Positions 1 through 64,000 of a DNA stretch of 64,000 bases are shown piece after piece. Origin of the DNA: Ditylenchus dipsaci. Its lineage: Eukaryota > Nematoda > Chromadorea > Rhabditida > Anguinidae. Position 1 is the first letter of the stretch; each line of letters begins with the position of its first letter. A program made the position numbers and the translations under genes. The notes beneath the pieces are model-generated. The model saw only the letters and a list, made by a program, of their open reading frames with translations, was not told where the DNA came from and ran no database searches. The stretch lies in the NCBI GenBank assembly GCA_004194705.1, contig SADC01001189.1, forward strand, positions 1 to 64,000, given 5' to 3'.

Positions 1-959
1 TAAAATTCTTCAAAAGCAAATTGTCATGAAAAAAACTAGTGACAGAACAAAGCAAAATTATTAATTTCTCGGAAATCTAAAATCAGGAAATGCTGGAGCC
101 AGAAGAACTTCTACTAAAATGATAACAAGTCCATTTAATCATATCGTCATAAACGTTAATCATAACGTTTCCGCAGGTGTATTGCCCTGAAACTGAAGTG
201 CAAAGCAAAGCTTTCAAACATTAATAATAAGTTTGATTTGATCTGTTATGTCGCATAAAAAATTTCATGACATTTTGCTAATGAAGAATTTGGCGCTACT
301 GTAAATAACCCCACTACCGCCCAAAAAACGCTACTGTAATATATACCCCCTCCCTCCCAAAAATCGACCTACTGTAATATAACCCCCAAAAACCGACTTT
401 TTAGGGATGAGGTCAAAAACCATTTTTACACAACAATTTCGCCATAAAAGGACCAGAAAAGCAATTTAAATGGATTGCGGGCTGTATTGGAGGAAGGGAA
501 TAATACAGGGGCCACTTCTCGAGATGGTTGGATCCTTAGAGTATTTATTCTCTTAGCGTCTAAGGGTACTTTCAAACCCAGGAACTTGTGGTGCAGCATA
601 AGTATAAGTATTTTTCATGGATCATGCCGACCGGCGGGGTGCACCTGCGGGTTTCCACCTAGTCTTTCCACCAAGCCTAGCACTTTTAAGTGCTAGGCTG
701 AATTTTGGATGCTGGGCTCTGGCAATTTTTTTGGTTTTTGTCTAAAGTTCTCCGAATAAGCTATAGACTATAATAATCAAACAAAATTTAAAAAGAGAGC
801 CGTTTCAAATTTCAAAAATATACTGGACCACCCTGTAGATCGATCTGGTATTTGCCCAGCAGTGGGTACAGTTACTAGAGTATCGCCACTTGGGTACCAC
901 CACCGAGCGCCACCGGTAGGTACAATCACCGCTGTGCTCACAATACTTACGCTGTACAT
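1..959. other. AT-rich stretch without a recognisable gene
   Basis: No exon-like open frame with splice sites is visible. The part at about 470-530 resembles a segment of the palindromic element near 41.1 kb (GGGCTGTATTGG followed by GGGAATAA), so it is probably a repeat fragment. The rest shows nothing I can name. Confidence 0.5.
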
Positions 960-1092
960 CACAATCACTGTCAAATTTCAAATTCCGCTCGAGACAAAAT
1001 TATTTAAATTCAAATTTTTTCAAATTCAAATATCAAATAAAAAAATAATAATTATTGTCCTGAGCGGAATTTGAAATTTGACAGTGATTGTG
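960..1092. repeat. Foldback element (hairpin)
   Basis: The two ends are near-perfect reverse complements: CACAATCACTGTCAAATTTC at the left, and its complement closing at the right. The loop is AT-rich. There is no coding capacity. It is best read as a short non-autonomous palindromic element. Confidence 0.75.
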
Positions 1093-1487
1093 ATAATCAA
1101 AAGACAGTTTCTCAAGTAAACTGTCAATGCTGAACACGAATCTGGTGTCAGAATTCAGATATATGTAGCAAAATCAAAGTTTGAGTTCAAGATGCCTTTT
1201 GGTAAATACTTTTGAACGTTTGCTAAACACTGAAAAAGCCTGGTTGCAGATTACTTTAAAGCACTATCTGGTGCAGTTTTTCTTGCTTTGTCGAATAGTA
1301 TCAACCTTTAACTGAAAAACGGCGTTTTCACATTTTTTTGTACATATTTTGTATGAACAAGGTTTTCAAAGAAACACAATGGTTTTCTATGAGCAAAAAT
1401 TTTCATATGATTGTCATAAATACCTTTACAATATGTCATTTGAAAGCTCGCAATCTGCGCTTTCTTTTGCACATGAAATATAATAAA

Positions 1488-1643
1488 TACCGTAAATCCT
1501 CTAATAGAGCCCCCGGGGGCTTTATTTTCAATCCCTGAAAAATCTTGAGATTGTCAATCAAAAGGGTGCTAACTCTGAAACTCTAGTCAAAATCGAGGGC
1601 GGGGGCTCTATTAGAGGGGGGCTCTATTAGAGGATTTACGGTA
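1488..1643. repeat. CTCTAATA-family palindromic element
   Basis: The element begins TACCGTAAATCCTCTAATAG and ends with the reverse complement. It is flanked by TA. Eight relatives share the CTCTAATA end in this window (near 2.48, 20.6, 21.7, 26.05, 28.7, 47.3, 51.4 and 60.6 kb), so this is a dispersed family of short palindromes. Confidence 0.8.
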
Positions 1644-1981
1644 TATTAAAACAGTGGTAGTTTTACCTCAATGAAAAGTCATAGACAAGAACCCTGACAG
1701 TGATGGTTCGCAAAGGCCGCTGACCACCGTAGAGTTACTTTTTTGAATGTTTTTTCACCATCGTGCTCAGCGTGAAATTCCACACAAAGACATACCATCA
1801 GGACGTACAGCCGTTTCCGTGTTAACCACCTGGCGGCCGCTAACTAGGTACCATAAACTGGTACAGAGCTTGTCGGCGCCACTTTGACTAATTACACTTA
1901 AGCAAATTTAGCAATTGGGTTAATTAGAGATATAATAAAGTAAACAATATCCTTTTTACAAAATTACGATGATTCGTATTA

Positions 1982-2163
1982 CAGTCAAACCTCTATATAG
2001 CATCCCACAAGGGACCGGCCCTGCCCGGATGCAATGTAGAGGTGGACGCAATATAGAGGGTCGATTATAGGTAATTTCTTTGCAGGCCAACCAAACCAAA
2101 AAAAAAGCGGATGCAATAAAGAGGTGGATGCAATGTAGAGGTTGCTATATAGAGGTTTGACTG
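1982..2163. mobile_element. pogo/Tigger-type MITE
   Basis: Terminal inverted repeats CAGTCAAACCTCTATATAGC are flanked on both sides by TA, the target site of pogo-like elements. The interior repeats the phrase GCAATGTAGAGG and has no transposase. A close relative is nested in the transposon cluster at 56.56 kb. Confidence 0.8.
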
Positions 2164-2477
2164 TAATATTATATCAAATCATATAATTATAAAATAGGCT
2201 ACAGTAAATAAGCCACTTAACAAATGCAAGACTTCGAAATTTGACTGTTTGTTAGCGTCTCCACACATATTCCACTCTTTATCCCAGTCTAGCTTCTTCG
2301 GACACATCTCTTTTTTGCAGTCTAGGTAAGCATCATGCGCTCTTAAAATTTTGAATAATAATTAAATAAATATTTTTCCAGACTCGTTGACTTACTGACA
2401 TGCCTCATCATTTGCTTTTTTGAGATCACTGCTCAGATAATTGTGCTCTTCTGAACTTTTAACAAAAATTTAAATAT

Positions 2478-2592
2478 TGTATTTCCTCTAATAGCTCCCC
2501 CTGCTCCATTAACTCCCCCCCTCTAATAATTCCCCCTCCAGAAGGCATCCGAAAAATAACTTCTCCGGGGGAGCTATTAGAGGAAATACGTA
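2478..2592. repeat. CTCTAATA-family palindromic element
   Basis: The left end GTATTTCCTCTAATAGCTCC mirrors the right end GAGCTATTAGAGGAAATACG. It abuts the next element at 2596 almost directly. Confidence 0.75.
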
Positions 2593-2595
2593 ATA

Positions 2596-3198
2596 CAGTC
2601 CACTCTAGATAAAAAAACACTCAAGGGACCGGCAAAAGTTCGTTCCCACCTTGGGTCCGACACTTTTTTAGCCCCATTTTTTAAACTTTTCTCGTGTTCT
2701 CTTTGACAGTCTTGTCCCTGATAGAGCAAGGATTCCGATTTTCGCCAATACTTTTCAGAAATTCAAAACAAATTCAAAACTGGAATTCAATTCAAACAAA
2801 AAATTAATTCAAAAAAACTTCAAAATCGACTTTTGCTTTTTAAGCGAAAAAATTTTGAGCATTTCTGAAAAAAAATCTGCAAAATCGAAATCCTCGCGAT
2901 GTTTGGAACCATACTGTCAAAACAGAATTGGCGAAATTTTAAAAATCAGGCTAAAAAAGTGTCGGACACAAGGTGGGAACGAACTTCTGTCATTAAAGGG
3001 CCATAATTGTTAATGCAAATGAGAATTTGACATATTCAAATGCGCGCGGGACACTTCTCTTTCGTCTCGCACTCTACTCTTTGGAGTTATTTCGAGCGAC
3101 TTAAAAGAGTAAAGTGCGAGACGAAATAGAAGTGTCCCGCGCGCATTTGAATTTTATTTGCATCAACAAGTATGGTCCTTTAAATCGAGAGTGGACTG
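2596..3198. mobile_element. pogo-type palindromic element carrying a nested insertion
   Basis: The left end CAGTCCACTCTAGAT mirrors the right end ATCGAGAGTGGACTG. An internal phrase, GTGTCGGAC-ACAAGGTGGGAACGAACTT, recurs inverted within the element and again near 6.06 kb. The element is interrupted by the TTAA-flanked palindrome at 2997-3179. The left flank is TA and the right flank CA, so the target duplication is degraded. Confidence 0.65.
2997..3179. mobile_element. TTAA-flanked palindromic MITE, copy 1
   Basis: The ends AGGGCCATA and TATGGTCCT are inverted and each is bordered by TTAA, the target site of piggyBac-type transposases. Subterminal arms containing GCGCGGGACACTTC are also inverted. 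Relatives in this window are at 24259, 34171, 37693, 55035 and 62252. Confidence 0.75.
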
Positions 3199-4067
3199 CA
3201 TTTGGTAGTTTAAAAAAAATCACCATTAATCTGTGCTCTACAACCTTAAAAATTACGTTTTAACAATCTTCTTGTTTGAATTATTTTCAAAATACGTCAA
3301 TTTTTTTTGCTAATCAGCTGAAAAATTTTTTTTGCTAAAAATGTTTTTTGTCAAAAAAAAATGTCTACGTCTAACTTCTCCATCAGGCAACAGCTAGTAG
3401 TATTATCATTGAAATACAAGGGCTGTGGTTGGTCCACATTACTGCTCTTTTCTTGCGAAAAGCTGCGACCCAAAAATCCAAATAGTTAGAAAAATCTTTG
3501 TTGACATTTCAATTGAAAATTTATGAAAAAGCAATAGAATAATAATATTTTTTTGTCTTTTAGCAATGTTTTGATGAAACTTTAATGTAAATTATCATAT
3601 ATGAGTCACTTGTTAGGCTACAAAACGAGTAACATTACAAAGAAATAGTCTTTTTGTTCACTGAAATATTTTTTATATAAATTTATTAGTTTAAAGACTG
3701 GTTAAATGTTGCTCAAACTTAGGAGTTCGCAGTAGGCTGCACCCGGGTTCTCTTTTTCTGCTTTCCAGAATTTTTTACTATAATGCAAAAAACACGATTT
3801 TGTAGCTTATTTCACTATTTAAATAAAAAATACAATAAAGACCCTTTTATTAGATGAGTCTCCAAAAGTGGGTCACAACACCATGCCGGTGTTGTTGTTA
3901 TTAGTGAATAAAAAAAGTTCAGCAAATGTAATTTGGCCAAACTGAACCGGAATCGTAACCTGAACTTTAACAATACAGTCAAGTCCCACATTAAGGTGAT
4001 TTTTCTATGACATTTTTACTTTTCCTAATTCACCGTTATTGTACCGTGGTTAGCATTTTGATTTAAA
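3199..4067. other. No gene seen
   Basis: This is AT-rich sequence with long A and T runs. No conserved frame, splice-bounded exon or clear repeat boundary is visible. Confidence 0.4.
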
Positions 4068-4075
4068 AAAATTCG

Positions 4076-4188
4076 GGTTCTTATCGGTTTATCCGCACCC
4101 CACTTGTATTGTTTAATAAATATGATGATGATGTAACTTGACTATTTTGTGGAAAAAGTAAGTGGGGTGCGGATAACCGATAAGAACC
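4076..4188. mobile_element. Merlin-type MITE with exact 8-bp target duplication
   Basis: A 113-bp palindrome has ends GGTTCTTATCGG and CCGATAAGAACC. The octamer AAAATTCG is repeated exactly at 4068-4075 and 4189-4196. Eight-base duplications are characteristic of Merlin/IS1016-like elements. It encodes nothing and would need a transposase in trans. Confidence 0.75.
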
Positions 4189-4196
4189 AAAATTCG

Positions 4197-4662
4197 ATTT
4201 AACCCCCCCCCCCCTTCTTAAATAGCCCCTCTTTAATAGCTTCTTTGATATATCAACCCCCCCCCCCCCCGCAAATAATTCTTAGGCTTAAGAATTAGGC
4301 TTAGTCCTTAGGTTTCGGGCCCTAGGCATTAGGCTCAGGACAACCCAAACTAATTTCAGCATCTTTCAAAAAAAATATGGTTTTTTCGGCTACCTGAAAA
4401 TTTATTTTGATATCATAGTAGCGTCAAAATTTTCGAAAATTCTTTGAAGATAAAGTTTTTCGTGGTTTAAACCTACTCTTTAGTTTTGATAAAAGCTCAG
4501 AATGTTCTGTTGTTAAAGAATGTTCTGTTGGTAGTTTTTATTAAATCTGCAAATTATTTTTCAACTAATAAAAGTAATCACAGATGAACACAGCAATTTA
4601 ATAAAAACTATACAATTAAACACCCGCAGTATCCGTTAACAAAAAATTTACACACAGCAATT
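4197..4662. other. Poly-C tracts and AT-rich spacer
   Basis: Two long C runs (about 4202-4214 and 4257-4270) are followed by AT-rich sequence reaching the 3' end of the sulfotransferase gene. The part nearest that gene is presumably its 3' untranslated region; I see no clear polyadenylation signal that I would commit to. Confidence 0.4.
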
Positions 4663-7600
4663 TCACCTCCAGTCATATCTTTTGTTAACTAACTGGTATA
4701 ACTTCTCATTTTCTTTTTTATAAAATGCTTGTAATAATTTCAAAACATCAGCTTTTATCTTTTTATGCCGTCTTCCTTTCGTTTTGCCCAAGCAGTGGAT
4801 GGTTTGTTTGTCTTTTGTGCATGGAAAGCCTTTGATCGGATCTCTTGTAAACTGCTTTTCTGATATGACAGGATCCATCCAAGAAACTTCTCTGCCCTGT
4901 TAAGCTCTGTTGCAGGTTTTGAGATCATTAGTTCTCCATCTATCACTAGAATTTGTTGGAGTGTGAGAACCATTTGAGCCAATTCTTCAAATTGTTTTTG
5001 GCTACATTCCGAATTTTGATTAAGCTAGCGGAAGGTTGACTCCATTGACACTGAAATGTTTTTTTTTCAGAATTTTTGTTGATTTTTCTTAAATTTTCTT
5101 ACCAATTTTGTTGCTCCTATTCCATGACCGATTTCTGCAGGTGACTAGCTCTTCAAAGCTGTGGGAAGCCATACTAGTATTTTTCCTGTTTGCTAGTGTC
5201 TGCGTGTAATCTGCATGAATAAGTAAATAAATGTGTTTGTGTTTCTTAGTATACATGTACTTACCTGAAATGGCTCTAGTAATAGGGTTACGAACCACCA
5301 ATATTAATTTCATTTTCGGATTAAGGTGGTAGATCTTCTCTGGAACTTTTTTTGTCCACAAAGTAACTTGGGCTGAAAAAACAGAAGTAATATTTTCGTG
5401 TAATATAATAATTTTGAAGTAATATTTTCGGCTCGTTATGTATTGGTGGTGACCACGAAAAAGATGCTTCGGTCGCCCTTGTTGATTTTTTCACTTTTGT
5501 AAAGTTAAGGGTCGGACGTTAAGACGCACTAAAGCGTGTTTTTTTGATCGCGATGTAAATAAGAAAAGTTCCTGAGATAAGCTTGCCTGCTCTTAGCCTA
5601 AGCAGAAATCAAAAAAAGACTCCCGCTGTAATAATGTTCAAAAAGTTGATGAAAAATTATTTTAGCTGAATTTATTATTTGGTGTTTTATATTTTTTGAG
5701 CTAAAACAGAATATTTTTGAGGAAAAAAGCTTAGCAGTTTTTCAGCGTCAATTTTAGATTTTTTTTGCCAAAACTGATTCGTCAGTCTACTCTGAGATAT
5801 CGTAAGTATTCCGATTTTGCCGATCGTTTCTCAGAAAATTAAATTTTTATCATTAAGACCCGCGTATCTCGTCACTCGGTAACATATGTCGTCACCCTAT
5901 TTTGAAAATAGGGTGACGGATTATCATGAAGCGCGAGTCTTCATGATCAAAATTGTTACTTTTTGAGAAAAAACCGGCGAAATTCGAATTCTTGCGATAT
6001 TTTGACTAGACTGACAAATCAGTTTTGGCAAAAAAATTCAAAAATTGAGTAAAAAAAGGTGTCGGAGCCTAGGCTGGAACGAACTTTGGGGGTGATGTTT
6101 TATCAAGAGTCGACTGTGGTATTTAAAACAGGCTAAAGATTTTTTCTACAGAGTTATCACTGTTAAAAATTTAATAATTATTTTGACAGATTTTATTTGT
6201 TCCAAAGGTTTAAAAACATTTTGCTTTAGTTTTTTACATTTTTAAATTAGTCTTCCTAGCTCACGGTCTTGAGATTATTTATCCCGTTAAAATCTTAATT
6301 TACCTTTTTTCAAGCGTTACTTGATGCGATGTGGTCAATGGCATTTGTTTTCTAAAAAATTTGAAAAATTTTCATTTGTCTTCTTTTATTTTTTGCTGCT
6401 AATTGGCATATTTTATTAGTAGCCCAAGCCACTGTTCACGGTAGTCAAGTCCCAAAAAGCCATATTGTAGTGGCACACATTTAACTAATCTGCATGGCAT
6501 ATGTACTCACTAATCCTTACAGCAAACAGTCTTTTAGCCCAAATTTTCTCCTTTTCATAATACAAAAAGGTAAAGCAGAACACAACCCTATCAATCTCTG
6601 TCGGTGAAAACCAAAAAGAAAGATTATATATTTTGCTAGAGGTAGCTTTCAGCACAATCTTAAAAAGAAATAGATAGACCAAAAACGCTGGAGGTCCAAT
6701 CGGCACGCTCTTTGTAACCTTATTTTGTGCTATTTCAACAAAATAAACAATAGATTTTGGAATTTCGGGCTCTTAAAAATCGCGTGCTAACTGAAAACTT
6801 TGTTTGTTTAGTTTTCAGACCGAAAAAAATCCTTGTTTATTTGTGAGAAAACACGCAACCATTGTTTTTTGGTTTAGTTTTGGTTTGCAGCGTGAAAAGC
6901 CACTAGTAATTGTGCAATTGGCTGAAGAAAAATTCTTGGTCAGCAGAAAAAAATTATAAGGCATATAAATGAGAAGAACACAAATGTTGGGATAGAAGTA
7001 TTTGCATTTGGTTGCAAGCATTTCCTGCCAAACACTTGACTGACCTAGGCAAGAAATGTTGTGGTTGTTGAAGAGATTATCTCTTACTCTTAGCTTGTTA
7101 TGCAATAGATATATTTGGTTTGAAAATGAAACAACATAATTTGAAGAGAGAATTTCAGATTTATTAAAGGAGCATGCAAAAAAGTTAAGGCGGGACCAGC
7201 AAAAAATTTTAAGTCGTCCTATTTTTCACTCGTTTTGCATCAAATCTGATATTGATGACGCTATACTACTTTTAAAAACTAGGCAGAAAACTCAAAAAAT
7301 ATAGATGAGAACGCCTGTAAAGCTTGATCGAGAAAAGAAAAAAACTGCTGATCCGAGCCTTTTCTCCGTGTCGGGCACCGGCATGCCCTTCAAGTTGAAA
7401 TGTTCAGCTATGTCTAGCTATAGAGTTTAAAATTAGCGACAATCACCGTGATTTCTTTATTAGTTACCCAGGCGTAATTATTTTAAAACCCATAAAAATA
7501 AAAAAAGTGTGTCGCTTACAAAAATTTATGTTCTCAACCTCAATATAAAGAGTGTAATCAGGTAGGCTCATCGTGATTAAGAAAGCTAAAAAAAAGCAGG

Positions 7601-8984
7601 GTGTAAAACAGCTTTTTGAGCTAGATTTCTTATAAGGTAACTCTTAAAGAACGGGAAGTTTCTACTGAAGTGATCGTCTTGCTCTCAAATTTCGTGCTAA
7701 TAATTTTTAAGCCGATAATTAAGTACGCTTTCGAATGAGTGTTAACGTGCCTGCCAATGTTTCAAAAAGTTGAAGAAAAAATCGAAAAAAATCCATCCAT
7801 TCTAAATTCCACTCGAGACAATAAATATTTAAATATAACAAAAATTTCATGTTTAAATATCTATTGTCTCGAATGGAATTTAGAATGGATGATTTTTTTT
7901 GATTTTTCTTCCATTTTTTCAACATTCACAGGCACTTTTACAAAAGTGATCGGCTTAGAAATAATCAGCACGAAATTCTGAGCAAGACACTCCCTTTAGT
8001 ACAAATGCTTGGGGGAGATATTATTAGCTAGTAGCAACAAGCTTCTAAAAGACGCTTTAGAAGATGAAATATTTAAAATTAAAAAAAATTATAAATTTAC
8101 AAAAAGTTTTAATTATACAAGTATTGTGCGTGCCCCATTTTCCAAACACTTAAAAAAACTCATAACGGAAGAAATATCAAATTTCACAAAAAATATTTGC
8201 TTTTCATAAAACATTCCTTCGGCACCGTTTTCTAAGCCCTTGTCTATATTGTTTGCTTTTCACACACATTTCTTATTTACTTATTTATCTTTTAAAGATC
8301 TTTCAAAAAATAGCCAAAGATTATCACACATATACTCACTTATTCGCATTATATTAAGGGAATAGCCCGCAATTAAAGCGGTCAAAGACTTGGCGCAATG
8401 ATTGTCACCTTTAATCGCATTTATTATTGTGGCAAGGCCCTAGCATTCACTTACTTCATGCAAAAAAGACAGAAATTGATATATTGGGAACGAAGGAAAA
8501 GAAAAATACACCTTTTCCTCCTCAAATATGAATGGCAAAAGGGCACCCCGCAGACACTCACATGAAGTGATCTCCAGTTGGATAAATCCAATAAGAACTG
8601 ACAGCAGTAAAAAGGTTATCTGATTGTTGACCACAACTCTTTTGGCACCTTGACTTTGATTTATGTGGGCAGTAATCTTATCAAAAATTTATATTTGACA
8701 AAGAAAAAAAAATATACCTGTACAATCATAGCCTTTGTTGAAGTTTTTGTCAAAGAAGTGAATTTCAGGAAAAGGCGCTTGAATGTTGGGGTTCAGCCTG
8801 AGAAACTCCAGAACAGCTCTTGTCCCGCCTTTTTGGCTCCGATTATTAGAGCCTGTGGAAACCTATGCTCTAGGTAGGAATTTTGGAAGGAATCTGCAGT
8901 TAGTAAGGTGGAATATGAAGAAAGTAGAGTTAGTATTAGTGAAATATGCCAATAATTTGTGGTAGTCTGACAGGAATTAAACAT
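4663..8984 (-). CDS. Heparan sulfate glucosamine 3-O-sulfotransferase (HS3ST family)
   Basis: Enzymes of this family move sulfate from PAPS to the 3-OH of glucosamine in heparan sulfate, in the Golgi. Exons seen, in transcript order: 8718-8984, 5265-5372, 5103-5210 and 4663-5001. The first has a short hydrophobic N-terminal segment (LILTLL) fitting a type II anchor, then FPQALIIGAKKAG, the 5'-PAPS loop. The later exons give PSYFV, then RNPITRAIS-DYTQTL, the 3'-phosphate site, then FPC...CLGKTKGR, the disulfide loop and substrate region, and end in KRYDW. An exon between 5373 and 8717 (length 1 mod 3, about 20-30 codons ending in the EKS/T before PSYF) was not located. Four single-base indels break the frame: one base missing near 8823 inside the PAPS loop, one extra A in the A7 run near 5357, and one missing near 4950 and near 4879. 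Exon lengths fit the intron phases only after allowing for them. Either sequencing error or a recent pseudogene. Confidence 0.85.
5761..6036. repeat. Foldback element in the sulfotransferase intron
   Basis: The left arm TTGCCAAAACTGATTCGTCA is the near-complement of the right arm at 6010-6034. The centre also contains a perfect inverted pair around CACCCTATTTTGAAAATAGGGTG. The family core (CGAAAT-CGGAAT-CTTGCGAT) recurs near 2.89, 60.96 and 63.48 kb. Confidence 0.65.
7747..7935. repeat. Foldback element in the sulfotransferase intron
   Basis: The arms begin GTGCCTGCCAATGTTTCAAA and end with the complement GGCAC. Both strands therefore show similar short open frames, which are artefacts of the palindrome. 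The arms contain TCTAAATTCCACTCGAGACA, similar in style to the arms at 960-1092 and 36.6 kb. Confidence 0.75.
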
Positions 8985-9114
8985 CTAGAATTTGAAAATT
9001 TCAGAGAAAGTCAAAAATAGCGATATTTGTACAGACTTAAGATTTAGCAAAATCTTAAGTTCACAAAGCGTCAAGCTGTCTGAATAGCTGATGGTTTTGG
9101 GGTTATAATTAGTT

Positions 9115-9348
9115 ATATCGGCAACCGCACAAAAGCCCAAAAGGGTCTTTTGTCGCTTTTTTAAAAGTTCTGAAAAAGGCTGTGGTCGGTTGACCTCTCA
9201 CCATGTTATATACTAAAATGAAGCTGACAATCTCAGCTTTATTTTAGTATATAACATGGTTGAGAGGTCAACCGACCACAGCCCTTTTCAGAACTTTTAA
9301 AAAAGCGACAAAAGACCCTTTGGGGCTTTTGTTGCGGTTGCGATATAT
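9115..9348. repeat. Near-perfect hairpin, arms of about 110 bp
   Basis: The left arm (TATATCGGCAACCGC onward) and right arm (ending GCGGTTGCGATATA) match over roughly 110 bases with a few mismatches, around a loop near 9225-9235. There is no coding content. Most likely a recent foldback element. Confidence 0.8.
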
Positions 9349-11888
9349 CCGTATTAGGGTATAGAAAAAAAGACCTAGTTGCGAATACCCCTCCACCCTA
9401 TGGTTTTCACCTTTTTTACTTAAGTAAAAAGTACCCAAATTTATGTCCCAGACCCGGAAAATGTGCGTAACTCTTCATTAGTAACAACTTCGTACGCTGG
9501 CCTACCCCCAAGCCTTAGAGCTAAGCCTAAACTTGTGTTTGCAAGGGTAGTTGCAAAAATTTTTAAAAGGTCGGATTCTTGGGGAGGGGTGTATAATCGA
9601 TACTAGCGCCGAAAAAAATATGCCTTGGTCTCCCCTGTATTTTTTAGTTGAAAGTTTTATTTGAAAAAAAGCCTCAAAAAGTGTTTATTTACACTTTTTA
9701 GTCATTTTGTCTAAAAAATTTTTGATAAAAAATGTTAAGAATTTTTGCCTTCCACCCCTGTGTGTTTTCAGACTTAGGCTTAGGTAAGAGTAGGGTGTTA
9801 GACTATACATACTGACAGGCTCAAGCTCGTTTTTTATTGTTTTTATAATTTGAGAAACATATTTGAGCCTATTCTAACATACAGTGGCCTACCATTGACC
9901 AAGCCTAAAAACATAAAAACCCGAAAAAAACTATTGGGACTAAAGCAGGGTTCGTAATAAAAAATTTCGAAAAAAGGACATTTGGGTAAAAAAAGATTTT
10001 ATTTCATTTTATCCAGTGCTTATTGCTATTTTGAAGCAAAAGAAAAAGATTTTGACTGAAAAGATAAAAAAATATTTTGGGTCCCGAAAAAAGGACAAAT
10101 CTTTTTAAAAGGACGATTACGAACCCTGGACTAAAGGCATCGTTTAATACATCTCAAATTCGGCCAATAATTACACCTGGGTAGAAAAAGTGTCCAAATT
10201 CTAAAAAATATGGAGCAAGACTTACCAATAAGTATTAGACTATCATTAAAACCGAAAACTAGCAAAAAAATTGAAATTGTATAAGTTTTAGTTTTTTAAA
10301 TTAACTAAAATAAGACTGTAAGCATAAAAGCATTTTCAAGTAATTTCACAAAAAAGTAATTAATTTTACAAAAGTGTTAAAACCCTGTCATATAAATAAA
10401 ACTCTTAACACTTTTCTTCAAAAATGCAGTAGCAAAACAAAGATCCGCCTTCTTTTGCCGAAATAAAAACAAAGAGAAGGAACTCCACCCATTTCTTTAG
10501 ACTTATCTCCAACATTGTTTGTTCAGAACAGCTAGGCATCGAGTTAATAAGCTTGACTTCTGCTTGATTCAATTTGACTCATTGACCTGGCAGTTAATTT
10601 AGTGAAAGCAATAAAACAGAGAGAGCCAGATCCAATTCATGCCTGAGTAATAGGGTGGTGCTGACCTCTCGCTTCTTCCATATTCTGGCAATTATCCCCA
10701 TTTCTTCTTTTCTAGAGACTGCTAACGCCCTGTGAGGTCAATTTCTCTGGCACAATCAAGATTAAATTTGCATAACCAAGCAAGCTTTGCATGTATAAAA
10801 TAGGCGTTTGACTTTCAGGTGTGCATTAGAAAATGCTTTGAAAGCAATTAGTTTAAAATATTTAAAACAATTTGAGATACGGTATTTTTTCAATATATTA
10901 GATTGATCCATAAATTGGTTCCGTCGTTCCAAAAAAACTATTTGTATTTTTATAAAAAAGTTTAGATTTTAGCAAAAATTTTTCATTCTAGGGCACCCTA
11001 AGTAGACAAAATTTTCATTCAAAATATAGATTTTTTTCAATTTATGATTTTTGGTGATTAATTTAAAATTTATAATAATTTTTACAGCTATGTTTTAAGT
11101 GCCTGTAGTCCAAATTATGATCGTAACGGAGAATTCGATAAAAATCTGCTTTGTGGTTTGGATTCCTGAAGAAATTTGTCTACTAAAAATACACATAGGT
11201 TCAGATTTTTCGAAATATAATAAAAAAATGACGCTAGTGTCATATATGACACTAGCATTTGAGGGAGGGGGTGTGGGTATACGACCCTAGCGTCGAAAAA
11301 TTGATAAAAAAAATATGTCGGCACCACGTTTATTGTTGAAAGAGTTAAAATAATATAATCAAAATTTTGCCATAAAATCAAAATTTTTGTAAATCAATTT
11401 AAAATAAGGTGTCTCAGGAAAATAAAAACAAAAATTATATGTTGCACATTATTCTAAAGGAAATCAAGCGTTATTGAGATTAAGACATTTTAGCTTCTTT
11501 TTTATTTCTTTTACAACATTCAAATGCCCACCTACCTAATTGCCTGGTTTGTGTAATTATAAGGTATCCGCAAAAATATTGGGAGCACAATGTTGGTTTG
11601 CAAACAAGAGCGCGGGTAATTTGTGTATTCAACCAGAAGAAAACCACACCTTGCGCAGTTTTATGTGAGCATAAAAAGAGACACACAGAGAAGAATTTTT
11701 TCATTTTTAAACAAAATTTAGCAATAAATAAAAATTAAAAAAAAAAAATCCATGAAAACCTCATATGGCTAATCTCATGTAGAAATCTCGCAATTCTGAC
11801 ATTTATCTTCCTAATTAAGCTTTTTTCTAAAGTAAAGAACACTCTATTTACTCGGGTAAAAAACACACACCACAGGAACTCACCTCAC
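9349..11888. other. Gene-poor repeat remnants
   Basis: The region contains scattered fragments of dispersed families. A copy of the CCTTGGTC-TCCCCTGT motif sits near 9625. Inverted phrases built on GGCTTAG and ACGCTGGCCT lie at 9.49-9.92 kb. A fragment with ATGACGCTAGTGTCATATATG and its inverted partner is near 11.23 kb. No exon with convincing splice sites is seen. Confidence 0.45.
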
Positions 11889-12335
11889 AAGAGAACCTCG
11901 CCCAAGGGACACTCGCCCAAGGGAGTTTGGTCTCATTGGATAGACAGTCTGCGACTTCAAATCAAATATGTTGAGTTCTCGGGCCTATGGGCAAAGAAAA
12001 TAGGATGAGAAGGCTCGTAAAGTATTTAAACGGTTTTATATATGCATCGCCTAGGTCACGGGTTCGAATACCACTGGGTGCACACTAATTTTTGAATTTT
12101 ACCCTTCACCAATAAACTTTTTGGATAGCTAACAGCCTGAAGATCATTTAGAAACCAAATTTGTACAAAAAGTGGGTAAAAATGGGTGTGCACCCAATGG
12201 TATTTGAACCTGTGACCTCCCGCCATTTGAATTCAAAACTGTCTTGGTTCCATCTGTGCTTTTTCAATACTTTTTGAGACCAAACTCTTATTTGTGAGTG
12301 AAAAACAAGTTCGCGAGGTTCCCTTGTTAGTAACC
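11889..12335. repeat. Foldback element with tRNA-like internal arms
   Basis: The outer arms (GAGAACCTCGCCCAAGGG, then GTTTGGTCTCA) are inverted at 12285-12330. An inner inverted pair around 12050-12090 and 12183-12225 contains GGGTTCGAATACC, which looks like a tRNA T-arm/B-box. This suggests a tRNA-derived short interspersed sequence captured in a palindrome. Confidence 0.5.
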
Positions 12336-13166
12336 CAAGCTGATTTTTTTATGAATTTATTGTAATTTTTTATATGTTTTTTTCATAAAATTGTTATCTT
12401 TTACAAAGAAATGCAAAAAATATATAAAAAAGTTCCATAAATAAATAGACCGAGGCGAATTTCTGGCGGGTGTGTCCTTTACCCGGCTGGAGATAAATTT
12501 TGATTTCGTGTCAGTTTTCTCACACAGCAACATCGAGTGCTATCAAAATACGGCTCTAAAACAGCATTTAAGAAAGACATATAAGGTACATATTGTAAGA
12601 CTGATCTCCAAAATATGGTTCTACAAGCGTAATTTTTTCATTACAAGCATCCTCAATTAACAATAAAATATGTCAAAAAATTCCATAGTATCAACTGTTC
12701 CTCAAACTAATGAGTCAATAGACACAGAGACATATCCCGAAAAATATAGAGGCGACAATACAAGCACAAGCCTCACACATACATTCAGCCAGTAAGCCAG
12801 TTATATCCAGTCAGCATATTCTTTTATTCGGTTATGCGGATTAGCTTTTTCATAAGATCCACTCCAAATTTTTGTTGTTGTAAGGAAGCGGCTATGGCGA
12901 CGACATGTGGGCTAATTTAATTCCGGATTCTCTGTCCACACACAAAAGGGGTGCAATGGACTACTCCACCAACTAAATGAATTGGCTGGTCTGGCTGTGA
13001 AAGGCTTCTTGCAAGTGCCCGTAAATAAGCAATGGCTGAGCCATAAAATGGCTAATTCATGGATACCCACTTGCTTGTTACCAATAGCCACAGGCTTTCG
13101 CGCAATAAAAAAGTTTTAAAATGTGAGAAAATTAGTTTTTTTGTGCTAGAAACAAACACGAGGGTT
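12336..13166. other. No gene seen
   Basis: Between the tRNA-like palindrome and the 3' end of the first secreted paralogue I find only short frames without splice context. TTTATT at 13167-13172, AATAAA on the minus strand, is a plausible poly(A) signal for that paralogue. Confidence 0.4.
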
Positions 13167-13219
13167 TTTATTTATAGTCGAGACAACACTTTTTTATAAT
13201 TTAACTATTTATGAAAAAG

Positions 13220-15976
13220 TTAAGTAAGGTTGTACTTGCTGAAGAATACTATGCTGTTGAGATTCTTCTGGAACAGGGTCCAGTTTCCAGGGCTCATTGA
13301 GTTGGTTTTGACACGTTGCAAAATGGTCTGGCATCTCTTTTGAGTGAAGAACTAAATTTTTATTCTTTTTTTCAATATAAAAGTAACTTTTAATGTTTTT
13401 GGAAAAAAATTGCGACTTATTTTTTCTAAGCGTTCTAAAATTACTTTTCGTGTTAAAAAGAGAAAACATTTCAAAATATATTTTTGATCACGTTGTTTTA
13501 TCCGAAAAAAAATCAAATTGCCAACTTTAGCTGCCCATACGTGCGAGACGACTTAAAAATGGTACTAATTCGGTTTACACCCCACCCTCATTTTTTATTT
13601 TTTTTTGCATTTTCTATTTTTGGTCGTGTTCTTGTTTTTTTTGTGAGCTCGGAAATTTTGTCTTCATTGTTCTGTCTCATATACTGTGTCCATCTTTTTT
13701 GTTGTAGGAATGGAAGAACTCCGCGACTTCAATTTGGCTAAGCTCTACGACAAACTGCTCAATTGGTCCGATGACGAATTTCTGCGATGGCTTCAATCTC
13801 TCAAGCTCCTCCATTCTTCTCGCACCTGTGCATGTGGTTCCAAAATGGGATGGATCAGATTGTTGAACTGTATGTATGTGAATAAATAAAATATGTTTGT
13901 CGCAACATAGAAACCGATAAACCCAAAAACTGGGGTGGGGTGTAAACCGAATTAGTACCTTAAAAATTTCTTAGAATCACGTTACTAAGTGAAGTTGGCA
14001 TTGTCGAAAATACAATTCTACAAACGATTGTTAAAATAATTTGACCACTTTGTAGTTAAAGTGGCCTTTGTAGGTATAACTGAACCCTCAAAAAGATGGT
14101 CAAGGAGATGTGAATGGGGTAGGGGGCAATTGATAACCCATCCACTTCGGACCTATCTTGTCTAGTTAACTATGAAGGGTGTATATATACTACACTTTTG
14201 CTTGTAGCATAACTAATAGATGGTCTGTACTGCTGGGTAGGTGGTTAGAGAGAAAGTAGTTTCTCATGTCTCTGCCTTGTTTATTTTCCTATTTTCAATG
14301 CAAAAATATCTCTTTTGCAATATTGGAAAATTCTCCATCCCATTTTTTGCGATACTCAAGTGAATGTTAAAGAAAGAGTCAAATTCACACTAATTTTTAT
14401 GTGAGCTTCATCTAACTCGCCTCGTTCATCATGTGGTACATTTGCAGAGTTGTCGCAGTGGTCCCTTTGCCTTTAGCTTTCATTGAGTTTACTTTTGCCG
14501 TCACCTACATATTATAAGTGTAAGCAAAAACGAAGACTTTTGGTTTCTGACCTGTTTCATAAAAGGGGTTAGGTTATTGCCGGCAATTGTAGCTACTGGA
14601 GACATGAAAGCCATGGCACCGTCTAAACTGCCAAAATCTTTAGTGATCCCACTCATTAAACCAAGGCCAGTTTGCATTTGAGTCATGGTTAGCGAGTTCA
14701 TTACTGTGTTCATAGCATCTGAAATTAGATTGTGCTTAAATTTTTACAAAACTAAATGCCAGCTTGAACTTGACAACTACATGAATAACTTGTTGGAAAA
14801 TTCCGAAATTTATCAGACAATTAAAAAAATATTTATTTCCCTATTCTTTGAAATATTCTAGAATTTCAATTTCCGACATATTTATTCGCTAAATTACTGA
14901 TTTAGCCCGTACACACTCATTTCATCACAACTCCTTTAATCCCATTTTGATTTCAACTTAGCTTTTTAACAGGATACTCGATTTTTGTTGGTAAAAGTAG
15001 GATTTCTTACACAACAGGATTCCTTACAAATTTTAACATTTTCTCTTTTCCATGGTACTTTTGTATGGGATGGTAAATTAACCTCCTGTAATTCCTCCCT
15101 CTGGTAATTTCCCCCTGGAAAAATTTTGAGGTCACAGGTTCGAATCCTGGTGGTAGCAGACATTATTTTTTCCTAAAAAATGGGTATCCCCCTCCAGAAT
15201 CCAAAATTTTAGATTAGTTTAGATTAGTTGAAATTAATAAGTAAAATTATTGTACCCTACCCAGAATCATGTATTGAACACGATTTGATAATGTTAAAAC
15301 AGCGTTTTGACTTGCAAGAATCCCAGCTCTGGTTTAGTTTTGTGTCCCGTTGGGTATCCAGGTGGCGCCCAGGTTTATGCACCTTATCGGTACTCATGTG
15401 GAAGTGCCTAGGTAGAAGTACGCAGGCAGTGGTTTTCAGCTGGTGATTTACAAGAGAAAGTACGCAAGTGTGTTAGATTTTTTAACAGATCATTTCGTAA
15501 AACTTTTGTTGTAAAAGTACAACAAAATTATGATAAAACTATCAAGAACTATCTTAACCGCAAACTGTCTTATGTCCAGTAAAAAATAATCAATTGTAAT
15601 GGCAGACGAAAAATACAATACAAATTTATGAATTAAGCGCAACATATTATCAGTGAGGGTCAAACACATGTCAAAAAAAATTTCAACTAAAAAAAATTAC
15701 CATTAGCCATTTCTGTCGTGGTTTTACCAGCTAAGAAACCAGCAAGAATTAAGTCACATAGCTAAACATTTTTTTAAGTTTCACAAAAGTTAAAAAGCAA
15801 ACCAATACCGAGCTCAGTTGTGAGTCGGTCAGAAAAGCAGAGATATAGTTCTTAATTTTGTTGATAGTCTTTTGCTTGTAGGGAGGAATAGCTGCTGTGG
15901 TCTGACATTTTATGTCTTCAGGTATAAGAAGCAATGAAAATAAGCTAAGAAACAAGACAAATGTCAGCTGGTTCAT
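13220..15976 (-). CDS. Secreted protein of unknown function, paralogue 1 of 4
   Basis: I do not recognise this family. Five exons: 15809-15976, 15701-15761, 14552-14718, 14421-14504 and 13220-13351, together 612 nt and 203 residues, with no frameshift. Exon 1 gives a signal peptide (FVLFLSLFSLLLI) and the family motif PPYKQKTINKIK. Exon 2 encodes LCD...TEMAN. Exon 3 is a methionine-rich, probably helical segment starting DAM and containing MNSLT and NNLTPF. Exon 4 contains GKGTTATT and HMMN. Exon 5 contains ILQRVK and the motif PGNWTLF, and ends FFSKYNLT. Intron 4 has a GC donor (GAG then GCGAGT) instead of GT; read without splicing, the frame stops after two codons. Intron 4 also carries a Merlin-type element and a Y RNA gene. 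No catalytic residues are evident; small helical secreted protein is as far as I can go. Confidence 0.8.
13561..13959. mobile_element. Merlin/ISXO2-type element with N-terminal transposase piece
   Basis: Terminal inverted repeats start GGTACTAATTCGGTTTACAC (about 28 bp, nearly identical at both ends). The octamer TTAAAAAT is duplicated exactly at 13553-13560 and 13960-13967. Inside is a short frame resembling the N-terminal metal-binding part of ISXO2-type transposases. Length 399 bp, too short for a full transposase, so it is defective. It sits in intron 4 of paralogue 1. Confidence 0.8.
13710..13889 (+). pseudogene. ISXO2-like transposase, N-terminal fragment
   Basis: The 59-residue frame follows a TTGTAG acceptor. 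It reads FNLAKLYDKLLNWSDDEF, then RWLQSLKLLHSSRTCACGSK: a tryptophan-rich lead-in followed by a Cys-X-Cys pair and Lys-Met, as in the zinc-ribbon start of Merlin/ISXO2 transposases. It then stops. None of the DDE core is present. The matching C-terminal type of fragment occurs in a different element at 55.7 kb. Confidence 0.65.
14090..14158 (-). ncRNA. Y RNA gene, copy A
   Basis: The transcript starts AGATAGGTCCGAAG and ends GACCATCTTTTT. The ends pair (AGAU/AUCU and GGUC/GACC, one bulged A). Next comes a bulged C and GA/UU, which is the Ro60-binding signature of metazoan Y RNAs. GUGGAUGGG then pairs with CCCAUUCAC. The loop opens with UUAUC, as in vertebrate and nematode Y/stem-bulge RNAs. 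Five T residues form the Pol III terminator. Y RNAs bind Ro60 and act in RNA quality control and DNA replication initiation. This copy lies in intron 4 of paralogue 1, same strand. Confidence 0.88.
14181..14230 (-). promoter_or_regulatory. Type-3 Pol III promoter of Y RNA copy A
   Basis: GTATATATAC at 14181-14190 lies 23-32 bases upstream of the RNA start, the usual TATA position for U6/Y-type genes. A block at about 14201-14230 (minus strand CTATTAGTTATGCTACAAG) sits at the expected place of a proximal sequence element. It is almost identical in all three Y RNA copies. Confidence 0.75.
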
Positions 15977-16168
15977 GTTTAATAAATGTTGATAAATATT
16001 TTGGAGGTATTGAAAGACCAGATTTTTGTTTGTGTGGGATTTGGCTAAATGAGCACAGCAGAGACTACTACAATAATCTGATTTAGTGATAAATACATAG
16101 AGAGACTCAAATACTTTTTGAGGAACAAAAATTTATTTGAAAAAAAACTTAATTAAAGTTTATATAAC

Positions 16169-16821
16169 ATGCGTGGGAGTGAAATATTGATTTTTTATGT
16201 TACTTTGACGTTGACCTTCTCAATAACTTTCAACTTCTTGAAAAGCCGGTTTCACTTACGAATGTACAAATTCAACATCCCGACCCTATTAAATCACGAT
16301 TTCATGAAAAAATATTTAAATTCTGTTTTTAGCAAGCAACTAAATAAAACGATTTACACCATATCCCGATCAAATGAAAATACTGACCTAACGAATTGCA
16401 CACTTAAAGTAAACGGCTGCCAGTATTTTGAAGAAAACGCATGACACTAAATTAAGCAAACTCCTGCATGAGATGCTTAAAAAATCGGAGTGCTAAACAC
16501 GCAGTAGTAAAAATGAAAATAGATCTGAGAATGGTGCAGATCCAGTATTCTAGTATTACTGTCGTATATAGCGTCATATATCACGTCGGGTACGGATTCC
16601 GCAACCTGTGCAGGGAGACTCAGAATCGCATGCTGATCACGAATCTTCGGGTCTTTTCTGCTTTGATTCGTGATGGACAGGGGAAAAGTCTAGATTCAGA
16701 AAAGGAGCCGATCTACACGAACAGGTTTCACAAAAAGGGATGTAGCTTTCTGACTATAAGAGTGCTCACATACGCGGTGATTCAAAATTACGTTAACATT
16801 AAAAAAAATTGGTCAGCATAA
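16169..16821 (+). CDS. Possible secreted protein gene, unrecognised
   Basis: Two successive open stretches are seen. The first (16169-16444, 91 codons) begins with a hydrophobic leader (ILIFYVTLTLTFSITF), has two cysteines near its end and follows a TATATAA-like sequence. The second (16468-16821, 117 codons) has higher GC and a less AT-driven codon mix than its surroundings. A convincing in-frame splice joining them was not found. They may be separate or spurious. No homology recognised. Confidence 0.3.
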
Positions 16822-17303
16822 CACCGTTGCAACCCATTTCCGAGCCTTTAAATGCTAGCCCGGAAAATTCCCCAATGAAGCCATTATGAGACGATGACAA
16901 CAGACTTTATTAGCTCGCGGGAGTTAAGAAAACACAATAAACAACCTTGCAAAAAACCCTCTGGTCTGAGATATAAGTCCTCAAAGTAGAGGAGGCCGGT
17001 TAATTAGAGGGGCCGTTTAATTAGAGTTTAATTTAATTATTTCGCATGTGTGGGTATTTGGGCAAGCCTGATTTTCTGTCATGTTTTGCAAACTTATGTT
17101 AAATATCACACCGGAACCTTCAAGTGCAACATCTTATCTTTTTTGAGCACGTTATATTAAGGGTGCTTTTGATAAAAGTTTGGTTTACAGCTGATGAAAA
17201 ATTTTGGTCTGGCTGAAGTTGAAGCTCAGAAATATTTTAGGGGGGTGAGGCCGGCGTATTCAGGCTTGCATTGATTTATAAGTTTCTTTAAATTGACTAA
17301 TAA

Positions 17304-17459
17304 CGGCTACCAGACAATTTCCATTATTTTTGGAAATTGTCGCCCGACATTTTCCAATATTTTTTCGGTAAATTTGGGCGAAACGACCAAATCGACCGAA
17401 AAAATATTGGAAAATGTCGTGCGACATTTTCCAAAAATATTGGAAGTTGTCTGGTAGCC
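17304..17459. repeat. Foldback element
   Basis: The left arm GGCTACCAGACAATTTCC mirrors the right arm GGAAGTTGTCTGGTAGCC. An inner inverted pair is built on CGACATTTTCCAATATTTT. Confidence 0.75.
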
Positions 17460-17651
17460 CTAATAACTATTTATAGGTGCAAACACGATAAAGGGACTGA
17501 AAGGCGCATTTTGCACTTTTGTTTCTGTTACATCAGATTGATTGTCCAAAGAAAAATGGGGATTACCGAGCCAACGTGCTGTCATCACACTACGCCTCTT
17601 GGGAAGAGTCTAAGAGAAAAGAGACATGACAATTATCATCCCACCAATTTT

Positions 17652-17788
17652 ACACAGAGTGTCCGAAAAGTTACACTTTTTCTTTGGAGCACTTGCACCC
17701 AGGTTGCACCCGAAAACGGATGTCGACCAGCAAGATGTTACATACGAAAAAGCAGTTTAATATGCGCTTTATTTCCGGACACTCTGTG
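17652..17788. repeat. Short palindromic element ending CACAGAGTGTCCG
   Basis: The ends CACAGAGTGTCCG and CGGACACTCTGTG are perfect inverted repeats. A related unit with ACAGAGTGTCCA at one end and TGGATACCCTGT at the other occurs at 30129-30392. The ends resemble those of Tc1/mariner-like MITEs, but no transposase is present. Confidence 0.65.
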
Positions 17789-18428
17789 AATTACATCGAG
17801 GGCTTATACAGTTGAGTTTCGAAATGATACTTGCATTATGTAGTCCTATATCGATCTTATTTGCAGGATAGATTTTATTAAGGCAACCAAATGAAATTCA
17901 TGGGGTCTTATAGACGGGGCAGTTATCGAGGCTCGACTTTAACTGATTTGTTTTTCTAAGGCATCCGGTTATAAGGCACGCTACATGGCACACTGCCAGA
18001 AAATGACTTTCTCAATAGCGTTTATGTTCATTCAAAGATGATCTTAGGCCGGTTGATCAATAGGGTGACTGTATAGAGACGTTCGACTGTATTGTCTTTT
18101 TTACAGTCTTGCTGAAGAAACTGATGTGGTGGTAATGATTTTATGTTTTACTTGAGAAGTCAAATATTTATTTCTGTTGAATTGGATTGATTGTCCAGAG
18201 AAAAATGGGGAATTACCGAGCCAACGTGTTGTCGTGGGACTGTATAGTAACACTGTGATTATGGTGATCAGGGTGGCTATGGCTAACATCATAAAGAAAC
18301 ATCATTTTTGGATATGCCCTTTTAGGAAAGTTAAAAAAATGCTTGAAAGCTTGTAAAGCTTTTAAGAGAAAATTACGGAAAATATTATTTTCATATGTGT
18401 ATTTTACAGCCGTGACAGACAGCATAAA

Positions 18429-21230
18429 TTAAACAAGATTGTATCTGCTAAAGAAAATGACAGTTCCTAAGCATTTGTTGAAAAGTGTCCAGTTGCCAGG
18501 TGTCATTGAGTTAGACTTGACCCGTTGCAGTATAGTTCCGACTCGAGTGACTGTAGCAAACTAAAAAAACTTTTAATTAAAATTTGAAAGCAAACTAAAA
18601 TTTGACCTGGTTCATCATCATGTACATTGACTCAGTCTGGGCTGTTACTCCTTTGCCATTTGCAGCCATTTGAGCATTTTTAGCAAGAACCTGAAAAAAT
18701 GTTAAATTATGCATTTAGTGTAGAGATGTAAAGAAATCTTATTAGTAAGAGTTTCCGGCCTCGTAAATGTTATATTTGAATCTGATAAGGGTCCCCTGTG
18801 TTTTTTTTCAATTTTTTGTTACGCGTGTATTTTTTGTTTTATTTAGCAAATTGGTACGCAAAGTTTGCGTCGCAAACATCTTGTTGAGAATAAAAAGGCG
18901 ATTTTACAGTGTTATCATAACCACAATGAACAGGGAGGACCAAGCTGTTTTTCATCAAAAAACAACAGGGCATATTTTGAAACCTGATTGTTCACGAGAA
19001 CCCAGTCAAGGATATCTCGAAAAGTCTTTTTCGCGCTAGTTTTAAGTATAAAAGTTTCTAATACACTCAACTATCGAAGATACGGCACGTAAGAAAGGCC
19101 CTAAAAAAATTTATTTCTCATAAAATTAAGCTTATTGAATTTTGATGATTAGGGTCTCGAAGGGGCTGATTTTCTAAGAAAAGCGAGAATCGGCCTATTA
19201 CCTTCAAATTTGTCTTCGAGGATAGTGATCTTAGTAACTTGGCTTTTCTCCAAAGTAGCAGAGAAAAAATCTTACTTGGTTTAAAAAAGGCGTCAAATTG
19301 TTGCTAGCAACCGTGGTCACCGCAGGTAAAAAAGTCATCGCATTGCTCAAGCTGCCGAATGAGTTGGTTATGCAAGTGATAATACTTAGGCCGCTCATCA
19401 TTTGGCTGAAAGTCAGTGAATTCATCACCACGTTCATCGCATCTAAACTTTTTGAATAGATATTTTTGATTGATAAAAAAATCGGGCGCTACCGGAGTAT
19501 ACCCCCCCCCCCCAAATGAAATTTTTTTCAAAGTGTTTCCAAACACCCTATATCGACCTAAAATTGCCACAGAAGTTCGAAAAAGGCATTATTTTTGTGT
19601 TCTGGTCAATAAAAAATTGAGTTTCGGGACCACCCAAAAATACCTATTTTGACCGTTTTTGAAGGGATATTATGGTTATGGTTAGAGGCTTGGTAGGTTA
19701 GAGATGCGCGCACTCACTTAGACATAATTTCTTTTAGACATAATTTCGAGCAAGACTCTTGAACAAAAATGCATTTAGAGGCTCTTTTTGCCCAGCTCCA
19801 GTGACCAAAACATGCCAAAACAGGCAAATGTTCGAAATTTCAAAATGTCCAAAGCCCAATTTTTTATTAACCAGAACTTTAAAAAAAATGTCTTTTTGAA
19901 CTCCTGAGGCAATTTTAGGACGATATTGAGTGTTTGGAAAAACTTTAAAAAAAATTTCACTCAGGGGGGAGGGGATACTCCGGTAGGGTCAAAAATTGTA
20001 TAACAAACTTGTAGCCATTACACTGGTGTTTTTTAAAGCCAAAACGTCGGCCACAGCTTTATCACAAACCTGAAAAAAGTTTCAAAATAAATCTATGTTG
20101 AAGTAAATCACTTTGGCGCTAGTGGAGGATCGGTTTCCATTTTTTTCTTTAAAAAAATCAATAGGGATGACAAAGGCATATTTTTGGGAAAATAACAACA
20201 GGTGGACCAAGGCAAAGATGGGAACCGATTCTCCACACTTTTACATTGTCGATCTACACCTGAAGGCCACAAATTTTTTGTTGTCACCATTTTGCATCTT
20301 AGATGCTGGACTGCAAAGTAAGCTATTAAGAAGCTACATCTGTTTGAATAAATTTAGGCGAAAATGCTCAGGAACACACTCAGGTCAACACTCGGTCGTG
20401 TGTCAACCTGAGTGCGGTTCTAAGCATTTTGAGCCAATATTTTTAATCAAATTCAGCTTGTGAATAACTCATTTGAAGGCCTGTATCTCAGCTATAAGAC
20501 GGTATTAACAGAACATTTTTTGATAGGAGAAAAAAATCATAGTCTTTGCTGCGGGCATCTGCGTTGACACTCATTGTAAATGTGCCTTCACTCTTGCATT
20601 TTACTATTTACCGTATTTCCTCTAATAACTCACCCGGGTGAGTTATTTTTCGGATCGCTGAAAATTGGAAAAATTTGAGGTCGATCTCGAGATTTTTGGG
20701 TTAAAATATTAAATTTAAAAACTGGAATCGGTAGAGCTCGTAGGAATTAAGAAAACGCAAAAAACAGCTTTGCAAAATATTTGTTCCGAGCTGAGATATA
20801 GGCCCTCAAAGTTGAGGGGGGTGAGTTATTAGAGCAGGGTGAGTTATTAGAGGAAATACGGTAGTTGACTATACTAGTTCCCGACAGTTAAAATTTTGCT
20901 AATTTTAATACGAGCCGGTCACTTATTTTTTATTCCAAAATTATTTGAAAAATTACTTTTTTTGATTTTTTTAAAGATTTTTATCTCTTGATTGAGAGGT
21001 TTTTATGAACTTTTTAAAGATCAGGTCATAGAAGAGCCAGAATTGACGATTTATTATCATTTTACAAATTTAAGAAAAAGTACCATGCTAAGTTGAGCAT
21101 CAGTAATAAAGACTGATAAGTAAGCCTTGATTTTGTTAATGGTTTTTTGTTTGTAGGGAGGGTTAACAGCATTTGCTACAAGCATAATTGAAAAGAAGCA
21201 AACAAACAGCAGGCACTTGTAGCCTTTCAT
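18429..21230 (-). CDS. Secreted protein of unknown function, paralogue 2 of 4
   Basis: Five exons: 21084-21230, 20009-20069, 19276-19442, 18607-18690 and 18429-18560; 591 nt, 196 residues, intact. The start chosen (MKG) matches paralogue 3; a longer frame with an upstream Met exists. The leader LLFVCFFSIMLVANA ends just before VNPPYKQKTINKIK. Exon 4 (VLAKNAQMAANGKGVTAQT) and exon 5 (ending FFSRYNLV) are nearly identical to paralogue 3, so these two are the most recent duplicates. Exon 5 has a cysteine in NKC that copies 1 and 4 lack. Intron 2 is filled by a foldback (19485-19995); intron 1 holds two more. Confidence 0.8.
19485..19995. repeat. Palindromic element in paralogue 2 intron 2
   Basis: The left end CTACCGGAGTATACCCCCC mirrors the right end GGGGATACTCCGGTAGGG, followed inward by matching arms (AAATTTTTTTCAAAGTGTTT; TATCGACCTAAAATTGCC). 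The middle has GAGATGCGCGCACTCACTTA and CAGCTCCAGTGACCAAAAC, which recur at 38.2, 38.6, 41.3 and 47.8 kb. The element fills nearly the whole intron. Confidence 0.75.
20122..20238. repeat. Foldback element in paralogue 2 intron 1
   Basis: The left arm GTGGAGGATCGGTTTCCAT mirrors the right arm ATGGGAACCGATTCTCCAC. The inner arms are AT-rich. Confidence 0.65.
20612..20863. repeat. CTCTAATA-family palindromic element in paralogue 2 intron 1
   Basis: The ends TACCGTATTTCCTCTAATAA and TTATTAGAGGAAATACGGTA are perfect inverted repeats. The interior contains AACTCACCCGGGTGAGTTAT, itself palindromic. Confidence 0.8.
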
Positions 21231-22996
21231 CACACCGTTGATATGTTTTAACAAAATGAGTAAAATTCATATCAAAAGTTGCTCTAAATAATAAACTTTG
21301 TATTTGTTTATTTCGAGAAGAACCTAATCCGGAAGTAAATCGGATAAAAACATTTGGAAACTACTGTTGCTTTTTAACCTGTGTTTTGTTACAACTAAAA
21401 AGGGATAAAGTTGTAAGTAGGTGGTACAATTAAAAATTGCTGAGAATTTCTGTTATTGTACTTTTAGGATAATAAGCATATGCAGTGAAAACTCGTTGAT
21501 AAAAGTTTTGGCTTAGGAAATTTATTTATTGGCGTCAGTTCCAAAAAATTTTCATAAATTAGTTTAGTTCACGTTAATATTCTTTTAGTCCACGTTATTT
21601 TCTATACAGTTTTTGTCTTTTCATTACAGCAACACCACATATTTAACACCATTCGATGATGTTGGCAGTTTCCACTTACCGTATTTATTCTAATAGAAGG
21701 CCCGTCTGTAATAGAAGGCCATCTCTTATGGCCAAAACTAAGGAGGTAAACCACAATTTATTGCATTTTTAACACAAAGCAGAAAAAAATGTTCAAGGTT
21801 GAAAAATAGAAAGCCATGACCTTCCAAAGGATAGGCGATTTACACAAAAGTCAAGTTTTTTCAAAAAAGAAATTTTGGCGCTACTTGGTTTTAACCCTCT
21901 CTCTCTCCCAGACAGCTCCTCGGAGATACCCTTTCCAATAATTTTTAGGCTTAGCAATTAGGCTTATCCCTCAGGCTTCGGACCTTAGGCTGAGAAACAA
22001 TCCGTACTAATTTCAGCATTTTTCAAAAACAAAAGTATGGTTTCAGGGGCACGTGAAAAATTATTGGGGGAGGGGCGGCTATCCGCAGTAGCTTTTGGGG
22101 AAGAAGGGGGGTTGGTATTAACGAGTAGCGTCGAAATTTTTTGAGGCACTTTTGTTTTTACATATGAAAACGATATAGCCATGTATCATCTTAAAAAAAG
22201 TAAAAACTAGAAATTATAAAAAATTGATGCAGCGAGGCCTGGTTCATAATTATAGAATGTCTGTTTTAAGTAGGGTGGGGTGATGGCGATTGCCACTGGT
22301 AATTGCCAGATTTTCGAAAGTTTTTGCCAGGCCTTATAAAAATTTGGCAATAACTTTTGACGTTACCCAGCATTCTTTCTTTCGTCTCTATGTCGTTTAA
22401 AATGGCTGTTTCTCTTAAAATATTTCAGTTGCCATCTCCAACCATGTCTAAAGACGAAAACACGCACTATGCCGAGAGTCGCCCTATAGTCGACTATATC
22501 GCAAGAGTTAACTTTGTAGCGAGAGTCAACTGTAAAGCGAGAGTTGACTTTATGGTGCGAGCTGACTGGATAGTATGTGTTGATTATGTGATGAGATTTG
22601 ACTATAGCCAAATGCAGAACTGAATGGGTAAAAATCAAGAAAAATATTAATTATGGAAAGTAAATACTTATTTATTAATTGATTTGTTATGGAATTAAAA
22701 AATTGAAGATCCTATTGAATATAAAAAAAGAATCTTGCCAGATTCGGCTCCGGATTTGTCGAGCGACAAATGCGGATATAGTCGTTTTTGCCTGGTTGCC
22801 GCCAGATCCTGCCAAGGTCTTTTGAAATTGCCATTACAATTGCCACTGGAAATTGCCGGAAAATATTTTGACATAACAATAACCAAGCCTAGTTTTAAGG
22901 ATTCCATAGAATTTAGTTCAAAAGTCAGTTTGTCAAAAAGTCAACTCCAAGTTTGTATTACAGCTTTACAATCAGCTTTACATTGACAAATTCAAT
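21231..22996. other. Spacer between paralogues 2 and 3
   Basis: It contains the 5' flank of paralogue 2, one end of a CTCTAATA-family element near 21.68 kb, a region at 22.28-22.86 kb with inverted phrases of the type ATTGCCACTGG and AATTGCC, and the short tandem repeat at 22.48 kb. No gene is seen. Confidence 0.5.
22480..22612. repeat. Short degenerate tandem repeat
   Basis: Five or six imperfect copies of a unit about 21-24 bases long, GCGAGAGTCAACTNTA. Both strands stay open through it, which explains the paired open frames here. Confidence 0.6.
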
Positions 22997-25900
22997 TTAA
23001 ACAAGATTGTATTTGCTGAAAAAAATTATGGTTCCTATGCATTTGTTGAAAAGTGTCCAATTGCCAGGTGTCATTGAGTTAGTCTTGACACGTTGCAAAA
23101 TGGTTCCTACTCGAGTGATGGTAGCAAACTAAACATACAATTCCCTTTAAATTACAAAACAAGCCAAAATTTGACCTGGTTCATCATCATGTACATTGAC
23201 TCAGTTTTAGCCGTTATCCCTTTGCCATTTGATGCCATTTGAGCGTTTTTAGCAAGAACCTGCAAAAAAATATTGTGCAATTATAAGTTTTGCGAGGTGA
23301 GTGTAATTTGCAAAATTCTAAACTAGACCCGTGGCGCAATATACACCAGTAAGACAAGGAAAATACCCGATAAAGCTTATTTTTAACCCGTTTTCTCTCA
23401 CATATAACAAATTGTCGGCCCCAGTGTTTGAAATCATTATTTTTTTGTATCACGTAAACCTAAATTGTGATTAAAACTTTGATCTTTCGAAATCATTGAA
23501 AAAATCATTGGTGGAGACTCCGTTGTAGACGTAGGGAAACTTTTCATACAGCTACCCTTGATGGGAGCGACCGCCATATAACTGATTGTTCGACAGCTAG
23601 CTGAATATCCCAATGTTGCTTGAGCAAATTTCGCCCACCATATTCGTCACCGATCAGGCGTTGAAAAAGGCCGAGTCCCGTACCAGATCTGACATTGGGA
23701 ATAAGCCGCAGACCGAGGTGACCAATACTCTGCTAATTGTAAAGCGAGAAGGATACCAGCTGGATCCCTGCACCTCATGTAAAAGTGAGACCAGCTCAAG
23801 AAGTTTGGCTTGGACTTTAGGGATGGAAAGGAGACAGCTACCTAATCTGAGAAGAAAGAAGTCAAAGATCTAATTGTAGAAGCTAACTGTCGTCACTCTG
23901 ATATTACCTTTGGACCAGGTTCCGATAAGGTAATAACATCATTGGCCAGAAAAATTGAAATTTAATTTAATAGATAACATTAATAGAAAACGTAATAGAT
24001 AACAACATAACAGCCATTTGTAGGTTGACCAGTTTTCAGCCCCCTTAAAAGAAAAAAGAATTTCTTACCTCACGTTTTGGAAATTTTCAGCAAAGAAAAA
24101 AAAAAAGCAAAAAAAAAGCCCACGTACTAGAAAATTTTAACAAAAAAATTGACGACCAAAATTAAAGTTGCTCGAAAATTGTCAGGAAGCACAACAAGCA
24201 AAAAAAGCAAAAGATAAAATAACAGGGTCTTTTGCAATATAACAGAAATGCCTTTTAAAGGGCCATTGCCGTATCCGACAACGGTTGTCCCTGCCAATTC
24301 AAATTTTTTACCTGATCGTTGAACTTATGTAGGGACTTTTCAACTTGGTTTCTATCAAAACTATACCTAAAATTAAATTTAAGGCCTTGTTTTGTTAGAA
24401 ACCAAGCAGAAACATCTGTACACAAGTTGAATGATTGGGCGGAAAAATTTGAATTGGCGGGGACAATTCAAAACAGGTGGCAATGGCCCTTTAATAAATG
24501 CCCTTCTTCAAAAAATATATTTTAAAATGATTGATTTACTACTTTGCCTTTTATCCAAGTATTCGGCTCTATTTCATAATGGAGTTTTTTGAATTGGTCC
24601 CCATGTAGGCTTTAGACTTAGGCGAGAGTAGACCAGCGTGGGTTAAGATGAGTCTAAGATTTGCTTTAACATACGCTGGCCTGTTCTTGACAGAGTCTTA
24701 ACCCTAAAAAGTCCAAAAAACGACAAGGGGGCCTAGGCAAAACTCTCTTTGCATTGTGTAATACAGCCAAGAGTTTGTTTTTGTTTTTTCGGTATTTTTC
24801 ATATTTGACGAACAATAAAAATTTACTTGATTTAAAAAAGGTGTCAAATTATTGCCGGCAACTGCAGTCACAGGAGGTAAAAATTTCATCGCATTGCTCA
24901 TGCTGCCGAATGCATTGGTTAAGCAGGTCATAATACTCATACCACTCATCATTTGGTTCGTGGTCAGCGAATTCATCACCACATCCATCACATCTACACT
25001 TTTTAAATACAGTCCACTCTTCATAAACCAGCACACCGGGGGTGGTATTGAGATCGGTTAGTAGAGTCAGTAGACCAAGAGTTACTGTTAATCCTACTTG
25101 CACTTGAAACGAGTTGAGTAAAGTTTTGGATCAAGAGTTATTCGCGATCCTACTCAAGCAGTGAGTGGTTTTTGATACGAGTAGAGTTCAGTTCCACTTG
25201 CCAAACTAGACTTCCAATAGCCGAGCTCGGTTACCACTCGTCCAACTCACGTTCTACTTCCTTAACTCCAGTTTTACGAGCAAACTCGATTTTTTTGGGT
25301 TGGGTTAAGTTCTATTCGCCGAACTCGAATTCTACTCGCCCAAGTCGAGTTGTACTCGCTCAACACGATTTCTACTGCCAAGCTTTACGAGTGATTTTTA
25401 ATCCGAGTAGAGTTGAGTTCTACTTGCTGCAATCCAGTTCTACTAGCCCGATTCGAGTTCTACTCGTTCAGTTCGGCTTTCTACTCGCAAGCTTTACTAG
25501 TTTACTCGAAAATTTTGGAACAATTTGAGTTCTACTCGCCCAACTTGACTTTCTACTCGCGAGTTTCACGAGTAAACACAGAGAGTTTTGACTCTAGTAG
25601 AGAACTCGAGTTCGGTGAGTAGAAATCGAAGTGAGCAAGTAGAACTCGAGTTGCGCGAGTGGTAACCGAGTTTGGCTATTAGAAGTCGAGTTTGGCGAGT
25701 GGAATTGAAATCTACTCGGATCAAAAATTACTCATAGCTCGAGTAGGATCGCGAGTAACTTTTGATCTAAAATTCTACTCGTATGTATAAAACCAGTTGA
25801 GTAGATCAAAAGTAATTCGTGATCTTTGAACCTACTTGGCCGGTCTGAAATACGTCGAGTAGATCATGAATTTCTTTTGATCCAAAACTCTACTAATTTA

Positions 25901-27146
25901 CCTGATTACGACTCCTGGGTACCAGCTTGGGGTCCCGGTTTTCGGGAGCGGGAACCGGTTTATAGGGAGTAAGCTTTGTCGAATTTCTTTGTCAGCCAGC
26001 CAAATCAGGTCATTTCATAGTGCCGATTTATCGAGAGTGGACTGTATACCGTATTTACTCTAACAGTATCCCGGGGCTACCACCACCTTCTTTGGGGGGT
26101 TCTATTAGAGTAGGGCTAGTATTTTTAAACCACCTTCTAGAGGGTGGGGGGAGGGGTTGGGTGGTGGTCTACTAGCAGAGTAAATGCGGTATGTATTCTC
26201 GAGTTTTAAAAACTCAAGTACATACCTGAAGCCATTACACTGGTATTTTTTAAGGCCAAAGTGTCGGCTACAACTACGTCACAGACCTAAAAAAGTTTGC
26301 AAAATAATTTTATTACAAGTGTCTCATGCTCTTTAATTTCAGATTTTTCATGTCTTTTGGTGTTTCATAGATTAGCTTTTAAAAAATTATTTACCACCGT
26401 CTTAAAAATACTTTCCTTTCAACTTTCGGTTCTTTTGATTATAGCCTATTGTTGTTGTTGTTTTAATCGAAAAAAAAACTCGATCAAAATATAAAATCGT
26501 GAATCGTTCACAAATTTCATTATAGAAAATAAAATCTTCTAAAAATAGTATTAAAATAGGTTGAATTGACAACATGGCGCCTTTTTGTTAGGAATCTGGC
26601 GTCTGATTTTTCATTCCAATAGCGTCGAAAATGCATATTTGACATAAATATCCTTTTCTGCGTCTAAGTCGATTTTGGGGTAGAAAAATGTGTTTGAAAG
26701 TTAAGAATAATTTTTTAAGAATATATATCTGGTAATCACTCTTATGGATGTGTGCTTCGGTAGGAGAATAAACATCCGCCCCTAACTGCCCCCCCCCTAA
26801 GTGCACCCCCTCAAGTGCATGAAGCGCCAAGCGTCATAGCTCATTAGAGAGCTGAGATTGACAGCTACACGTTGGTAAAAAAGTTTAAACTAAATCATGT
26901 TAAAATAAGGTAGAAAATTCAAATTAAAAAATTAAGCGCCATTTTTACAATAAAAAGACGTCAGATTTACCACAAGACGACCCAAAACTTCTACGCATTC
27001 ATTAAAATAAGTACCGTGCTGAGTTGAGTGTCAGTAATAAAGACTGATAAGTAAGCCTTGATTTTGTTGATGGTCTTTTGCTTGTATGGAGGATTGACTG
27101 CATTCGCAACAAGCATAATTGAAAAGAAAAAAATGCAGCCTTTCAT
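22997..27146 (-). CDS. Secreted protein of unknown function, paralogue 3 of 4
   Basis: Five exons: 27015-27146, 26226-26286, 24827-24993, 23176-23259 and 22997-23128; 576 nt, 191 residues, intact. The leader MKGCIFFFSIMLVANA is shorter than in the other copies. Exon sizes 61, 167, 84 and 132 are identical to copies 1 and 2, and the junction phases are 0, 1, 0, 0. Introns are greatly enlarged: intron 2 is occupied almost wholly by the 1.0-kb pogo-type element at 25010 plus a CTCTAATA element, and intron 3 holds a TTAA-flanked palindrome and a GC-richer patch. The shortest intron (4, 47 bases) shows the ancestral size. Confidence 0.8.
23510..23940. other. GC-richer island of unknown origin
   Basis: Base composition here is clearly more balanced than in the flanks. 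An 86-codon plus-strand frame (23613-23873) runs through it without a recognisable motif. It lies in intron 3 of paralogue 3. It could be a decayed transposon or retroelement fragment; I cannot assign it. Confidence 0.35.
24259..24490. mobile_element. TTAA-flanked palindromic MITE, copy 2
   Basis: The ends AGGGCCATTGCC and GGCAATGGCCCT are flanked by TTAA at 24255-24258 and 24491-24494. The subterminal arms share the phrase CCNGCCAATTCAAATTTT with copy 4. It sits in intron 3 of paralogue 3. Confidence 0.75.
25010..26044. mobile_element. pogo-type element carrying an inverted ACTCG minisatellite
   Basis: The ends CAGTCCACTCTTCATAAACC and GGTTTATAGG...GAGAGTGGACTG are flanked by TA. Between about 25090 and 25880 lies a degenerate minisatellite of GAGTTCTACTCG-like units of roughly 20-25 bases. 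The first half reads CTACTCG and the second half GAGTAGA, so the array is itself a large imperfect palindrome with its centre near 25.59 kb. No transposase is present. Confidence 0.7.
26048..26193. repeat. CTCTAATA-family palindromic element
   Basis: The ends TACCGTATTTACTCTAACAG and GAGTAAATGCGGTA are inverted. It lies directly beside the pogo-type element, in paralogue 3 intron 2. Confidence 0.7.
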
Positions 27147-28226
27147 TATATCGTGGATGTGTTAAACAAAATGAGTAAAATTCATATCGAATTCGGCTCT
27201 AAATAATGAAGTTTCTGTGTCTTTTTTGAGAAGAGTCTAATCCGGAAGTAAATCTAATTTTGTTGGAAACTACGCCTGCTTTCCAACTTGTGTTTTAATA
27301 AAAAAAAAGGATAAAAACTTTTAAGCGGGTGTCACAATTAAAAAAGTCTAGCGAAAAATGGTTTTTATTGTATTTTTAACACAAGTCGAATATTATTAGC
27401 AAATTAGTCCAATTTTGATGTTAGGTCATCTTTTGTAAAATTAAAAGTGCACTTCGGTCAGCAAAAGCGTTCAGAAATAGTTGAAATACTTTTCCACGCG
27501 AACATGGTTCCTTTTCTGCGAACATGGTTCCTTTTCCTTTTCTAATTGCTTTATTTAAAGACTTTTTTCTCCAATTTTCTCAAACCGCACTAACTCAGTA
27601 AATAGCTTGGTAGAAGGCTAAGATCCAAAGCTTCAGAATGGGTCGAAAAAATAAAATAATTGTATTAAAGAATTACCCAAAACTAAGGGTTTTTTTAATT
27701 TAAGGCAGGGAAAAAGCCTTATAGGGCAGAAAAGGTACCATTTTGGGGTCGAAAAGAATTACAACCCTTCGAAATTTTACCACCGAGCCACTCAAACCAC
27801 TCCTAACCACCCCAAGCCACCCTTAACAATTGGTTTGGATTAGTTAGTGTTACTCATTGTTGAAAATACATTTTTCACGCGTTCGCACTCCTTGGACAAT
27901 CAATTTTCAACTGATTAAAAATTCAAATTATAGTTCCGTAAACAATTTCCGTTTGTCTAAATCTCTTCTAAAAGCATCAACTATTCTTTTTATACCAACA
28001 ATTTTCTGCTAACGAACATTGTTCGAGCCTATTTACCTTTTTTGTTAGCAAGCATTGGCTTAGGTTTCAAAAAGTATTTGCTGAATAAAAAATAAAGCAA
28101 TTCTAGAAACAAGACCTTGTTAATTTGAATGTCCTAGAGTTCATATAAAATTCTGTCTTATGCTCAAATAATTCAGTATATCGTCTTTCAATGTAAGTCT
28201 TTTTGCCATTTTATTATCGTCAAAGC
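27147..28226. other. Intergenic region between divergent genes
   Basis: It separates paralogue 3 (-) from the inositol phosphate kinase gene (+) and must contain both upstream regions. It is AT-rich; TTCGAAATTTTACCACCGAG and CACTCAAACCACTCC-type phrases occur near 27.78 kb. No exon is seen. Confidence 0.5.
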
Positions 28227-30030
28227 ATGAAAAAAGAGGTGGTCATCTTTTTAACTATTTTGTCTGCCTTTTATTGTCTTGAAGAAAACCTTCTTAGAGA
28301 AACACTAAAAACTGATAAATCACAACAAGAAGAATGGAAGGGACAGGTCGCAGGGCACAAAGGTTTGGCGGTTTAATGAAACTTTTCATTCAATAAAAAA
28401 TATTCACTGTCAGGAGCTATTGTGCAGCTGGCCAATGGGCATTTGCTGAAACAAGTCAATCAATATGAAACAAATGTTTATCCTAAAGTTTCACAAGATG
28501 AACAAATACGCAAATATTTACCAACTTTCTATGGTATCAGCAACACAAATGGAAAAGGTAACTCCATATTTATGCATTTATTTCACAAAAAACCACTAGA
28601 GCTGTAAAGTTAAACCATATTTTTGAATATCGTTGAAACAGCATTTAAAATTATAAAGAGTATTTTTATGGCACAAAGTAGAGCTAAAAAATTTACAGTA
28701 CCGTATTTCCTCTAATAACTCACCCGGGTGGATCTCTGGATCTCTGAAAAACAGAAAAATTTCGAGTCAATCTCAAGACTTTTGGGTAAAAATTCAGTTA
28801 GTGGTAGTTAATAAAATTTAATAAACAGCTTTGTAAAATAGTTTTCATGAGGGGAGATATAGGTGCTCGAAGTACGGTATTTTTGAATTGTTTTCAATTC
28901 AAGCTCGAAATTTTTATTTTTGTCCGTTATGAAACCGGTGTTTGACCCAGGTAGAATATTTTTTGCCGTTTTGTTCGCGGATTCGGATTCAGCGGGAAAT
29001 TCTAGTTGTGCTCCTGAACTCAAAATTTCACAATTTGTAGAAAGGGTAATAAATATCAAGCAATTTTTAGCATTTTTGGAAATGGAAAACCTACTAGCCA
29101 ATTTTGCCGATGAAAGTGCTCTAGGAACCATTGATGTAAAAATGGGTCATAGGTTCTGTCCTATAATTTTCTGTCAGAACAGAATTTATACAACTAAATA
29201 TTTTAAGGACTTTTCTGGAAAACGAAAAGAACGATCCAACATTCAGACCCTCATTGTTTAAAGACAAGTTTGGGCTTGATTATTCCATACAGAAGTTACA
29301 AGGCAAGCCAATGACCAAATACAATTTTATGAAACTGCGGGACACTTTGTCTTCTACTAAAAGCCTTGGCTTCAGAATAGATGCTTCAAAGGTTAGAAAA
29401 AAATTCTGACTATATTAGTGAGATTCTCATTATAGTTGCCTGGAGAAGCTGCCAACAATCAGTATGGAAAACTTAAAAGTCCTGGAGATATTCTGGCTAC
29501 ATTTGTGCGCTTATTTGGAGCAGAAAGCAGCAATATAAGAGCTCAGTTAGTAGATCGGCTGAAAGAAATGCGTGATGGTGTAGAAAATTCTACTTTCTTC
29601 CAAACCCACGAGGTTCTTTTTGGATTTAATACAGCCCTTTCAAAAATGCTACAATGAAATATTTTCAAAATCTTATATGTTCCTTGTATTGTATCTTAGA
29701 GTAATTTTTGCAAAAAAACACTAAAATTAGCACTTTATCCACATTTCACACGATATATACATATATTTGAGGTGATTGGCAGCAGCCTTCTAATCGCCTA
29801 CGACAATCAGAATGCAACTGCTTGGATCATAGATTTTGGAAAGACAGTTCCGCTAGAAAAGGGGTTTCAAATTGACCATCGCTCAGACTGGCTGGATGGC
29901 AACCATGAAGATGGCTACTTGAAAGGAATGGACAATTTGATCGAAGTAAAGTTTTGAGTATTGGCCATAACTAAATTCGAAATTTTAGCTTCTGGAATTT
30001 GGCTTTATCAGCAATGGCTCATTGACTTAA
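28227..30030 (+). CDS. Inositol polyphosphate kinase (IPK family) with N-terminal hydrophobic leader
   Basis: IPK-family kinases phosphorylate soluble inositol phosphates (IP3 3-kinase, IPMK or IP6K types). Seven exons: 28227-28362, 28414-28557, 29071-29152, 29208-29391, 29436-29612, 29772-29945 and 29989-30030; 939 nt, 312 residues, frame intact. Order of motifs: QVAGHKG near residue 42, TIDVKMGHRTF (the PxxxDxKMG catalytic motif with Pro replaced), SLGFRI, GSSLLIAYD, then IIDFGKT (metal-binding DFG-like Asp), and GNHEDGYLKGMDNLI. The first 20 residues, KKEVVIFLTILSAFYC, look like a signal peptide, unusual for a family that is cytosolic or nuclear. Subfamily not settled. AATAAA lies at 30081-30086. 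CAAAG just before the ATG may be a trans-splice or 5' UTR acceptor. Confidence 0.88.
28699..28790. repeat. Partial CTCTAATA-family element in kinase intron 2
   Basis: Only one end (TACCGTATTTCCTCTAATAA) and the adjoining CTCACCCGGGTG are clear. The opposite end is degraded. Confidence 0.55.
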
Positions 30031-30128
30031 ATTCTGTAAATAGGCAAATAGATGTCATATCACAATTTTTATGCACACTTAATAAAGTTTTTTAAGGAGT
30101 GAGTGTATTTAGTAATACTAAATTAGTA

Positions 30129-30392
30129 TACAGAGTGTCCAATAAAAACTGCACCATTTAAAAAAAAATTGTCAAGGGCTTCCGTGGACCGGTGAAACCA
30201 CAAAAAAACTTGAAGTTTCAGCCAAATTTGAACAAATTTGAACCAGTTATAGCTGATGACTAGATAATATACAACTAACAGAGAGAACATATTAACCCAA
30301 CCATTTGTGAATAAAAGATTGTTTGACACTAAATAAGAAATGTAAAAGGGCGAGAATCCAAATAATGGTGCAATTTTTTCTGGATACCCTGT
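30129..30392. repeat. Palindromic element downstream of the kinase gene
   Basis: The left end ACAGAGTGTCCAATAAAAACTG and the right end ending GGATACCCTGT are inverted; GCACCATT and AATGGTGC pair just inside. It resembles the end style of the element at 17.65 kb. Confidence 0.6.
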
Positions 30393-30470
30393 ACACAAGT
30401 GCTTTTACAACAAAAAATATTTTCTTAGATATTCCTCTTCCACATAGCAACGTTTTTTAACAACCCCTCT

Positions 30471-30538
30471 AAAAAGATGGTCAAGGAGATGTGAATGGGG
30501 TAAGTGGACATGATAACCCATCCACTTCGGACCTATCT
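30471..30538 (-). ncRNA. Y RNA gene, copy B
   Basis: Same two stems as copy A: AGAU-GGUC with GACC-AUCU around the bulged C and GA/UU, then GUGGAUGGG with CCCAUUCAC. The loop differs (UUAUCAUGUCCACUUA) while UUAUC is kept, which is the pattern expected from selection on structure. TTTTT closes the gene. It lies 1.09 kb from the Ro60 start codon, on the opposite strand. Being the most divergent of the three, it may be a distinct Y RNA species. Confidence 0.85.
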
Positions 30539-30560
30539 TGCCTAGTTAGTGATGAAGGGT

Positions 30561-30610
30561 GTATATATACCACACTTTTGTTTGTAGCACAACTAATAGA
30601 TGGTCTGGAC
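30561..30610 (-). promoter_or_regulatory. Type-3 Pol III promoter of Y RNA copy B
   Basis: TATA motif GTATATATAC at 30561-30570 and proximal-element-like block at 30581-30610, spaced exactly as in copies A and C. Substitutions relative to them are scattered between the blocks. Confidence 0.7.
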
Positions 30611-30669
30611 TGCAGGGTAAACGGTTAAAGACATGACACTACGGTCAAAAAAAATTTGGCTGAACTCTC

Positions 30670-30738
30670 AAAAAGATGGTCAAGGAGATGTGAATGGGGT
30701 AGGGGATCATTGATAACCCATCCACTTCGGACCTATCT
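30670..30738 (-). ncRNA. Y RNA gene, copy C
   Basis: Stems and UUAUC are identical to copy A. The loop differs by a few bases (AAUGAUCCCC instead of AAUUGCCCCC). The five-T terminator is at 30670-30674. The RNA 5' end is 890 bases from the Ro60 ATG, and the two genes are divergent. Similarity to copy A continues about 230 bases further upstream, so A and C come from duplication of a segment of roughly 300 bases. Confidence 0.88.
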
Positions 30739-30760
30739 TGTCTAGTTAAGTATGAAGGGT

Positions 30761-30810
30761 GTATATATACTACACTTTTGCTTGTAGCATAACTAATAGA
30801 TGGTCTGTAG
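30761..30810 (-). promoter_or_regulatory. Type-3 Pol III promoter of Y RNA copy C
   Basis: GTATATATAC at 30761-30770, and the CTATTAGTTATGCTACAAG block on the minus strand at about 30781-30800, match copy A exactly in sequence and distance. Confidence 0.75.
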
Positions 30811-31627
30811 TGCTGGGTAGGTGGTTAGAGAGAAAGTAGTCTCTCATGTCTCTGCCTTGTTTATTTCCCTATTTCAATGCAAAAATATCTCTTTTGCAAT
30901 ATTGGGAAATTCTCCATCGCATTTGTTTTCGCAATATACAAGTGATTTTTCAAAAAAAAAAGAGTTTGATTCACTCTGTCTTGTTTCGAAATAGTTTTCC
31001 ATGTATTTGATAAAGAAATTTATGGGAGAAAGCCAAATGATATTTCTTTACATAAAAGTTAGAAAAAAGAGTTATTAATTATCCAGGGACTCCCGCATTC
31101 TTTTGATTAAAACTCAATCAGTCTAAGATGTTTCATCATTTTTCAATTGATCAATAATTATCGTAATACTATTTTAGTTCTTTCTGACTTATTAAAGCTG
31201 ACTGTTACTCGTTTGCTCTCATTAATTTCGTCAGACTTTTAGGATTCTTGAAAATTTTGTATTTGTTTTTCGCAAACTTTTCCACATTGTCAAGAAAATT
31301 TTGCCCTAACTAAAAATAGTGGCCATGGTTATTTTCGGTTATCGGCACCGCCAATATTTAAAACAATTGTATACTAATCATGGTGATTATGGTGGAAATG
31401 CTAACCACAATCACCTTAATCGCATAATCTGCATTTAAAAACATATCTTTTCCGAACACTTATGTGCGTTCAGTATCCAAAAAAATATCAAAAATAGCGG
31501 GAGTGCTGATGACCGAAGAGTACCAAATTTTGCCCTAACCAAAAACAGAACTGGGGTTATTTAGTCAAAACATAATTCCTTTGACGTTTTTTGAAGAGAG
31601 ATTTCAAACCTTTTTTCAGCAATAATT
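30811..31627. other. Upstream region of Ro60, shared with the divergent Y RNA genes
   Basis: The first 150 bases belong to the duplicated Y RNA upstream segment. The remainder is AT-rich. ACCTTTTTTCAG ends 8 bases before the Ro60 ATG and looks like a 3' splice acceptor, suggesting a 5' UTR intron or spliced-leader addition. Confidence 0.5.
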
Positions 31628-34119
31628 ATGTCTGCTAACAACGACGATTTGATCTCTAACATCGAGCAAGGAGAGCGCCTTTTGAGTCAACTTCGTCTTA
31701 GTAACTTTCACATTACCCAGCAGGGCCCTTCCACACCTTCAAATGAGTTGCCCAGACAGATGAAGCAGGTTCGAGACGATGAGGTTAGTTTGCTTACAAA
31801 TAAACTCATCTTAAGTGGCATGGTTTTGCAGGTTCGCAATAATGCCGGAGGTTTTGTGTTAAAGTGAGTGATGAGACTCTAATTCGTCGTTTTCTAATTC
31901 TGGGGACTACAAACGCTACTTACTATGTCACAGAAAAAGAGGCCACTGATAAGTGTCTGGATGATTTGACTAGAATAATCAAACAAGGTAGGTCAAATTA
32001 GGCTTTCATTAGGCCTAAAATTTATTTTCGATTCTTTATAAAACCCAAATATTTAGGAAAAGGAATCCAGATTCTCAACGAAATTTTAAAAATCTCAGCT
32101 GCGGGAAGTGCCCCTAAGCAGAATCCTCTGCTATATGCTCTAGCTTTGTGCGCCCGCTACAACATCAAAGACAGACGCAAGTTGCTCGGAAAAATTGCCA
32201 GCACGACCGAGAAGCCAACTGCAGATTACTTGGAAAGACTTTTTGATGAATACATTCTGTCCCTCCAGCAAGCATCTTTAATGGCTGTTAATGAAGTTTG
32301 TTGTATTGATACTTTACGTTTTAAGTAACCCGATAATCATTTTTGGTTCAGGTGTGCAACATTCCAACCCACCTGTTTGCATTCGTCAAGTGCGCTGACA
32401 TGTTCTCAAAAAAGTTTTCAAACACCAAAGGTTGGGGACGAGGCATGAAAAAGGCTGTTAGCGAGTGGTGAGTAATTTGACCCTTTTCAAGGTCTCACCC
32501 CAACTTATTTGTTCAAAATTACTTTCTAGGTACCTAAGCCGCAGCCCAGACCAACTAGCTATGCATATCACCAAGTACAAGAATCGTGAAGGGTACACCC
32601 ACCGAGATATGCTTCGTCTTTCTCACCCCACGCCGAGCACAATCATCCTAGCAAAAATGCTCAGAATGACTTAAAAAACTCTTTAGTCTATGATCAAATA
32701 TTCTGCTTTGCATGCACTGGTAAATCTACTGCCCAATTATTATTCACTGACAAGAAAATAAATTGCAGGAGCTCTTGACGAGGAAAAGCGAAAGTTGGAT
32801 GATGAGCCATTAGCCAAGCGCAGTCGCTACAACTTAACACCGGAAATGATAGCTGAAGAGAATAGTTCCACTGCTCTGCAGTTTCTTAGAGGCTTCCTTC
32901 AAGTGTCTAAGCTGACTGGAAGGACGAAGAGAAATGCGCTAGTATGATAAAGAAATATGGTAATTTTCGATTTGAGGCTTGAGAATTATAATTTTTTGCT
33001 AGGTTTGGTCCGAGAACATATACCTACAGATTTGCTCAACTCTTTGCCGGTCTGGGCGGCACTACTTGAAGCAATGCCTATGACTTCTATGATCAGAAAC
33101 TTGTCGAAGATGTCAGCCATTGGACTTATTGATGGATCTAAGCAAGGAAATGAGTGAGTCACTTAATGCTGATCATAAATGCTCAGTCATTCAAAATTAT
33201 ATTTTAAAATCGTGCTTAAGAATGTACGAGAACATGGTGATCAGCAACCTGGTGGACGAAGATCGTCTCCATCGTGCCAAAATCCATCCTATTTCTGTTC
33301 TACTAGCCTCAGCTACCTATTCTGCTGGTCATGGATTAAAAGGCAGTTTAAAGTGGACAGTTAATGAGAAAATTAAGCAAGCTTTGGACAAAGCCTTTAT
33401 ACTAGCTTTTAAAAATGTCATACCTACAAACCAGCGCTACTGCTTGGCTCTGGATGTTTCTGGTTATGTAATGAATTTAATAGACAGTTTAGTAATTCTA
33501 TTTTCTTTCAAGGCAGTATGAGTAGTTCAATCAATGGCGGGGCTCTGTCTTGCCGCGATGCCTCAGCTGCCATGTCTGCAGTCTTCTTGAGAACTGAGCC
33601 AAAAGTAATATTTTTAAAATTTCATTTTCGGTAGAAACAACATTAAATGCTTTTAGGTAGAGTGCATGGCATTTTGCGACACATTTGTTCCCTTGCCTTT
33701 TACCAAATCAATGTCAATAGAAGATATGGTGCGTTATACAGACGGATTACCTTTCGGCTCCACCGACTGCGCCCAGCCAATGATTTGGGCTTTAGAGAAC
33801 CAAAAAGAGTTTGATGTGTTCATTGTGTTCACAGATTGCGAAACTTGGTGTGGAGAGGTTAGTTAGCTTCTTAGTTTGGAATTTTTTTTTGTAAAATTTA
33901 TAAAAACTTCATGCATGTAAATTTTAGAAACATCCTTTTGAAGCCCTGAAGGAGTATCGCCAACAAATGAACCTGCCTGAATCTAAGCTTGTGGTTATGG
34001 CAATGACATCTACTGAATTTACTATTGCTGACCCATCCGACGCTGGCATGTTGGATGTTTGCGGGTTGGATGCCTCAGTGCCTGAGCTTGTGCGCAATTT
34101 TGTGCTTGGACATATTTAA
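31628..34119 (+). CDS. Ro60 (TROVE domain, RNA-binding protein)
   Basis: Ro60 is the ring-shaped protein that binds Y RNAs and misfolded small RNAs. Eleven exons: 31628-31783, 31832-31987, 32057-32295, 32352-32467, 32530-32719, 32769-32959, 33003-33153, 33221-33462, 33513-33604, 33657-33857 and 33928-34119. The TROVE part includes PTHLFAFVKCA, GWGRGMKKAV, THRDMLRLSHP and LVREHIP. The von Willebrand A-like part carries a complete metal site: DVSGSMS, GSTDC and FTDCETW. C-terminus is ADPSDAGMLDVCG...NFVLGHI. Exons 2, 5 and 6 are each one base short of the length demanded by flanking intron phases, with frame breaks near 31863, 32640 and 32925. Corrected length is about 642 residues, longer than the human protein (538), partly from an insertion rich in Lys and Glu. 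AATAAA overlaps the stop at 34120-34125. Confidence 0.92.
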
Positions 34120-34170
34120 AATAAATATTTATTGTAAATAATTTAAGCTCTACATTACATTTGCCTTTAA

Positions 34171-34532
34171 AGGACCATGAAACTTGATAAGCACAGCAAT
34201 TCGCGGAATTCGAATTCGCGCGGGACCACCCTAATTTTGTCCAAAATGTTTTTGAATTAATTTTTTTGCGTGCATTGAAAATTTAAATTTTATTTATGAG
34301 TAAACTTTTAACACATAGTCATATGAGTAGTTATGGTTCAATGAAAGTAGGATGAGTCGTTCGATCTGGCAATGTCGAGCAACGTTGGGTTCGACTAGTA
34401 AAGGGTTCTGTATTTTGAAAAAATTTTACATGCAAACAAAAAACAATTCGAAAACATTATTGACAAAATTAAGGTGGTCCCGCGCGAATTCAAAATTTCC
34501 AAATTGCTGTGCTTATCAAGTTTCATGGTCCT
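34171..34532. mobile_element. TTAA-flanked palindromic MITE, copy 3
   Basis: Terminal arms AGGACCATGAAACTTGATAA and their complement are flanked by TTAA at 34167-34170 and 34533-34536. Inner arms contain CGCGCGGGACCACC. It separates the 3' end of Ro60 from the 3' end of paralogue 4. Confidence 0.8.
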
Positions 34533-34580
34533 TTAAATAAATATTCCAAAAAGTGTTTCAAACTTGTAACAAATCAAGTA

Positions 34581-37261
34581 TTAGGATAAATTATATTTGT
34601 CAAAATGGATAACTTCGCCAAAGTCTTGAACTACTAACGTCCAGTTTCCAGGAGTCATTGCATCATTTTTGACTCTTTGTAGAATGGTTGTAGTTCTTTG
34701 TAATGTCAAGAACTAAAAATCATAATAATAAAACTGTGATTTCCCAGTATTCATAAGATTTTTTTAATCTAATATGGAGCACTTGAGCCTGAGCCCCACA
34801 TTCACCTGAAAACACCACACTCCCCTCTTCTCGGTCAAAACAGCTTGGGAGAGCAAGGCATTTTTTTTGACTGCACTATTTTCCCCCTGAAGACTCAAAA
34901 GACATTTTTAATTATGTTTATACAAAAAAATTATTGTTATAAAAAATTATCAAAAAAAATTGCCTTGATCCCCCAAGCTGATTTGGCTGGGAGTGGTCTA
35001 AGATTCAATTTAGCCTCATATTACTTTTTTCAATGCTGCAGGTTCAACCGGCTTCATTTTTAAGCCCCGAAATTTTTCTATACTTATTTGAATGGTACCA
35101 TACCTTAATTGAATTGAAGATGTAGTACCATTCGGAATAGTACCAAAATTTTCTGTTTAAATGCAATAGACTGTAGCCAGCACCCTAGTTTTGGCTTTAA
35201 AAATGTAGCTCTAAAAAAAGACCGCGGATCTTTTAGAGACTGTTACTTTATTGAAATCAATACAGTATCTGATTATTTCCGTGTCATTTTGTGCAAATTT
35301 TAAAGGTTTTTTTTCCGTATGAATGACAAAAATGACAGATCCTTATAAAAATTGAGTAATAACTAAAAAATACCGAGTTAAACATGTGGAACATTTGCTT
35401 GGACACAGCAGTATTTCCTTTACTACTGGCTTGCATTTCAATTATTTTATTTCTTGTCTAAACCACAAAAGTTTTTTCTAAGCATTAGTTTGAAGCTTAC
35501 TTGATTGTAAAAAGGCATCAAATTATTAGAAGCAATAACCACCACTGGATCCAAAATGATTGCTTCAAAATTGGAAAGACCACCAAAATCTCTGTTTAAG
35601 TAGTTGAAAAGCTGGACCCCTACTGTCATTTGACTTGCTGTCAGCGAGTTCATGATCTCGTTTTTGACCTCTGATATTAATTTATATTAAAAATTTATAA
35701 AAAATGTTCATTTACAATATTTCTCCTGCTTGTGTTGAATTTTATAGTCTAGATGACGCGTAACTGGTTAATTATGTCGAGCTGTGTTTTTTAGAAATAC
35801 AAGTTGTTAGACATAGAGCAGGACGACTTCTTACAAAAGGAGGCACATTTTCACGAAAATAGGACACCTTTTCACTAAAATAGGGCATTTTTCCACAAAA
35901 GGGGGCACTTTTTCGCCTTTTTGACTAAAGCGAAACAAAGGGAGCACATTTTCACGTAAAGTGGGCACTTTTTCGCCAAAAGGGGGCATTTTTACGTATC
36001 GTCCTATTTTTAAATAATAGATATGATATGTATAGTTTCTAGCGGATTCACAGTATGACATTTTTTAAACTATATTTATAAAGTGTGCAAGTAAAACCGG
36101 GTCGTGGTCAAAATTCAGCTCAACATTTAAACGAGGGCTGAAAAAAAATGAACAAAAGAGAGAAGATACCTTAGGCCAAAGCGAGGGATGAACCCACAAG
36201 TTTTCAAGTGGTACGCCATGATTGTCATACTGAACCTGATCGCATAGTAAACTGAAATGCCGCCAGGAATCGTGCTTTCTAACCATAAAAAACTTTATTT
36301 CGTTTGAGAAATTTGAGATAAATCACCACTTATTTGTCAAGTCAGGAACCTTTGAAATTTCAATTTTTGACTTTCTTCATATCATAGCTTTGTGTCCACG
36401 AAATATATAGCTCAATGTTGGTGACAAAAAAAACGTAAAAATTAGCGGTTTTTTTAAACTAAATACAGCAATAGTTCATCATGAAATTGTGACAAAATAT
36501 GCAAAATAAGGTGAAGCACAAATTTTCCATAACTTTTTTAAAATTTGTCTTCGACACCGGATTCGTGTTTAGCGTGGTCAATTTGCTTATAAAGCTGACA
36601 ATTTTCAATTTCAACATTGTTTGAAAATTTCGAATTCTTCTCAAGACAATAAACATTCAAATTTGAAAAAGAAATATTCATTGTCTTGAGAGAAATTTAA
36701 AATTTGTAAGCATTTTAAGCAAATCGAATCCGGTCTGAGGATTGAAGGTTTAGACAGTGGAAAAAAAGCTATAGAAAATTCGTGCTACGACTTATTTTCG
36801 CATATTTTGTCACGATTTCATGATGAACTATCGCTGTTTTTAGTTTCGAAAAAACCGCAATATTTTAAGCTTTCTTTTGGTCATCAGCATTTAGATATAT
36901 ATTTCGTGTACACAGAGTGAGCTCGGTTCTTGAGGTGGCGGTTAAACAAGGTTTGACTGTAGTAAAATTATAAATATTATTCATCAACCTACCATCCAAA
37001 ATTCCCGAAGTATTTTTGCCTGCCTGCACATCTGTTACAACAATGTCGACACACTAAAAACCAACTTTGTTTGTTTATATTATATTTTAAAAGCAACTCT
37101 ACCGCACTTAGCTGACTGTCAGTTATAAATGTGGTCAAATAGGCCTTGATTTTATTGATACTCTTTTGTTTATATGGAGGATTAGCAGTTTCTGTGGCAA
37201 TAAGGCAACAAAAGAAAAATAACCATATCAAAATGTTTAAAAGATTTTCTACCTTAAACAT
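34581..37261 (-). CDS. Secreted protein of unknown function, paralogue 4 of 4
   Basis: Five exons: 37103-37261, 36993-37053, 35501-35670, 35374-35457 and 34581-34712; 606 nt, 201 residues, intact. The leader ILIWLFFFCCLIATETA precedes NPPYKQKSINKIK. This is the most divergent copy: exon 3 has one extra codon and starts EVKNEIMNSLT, exon 4 lacks the AKNAQMA core (MQASSKGNTAV instead), but PGNWTL and YNL at the end are kept. Introns 1 and 3 are only 49 and 43 bases; intron 2 (1.3 kb) is filled by a large palindrome and a tandem repeat. Ro60 and the kinase gene separate it from the other three copies. Confidence 0.78.
35825..36000. repeat. Degenerate tandem repeat of about 20 bp
   Basis: Eight or nine imperfect copies of a unit like GGGGGCACTTTTTCGCCAAA, in paralogue 4 intron 2. 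It creates a spurious minus-strand frame repeating CP-LFVK/CPIFVK. Confidence 0.65.
36385..36915. repeat. Large foldback element in paralogue 4 intron 2
   Basis: The outer arms (CCACGAAATATATAGC and GATATATATTTCGTG), middle arms (GCAATAGTTCATCATGAAAT and its complement at 36.82 kb) and inner arms (TCTCAAGACAATAAACATTC and complement) nest symmetrically over some 530 bases. This suggests repeated insertion at the same symmetrical site, or one long palindrome. Confidence 0.7.
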
Positions 37262-37692
37262 CCTGAAATTACAAATATAGCTAATGTTTGCAAGTTTAAA
37301 AGGAATATCACAAAAAAAACGCCCGTGTGTTACATGCAAATTCAAGCACAGTCAAATTTTTTCTGATTTTGTGCTATATTTGATATTAATGACCTTTTCA
37401 GCGGCGCTTCAAAGCACAGAAAATGAAATCTGATTGTTGAGAAAATATTATTCGTACCGAAAAACTGTGTTTATTTTCAAAATTAAATATAGACTTAAAA
37501 CTAACAAAGCGATTGCAAATAAAAGTTTTTCGAAGTGTTCAGACTTACTTATAAATATTTTATGACGATGTGTACCTTTGAATTTTCATTTTACTACAGA
37601 TTAATGGATTAAACATAAACACTGTGGGTTGATCAATTTAATGTGTGTTTAAAAAATACAATTAAAAGGGCAGAGATTATAATTAGGCTTGA
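37262..37692. other. Upstream flank of paralogue 4
   Basis: AT-rich with no exon visible. It should contain the promoter of paralogue 4, which I cannot pinpoint. Confidence 0.4.
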
Positions 37693-37881
37693 AGGACCAT
37701 GGTTTTTGCGCGCAGTGGCATGGCTAAAATTGGAATTGTCGGGGACAGTTCTCTTTTGTCTGAAACTGTACTCTTTGCAGCTATTTTAAACGACCTCAAA
37801 GAGTACAGTTCGAGACCAAAGAGAAGTGTCCCCGCCAATTCAAATTTTGCACATGCCACTGCGCGCAAAAGCCACGGTCTT
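37693..37881. mobile_element. TTAA-flanked palindromic MITE, copy 4
   Basis: The ends AGGACCATGG and CCACGGTCTT are flanked by TTGA (left, mutated) and TTAA (right). Inner arms GCGCGCAGTGGCATG and CATGCCACTGCGCGC are perfect complements. The CCCCGCCAATTCAAATTTT phrase is shared with copy 2. Confidence 0.75.
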
Positions 37882-38725
37882 TTAAAGGGGCATGCCTGTC
37901 GCCAATGGAAATATTTTCAAAGGCGGGTAGAACTTATTGGGTTGGGGGTGCGCGTTTTTCACTTATTTAAAAATATTGTTAAAACGTCTTCTAAGTAATT
38001 TTTTATACTGAAAACGATAAAAAGCTGGGCACTTATTGGTTGGGGGGGGGGGGGGGGGGGCGGGTTTTCACTTATATAAAAATAGTGTTTAAATGACTCC
38101 TAAGTAATTTTTATATGCTTTAAACGATAAAAAAGTTATTTTCTGACATTTTCGCAGGGGGCTTGGTTGGTTAGAGATGCGCGCACTCACTTACCTTAGA
38201 CATAATTCCGAGCAAGACTCTTGATTAAAAATGCATAAAGATACTCTTTTTACCCAGCTCCAGTGACCAAAACGGGGTAGAATACCTTAATACAAGGAAA
38301 TTTGCCTTGGTCCCCAAGGCAAAAAGTCAAAAAAAAATTTCCAAAAATACCATTTTTTGTGTGGAAAAATGTTAGAAATTGACTTTCTTATCGTTTTAAG
38401 CATATAAATATTACTTAGGAGTCGTTTAAACACTATTTTTAAATAACTGAAACCCCCCCCCCCCCCAACCCAATAAGTTCCAAAAGCTGTTTTGTGATAC
38501 TTTTCTACATAAAAATCTGATTTTTTGGAATTTTTTTGACCAAAACTTGACTTTTTGCCTTACGGGACCAAGGTGAACTACTTTATATCAGGGTATTCTA
38601 CCGCGTTTTGGTCACTGGAGCTAGGCAAAAAGAGTCTCTATATGCATTTTATGATCAAGATTTTGCTCGGAATTATGTCTAAGGTATGTGATTGCGCACA
38701 TCTCTAACCAACCAAGTGAACTGGT
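37882..38725. repeat. Nested palindromes with long G and C runs
   Basis: A G run of about 18 (38041-38060) is mirrored by a C run near 38452-38466. Around them the phrases AACTTATTGGG/CCCAATAAGTT and ACGATAAAAA are inverted. Outside that, GAGATGCGCGCACTCACTTA and CAGCTCCAGTGACCAAAAC (38.17-38.28 kb) are mirrored at 38.60-38.71 kb. The structure resembles the element at 19.5 kb. Confidence 0.65.
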
Positions 38726-40357
38726 ACACGCCTCTCTATATTCCCATCGGCGAATAGCATGCTCTTTAAACGCCATAAATTTTATACATTATACTGCGTA
38801 ACGTAATTATTCAAAAATCAAATATTTGCATTACAGACTTTATCTGCCTTCATTTTTTGTTGTCATATATTTAATGTCTTGTTTTTTCTTTTTCTAATTT
38901 TTTTGTCATAAATTAACTGAAAAAACTGGAACTTTTTTTGTCAAGAGGCCCCTTTTTAATTAAACATGAGCATTAGTCCCAGAGCCTGGTAAAAGTGCTT
39001 AAGATATTTATTAGTCTTAGCTAAGATATGCTGGTCCACCCTTAGGCTTAGGGTTCATCTTTCTCTGAGTCCTTTTGAGTCCTTTTTAACACACGCTCGC
39101 CTACTCTTGCCTAAGCATTCGAACACAACTGGTAGATACGTGTGAAAACTATCAGTTTAGAGAGAATCAAGGCACATTTGTTCGAGGGTACCCTCGAACA
39201 CATGTAAAGACACATTTTGTGTTATTAAAATTCTTATACTTCTATACAGTAATGTAAACGAATTTTATTTAGGATAACACGTTTTATCCAAGAACATTAA
39301 AATATGATTGGTTATAAAATTAAATTTATTATATGTCAGATGTCCATCATCACATTACATCATCAATGACCACAAGCTAAATTTTAAAATAGTATTGTAT
39401 TTTACACAGTAAATTTTCTTATATGTTAGACAAAAACATTGAACTTTAATGCGAAAATTCTGAGCCGTCAAGTCATGGTTGAAAATACACCTTTAGGGCT
39501 TTAGCCAACCTTCTTCCACTTTTGGGTAGCCCTCACCGTGTCTATTTAAAAAGGAACGAGTGACGGCACCTGTTTACTTCGAGGCCCCTTATTCATATTG
39601 AACTTTTTTGCTTACAATTTACTAATTTACCAATTCACTATTTTCTCATTTTTATTTATCTTATCCGTCAAATCACGTTAAATAAAAAGATATTAATTGC
39701 CAATTAAAATAGAAGTTCTAATAATTGACTTTTTGATCCACATAAGGACTCATCTCACTCGTAGACATACTCATATTTCATTGGCAGTCAATATCGTCCC
39801 ATTTAACGTAATTTGACGGATGAGAAGTTTAAAATGAGAAAATAATTTATAAAACACTGATGACCAAAAAAGTCAAAATAACTGAAAAAATAAAAATGCA
39901 GCCACGCGGAGTCGAACTCATGACCAAACATTTAACCACTCGGCCATCCAAGCACATATCTGAGTGCTAAGCTATTAGAAACATATAGTTGGAACTATAC
40001 TTTCCAACTTAAACGCATTTTAACTTAAAAAAATCGCTCAGTTAGCAGATTTTGACCATTATGTCACTATTCTACTTTTTAATTTCCTATTTAATGGCAT
40101 ATTGGGCTTTTCGATATTGCGACGACACTCTGTGTGGTTCCCTTGTTAGGCAAAGTCTAAGGCGTGGACTAGTACAGTGACAATCAAGACAAAATCAAAC
40201 ATTTGTATCAAAATAGGTGTCTCACTGCTCTTGTGTGGGTATCTAAGGGGTTAGTTACTTTGTTGAAAATGTGCTTTTGAAGCAGGGATACCAACCACCA
40301 CACCACGTTTATACAGAAGGGCATAACACGACTGTAGAATTTAAGTTAAGTGTTTAC
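38726..40357. other. Gene-poor stretch with small palindromes and a tRNA-like motif
   Basis: Inverted GGCTTAG-type phrases lie at 38.97-39.12 kb, and a small palindrome (TTATCCGTCAAATCACGTTAAAT and near-complement) at 39.66-39.83 kb. On the minus strand at 39897-39955 sits GGATGGCCGAGTGGTTAA followed by GAGTTCGACTCC: an A-box and B-box as in tRNA-Ser/Leu, but only about 30 bases apart and with no anticodon arm, so a tRNA-derived fragment. No protein gene is seen. Confidence 0.5.
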
Positions 40358-43300
40358 CTCAGAAGTAGAGTGTATGCAGCTATTTGTAGTATGATGTCAT
40401 AGTGCTTAGCCACAGCTGCACTTTCATCTCCATCTTCCTCTTTTTCTTCCTCATCTTCATTATCCTCACTGTTCAACTTGCATTTTTCATCTACCGGTTT
40501 CTCCATTTTAGCCAATACGTCTTCCTTAAATCAACAATGCAAAAAATAGTCAATATTAATTCTAAAACAAATACAAATGGTGGGTCTTCTTCCGGACCTA
40601 CAACATTTTTTAAATTAAATTTTCTCAGCAATCTAAAAAATCAAACCTGTCCAGCCAATGTATCTTAAATGAAAAAGTTGTTTCAAAAAAAGATTATAAA
40701 AAGAAAGTTACGTAGAGGGAGAACGCCATTCAGCAGCTTAACAACAAAAAATTACAGTATTCTAATATACTCTATCGTTTTAAAATATATAAGACTCCTC
40801 CAAAACAACCATCACATTTCCTTCAGCGGGATACAACCGACTCGCCAACGCAAAACCTAACGGCGAAAACTAGCCAATGGCAAAGCTCACCAACAAAAAA
40901 AACACGCGGCTGCAGTATAGAATCCCTCCCCCTGCAGAGTGATCGGATGGAGAGATAACTTCATATTCGGGTTTCTCGACCCCTATTTCCCGAGAAAGCC
41001 GCGTGTTTTTTTTTGATTCTGAGAAAAAAAAATTCGAACGACAGGGGGGTATCATCGTTTTTCAGTCAAAATTTGAAAAATTTTAAATTGGCGCCTTTTG
41101 AATTTTAAAGGGAATAAGGGCTGTATTGGGAGGGGAAGGGAATAAAAGGGGGCCACTTTTATGGCAGAACAATAGAAAAGTAAATATATATTCTTCGACT
41201 GCCTCACCATGTTTTTCAACTGAGCCGTGGCAAAAAGAGACTTTATACGCATTTTTGATCAAGAGTACTTCTCGGAATCATGTCTAAGGTAAGTGAGCGC
41301 GCGCCTCTCTAACTCTCAAGCCGCCTGCGCCCCCTTCGAAGGCGCAGGGGGCTTGCGGTCTTGGAGTTGAGATGCGCACACTCACGTACCTTAGACACAA
41401 ATCACTCGAAAGTGACTCTGGATGCATAAAAAGCATGCATACCAGAGTTTATTTATGCGGTAGGCCCCAGTACTCAAAACTACGTTCAACATCTTCTTGT
41501 TAGTGGGCCCTCTATGGTTAGTGGCCCTCTTTTATTCCCTTTCCCTTCCAATACAGCCCTTAATCCTTTTAAAATTCAAAAGGCGCCAATTTAAATTTTT
41601 CAAATTTTGATTAAAAACCCATGATAAAGCAAAAATTTGCCGTTGGCTAGTTTTTGTTGGCGAGTTGGTTGCGTCCCCCTTCACCCCAAAGTTACACACT
41701 TTTTAAAAATTTGTATCTTTGTAACTGTAGAATTTCTCGTATATCATACGAGAAATTCTACAGTTATTCATTAACCCACAGTTATTGACAAGGCGAAATC
41801 TTACTCTGGATGGATGGGTGTTTATAGTAATTCAGTGGAAAACAAAAAAAGATTTTTTCGAAGTCCTTTATATGCTCTTTGGATGCAGGTGGCTTGTGAT
41901 AGCTTATACAACAACAGAGTAATAAAGTTTAAGAATAAGTCCATGAAATGTTTTTTTAACACTTAATACTTCGAATTGTAAAATTTTGATGGAGATACTA
42001 AGAGCATATTGGTACTTATGTGCAATATGTCCCCCAATTGTTTTTTTTCTCGAAAAAACGCCTTGGTCACCCCTGTCGTTTTGAAGATGATCATTTAAAA
42101 GGTGATCATGCTGACCATAATCACCATGTTCACTATAATCACAGTGTTACAATAGCCACGATGAACAGCGGGGACAAAGGCATTTTTCAAAAGAAAATAA
42201 TTAAGGCACACATTGTACAGAAGTTCCAGCATATTCAGCTCACTCCAAACGATTTCACTAATTTTTTTTTTAATTTCCAAATTCTCTCACTAATTTTTGT
42301 GGGAAAGGGTCATAAATGTTAAATTCCTAATTGTTTGAAAAAATTTATGGAATTTTGTTGTTTAAAATGTTCCCTTGTAGAATGAATTACCTTCATCCTC
42401 ACCAATCACTAAATTTAAAAATAATTATGTAATTGTTTGCATATGAATTATCAAGTTGCCTTACATTTATCACACGTAATCCTTAGTTGATTCAGGTGAT
42501 GAAACATACCACCTAAAATGTGTTTATGAAATTTTTTATCGTAATAGTGTATTTTATCTAATATAAAGTTTTTTTTATAATAAGCGCCCTTCGACTTTGA
42601 TTTCATCTCGGAGTAGACAAGTTTTTCCGATCAGCTTTTTTAGCGTTTTCTTAGTTCCACCGAGCTTTACCGATTTTAAGTTTTGGATTTTGGTTAAACA
42701 CCTAAAAATTTTAGGATAACTCTAATAACCGCTCCCTCTATAGGTCGACCGAAAAATAAGAGCCCCTTAAAAAAATAAAATGCGGTATTCACCCTATTAT
42801 AAAATCCCCCTTCTAGGTGGTATCTGAAAATATAGACCTTATTTTCGTAAGCAATTTTTCTACATAGAAATTTTGGCGCTACTAACCACAACCACGGGGT
42901 GGGGGCGTTTTTAAAACGAGTAGCATCGAAATTTTTTTCGACAGGGTGAATCAAAATCATTCTAACATTTTTTGCGAAAAAAATTAAAAGTTAATAATTT
43001 GAAGCAATTTTAAAATCTTGTTAGAGTTTTGTCAATTTATTTTGAGCATTGCTCTTTGTTAAACTTGGCTCCGTTTTTCGCTTCGTTTAAGCCGACTTAT
43101 TAGGTAATCTACAGGGTGTCACAAATAACAAAGAAATCAAAAAAAGTTGTCAAGAGCTTCTGCAAAGCTCTGAAACTCAAAAATTTGTTGGTGTTCCAGC
43201 AAACAATTCAATAGCTGAACAATAATTGACAATAATTATCGAATTTACACTGCCTTACAATATTCCCGTTAATACGATGACTTAATCCGACTAAAGTTTG

Positions 43301-46300
43301 ACATAGCCATCATTTTTCATTTTTAGCCTGGTCTAGTTAACCTAGTTAGTACTGCTGAGTTTCACAACAGATGAGTCTTTGAGCCCCGAGGTAGGCTTAA
43401 ATGACCGTTTTTAAATCAGATCTGCTAACAGAAAAGTAAAATATAAGTGAGATTCTTATTCTACCTTGACATTTGAGAAAAGGCGGGATTCTAAGATACA
43501 TTTTTGACAGCAAAATTTTCTTTCCGTTCCAGCCAAGCCCTTCTTTTTAATTGAATTTGGGATGGTTGGTCTTTTTTTACCTTTTAATTTATAGTTCCTT
43601 TCCAATGTTTCTAAAATTAGGATTCTTCAATGCTTATAAATAGATTTTTCTATCTTTTAACCTGTGATTTTGTAGTCAAATGACCGAGTCACTTCGCTAG
43701 TTTCTTCTATTTTATTATCTTCTTTGACATCTTGCATATTATCAGTCTTAAATATAGCAAATATTTGATTTGAAACTGTTGAAGCTTACCTTTAGAGTGC
43801 GCGTATACCCTAAATTTTTATGAAAATGAATAACTTTTCGTGAAAGGTTGGTCATTACGGAAAAATCAATCTTTTTTCAAATGATTTTACAAGTGTTTTC
43901 AGTTTTTTCTTTTCTTTTCTATGAAGATCTATTCTATATACCAAAAGAGTAAACTTAGGGCTATGCAATGGTATACTAGAAATAAATTTTCATTTTTCTT
44001 TGATGTCTAAACAGCTATTCAGAAAAAAGGGTGGTAAATTTTTCCTGCACCCGTCATTAAACATGGTTAATTTCACCCCTAATTGCAAACATTACACAAA
44101 ACATTGGAAAGATAGGCTAGAATTACAAATGTTGTCAATTTAATAGACTTTTGAAAAAGAGCTCGTAAAATGTAGAAAAACGGCTCTAGTCAAGAAAAAG
44201 CGGCTTTTTTGTTTACCTTGGTCTCCGCTGTTAATTTTTTGAAACAATTAATTTTTTATAAACATAGCCTGTTTATATAATTTTTTTATTTACTCTTGTG
44301 CAACACAAGTAATTATGGAAAATATATACACTGAGCTATTTTATGAGCCTTTTAAAAAAAAATCGGCGCAATTTTTGCATTGGCTTTACAATTGTGTCCA
44401 AAGAAGAATTTCGCAACACTAAAATTGCAAGAAGCCTGTCTTTCGTTTCATACAATTGTAATATTTTGGGTTGGATGGGGCGGGTTTTTCACTAATTTGT
44501 AATCATGTTTAAACGACTCCTAAGTAATTTTTATATGCTTAAAACGATGAAAAACTTATTTCTGACATTTTTTCACACAAAAATGGATTAAAAAAAAAAT
44601 TTTTTTGGTCAAAATTCAACTTTTTGCCGTGGTCCCCAAAGCAATCCAAGCTGAAAGGGTGATACCTTTTTTTATCGTTTTAAGCATATAAAAATTACTT
44701 AGGAGTCGTTTTAACACTATTTTTAAATAAGTGAAAAACACCCCCCCCCCACCCAATAAGTTCACATAAATTACATAATGAGTCAAAAGATTCACTTTTG
44801 AACGGCCATAAATTTTTGTCTAAGTCGAAGTGCGAAATTCTGTAAACGCAGAACAACTTAATTTTCGTTAAAGGGGGGGGTGTATTTCCTTTCGTATCTG
44901 GTCCCGCATGGAAATCGGTTTAATTCAAACTAAACCACATTTATAGGTTGCAGGTTCGAGTCTATCTGGGTGTGAACTTTTTTTTTCACATTTTTGAGGG
45001 ATTGAGCTTAACTCACACTGAGTGTCAGACTTATAAATACTAATCAATCGATCGTGGACATTTCCAGGATTGCTTTTTTTGGTCAAAAATCATATTGAAT
45101 TTCATTTTGAAGTAAAAGAAAGTCAGCCATAAGCCATATGCTTCGATTTATATTGCTTCTAGCTGTTTTATTTTTCTTACAGTGATTAGCAATTTTCTAT
45201 ACTCATGAATGCACTAGGTACTTGACAAAAAAATTCTATACCGAAGTTTTATTTACCAAAGAAAAGGTATGATTGAATAAGGTCCCCTGCCTATGAAGCA
45301 TCCTTATCACCTCCCCCCCCCCTAGCTTAGATATATATGTGGAATCCTTCCTGATAATTTTGCTGCGTTCGCAAGACTATTAGAATCATTTTGATATCCA
45401 ACTAGTGAATAAAATGTGAAAAAAAGAAAGTTCACACCCAGAGAGACTCGAACCTGCAACCTATAAATGTGGTTTAATTTAAATTAAAATGATTTCCATG
45501 CGGGACCAGATACGGAAAGGAAATACACCCCCCTTTAAAAGAATCCGATATATAAGTGTGAAAACACTATTTTTCTTGGCGGTCTTTGTGGTTTCCGTCC
45601 GATCTGCGGATGATCTCTGGATCGGTAAGGACAAACTACAAGGGTGTCGCGAGCGGCCACGGCCACAGCTCTGAATTGGAAAAAAGGGGAATGGAGGGAT
45701 ATTTGATCCCACTCCTTTGGATCCGCAGAGATCCGCAGTAGGCACCAAACCCCGACTGGGAAGTGAATAATGTTGTAGACATCACTTGCGTCGAAGACGC
45801 AACAGGGGAACCAAGCCAAAATCGTGTTTTTCCCATAATTAAATATTGTTATAAAAATAAAGTCGTTTTACGTTTAGAGAATTACGGAACTCTGCCTGGG
45901 CAAAAAATTATGACCCTTGAAAAGTGTTCGAATTTCTTGACTCAGCCTGTAGAAAACGTTTGCAATGAGGAGTGAAATTAGCTATTATACGCCTAAAATT
46001 GTTTATATGCGTCAAGAGTGACGGTGTTTGAAAAAGTAGCAACTAGTGAGTGACTAACTTCAAGTGGTCATCGCTCAACTTTCATTAAACCATTTTTTTA
46101 GATCTTTGATGACTTGTTTACGTACTTCGTGTTCAAGTTAAACTTCAAGTTCAGATCAAATTCGAAAATCCGAACATGAAGTAGAACACGAACTTGAGAT
46201 ACGTGAACAAGCCATGGCAGATTCAAGATTTCCAATACTCAGGTCACAAGATTAGGACCAAAAGAAATGATTTTTTTCGTCATGGCCAGATACTTAGTCA

Positions 46301-47316
46301 TTCTTGCAAATAGTGTGTTTTAGGTTTGGAAAAAATTAGCTAAAAAGACTTACCAGCGCCTGCTTTTGACATGATTTTAGGAATTTCAAGAGCCAGACCT
46401 AAAGTTAATAATTTGCGCAAGTATAAATAATGAAAAAATAGAAAATCAATTGTTTTTTGAAAACCGTTACTGTTTCAAATAATCTGGTTTTTCCAGCTGT
46501 ACTTTTAGGAATTTTTTTAATAATGGTAAGTGGAGGTTATTGGTGTAGGCAGATATAAGTGTGATCAAATTCGCAGTCGTGTTAACATCGACTACAGGTT
46601 GAAAGTTTACAAATTAATCGGGTTTCAACACATTTAAAAGCATCCCCAAGAGCCCACCCCAGCCCACTTTAAAGCCCACCCTCTCATTTCCAAATTTTCG
46701 CTTCATAAAACCTCATAAAAATACTCAAATATCAGTCCTAGACCACATAACAAGCGCGTAAAATAATTTACAGTCTCGGATAACATTTGCTGGCCCACCC
46801 TGAGTCTAAGCTTTTAAATGGGGATGGTATTCGCTATGAGCCCCAAATTTGAAAAAAAATCTGCTTAGTATTTCGGATTTCTAAGAACATTTTGCAACCC
46901 AGGCTAAAAAAATTGGCTGAAAATTCAAATAGGGCCACCGTAAATTGGGCCATTTAGAAATGGCAAACTCGTTCAATACGGAGAGGCGCAACGTTCTCAG
47001 CTTCTGCAATGGCTACTCAATGAGACTCAAATTGGCCAACATACGGTGGCCGAATTTGAATTTGGCCCAATTTACAGTGGCCCAATTTGATATGGCCCAA
47101 TCTTTGACTGCCTGAATTTAAAATGCGGTCAAAAGTCTTTGTAATATATAAAAATCTACCCGTTTCCAAAGTATTACTCACTGTCTCAAATGTAAATCTT
47201 TATGTAATATATCGGAAGTTAAGCATACCTTTGTGGCAGTCTTTTGACTGACTTTACGTGTGTCCTTAGCATCGGACTTAGTATTATCCAGTTCATTGCT
47301 AATTACTCTTGTGAGG
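40358..47316 (-). CDS. Exons of an acidic, lysine-rich protein, unrecognised
   Basis: Four splice-bounded open segments on one strand are offered as exons of one gene: 47229-47316 (ELDNTKSDAKDTRKVSQKT), 46354-46398 (45 nt), 43662-43746 (TDNMQDVKEDNKIEETSEV) and 40358-40524 (VLAKMEKPVDEKCK, then a run of Asp and Glu, then HYDIILQIAAYTLLL). The first three join in compatible phases (0, 0, then 1). The last is open only from phase 0, so an intervening exon or an indel is missing; an 18-nt candidate at 42391-42408 does not repair it. Start and stop codons were not found. The acidic middle suggests a flexible, perhaps nuclear or scaffold-like region. Introns are long and full of repeats. Confidence 0.45.
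40835..41673. repeat. Large multi-layered palindrome
   Basis: The outer arms CAACCGACTCGCCAAC and GTTGGCGAGTTGGTTG enclose a second pair (AAATTGGCGCCTTTTGAATT and complement) and a central pair around GCCTGCGCCCCCTTCGAAGG. An asymmetric sub-element with ends ACACGCGGCT/AGCCGCGTGT lies at about 40904-41008. The family phrase GGGCTGTATTGG is shared with 480-500. Confidence 0.65.
41674..43661. other. Intronic or intergenic repeat remnants
   Basis: It holds a small perfect hairpin near 41.73-41.76 kb (GAATTTCTCGTATATCATACG), a copy of the CCTTGGTCACCCCTGT motif near 42.06 kb, and an element end ACAGGGTGTCACAAATAAC near 43.11 kb. No exon apart from the doubtful 18-nt one is seen. Confidence 0.4.
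44871..45537. repeat. Foldback element with tRNA-like arms
   Basis: About 115-bp arms are inverted: GTGTATTTCCTTTCGTATCT through to GGTTGCAGGTTCGAGTC on the left, and the complement on the right. GGTTCGAGTC is B-box-like and sits close to the inner end of each arm. The central 450 bases are unrelated AT-rich DNA. Confidence 0.7.
45558..45975 (+). CDS. Possible small secreted cysteine-containing protein
   Basis: Exon 1 (about 45558-45624) encodes a typical leader, KTLFFLAVFVVSVRSADD, ending at a GTAAGG donor, but no ATG is seen in frame where expected. Exon 2 (45742-45975) after CGCAGTAG reads PNPDWEVNNVVDITCVEDA, then a four-cysteine body with LRLENYGTLPGQKIMTLEKC, and stops after VCNEE. The phases at the junction disagree by one base. 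This is either a real gene of about 95-100 residues with an indel, or a decayed one. Confidence 0.4.
46921..47100. repeat. Foldback element built on GGGCC phrases
   Basis: AAATTCAAATAGGGCCACCG and TAAATTGGGCC are mirrored by CGGTGGCCGAATTTGAATTT and GGCCCAATTTA. It lies between two exons of the acidic gene. Confidence 0.65.
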
Positions 47317-47335
47317 CTGAATGTAGTTAATATTT

Positions 47336-47566
47336 CGTATTTCCGCTAATTTCCGCCCCCCTCCTAACTTCAAGTGGTCTGAAAATCCTGTTTTATTTAC
47401 TGTTCCAGCTGTCTAAAAAGTGCCTGCGAGGGATTTCAAAAATCTAACAGGCACTTTTTACACAGCTCAAACAGTAAATTAAAACACGAGTTTGAACCAC
47501 TTGAAGTTTGAAAAAATTGCATGCTTCTAATTGCCGCCCGGGGCTGCAATTAGAGGAAATACGGTA
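47336..47566. repeat. CTCTAATA-family-like palindromic element
   Basis: The left end CGTATTTCCGCTAATTTCCG mirrors the right end CAATTAGAGGAAATACGG. Inner arms contain AAAAAGTGCCTG and CAGGCACTTTTT, a perfect pair. Confidence 0.7.
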
Positions 47567-47770
47567 CTTAGGATCAGATCATTACTTGTTCAAAAAAACA
47601 GCAAGACTTAGAGAGTCAGTTAAAAAGGCGGCTCAAACTTTTGTAACAGCGAATTTTCGTCAAATTTTTTTTTTCTGAAAGCATATCATCAAAAATATTT
47701 TTCAGTATTAATTGGTTTTTCTGGTTCGAGATCTCATGTGGAACTAATGCTGTGCCACCTCCCTCCGCAC

Positions 47771-48090
47771 CCCCCCCCCCCTGAAGGGGCGCAGGGCTTG
47801 GTTGGTTAGAGATGCGCGCACTCACTTACCTCAGACATAATTCCCAGCAAGACTCTTGAACAGAAATGCATTTAAAGACTATTTTTGCCCAGCTCCAGTG
47901 ACCAAAACATGCCAAAACAGGCAAATGGTCGAAATTTCAAAATGTCCAAGACTCAATTTTTATTAACCAGAACTCATAAATAATGCCTTTTTGAACTCCT
48001 GAGGTGATTTTAGGTCGATATAGGGTGTTTGGAAACACTTTAAAAAAAATTTCATTTGGTGGGGGGGGGGGCGTTACTCCGGTAGGGTCG
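47771..48090. repeat. Partial copy of the ACCGGAGTA palindromic family
   Basis: It contains GAGATGCGCGCACTCACTTA, CAGCTCCAGTGACCAAAAC and the right end TTACTCCGGTAGGG after a long G run. The left mirror half seen at 19.49 kb is absent here. Confidence 0.6.
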
Positions 48091-48595
48091 ATTTATTTAA
48101 TCGATGAAAAAATGTGGGAAAAAATTTTGACCTCCAGGGGGGCCTCAACAGCATTAGTTTCCTCATGTGATTGATTTTTTTCAGATTTTGGTGCCATTGT
48201 TCGACAGCTTTATTTATATTTATTCATGATTCCATCCTCTCCCTGTTTTCTTTTTTCGTTAACTACTTTAGTCAAAACATCATACAAGTTACAAGAAACA
48301 TCAAGAGAGGATATAACATACCACTAATTATACTGAAAGCACGTTACGAAAGAGTTTGTTACTGAAATTTGCTGTTACGAAATTGCCTTGTTACGAAAAA
48401 ATTACACCATAAAAGAAGTACTCAAAGTCAACACCCATTTATTTGGGTTATTATTGTTGAGGTGCAAGTTCTCCATTTTTTTCTGTAAAATAAGGTATGT
48501 AGCTTTTAAGTTGTGCTACAACATGGTGATATATTGACGTCATAACACCAAATATTCTTGGAGGAATTACGGTGTTTAAAAAATTGTTTGAGATC

Positions 48596-48877
48596 ATAGT
48601 TTATTGGTGTCATCAAATAAAAAAAACTTGCGAGTTGTCGACGGACAGAAATGGGTATCCTTTTGAACAACAGCAGTAAAGTCATGGTTAAGTAAACTTA
48701 ACCATTGCCTTAAAATATTGTGAATTGTTAACTTTGTCAAATCTGCAGAATTTTGAGCACATGATAATTTAGCCACAAGTTTTTTGACCAATTTAAAAGT
48801 TTTTTCTACTTTGTGAAACTTAAAGCTATTGTTTATTTCAGTCAAATTTTTTAACACCGCCAACCGGGTTGTATACA
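48596..48877 (-). CDS. Possible terminal exon, unrecognised
   Basis: A 94-codon frame, long for this AT content, with amphipathic stretches (FKLVKKLVAKLSC; ILRQWLSLLNHDF) and two cysteines, ending in DDTNKL and a stop. It may be a last exon of the extracellular gene at 49.7-53.5 kb or an independent one. No acceptor was fixed and no family recognised. Confidence 0.3.
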
Positions 48878-49710
48878 ACTAGTGACTCTTTTTAGAAAAA
48901 AAATACAGTGAGCCCTCAAAAAATAGACATTCTTCTAGACTGTTTTTGGAAATAAAAGTTTAACTAGAATGTCGGTTGGGGTGATGGTTCATAAAGTATT
49001 GACTGAAAATATTAGCTTGGTTTTATGATTTTTTTGGTTCTACAGTCGTTAACGTTATGGCAAAACCCCGATTAACGTGATAGCAAAAAAGTTCGGTCCA
49101 GCCTACGATCCGGCATTCAATTCTTCTTCTTCTTTAAAGTAATGAGCCCGAATTTGTGTATAAGTGTTGTCAAAACAGCCCACTTCTATACATTTTAAGA
49201 AAATGAGTTATTTTTGGAGGTTGAAAAAAATTAATTTCGTTAAAAAAAAGCCATAACTCAAAATTTTCAGCATAAATTGAGGTCGACACCTGAAAAGATA
49301 TTGCTCAGCGTCAAATTCGAAGTCGAATCGTATATAACATGTGCGGTAGAAAAAAGTCGAAAAAATAGCGGTGCCAAATTTTTACAAAAAACCTCTGTGA
49401 TTGTGTGTCTTAAATTAAATTGTGTGTCAGATTGTGTGTCTTAAATTTTCATTGCCTTGGTTTTTGAAAGCGAAATTTTTTCCTTGCTAAACCAGTCGGC
49501 ACAATCAAAATTCAGAAGATCATATTGTCAAAACATATTTGAAAAAACCTTAAAATTGGTTTACAAAAAATTTCGTGCTTTAGGCGGGAATGAACTTTTG
49601 TCATTGCGTTTATAAGGCTGTATGACACTGTATTTGATTATATTTGGTAATTGCTCAAAAAGTTCAACTTACATAATGCACTTGGCAAAGTCTTGGCTGA
49701 TCTAAATTAC

Positions 49711-49871
49711 TTTTGTCAGAGGTGCATATTTTATCTTTAAATATACAATTTTAATGTTCAAGCGACATCCAGATGGCAAAGCATCACTTTTGACGTACAA
49801 GGCTACTTTGCTAGCCTCATCCAAATTCCAGGTATAGTCGCGACATTCTGGCTTTGAGGTGTCTCTGTCTT
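49711..49871 (-). CDS. Exon with CUB-like pattern
   Basis: The frame reads ECRDYTWNLDEASKVALYV, then SDALPSGCRLNIKIVYL, ending at a GTAATT donor. The spacing Cys-X2-Tyr-X-Trp ... Leu-Pro-X-Gly-Cys resembles the strands and disulfide of CUB or CUB-like domains. It probably continues the gene at 50.8-53.5 kb, same strand. The acceptor near 49871 is uncertain. Confidence 0.45.
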
Positions 49872-50206
49872 GCTTTCAGCTGATATTTCACATCGAGCAT
49901 CAATTGAAGCAATTTCTAGCTCTATGCTATAAACAATCAATTATTTCAAATGATCGTCATGCATATTGATGTGTTTTACGTGTTCTAATGATTAATGAAG
50001 TGCTTGGCTTTGCATGTGTTACAACACCAGAAAATGCTATGATTTTTTTCACTTAGAAATTTTCAGCTAAAGTACACCTGCTATCTCAAAAAAGCACAAT
50101 ATTATCTTATCCAACGTTTTAGCTGCCAAAACTTCTCTACCCTGTTTCCGCCCAAATTGTTTGCGCCAAAAATCGTTATAGCCAAAACCGTTAGATCTTT
50201 AATTAA

Positions 50207-50532
50207 TTAGTTTGCTACATATGGGTTTTCTAAGTAATTTCGTCGGTTTTATCATATACAAGTTAATACTCAAATTGATGCCAGAGAGAAGGGCTACATT
50301 TTGCGTATAAGGTTGTAAATGACCATGTTTGCAAATTTCACTAGAAAACCGAAATTTCCGGAATCTTGGATTATTTTTCAGAATTTTTGATTTTTTAGTA
50401 AAATTTGCAAACATGGTCATTTACAACCTTATACGCAAAATGTAGCCCTTCTCTCTGGCATCAATTTGAGTATTAACTTGTATATGATAAAACCGACGAA
50501 ATTACTTAGAAAACCCACATGTAGCAAACTAA
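50207..50532. repeat. Almost perfect hairpin, arms of about 135 bp
   Basis: The left arm (TTAGTTTGCTACATATGGGT to ATGTTTGCAAATTT) and the right arm are complementary with only a handful of differences, around a loop near 50345-50400. This is the best-preserved palindrome in the window and hence probably the youngest. It has no coding content. Confidence 0.85.
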
Positions 50533-50800
50533 GCAATTTTTTCAAAGTGACGAAACCATGAAACTAGGTAGTGAGGTATAATTGCTACAGAATCTTTGCA
50601 AAAGTTGATTTTGCATATTTAGTCACGATTTTAAAATAAAAAATTGCGACTTTTAACGCTCTTCTCTGATTAAGTATTTAGTTAACTATCATTTGAACCA
50701 TACTAATTTTGCGACTTTTTTCGCCTACTTTGTTAAATATTGAAGCAAAAAGAACCCACAGAAAGTGAAATTATTATAGACAGTATCAGAAATTTTTTAA

Positions 50801-53488
50801 TCAAAAAAACCCTGGTGCATCAGCGCAAACTGATCCAGCTGGCTGACAAACTTGGACATCAATTCTAGGGTCTAGCTTTGTGAAAACCAAGGTAAAATTA
50901 GCTTCTTGGTGTGGCAGTTCCATGTTGAGCATGCTGAAGCAAAGCGATTCTAGACTGTACAAGAGTCACTAGTAAGACCCACATATTTGATGTTGTCTTG
51001 TCTCTACTCACAAACACTTCCGCATTTTCTTCACTCTTGAAGTAGTTTTCTCGGTATTCCCATTCAGCGATGTTTTCTGACCAGTCTTTTGTCAGCTGGC
51101 ATCTCAAGTTAGACAATGGTTTAGTGAACTTGATGTTGGCTATAAAAAATAAGAATATTGGCTTTTTATTTTTTAAATATTTTCGCACAGCCATATATTG
51201 TTGTCCACCCTGAGACAACTCAAGCATATAAAAACTAGGCTTTCGCACGGGACGGGAATCCTACGGAAATCCCAGTGTCGTAATTTAAAAAAAAATAAGT
51301 TTAAAAAGGATTAATACGGTCAAAAAGAGGGGAGGCGGAAACAGTACCAATTAGTACCGTAAATGTTCTAATGAAGCCCCCCCCCTCTCTAATATAAAGC
51401 CCCTCATGACTATGTGTCTGTATCTCAGTATAGATTTAACATATAGAAAAGTTGTTCATCGCATTTCCTTAACTCCCACGAGCTCTACCCATCCCGCTTT
51501 TTGGCTTTCGGCTGAGCACCCAAAAATCTCGAGATCGACTCAAAATTTTTCCCATTTTTGAGGAATCGTGAAAAATAGAGCCCCCGGGAGCTCTACTAGA
51601 ATATCTACGGTATATTGGTTTTCTCTATAAGATAAGATTGAAGAATGGAGGACAACCAAGACTTGTCTGTGATAAAAAAATAAAAACCATTACTTCTGCC
51701 GCACTCTTTTTCTTGATCACCACACTCCACGAATTCTTAATTAACTTTTTAGTAAGTGAATCTAATGTTTCACAGTTTTTACTTTTGACACACTTGTTAC
51801 TGTCCATGTATTCCTTGCCGTCACTTGGGTTGTAGGAACGCACCAAAAAGGGGATCCATTCAACCATAAAACACTCGACCAGCTCTAAAATGTTGAAAAT
51901 AGGCAATTTGAAGGTAAGTTTCAATTACTTTTCAAGCATTCGACTTTCTGTTGAACACAGATAGGAAATCCTAAATCAACATCATAATTGCTTGAAATTT
52001 TTATGCACTTACTGTCTTTATACACTCCAAGAAAGCAGTCATTTGTGATATTGCACCCTCTGGTGTCTGAAATCATCACAGTGTGAAAAAAGTCTTTTTT
52101 ATTATAGTGGAGTGTAAATGAAAGAGCATCCTTTGTAAGTAAAACGGCAGCAGGATACGAAATTTGGCCCTGTCCTATGTTATGTACCGATTTTCGACCT
52201 TGGTCCCCCTGTTGTTATTTCCAAATTTTTGTTTTCTCTAAAAGTCTTAAAAACTATTTATTTGCACTTTATTTATTTGCACAAAAAGTATTAAAAAGTA
52301 TCACAAATAAGACAAATAACATTTAAATATACTAAAAAAACGAAAAAATAGAAAAAATTTGCAAAAAAAATGAGGGGACCAAAGAAAATTATTTAAAAAA
52401 AAACAACTCGGGGAACCAAGGCAACTATTTTTGGGAGGGGTCCTAACACATGTAGAACCCGGAATTTTTTCCTCCACACAATTCTTCAAAACAAGGAATC
52501 CGATTCCAGAAAGTCATTATGCAATTCACTGCCCAATCTTTTTTTATTGTTCCAGTTACAGAGTTACAGAGTGGTATTTCGACTAATAAATGTCTAAAAA
52601 GGTGAAAATGATTTTGAATTTAAAAAGGATATTTGCAAAAAGGCTCAAATGTTTTACAACATTTTTGTATTTTTCGTTTTTTAAAACACCTTTATTAAAA
52701 TTCAATTTTTGTCAATGAGATTTTTTTGCCAATTAGATCACTTCGCCAATAGTATGTTTTCAATAGCTTCTTTTCTCAAATATTGTTGTTTTTTCGTCAT
52801 ACAAATTACCACTCATTGTGTATCCAGTGAGATGAGCTGCCGAATGAGCGGTAATTTGCCGAACAAGGGAATAAAATTACTTGAGAAAAGAAGATATTGT
52901 CGAAAATATACCATTGGCGAAGTGATCTCACTGGCAAAAAGATCTGGTTGGCAAAAAGATCTCATTGACAAAAGTTTCATTGGCAGAACGATTAGTTCCC
53001 GATTTCTGCGTTAAATTTAGTGCCTGTATGTATCTACAAACACGCCATACAAGCAGATAAGAAAATAAAAAACACTGGTTCAAATTTCTAAGTTAATGTG
53101 CTAGAACTTTTTCTCAAACAACTTACATCGCCCACAAATCCGATAGACGTCTCTGCAAGTGCATTCACGAGTGCCACAGTCTAAAGTGGGCATGTCAGTG
53201 ATGTTATCTGGCTTTTCCTTGTTCCCTAAAAAAAATTTCAGTTTTTTCAAAGCAAAATTGAAAAAGAAAACATTTTTTGCACTGATAGACAGCTTCGTAG
53301 CAATCTAGCCAACTCAACACGCAACCTTTCTTATTGCAGTCCGAGTCCAAATCGGGTTTGTTAATATCTGGGTATTTTGTTTTATTGCCTGACTCTTGTG
53401 CTTCTGCGGACTTCTGTGTCAGCGCAATTAACACCATTGCTACCATAAAAGGTGAGATGGCAATTATCAAGGCAAATGAAGTTGACAT
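50801..53488 (-). CDS. Extracellular or membrane-anchored cysteine-containing protein, possibly CUB-like
   Basis: Exons in order: about 53272-53488, 53127-53225, 52013-52066, 51694-51884, 51209-51239, 51012-51139 and about 50801-50954. Exon 1 starts MSTSFALIIAIS with a hydrophobic leader (MVAMVLIALT), then a cysteine pattern LDSDCNKKGC...LDCYEAV. Exon 2 gives LDCGTRECTCRDVYRICGR. Exon 3 gives RGCNITNDCFLGVY. Exon 4 (YNPSDGKEYMDSNKCVK) and the next exons (SFYMLELSQ; IKFTKPLSNLRCQL) look beta-rich. The last has FTLVFTKLDPRIDVQVCQPA. Exons 2-6 join in phase; the final exon reads through only if one base is shifted, otherwise the frame ends after GTATPRS. Introns hold a CTCTAATA element, a CCTTGGTC-family copy and a foldback. 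Function unknown. Confidence 0.6.
51355..51612. repeat. CTCTAATA-family palindromic element
   Basis: The ends TACCGTAAATGTTCTAATGA and TCTACTAGAATATCTACGGTA are inverted. It lies in an intron of the extracellular protein gene. Confidence 0.7.
52190..52460. repeat. CCTTGGTC-family foldback
   Basis: The left end ACCTTGGTCCCCCTGTTGTT is mirrored by AACAACTCGGGGAACCAAGG, followed by GGAGGGGTCCTAACACATGTA. The same family occurs near 9.6, 42.1, 44.2, 54.97, 57.3 and 58.15-58.44 kb. Confidence 0.65.
52705..52992. repeat. Imperfect foldback with short direct repeats
   Basis: Repeats of the type GCCAATTAGATCACTTCGCC on the left are mirrored by GGCGAAGTGATCTCACTGGC on the right. The arms include AATAGCTTCTTTTCTCAA and its complement. 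It lies in an intron. Confidence 0.6.
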
Positions 53489-54285
53489 TTTTAAAGTTTA
53501 TTACTGTATTTTGGCCAAATTAAACAGATTTTTAAATAAAAGAGAAAATATATTTATGAATGAGTTATAAATTATATTTTTAGCTATTACAAAATATGAA
53601 TCACGGGTGCTTGGGATCTATGTGAAAATGTGATAGCTACTAAAAAAAGCATTTTGTAACTTTTTTATGTTTTTTCATTGATTAGAAAGTTAAAAATTGA
53701 TATGAAATAAAGTCTTGCCGGATTTCCTGTAACATCTCCTCACTTTTTATGAATATTGAATTAAAAACTCGTCATAAATGTAGAATCGGTTCCCATTTTT
53801 TAAACGACGGTTTTTATCGACTCCCATAAAAACCGGTTCCCACAGTAAGTTACATTATTCAAAGTCAATTTTATAAGCAAATTGACCATGCTGGACACGA
53901 ATCCGGTATCATAGATTTAGGCTTTTCAGTCAAATAATAGTGTCATGCCAAAATGACTGGTGAAACTTTTTTCTGCGACTTTTAGAACTTTTCAGAACTT
54001 TATGCAGAAAGCACACACAATCTGCCCATCATTTGATACCAAACAACAACAACGAATTTTCGAATTGTAACAACAATTTTTGTGAAACCTTCTTGTGCAA
54101 ATCTTGTTTAGCATGAAATTCTGAACAAAACTAGCACAAACCGCTTTTTTAAGCGTTAATCATAATTGCACCATTCTGCTTATGCTTGGTCTTCGCTGTC
54201 GGCAAATTCTGCTTATAAGAAACAAAATCAACACCCGCACTTATTTTGTGTTAATTATATTTCGAGCGTTGATTCTAAGAAAAAA

Positions 54286-54733
54286 ATGTTCTCCAAATGC
54301 CTGCTTTCTGTTCTTCTGCTCCTGGTTGGTCTTTTTTCTTTTGAAAAAAAAAGTTTATTGGAAAATTTTTAAATTTTTTTGTAATCGCTAAGTTTTTAGA
54401 CCTGTTATCAAATTTTTGAGTATTTGATTTTAAGCCCACCTTGTGTAAACCAATATTCTCTATTTTAGTGCTTAGGTGGACTAGCTGCTAACAGACAAGT
54501 CAAGTGCTCTTCCAACAACGATTGCGGTGGTATTTCTGTGTGCGAAGTTGGTTTGTGCACTTGCGAGGCTAATGGAGACTGTGGTTTTGGCGAGTTTTGT
54601 CGCGATGATGTATGCACTGGTAAGTTAATTCATTTTAGCAAGATTTTTGCCCGTTAAAAGAGTTGCTACAAATTATTTATTATATTATTCTTTTTCAGAT
54701 AGCATTCTTTTTGGTGATGATCGCAAAGGCTAG
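54286..54733 (+). CDS. Secreted cysteine-rich peptide, 74 residues
   Basis: Three exons: 54286-54324, 54469-54619 and 54699-54733; 225 nt with compatible phases and no frameshift. Signal peptide MFSKCLLSVLLLCLGGLAA, then a mature part with eight cysteines in the order KC, DC, VC, LC, TC, DC, FC, VC (spacings 5, 5, 4, 1, 5, 5, 4), and a short acidic tail LFGDDRKG. The spacing is EGF/EB-module-like, but I cannot place it in a named family. AATAAA lies at 54808-54813. The neighbouring genes are unrelated. Confidence 0.75.
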
Positions 54734-55548
54734 CCGAGAAAGCAAAGATGAACCTATACAAAAGGCTATCGGAGTAATCTTTAATAAGTAAATGAATACA
54801 GATGCGAAATAAAACACTTGTCAACAAAACTGTTGCAAATTTGATCTCAAAATGTGTCAAACAAAAAATAACCAAATATGTCGAATTTAAATAAAATTCA
54901 CAAAAAATTGGGAATCAGCACCATGGCGCTGGTGCAGAATTTTTTGTTGGTGCTAGTGTGGAATCCGGTGCAAAATTTTGCCTTGGTCTCCCTGTTGTTT
55001 TTTAATGCTATTTTAATGTGCTCATGGTGATTAAAGACCATACTTGTTAATGACAATGGGAATTTGGAAAATTCAAATGCGCTCGGGACACTTATTTTTA
55101 TTCCGAAATTGTTTTTTTAATCATTTACAGTCGACTCTCTACATAACGTCTTTCAAGGGACCGGCCAAAACGGGACGTTATGAGAAGAGGACGTTATATA
55201 GAGAGTCGTTATGTAGAGAGGCACTCGCCTATATATCACTCACCAGACGTTATGTAGAGAGTTTTTCAAAAAAAATGTTTATTTCAACAATAAATAGCAC
55301 CCGAACAAACAATCATTGGATGGGCATAAAATAAGTAGAAATACTCTTCTTCATCAGTTTCTTTATGCTTCTTTGGCAAGCACATCATCCACTTCATTGC
55401 ACAACAGCTCAACTTCACGGATGTTGAAGAATCTTCAAAGCTTAAACTGCTTCTCGAGTATTTCTGGCGGTTCTGGCACTTGGTCAATCTCTATCAATAA
55501 CAAATCAAAAAATCTATTAAAGAACCCAGCAGAACAAAATAATTTCCT

Positions 55549-56127
55549 GGCACTATTCTTGTTGGTACCCCCCCCCAAATCATAGGATTTTTTTTCAAAA
55601 TTTTTTAAGCTATTTTTTTAATTTTTTTGAACTGAAGATCATTATTAATGCTTTTTCTCATGGTATGTTTGTAAGCGCTAACATTTTATTTCATTTTTCT
55701 GTCACAACAATTTACGTGCACGCATATTCAACAGCTATTTGGCTCCATAAGTTGTACACAATATCAGGACCCGCATATTTCTGACGCCAGCAGAATTGTT
55801 CAACATAGGAAGACAAGAGAGTTCTAGCGGTACCATAATGTTTCTTGTGACGTTGCTTAAATTTTTGCCACGTGCTTTCAATGCAGTTTGTGCAACAACC
55901 TGTGTCCGGATCAACGAAATTTTGGCTATGATTAACAGTGTAATGTTCGTAACCTTCAGGTAGCTTTGGGATTCCATGCACATATGAAGTCCAGCAATCC
56001 GAATAATTGTTCCATTGTTCAATAAAAAGCATTAATAATGATCTTCAGTTCAAAAAAATTCAAAAATAGCTTAAAAAATTTTGAAAAAAAATCCTATGAT
56101 TTGGGGGGTACCAACAAGAATAGTGCC
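55549..56127. mobile_element. Merlin/ISXO2-type transposon, internally deleted
   Basis: Length 579 bp. Inverted repeats of about 100 bases begin GGCACTATTCTTGTTGGTAC; the two differ mainly in the length of a C run. The octamer AATTTCCT is duplicated exactly at 55541-55548 and 56128-56135. The interior encodes the C-terminal part of an ISXO2-like transposase. It was inserted into the acidic-tail region of the pogo transposase remnant. Confidence 0.88.
55712..56032 (-). pseudogene. ISXO2-like (Merlin) transposase, C-terminal fragment
   Basis: A 106-residue frame with VNHSQNFVDPDTGCCTNCIE then STWQKFKQRHKKHYGT. The Asn-His-Ser ... Phe-Val-Asp-Pro ... Thr-Asn-X-Ile-Glu-X-Thr-Trp pattern is the hallmark of the last catalytic (Glu) block in ISXO2/IS1595-type DDE transposases. 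The first two catalytic aspartates and the zinc ribbon are absent, and the reading frame starts inside the inverted repeat, so it cannot be active alone. Confidence 0.85.
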
Positions 56128-56556
56128 AATTTCCTTCCGTCTCCGGCTCTTCCACTTCCGTTTAGACAAACGTTGCAATTTCGGCCAGAGTGAGCGTCCC
56201 ATCAGTAGGGAGTTGGTGATACAATGATAAAAAGATGTCAATGTGCCTTTCACCAAATCCAGCGGCTGCAATTCCGCCTAAAGTGTGCTTTATTAATTGC
56301 TGGCGTTTTCGAGATCAACCTTATCGCCAGCGCCTTTCTGATCCATCAATGTACCCTCTTGATTGTCAGTGCCTTCCTTGATAAACAGAATTTTTTTGTA
56401 AAAAATACAAAATTTACTTCTGACGCTTAATGAATCCGGCCTTTCGGAAGCAATTGGCGATAGTTTCCGGTTTAACATCCGATCAGGAACGATGAAGAAA
56501 GCGCGGTGCCTTGTAGAGATAAATTTTCTACTCGGCGATCTAGGTAGAAGTAGGTA

Positions 56557-56712
56557 CAGTCAAACTATATAGCGGGACCGGCCTGCCATGCATGTAGAGG
56601 TGGACGCAATATAGAGGGTCGATATAGGTAATTTCTTGCAGGCCAAACAAAAAAAAAACGATGCAATAAAGGGTGGATGCAATGTAGAGGGTTGCTATAT
56701 AGAGGTTGACTG
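56557..56712. mobile_element. pogo-type MITE nested in the pogo transposon
   Basis: The ends CAGTCAAACTATATAGCG and CTATATAGAGGTTGACTG are flanked by TA. It is a relative of the element at 1982-2163, sharing the interior phrase GCAATGTAGAGG. Confidence 0.75.
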
Positions 56713-57052
56713 TAGCCGCGGTAGTGCAACTTTAAATTTTGAAAGCTGCCCAAAACTGAACATATTAGAAGCGAAAATGAGTTATTTTCTTGTTGAGACG
56801 CTTTCAATTTTAATTTTTTTTCGAAAAGACGTCATATGGAGAGGCGTCTTTGAAGCAGTGTCCAGCTGAATTGGGACGTTATGTAGAGAGGGACGTTATG
56901 TAAAGAGTCGCTATATAGAGAGGCAGTTGTTCGAGTATTTAGTTTAGACCAACCAAACCAGTTTCACTGAGACGTTATGAGGAGAGGGACGTTATATAGA
57001 GAGTCGTTATGTAGAGAGTCGACTGTATACGTGTTATCAAGTTTTAATGATC

Positions 57053-57130
57053 AAAAATAACACAGCAGACACCGGAATCGAACTTGAGACCGATATTGAC
57101 CGCACTGCGCTGCTATACACCGAGCTACCT
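57053..57130 (-). other. tRNA-like sequence
   Basis: On the minus strand GGCTCAGGTAGCTCGGTG is followed about 40 bases later by AAGTTCGATTCCGG, approximating A and B boxes of a Pol III tRNA promoter. The acceptor and T stems do not pair well, so I read it as a tRNA-derived repeat rather than a working tRNA. Confidence 0.35.
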
Positions 57131-57779
57131 GAGCCACTTATACAACTTAAGTTTTTTATTATTATATTCCAACAATACATAATTCAAAAAACATTTTTGG
57201 AGTAAAAAAAAGTGTCCCACGCGCATTTGAATTTCCCAAATTCCCATTGTCATCAACAAGTATGGTCTTTTAAGGTGATCATGCTAACCATAGTCATTTT
57301 AATCAGGGTGGGGGACCAAGGCAAAATATGGAAAAAATCTCTACAGGGGGACCAAGGCGAAATTTACACCGGGTTCTGAACGAGAACCATTTTCGAAAAG
57401 GTACCCTTTATTCTGAGACAACGCTGAACACAATATTTTTTTATTTGCATAGAATGAATGCAATTTTCTTGAAGCGTTGTACCTTATCCGACGAAAGTTT
57501 TCTGCATAGTTTTTAAAAGTAGTATAAGGTGATTAATATCAGTTTTCATACGAAACGAGCGAAAACAAGGATGATTTTTATTTGCAATGTTACCTCTAGT
57601 ATGCTTTTTCAACATGCTTTTTCACTTTTTGTAAGTTTTGTTAGCAATAGCATCACGAGTCAATTTGTCCTAAAAAAATAATCTTACCTCAAAAGGGCAT
57701 GTTGAAATAAAATATCCACACTTAAAACACAAAAAAAAACTTTATTTAGAACTCTTATCATCAAATAGATTTCTGAATA

Positions 57780-60444
57780 TTAGATGCAAACACACAAATT
57801 TTTCATAGATGGTGGTGGTGGCGGAGTTGGTGGTCTTTGTTTAGTAGGTGGAGGTACATCTACAGCAGGATTTTGATTAAAGAAACCATCGGGCACCATC
57901 GAAAAGCCAATTTTCTCGGTAGACATAATGGGATACTCTTCTATTCTTGGAATGTGGGTGAGAGCAAAGTTGTACCAGAAGACTACATCTGTGTTGGCTA
58001 TGGGTCTGTCATGAGCTGTCCACTTGACTAGACCATCTCCACCCACACATTGATTAGGAAAATCACCAGCGGCGTATCTTTCCTTGTCCTTAAAAGTATT
58101 AAAAGTGAAAAACAAAAGGCAGTGCCGAATATTTTTTTGCTCTATATGCGATCGCACCCCTCCTAAAATATTCGCCTTGGCCACCGCTGTGGTTTTTTTC
58201 TGCAAATATTTTTCTCTGAAATTTTTATTAAAAAACAATTAACTTGATCCAGGTTTGGAGACCAAGGCATAAAATTTCAACCATTTTTGTACCAGAAAAA
58301 TGTCTTTTTCTTTTTAATAATTAAAATATACGAATAAATGTTTTTTACTACTTTTTATTTAAAAATTTTTCAAAAAAAACAACAAGGAGAACCAAAAAAT
58401 TTTTTTTCAAGAGGGGTACGAACACATATAGAACTGGTTTTCGTTATTTGAGTGACTACCTTGAATGGAGTCACCCACACATGATGGTCTACAAAAGCAC
58501 CTCTTTTTCGCCACCATGCTTTTGGAGACCCTAATGGCAGTGAGTTTCCACCAGGCAAAAATCGGTAGCCAACTGGTTTTTGCAAAGCATTTTTCATTGC
58601 TGGATTGATGACCCTCCAGCAACGATTTGTTTGCGAGTTAACATTTGCCATGGCCTGTCTTTCAGTTTGCAGCTCAGTGGCCACACTTCGGAAAGCGTTG
58701 TGGAAAGGATTGTGCTCTTCATCTTCGGGATCAGGTACCACATCTAATTGCTGGATGGTGTTCTGGATGCCGTCCACAGCAAAGTCTAAAATATATTTTC
58801 GAAACAGCGAACTTGTTTTTTTCCATTTATTTTTTCATCAAGAATTAACACTCACCGATTCGGAAACTGAAGAAATGCTGGTGGTTAGGAGCATATACCA
58901 ATGGAGCCACCATAGTGCCCCAAGGTAAATGGTCGCCATCATGAACACACCCCACTGATAGAATTCCAGACAATTTGATTTCAAACTCAATGTTGCCATC
59001 TTGGTAGAAGTACCTGAAATTACATTTTTCCCCAAATACTTAGTAAATCCTACCAGAAAAAGCTGTATTCATAGTTTTCCACTGTGGAAATTGACGAAAC
59101 TACCAGCCTTCTGGACCTACGCACCTCTGCTCTCTCAGGCATTCGTCTGTCAGTGTGTTTCCAGAGCACACCTGTGTCTTCTTCATGTATACAAATAGCG
59201 TTTTTGATGGTCAGGGAGCGGCCTCGACTGTCCGCCAAATTAGCGTCTAGATAGTTGATGTAGCCCAAGCAATCACAGCCAAGGTGCAGACTGTTGGCAC
59301 AAGCACCTATTCCATATTCTCCTACGTCGAAGGCATTTTTGCGTCTTTGTGTCGGTCGTGGATCTCCATAAGGCACTACGGTTTCACATAAAGATGCTCT
59401 TAAATAAATTTATAGAAGTTTATGGTTTTAGCAGTCATTTTTAGTTAAGCTAGGCTAAAATTTAATTTTTGGGTCTGTTAGATCTACGAAACCCATCATC
59501 TAAAACATACCTAAACAAATTGGGCGCTTTTTGCCATTGTCGTTGTAGCGCAAATCGTGAATAGTTAGAGCTTCTCTAGCATTGAAGCCAATCACAAAAT
59601 CCCACTTTTGCCAGGCAATGTGATTGCCATTGAGAGTGTAACTGGGTCCCTGGGGCTGGTTATGTGCAGTGGTTTAATGTCAGCCCGGTGGCAAGGTACT
59701 TTGTCATAGGCATAGTTGGCCGGATTTGGAGGAAGTGGCCATTTGCCATACTCTTCAATTCGAATCACCTATAAATATTTTTCAATAACAGTATAGTAAG
59801 AAAATAATCCAGGCAACAAAAAAAATCCAACCTCCATCTTGTTGACATCTACCACTGGTCTAAATCCTTCTAGGGGTCTGGCATAGCCATTATCAGTAGG
59901 GTCACTTCTCAAAAAGCAAATAGGTCGAGCCATGCGAGTTGTCCGTTCTTCTTCCGAACCATAGTAGCCCACACTCCAAATGTCAGCCATAATCAAGGAA
60001 GTGTCACTAATACCGTAGTGTTTTTGTAGTGCTTCTTTGAAAAGAGGGCTTTGTTTGAGAAGCTCTTCTACCTCAACTTCTTCGTCCATAGAAAAGGCTG
60101 CTTGAGCACCTGGGGGAGCCTGTAGTTAGTTTTTATTGAAAAAAATGTTTTTGAAATCTAAAAATTCTGACTTGGACAAACTCGACCACTTTGTTGTCAG
60201 TCAAATTGAGGGTGATAGTCGAAGCTCGATTAATCCCATTATCTTGCAAAATAGCCGTAGCTTCCCGAGGAGGAAGAGCAAAACCTTGATTATCGTCCCA
60301 TCTGTAGACCAGGTCTTTTGCCGGCTCTTTTAACATGATCCAGATGATTCTAGTTTTAGGGGTGAAGTTAGGCAGAGTTTTTAACAGGGTGACAGCTGCT
60401 TGCACCTCAGAAGAATCTAGAGGACGTAAGGGATGTACAGACAT
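57780..60444 (-). CDS. Copper-containing primary amine oxidase
   Basis: This enzyme class oxidises primary amines to aldehydes with a self-made topaquinone cofactor. Seven exons: 60172-60444, 59832-60119, 59511-59768, 59054-59398, 58856-59013, 58460-58785 and 57780-58088, about 652 residues. Catalytic base in NAFDVGEYGIG; LGCDCLGYINYLDA; cofactor tyrosine in TVENYEY; copper histidines in APNHQHFF and in THIPRIEEYPIM. There is no signal peptide or transmembrane anchor: it starts MSVHPLRPLDSSEV, like the intracellular fungal and bacterial enzymes and unlike vertebrate AOC-type proteins. The C-terminus carries a proline run. In exon 3 the frame changes near 59665 and the exon 3-4 phases disagree, so one or two indels are present. 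GTTTTTAGAATTGCCAAA just before the ATG could be a splice acceptor. Introns include a CCTTGGTC-family element. Confidence 0.93.
58140..58445. repeat. CCTTGGTC-family foldback in the amine oxidase intron
   Basis: The left end CTATATGCGATCGCACCCCT mirrors the right end AGGGGTACGAACACATATAG. CGCCTTGGCCACCGCTGTGG is mirrored by ACAACAAGGAGAACCAAA. It fills the last intron (58089-58459). Confidence 0.65.
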
Positions 60445-62095
60445 TTTGGCAATTCTAAAAACATTTTGAATAATTTTTTTACAACACTTTTTAAACTGTG
60501 AAGCTTGTTCTAAAATAACTAAGTTTGGTTATTTTTCGTTCAGCTTTTCAATAGCTTGTAATATAATAATAATTGACATGAATTTTTGAGCCAAGTTCTG
60601 CCCCGTCGTTGACTCTAGAGTTTCTTTTATACCGTATATTTTCTAATAATGCCCTACTCTCCCATAAGGCACATCTTCTAATAAGGTCCTGTGTCTTCAG
60701 AGGTGTTAAAAAAAGGTCTCACCTCATATAAAGCCTAATTAGGCCTAGAAGGCGACTTCTAATAAGGCCCATTTCCAAAGAGGTGTTGAAAAATAAGACC
60801 CCATGGGGCTTGTAAAAAGATTTTTTTCCAAACCTTTTTATATCCATATCCTTTATATCCAAAATTTTTTTCTAAAAACGCAAAAACTCAATTGTTTTTC
60901 ATCAAGTTTTTGCTTTTTTGGAGAGAAAAAAACTTGGATTTCTAAAAAATAATTGGCGAAATCGGAATGCTTGCGATGCTTGGGAGCAGAATGTCAAAAC
61001 AGAACTGGCAAAAACTTGAGAAAATGGATGTAAAAGAGGTTTCGATTTCAAAAAAGGTTTCAAAAAAGGTTTCGATTTCTTTTAAGATGTTTTTCTTGAA
61101 CGCAGGCCCAACTATGACCAGGAAAAAAGCGGTTTTTTTACTGGTCAGAAATGAACAAAAGTTTGTTTGTAGGCGGGTTGTATGACTGTGAAACAAATTT
61201 TACAAAAAATAAAAACTTTGTGAAAGCTCCAAGTTAATAATCAAGCCAGTAAACAAAAACTACTTGAAAAAAATATCCCAATGAAATAAATTTTATATAC
61301 TGTTGCAATTATTTATAAAGATTTACTTAAAAGTCTTGCCGACAAATATTATATAAATTAAAAGCATCTTATGAATAGGCTGTCTATTAAGAATAATTTA
61401 TCACATCAAATAAACAGTTTTCCGACTTTATATGAGTGCATCACTTTCTTTGGTAACAATTCTAGCTTTTTTATTAAAATAAGCAGACAAAAATTTATTC
61501 CGTTTTGAATTCTGCCATAGCTCTAAAACGTCATTTAAATGTAAAAAAAGTTCGGCTAGTCCTGCAATGCACAGCTGTAATAAAAAACGAACCTCGCTGT
61601 GTAGGCGTATTGATACCAAAAAATAAAAAAGGCACACTTTTATTAAAGGAGGACAGACTTTAGGCGGGGAGGTATTTTGAGTAGAAAAATGCAATTTTGC
61701 AAGCTTAAGTTAATTTAGTTTTTATTCTAAATCTCTAATTTTTTTTCACTAGAACACCGATAAAAAAGTAAGGTCTGAAACGGTTCCGAAAAGTGCCAGG
61801 ACGCCCCTGAATTGGACCATAGCAATTTGTATAGAAATTTTGATCTGATCTATTTTTTGTGGGGTGAATTCCTGGTAATATCGACTGGTGTAAAAAAAAT
61901 TAGGAGTTTAAAATGAAAATTAAATTAGTGATATCTAGTGAAATCCGTGCTGATTTGACTGCGGAGGTGGAGTAGCCTAGCTTTCATAAAACCGCACTAA
62001 AGCATGAGTCAATAACATGTTCGAGTCTGTCTAAGATAAACTGACAAACCCTTGCCTACGCAAAAAATACAAAAATGCGAAAAATTGAATTTACA
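60445..62095. other. No gene seen; repeat remnants
   Basis: It has a CTCTAATA-family end near 60.63 kb, and the phrase GCGAAATCGGAATGCTTGCG with TGTCAAAACAGAACTGGC near 60.96-61.01 kb, shared with 2.89, 62.2 and 63.48 kb. An 88-codon minus-strand frame at 61428-61694 has no recognisable motif or splice context. Confidence 0.45.
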
Positions 62096-62344
62096 CAGTT
62101 AAAGTTCGATTTAACGAAACTCATACAACGAATAAGAAGGTCGGAAGATCGTTCTCGCCTAGGGTCCAACATTTTTCTACCTTCATTTTTTTTAAATTCG
62201 CCAGTTCTGTTTGACATTCTCTTGTCAAATATCGCAAGCATTCCGATTTAAAGGGGGAAACCAGCGCGTTACACTCAATTAAGGCGGGGGACCAGCAATT
62301 TATTTCTCTCTTGACTATTTTGTATAAGCGTTCTACCGGCTGTA

Positions 62345-62530
62345 GGAAGTTTCGTAACAAGACAATTTCGTAAGAGCGAATTTTCGTAAAAGCGAACTTT
62401 CGTAAGAAATTTTTTTCGTAAGAGCGAATTTTCGTAAGAAACTTTTTCGTAAGAGCGAATTTTCGTAAGAAACTTTTTCGTAAGAGCGAATTTTCGTAAC
62501 AAAACTCTTTCGTAACGCGCTTTCAGTAAC
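62345..62530. repeat. Tandem array of TTTCGTAAGAGCGAA units (left arm)
   Basis: About five imperfect copies of a unit of roughly 31 bases, containing TTCGTAAGAGCGAATTTTCG and a spacer AAGAAACTTTT. The right-arm array at 62.99-63.20 kb is the inverted equivalent. Both strands give spurious frames repeating Tyr-Glu-Asn and Leu-Arg-Lys. Confidence 0.75.
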
Positions 62531-62989
62531 ATTAGTGATATGTTAAGTGGCTTTTTTTGCTTTTTAATCATCCTTGATGTTTCTTATAATTTCTGTGATG
62601 TTTTGACCAGAAATAGTCAAGAAAAAAAATAAAACAGTCAGAGGGTGGAATCGAACCGACGGTGAAAAAGCTCATCCCATCAACTTACCTACTGCACATT
62701 CATGCCACTGATAGTGATGGGCTATGTGTAGTATATAATATATGAATCCTAGCTCAGAGTCTTTCTCCACGCTTTTGGGTATTTCAGCTGGTCTCCTAAC
62801 GGATGAAAAGTCTGGGGATCAACTCAGTAATCCAAATTTTAGTCATATAACCTATGATTACCAACTTTTGTCCTTTTACTGTTAATATTCATATAGTTAA
62901 CTGTACAAGCTGTCGAAGAGTGACAGAAAGGTCAAAATTAACGAATCAGATGACATCCTGGATTAAAAAAATTGATTAAAAGTGAAAAA

Positions 62990-63200
62990 AATTTCGATGA
63001 TTTCCTCTTACGAAAGAAATTCGTTACGAAAATTCGCTGTTACGAAAAAAATTTCTTACGAAAATTCGCTGTTACGAAAAAGTTTCTTACGAATTTTCGC
63101 TGTTACGAAACTGTTTCTTATGAAAATGTTTCTTACGAAAGTTCGTTCTTACGAAAGTTCGCTCTTACGAAATTGTCTTGTTACGAAACTTCCTACAGCC
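62990..63200. repeat. Tandem array of TTCGCTGTTACGAAA units (right arm)
   Basis: Six or seven imperfect units (TTACGAAAATTCGCTGTTAC), complementary to the left-arm array, so the RNA of this region could fold into a long stem. A single degenerate end of the same motif occurs at 48.34-48.40 kb (GTTACGAAA). Confidence 0.75.
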
Positions 63201-63917
63201 GTTCTACCTGATCCAACAAAAGTTTTCTGCCTACTTTCAAAAGTAGGATAAGGTCATAAATATCAGATTTGACATGAAACGAGTGAAAACAAGGACAATT
63301 TTTGAAAATTACTTGTCCCTGCTTAAAGTTGCAGTGTAACACGCTGGTATGGCCCCTTTAAAGATCATTTTTCGAAAACCCAAAAAATTTCTCTAAAAAC
63401 GCCAAAACTGCATTATTTTTCATCAAGTTTTTGCTTTTTTAAAGAGAAAAACTTGGTTTGCCAAAAAAATAATTGGCAAAATCGGAATCCTTGCAATGCT
63501 TAGGATCAGAATGTCAAAACAAAACTGGCCAAAAAAACTTGAGAAAATGAATATAAAAAAGGTATCGAGCCACTAAACTTGGCCGACTCTTGAGTTTCGT
63601 TAAATCGTGTTTTAACTGTAAATACATTATAATCATTAATGTAAGCAATATTATCTTCTGAACAAAAATGTTTTTTCAGTTCTTCATTGTCTCAGAAAAT
63701 ATATAAAAATGCCTTTCTTATCTTAAAAAGTTAACTAATATTATTTGTTTGCAATTTATTGAGTATAACTGAAAAAGTATATACAAAAGCACCAAAAATA
63801 GTATTTAGTATTTTTTCATTTTATCAGCCAATATGGATTCTTTCGCAGTGGACATTTGCAGTACTGGAAACAATTTTTAAAAAATTTCAAAGCAAATATT
63901 AAACCAGTGAAAATTAC

Positions 63918-64000
63918 CAAAGCGTCTTTTCCATGTTTGCCTTCTACTCCTTGAACTCCCGGCTGTCCCTGAGCTCCATCTGCTCCACTCATTCCCTGAA
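63918..64000 (-). CDS. Collagen-like protein, one partial exon
   Basis: Read on the minus strand the last 83 bases encode uninterrupted Gly-X-Y triplets (GMSGADGAQGQPGVQ, then GVEGKHGKDAL), ending at a GTAATT donor. The exon continues beyond the window edge, so the protein type, signal peptide and non-collagenous domains are not visible. No other exon of it is identified within the window. Confidence 0.8.

Follow-up and report, generated by a model that had tools for sequence, protein, structure and literature searches.

Results

Stem-bulge RNA genes next to a nematode Ro60 gene

The window, by which we mean the whole stretch of 64,000 nucleotides analyzed here, carries genes for nematode stem-bulge RNAs (sbRNAs), homologues of Y RNAs as judged from family scores and predicted structure, in the immediate vicinity of the Ro60 gene of Ditylenchus dipsaci. 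With considerable confidence, we regard these units as genuine sbRNA genes equipped with their own RNA polymerase III (pol III) promoters, whose linkage to Ro60 is ancestral to a duplication within this genome, and whose products are likely to serve both with Ro60 and La and in DNA replication. The positions of the features on which this view rests are compiled in Table 1.

Table 1. Position of the sbRNA units, their promoter elements and the Ro60 gene in the window.
Feature	Position	Strand	Basis or remark
Ro60 gene, ATG to stop	31628..34119	plus	PF05731, PF25045, PDB match, D. dipsaci record
Possible trans-splice acceptor TTTTTTCAG	31611..31619	plus	just before the Ro60 ATG; read by eye from the acceptor consensus
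sbRNA unit A	30670..30739	minus	~69-nt predicted RNA and T5 terminator; RF01656, fold, pairing check
TATATA box, unit A	30764..30769	minus	30 bases upstream; spacing shared with most over-cut-off U6 genes
PSE-like core CTCTAAC, unit A	30824..30830	minus	-91
sbRNA unit B	30471..30539	minus	~68-nt predicted RNA and T5 terminator; RF01656, fold, pairing check
TATATA box, unit B	30564..30569	minus	-30
PSE-like core CTTTAAC, unit B	30624..30630	minus	-91
sbRNA unit C	14090..14159	minus	T5, promoter motifs; RF01656 42.5 bits, C21-matching flanks
TATATA box, unit C	14184..14189	minus	-30
PSE-like core CTCTAAC, unit C	14244..14250	minus	-91

The original prediction had described two Y RNA genes on the minus strand, each with ends pairing through a helix with one bulged C, a second stem of 9 bp, a loop opening with UUAUC and a T5 terminator, 890 and 1090 bases from the Ro60 ATG. 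All of these elements are present in units A and B, whose first bases lie 889 and 1089 bases from the ATG; a third unit, C, situated 17.5 kb from it, had been overlooked. All three score above the curated cut-off of 38 bits of the nematode Rfam model RF01656 (ceN72-3_ceN74-2), namely unit A with 42.9 bits (match 30739-30674, E 1.7e-5), unit B with 41.9 bits (30539-30475, E 3.1e-5) and unit C with 42.5 bits. Our own model R1 gave 102.8 bits for unit A, a value to be read with the fact that unit A was itself used to build R1. The designation as Y RNA genes thus holds at the level of the Y RNA/sbRNA superfamily and fails for the vertebrate Y RNA family, whose model RF00019 gave the window units 26.1, 25.9 and 25.2 bits against a cut-off of 38. 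Over the genome, RF00019 yielded no match at E up to 1 among the best 50 of 37007 candidates scored, in a search that matched 4 of 14 control genomes, below the cut-off; we rejected membership in the vertebrate family on these scores.

In units A and B, the pairing check recovers an outer helix AAGAU/AUCUU followed by GGUC/GACC and one bulged C. Two alternatives exist for the two pairs beside the bulge: the GA/UU pairing originally envisaged can form, yet both the minimum free energy (MFE) fold and the Rfam alignment pair GA with a UC a few bases off and leave UU unpaired. The upper stem of both units comprises 9 bp, GUGGAUGGG/CCCAUUCAC; using the definition of the sbRNA upper stem and motif given in an excerpt of PMC4450293, it is found with its motif in each window unit and in five of the six units that we located in the genome, the sixth having a 1-base deletion in the stem. 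The loop, 17-18 nt in the window units, opens with UUAUC, and the 3' end is T5. Measured against dinucleotide shuffles, the three window units fold somewhat better than shuffled sequence, a modest excess (2, 2 and 4 of 200 shuffles were as good; z -2.4 to -3.0, with -2.43 for unit A and -2.84 for unit B). A motif descriptor, composed after the units had been seen, matched three times in the window and never in 200 Markov-1 sequences of 64 kb.

Elsewhere in the window, microRNA-model matches (and one to rliI) lie at 958-1094, 7772-7912, 17313-17522, 44465-44757 and 50309-50430; all are below the cut-off, several occur on both strands, as one would expect of inverted-repeat elements, and we discarded them.

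Conservation and promoters of the six units

Alignment of the six units reveals invariant columns in 96% of the 28 positions of the 5' arm, 94% of the 31 positions of the 3' arm with its T run, 93% of 15 in the TATA region, 72% of 46 in the PSE-like stretch, and 45% of 11 in the loop. Judged from this alignment, invariant arms around a freer loop are what constraint on a structured RNA would leave behind. The lower stem with its bulged C is identical in all six. Because paired positions hardly vary, the six copies yield no covariation; relative to the Rfam consensus, one upper-stem pair is altered on both sides with pairing kept (by eye). The invariance of 12-18% in the flanks should not be read as neutral, because tandem units have flanks of which some lack homology to one another.

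As a reference for the upstream DNA of the six sbRNA units, we used 15 U6 genes of the same genome that score over the cut-off. TATATA starts at -30 in all six units; 12 of the 15 U6 genes have it at a start between -28 and -35, and it is absent from the other three (L022, L024, L025), which may be promoterless copies. The strict core C[TC]NTA[AG]C stands at -91 in every sbRNA unit and at -89 to -91 in five U6 genes, for which the chance probability (at least five of 15) is about 4e-11, and in seven of the remaining ten U6 genes, inspection by eye shows core variants at this position. Outside these elements, the upstream DNA of the two gene classes bears no likeness by eye. By these motifs, the sbRNA upstream regions look like snRNA-type pol III promoters. 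Their elements place the predicted 5' end at AAGAUAGG; the predicted RNAs would measure 68-70 nt and start AAGAUAGGUCC. The terminator is T5 in five units and T4 in one (C21 unit 43094). Among U6-model matches below the cut-off, L027-L029 and possibly more share a GAGCTGAAAAAA-like sequence with the look, by eye, of a dispersed repeat.

The Ro60 gene of the window

The neighbor of units A and B is, by domain content and database matches, the Ro60 gene of D. dipsaci. We placed ten exons by eye; the deposited model splits the first exon once more. The exon-joined protein contains both the TROVE domain (PF05731, 3.9e-51) and the Ro60 vWA domain (PF25045, 3.4e-74), and matches the RO60 chain 9nen_A of the PDB with an E value of 9.1e-121. 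Compared with a D. dipsaci record of 578 residues, it is identical at 576 of 643 positions. The 65 gaps and 2 mismatches (an X among the latter) all fall where the gene seems to suffer 1-base frame breaks, three in number (near 31862, 32630 and 32920), which the deposited model steps around. Each break coincides with a short single-base run, and as the PacBio RSII assembly is error-prone, these breaks are probably assembly errors. The equivalent of H187, a residue on which Y RNA binding depends, is present, the residues RLSH being aligned to the RLSH that ends at residue 187 of 9nen_A; the mutant H187S is described in an excerpt of PMC11277228 as being without mouse Y3 RNA binding.

Just beyond the sbRNA pair, one of five ORFs tried, at 29700-29957 on the plus strand, encodes part of an inositol polyphosphate kinase (PF03770, 1.4e-11). 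Ro60 is furthermore flanked on both sides by members of a small protein family, all on the minus strand in the window (14531-14734, 19261-19461, 24707-25057, 35450-35686) and some of them situated between unit C and the array. The family recurs on both sides of Ro60 in the second locus described below (C21, 47142-47381 and a fragment at 44073-44144); three ORFs tried had no Pfam match.

A second, diverged locus

When 434 bases around the sbRNA pair were searched against the genome as DNA, four matches came back, in two places only: this contig (C1164) and a second contig, C21. Each contig holds three units, and those on C21 form a tandem array with starts at 42891, 43094 and 43296. Two of these three exceed the RF01656 cut-off (42.8 and 39.9 bits), which makes five of six genome-wide; unit 43296, with its 1-base deletion in the upper stem, was detected by the DNA match and by R1. 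An opposite-strand R1 match inside the C21 array was weak (12.6 bits, E 0.4) and was set aside. Searching the genome with RF01656 gave the same five matches at E up to 0.001 and up to 10 (best 41 of 5870 candidates), while among 14 control genomes none matched at E 0.001 and five did at E 10, none above the cut-off. Divergent sbRNAs or a CeY-like RNA elsewhere in the genome may have escaped this search.

The 3' part of a Ro60 gene lies at C21 44984-45989, 1.7 kb past the last unit start, with 81% DNA identity to the window gene. Within C21:20001-60000, tblastn with the D. dipsaci record recovered its residues 338-578 and no part of the preceding sequence; frame breaks are apparent in two exons, and the H187 region is absent. 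Our count of two Ro60 loci covers what DNA similarity around the RNA units and tblastn brought to light, the latter applied to the window, to C21:20001-60000 and to C1164:64001-74000; among the best 120 of 3049 protein matches, at least one was named as D. dipsaci.

Collinearity between the two loci extends over the array, the 3' part of Ro60 and downstream DNA, with window blocks 30462-30898, 33174-34153, 34533-35013 and 35112-35681 corresponding to C21 42813-47382 and unmatched stretches in between. No match in C21 was found for window 30899-31627, the region from the array to the Ro60 ATG. One of the two sets of matches was filtered, with 14 of 42 dropped as repeats, and the second was unfiltered. 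Block 35112-35681 had no further DNA match in the genome among the best 40 of 449 candidates scored, and has protein-level relatives elsewhere within the window. Across 606 in-frame nucleotides, the two Ro60 pieces differ with a dN of 0.046 and a dS of 0.42 (12, 6 and 46 differences by codon position), values which indicate that constraint acted on the Ro60 protein while most of these differences accumulated, without telling the two branches apart. On the dS value and the truncated Ro60, we rejected the view that C21 is an allelic haplotig.

Since C21 carries both the array and the 3' part of Ro60, we conclude from the sequence comparison that the sbRNA array and Ro60 were already neighbors before the duplication. 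Unit C has flanks (13997-14080 and 14437-14617) with counterparts on either side of the C21 array, and has therefore probably been displaced from this array. Neither the 64-kb window nor C21:1-70000 contains N bases; both linkages therefore reside within gap-free sequence, which rules out a scaffolding artefact and leaves room for a contig misjoin. The assembly that we analyzed comprises 226,978,389 bases in 1359 contigs; the published D. dipsaci draft, generated by PacBio RSII/CANU, measures 227.2 Mb in 1394 scaffolds with 537 of 982 BUSCOs complete, and the haploid genome size estimated by flow cytometry is 160-170 Mb (PMC6929663).

Discussion

A model for the sbRNA-Ro60 locus

The data lend themselves to the following model. 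Pol III would transcribe each unit from its own upstream promoter, with the PSE-like core at -91 and the TATA box at -30, and transcription would stop at the T5 run, yielding RNAs of about 69 nt whose ends are paired by the bulged-C helix. The array points away from the Ro60 gene. A duplication of the array-Ro60 pairing gave rise to the C21 locus, where the 5' part of Ro60 is gone and the RNA units are largely intact. In the RNA, Ro60 could bind the lower stem and La the U tail; the upper stem together with UUAUC would serve DNA replication, as in the sbRNAs of Caenorhabditis elegans. Binding of D. dipsaci sbRNAs by Ro60 is plausible because the lower stem is unchanged in all six units and the window Ro60 keeps the H187 equivalent. 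With respect to replication, excerpts of PMC4450293 report that the initiation step of DNA replication can be supported in vitro by sbRNAs from several nematode species, and that C. elegans suffers defects in S phase, development and viability when these RNAs are inactivated. The window units possess both elements on which this role depends, the upper stem and UUAUC. Collectively, the observations behind the original prediction are confirmed, and its interpretation is partly supported: the RNA genes adjoin Ro60 and do so again at a diverged second locus, whereas the status of the RNAs as partners of the Ro60 protein in vivo is one that we infer.

Why the genes are neighbors

A functionless linkage, in which the array landed beside Ro60 once and the short distance and a later segmental duplication kept both together, is in our estimation slightly more probable than improbable. 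An accidental placement that was simply never undone is the most economical account, and the C21 locus, having come from the duplication of one block, adds no independent case. In C. elegans, Ro60 on chromosome V does without a CeY gene nearby, the latter being on chromosome IV (excerpt of PMC8477234), and in a comparison of eight nematode species sbRNAs are reported to form tandem arrays in most of them and to have no recognizable syntenic orthologues, a lack that the authors ascribe to divergence and rearrangement (excerpt of PMC5745555). Against such an account weighs the consideration that a landing within about 1 kb of the one named partner protein in an assembly of 227 Mb would be improbable a priori. 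Of the six units, moreover, five are no more than about 2.1 kb from the Ro60 gene or its remnant, the sixth being 17.5 kb away, and the pairing persisted while dS reached 0.42.

It is rather unlikely, by our assessment, that the units act exclusively in DNA replication and never meet Ro60, so that the identity of the neighboring gene would be irrelevant. The conserved upper stem and UUAUC of the D. dipsaci units fit this notion, as does the excerpt of PMC4726728, in which C. elegans ROP-1 immunoprecipitates contained CeY only and no sbRNA was identified in them. The same excerpt, however, reports that CeN72 binds ROP-1 in a gel shift, and a replication-only function leaves the letter-for-letter retention of the bulged-C lower stem in all six units to be accounted for.

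To a functional module, in which the divergent region of about 0.8 kb from the sbRNA promoters to Ro60 co-regulates the sbRNAs and Ro60, thereby matching the two components of the Ro particle, in a manner reminiscent of the bacterial rsr-yrl operons, we give a low probability. In its favor, the divergent arrangement is kept in both copies of the locus; loss of Ro60 proteins lowers the amount of their Y RNAs (excerpt of PMC4726728); and ageing C. elegans generally show increasing levels of rop-1 mRNA and sbRNAs, while oxidative stress raises rop-1 mRNA together with four sbRNAs (excerpt of PMC8477234). Nevertheless, sbRNAs and the Ro60 mRNA use different polymerases, every sbRNA unit has its own promoter, the C21 units persist without an intact Ro60, and window 30899-31627, from the array to the Ro60 ATG, is unmatched in C21. 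The stronger proposition of an animal Ro-particle locus, with sbRNAs kept beside Ro60 as an inherited co-regulated module that arose independently of bacterial rsr-yrl, strikes us as doubtful.

That we are looking at defunct copies or at a short interspersed repeat instead of genes is highly improbable, for in spite of the 1-base upper-stem deletion of C21 43296 and the T4 of C21 43094, the arms are conserved around a free loop and the promoter motifs occur in all six; an origin as a repeat or SINE was rejected on the number of copies found, six in two places.

Comparison with known systems

As genuine sbRNA genes, the D. dipsaci units share with the nematode family RF01656, named after CeN72-3 and CeN74-2, a score above the cut-off, the bulged-C lower stem, the 9-bp upper stem with a central UG-CA, the UUAUC loop start, the T run, the tandem array and an upstream promoter that combines a PSE-like with a GTATA element. 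CeN74-2 is an sbRNA, and the C. elegans sbRNA promoter is described as a motif of its own with PSEB-like and GTATA elements, the genes ending at T runs (excerpt of PMC2527325). The D. dipsaci units differ from this family by their short loop in the window, by the position of the array beside Ro60 and by their number, six having been found here as opposed to at least 18 plus CeY in C. elegans (excerpt of PMC4726728).

With vertebrate Y RNAs (RF00019), the units have in common the two-stem plan and one bulged C in the Ro60-binding helix, whereas they score 25-26 bits against 38 and are about 69 nt long as compared with the 83-112 nt given for the human RNAs in the excerpted literature. Human RO60 is located on chromosome 1, away from the Y cluster on 7q36. 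The clustering of the human Y genes on chromosome 7q36 is covered by the excerpt of PMC4726728.

The C. elegans CeY/ROP-1 pair involves an RNA of the homologous superfamily and the orthologous protein; in contrast to D. dipsaci, yrn-1 (CeY) is on chromosome IV and rop-1 on V (excerpt of PMC8477234), and CeY lacks the conserved upper-stem motif that the D. dipsaci units keep (excerpt of PMC4450293). In bacteria, a Ro60-family protein gene and Y RNA genes likewise stand side by side, as in the Salmonella rsr-yrlBA-rtcBA operon (excerpt of PMC7790460). There, however, they form one operon, whereas D. dipsaci possesses divergent, separate genes with their own promoters and RNAs of the animal type. 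Among the literature matches listed, a scope outside which the main sbRNA survey (Boria et al., 2010) lies, animal Y RNA or sbRNA genes beside Ro60 are not described, in agreement with the earlier remark that such linkage is unfamiliar in animals. By the sequence tests applied here, we are dealing with real genes from a known RNA family, in an arrangement not found described in animals and older than one duplication in its genome.

On whether nematode sbRNAs are partners of Ro60 or solely replication RNAs, C. elegans gives a divided answer, with CeY in the Ro particle and the sbRNAs in replication. D. dipsaci, whose detected sbRNA genes stand beside Ro60, is a natural place to test the sbRNA-Ro60 partnership. 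If the linkage proved common to other tylenchids, this would be a case of an animal genome keeping Ro60 together with its RNA family, in a manner that we otherwise encountered solely in bacteria.
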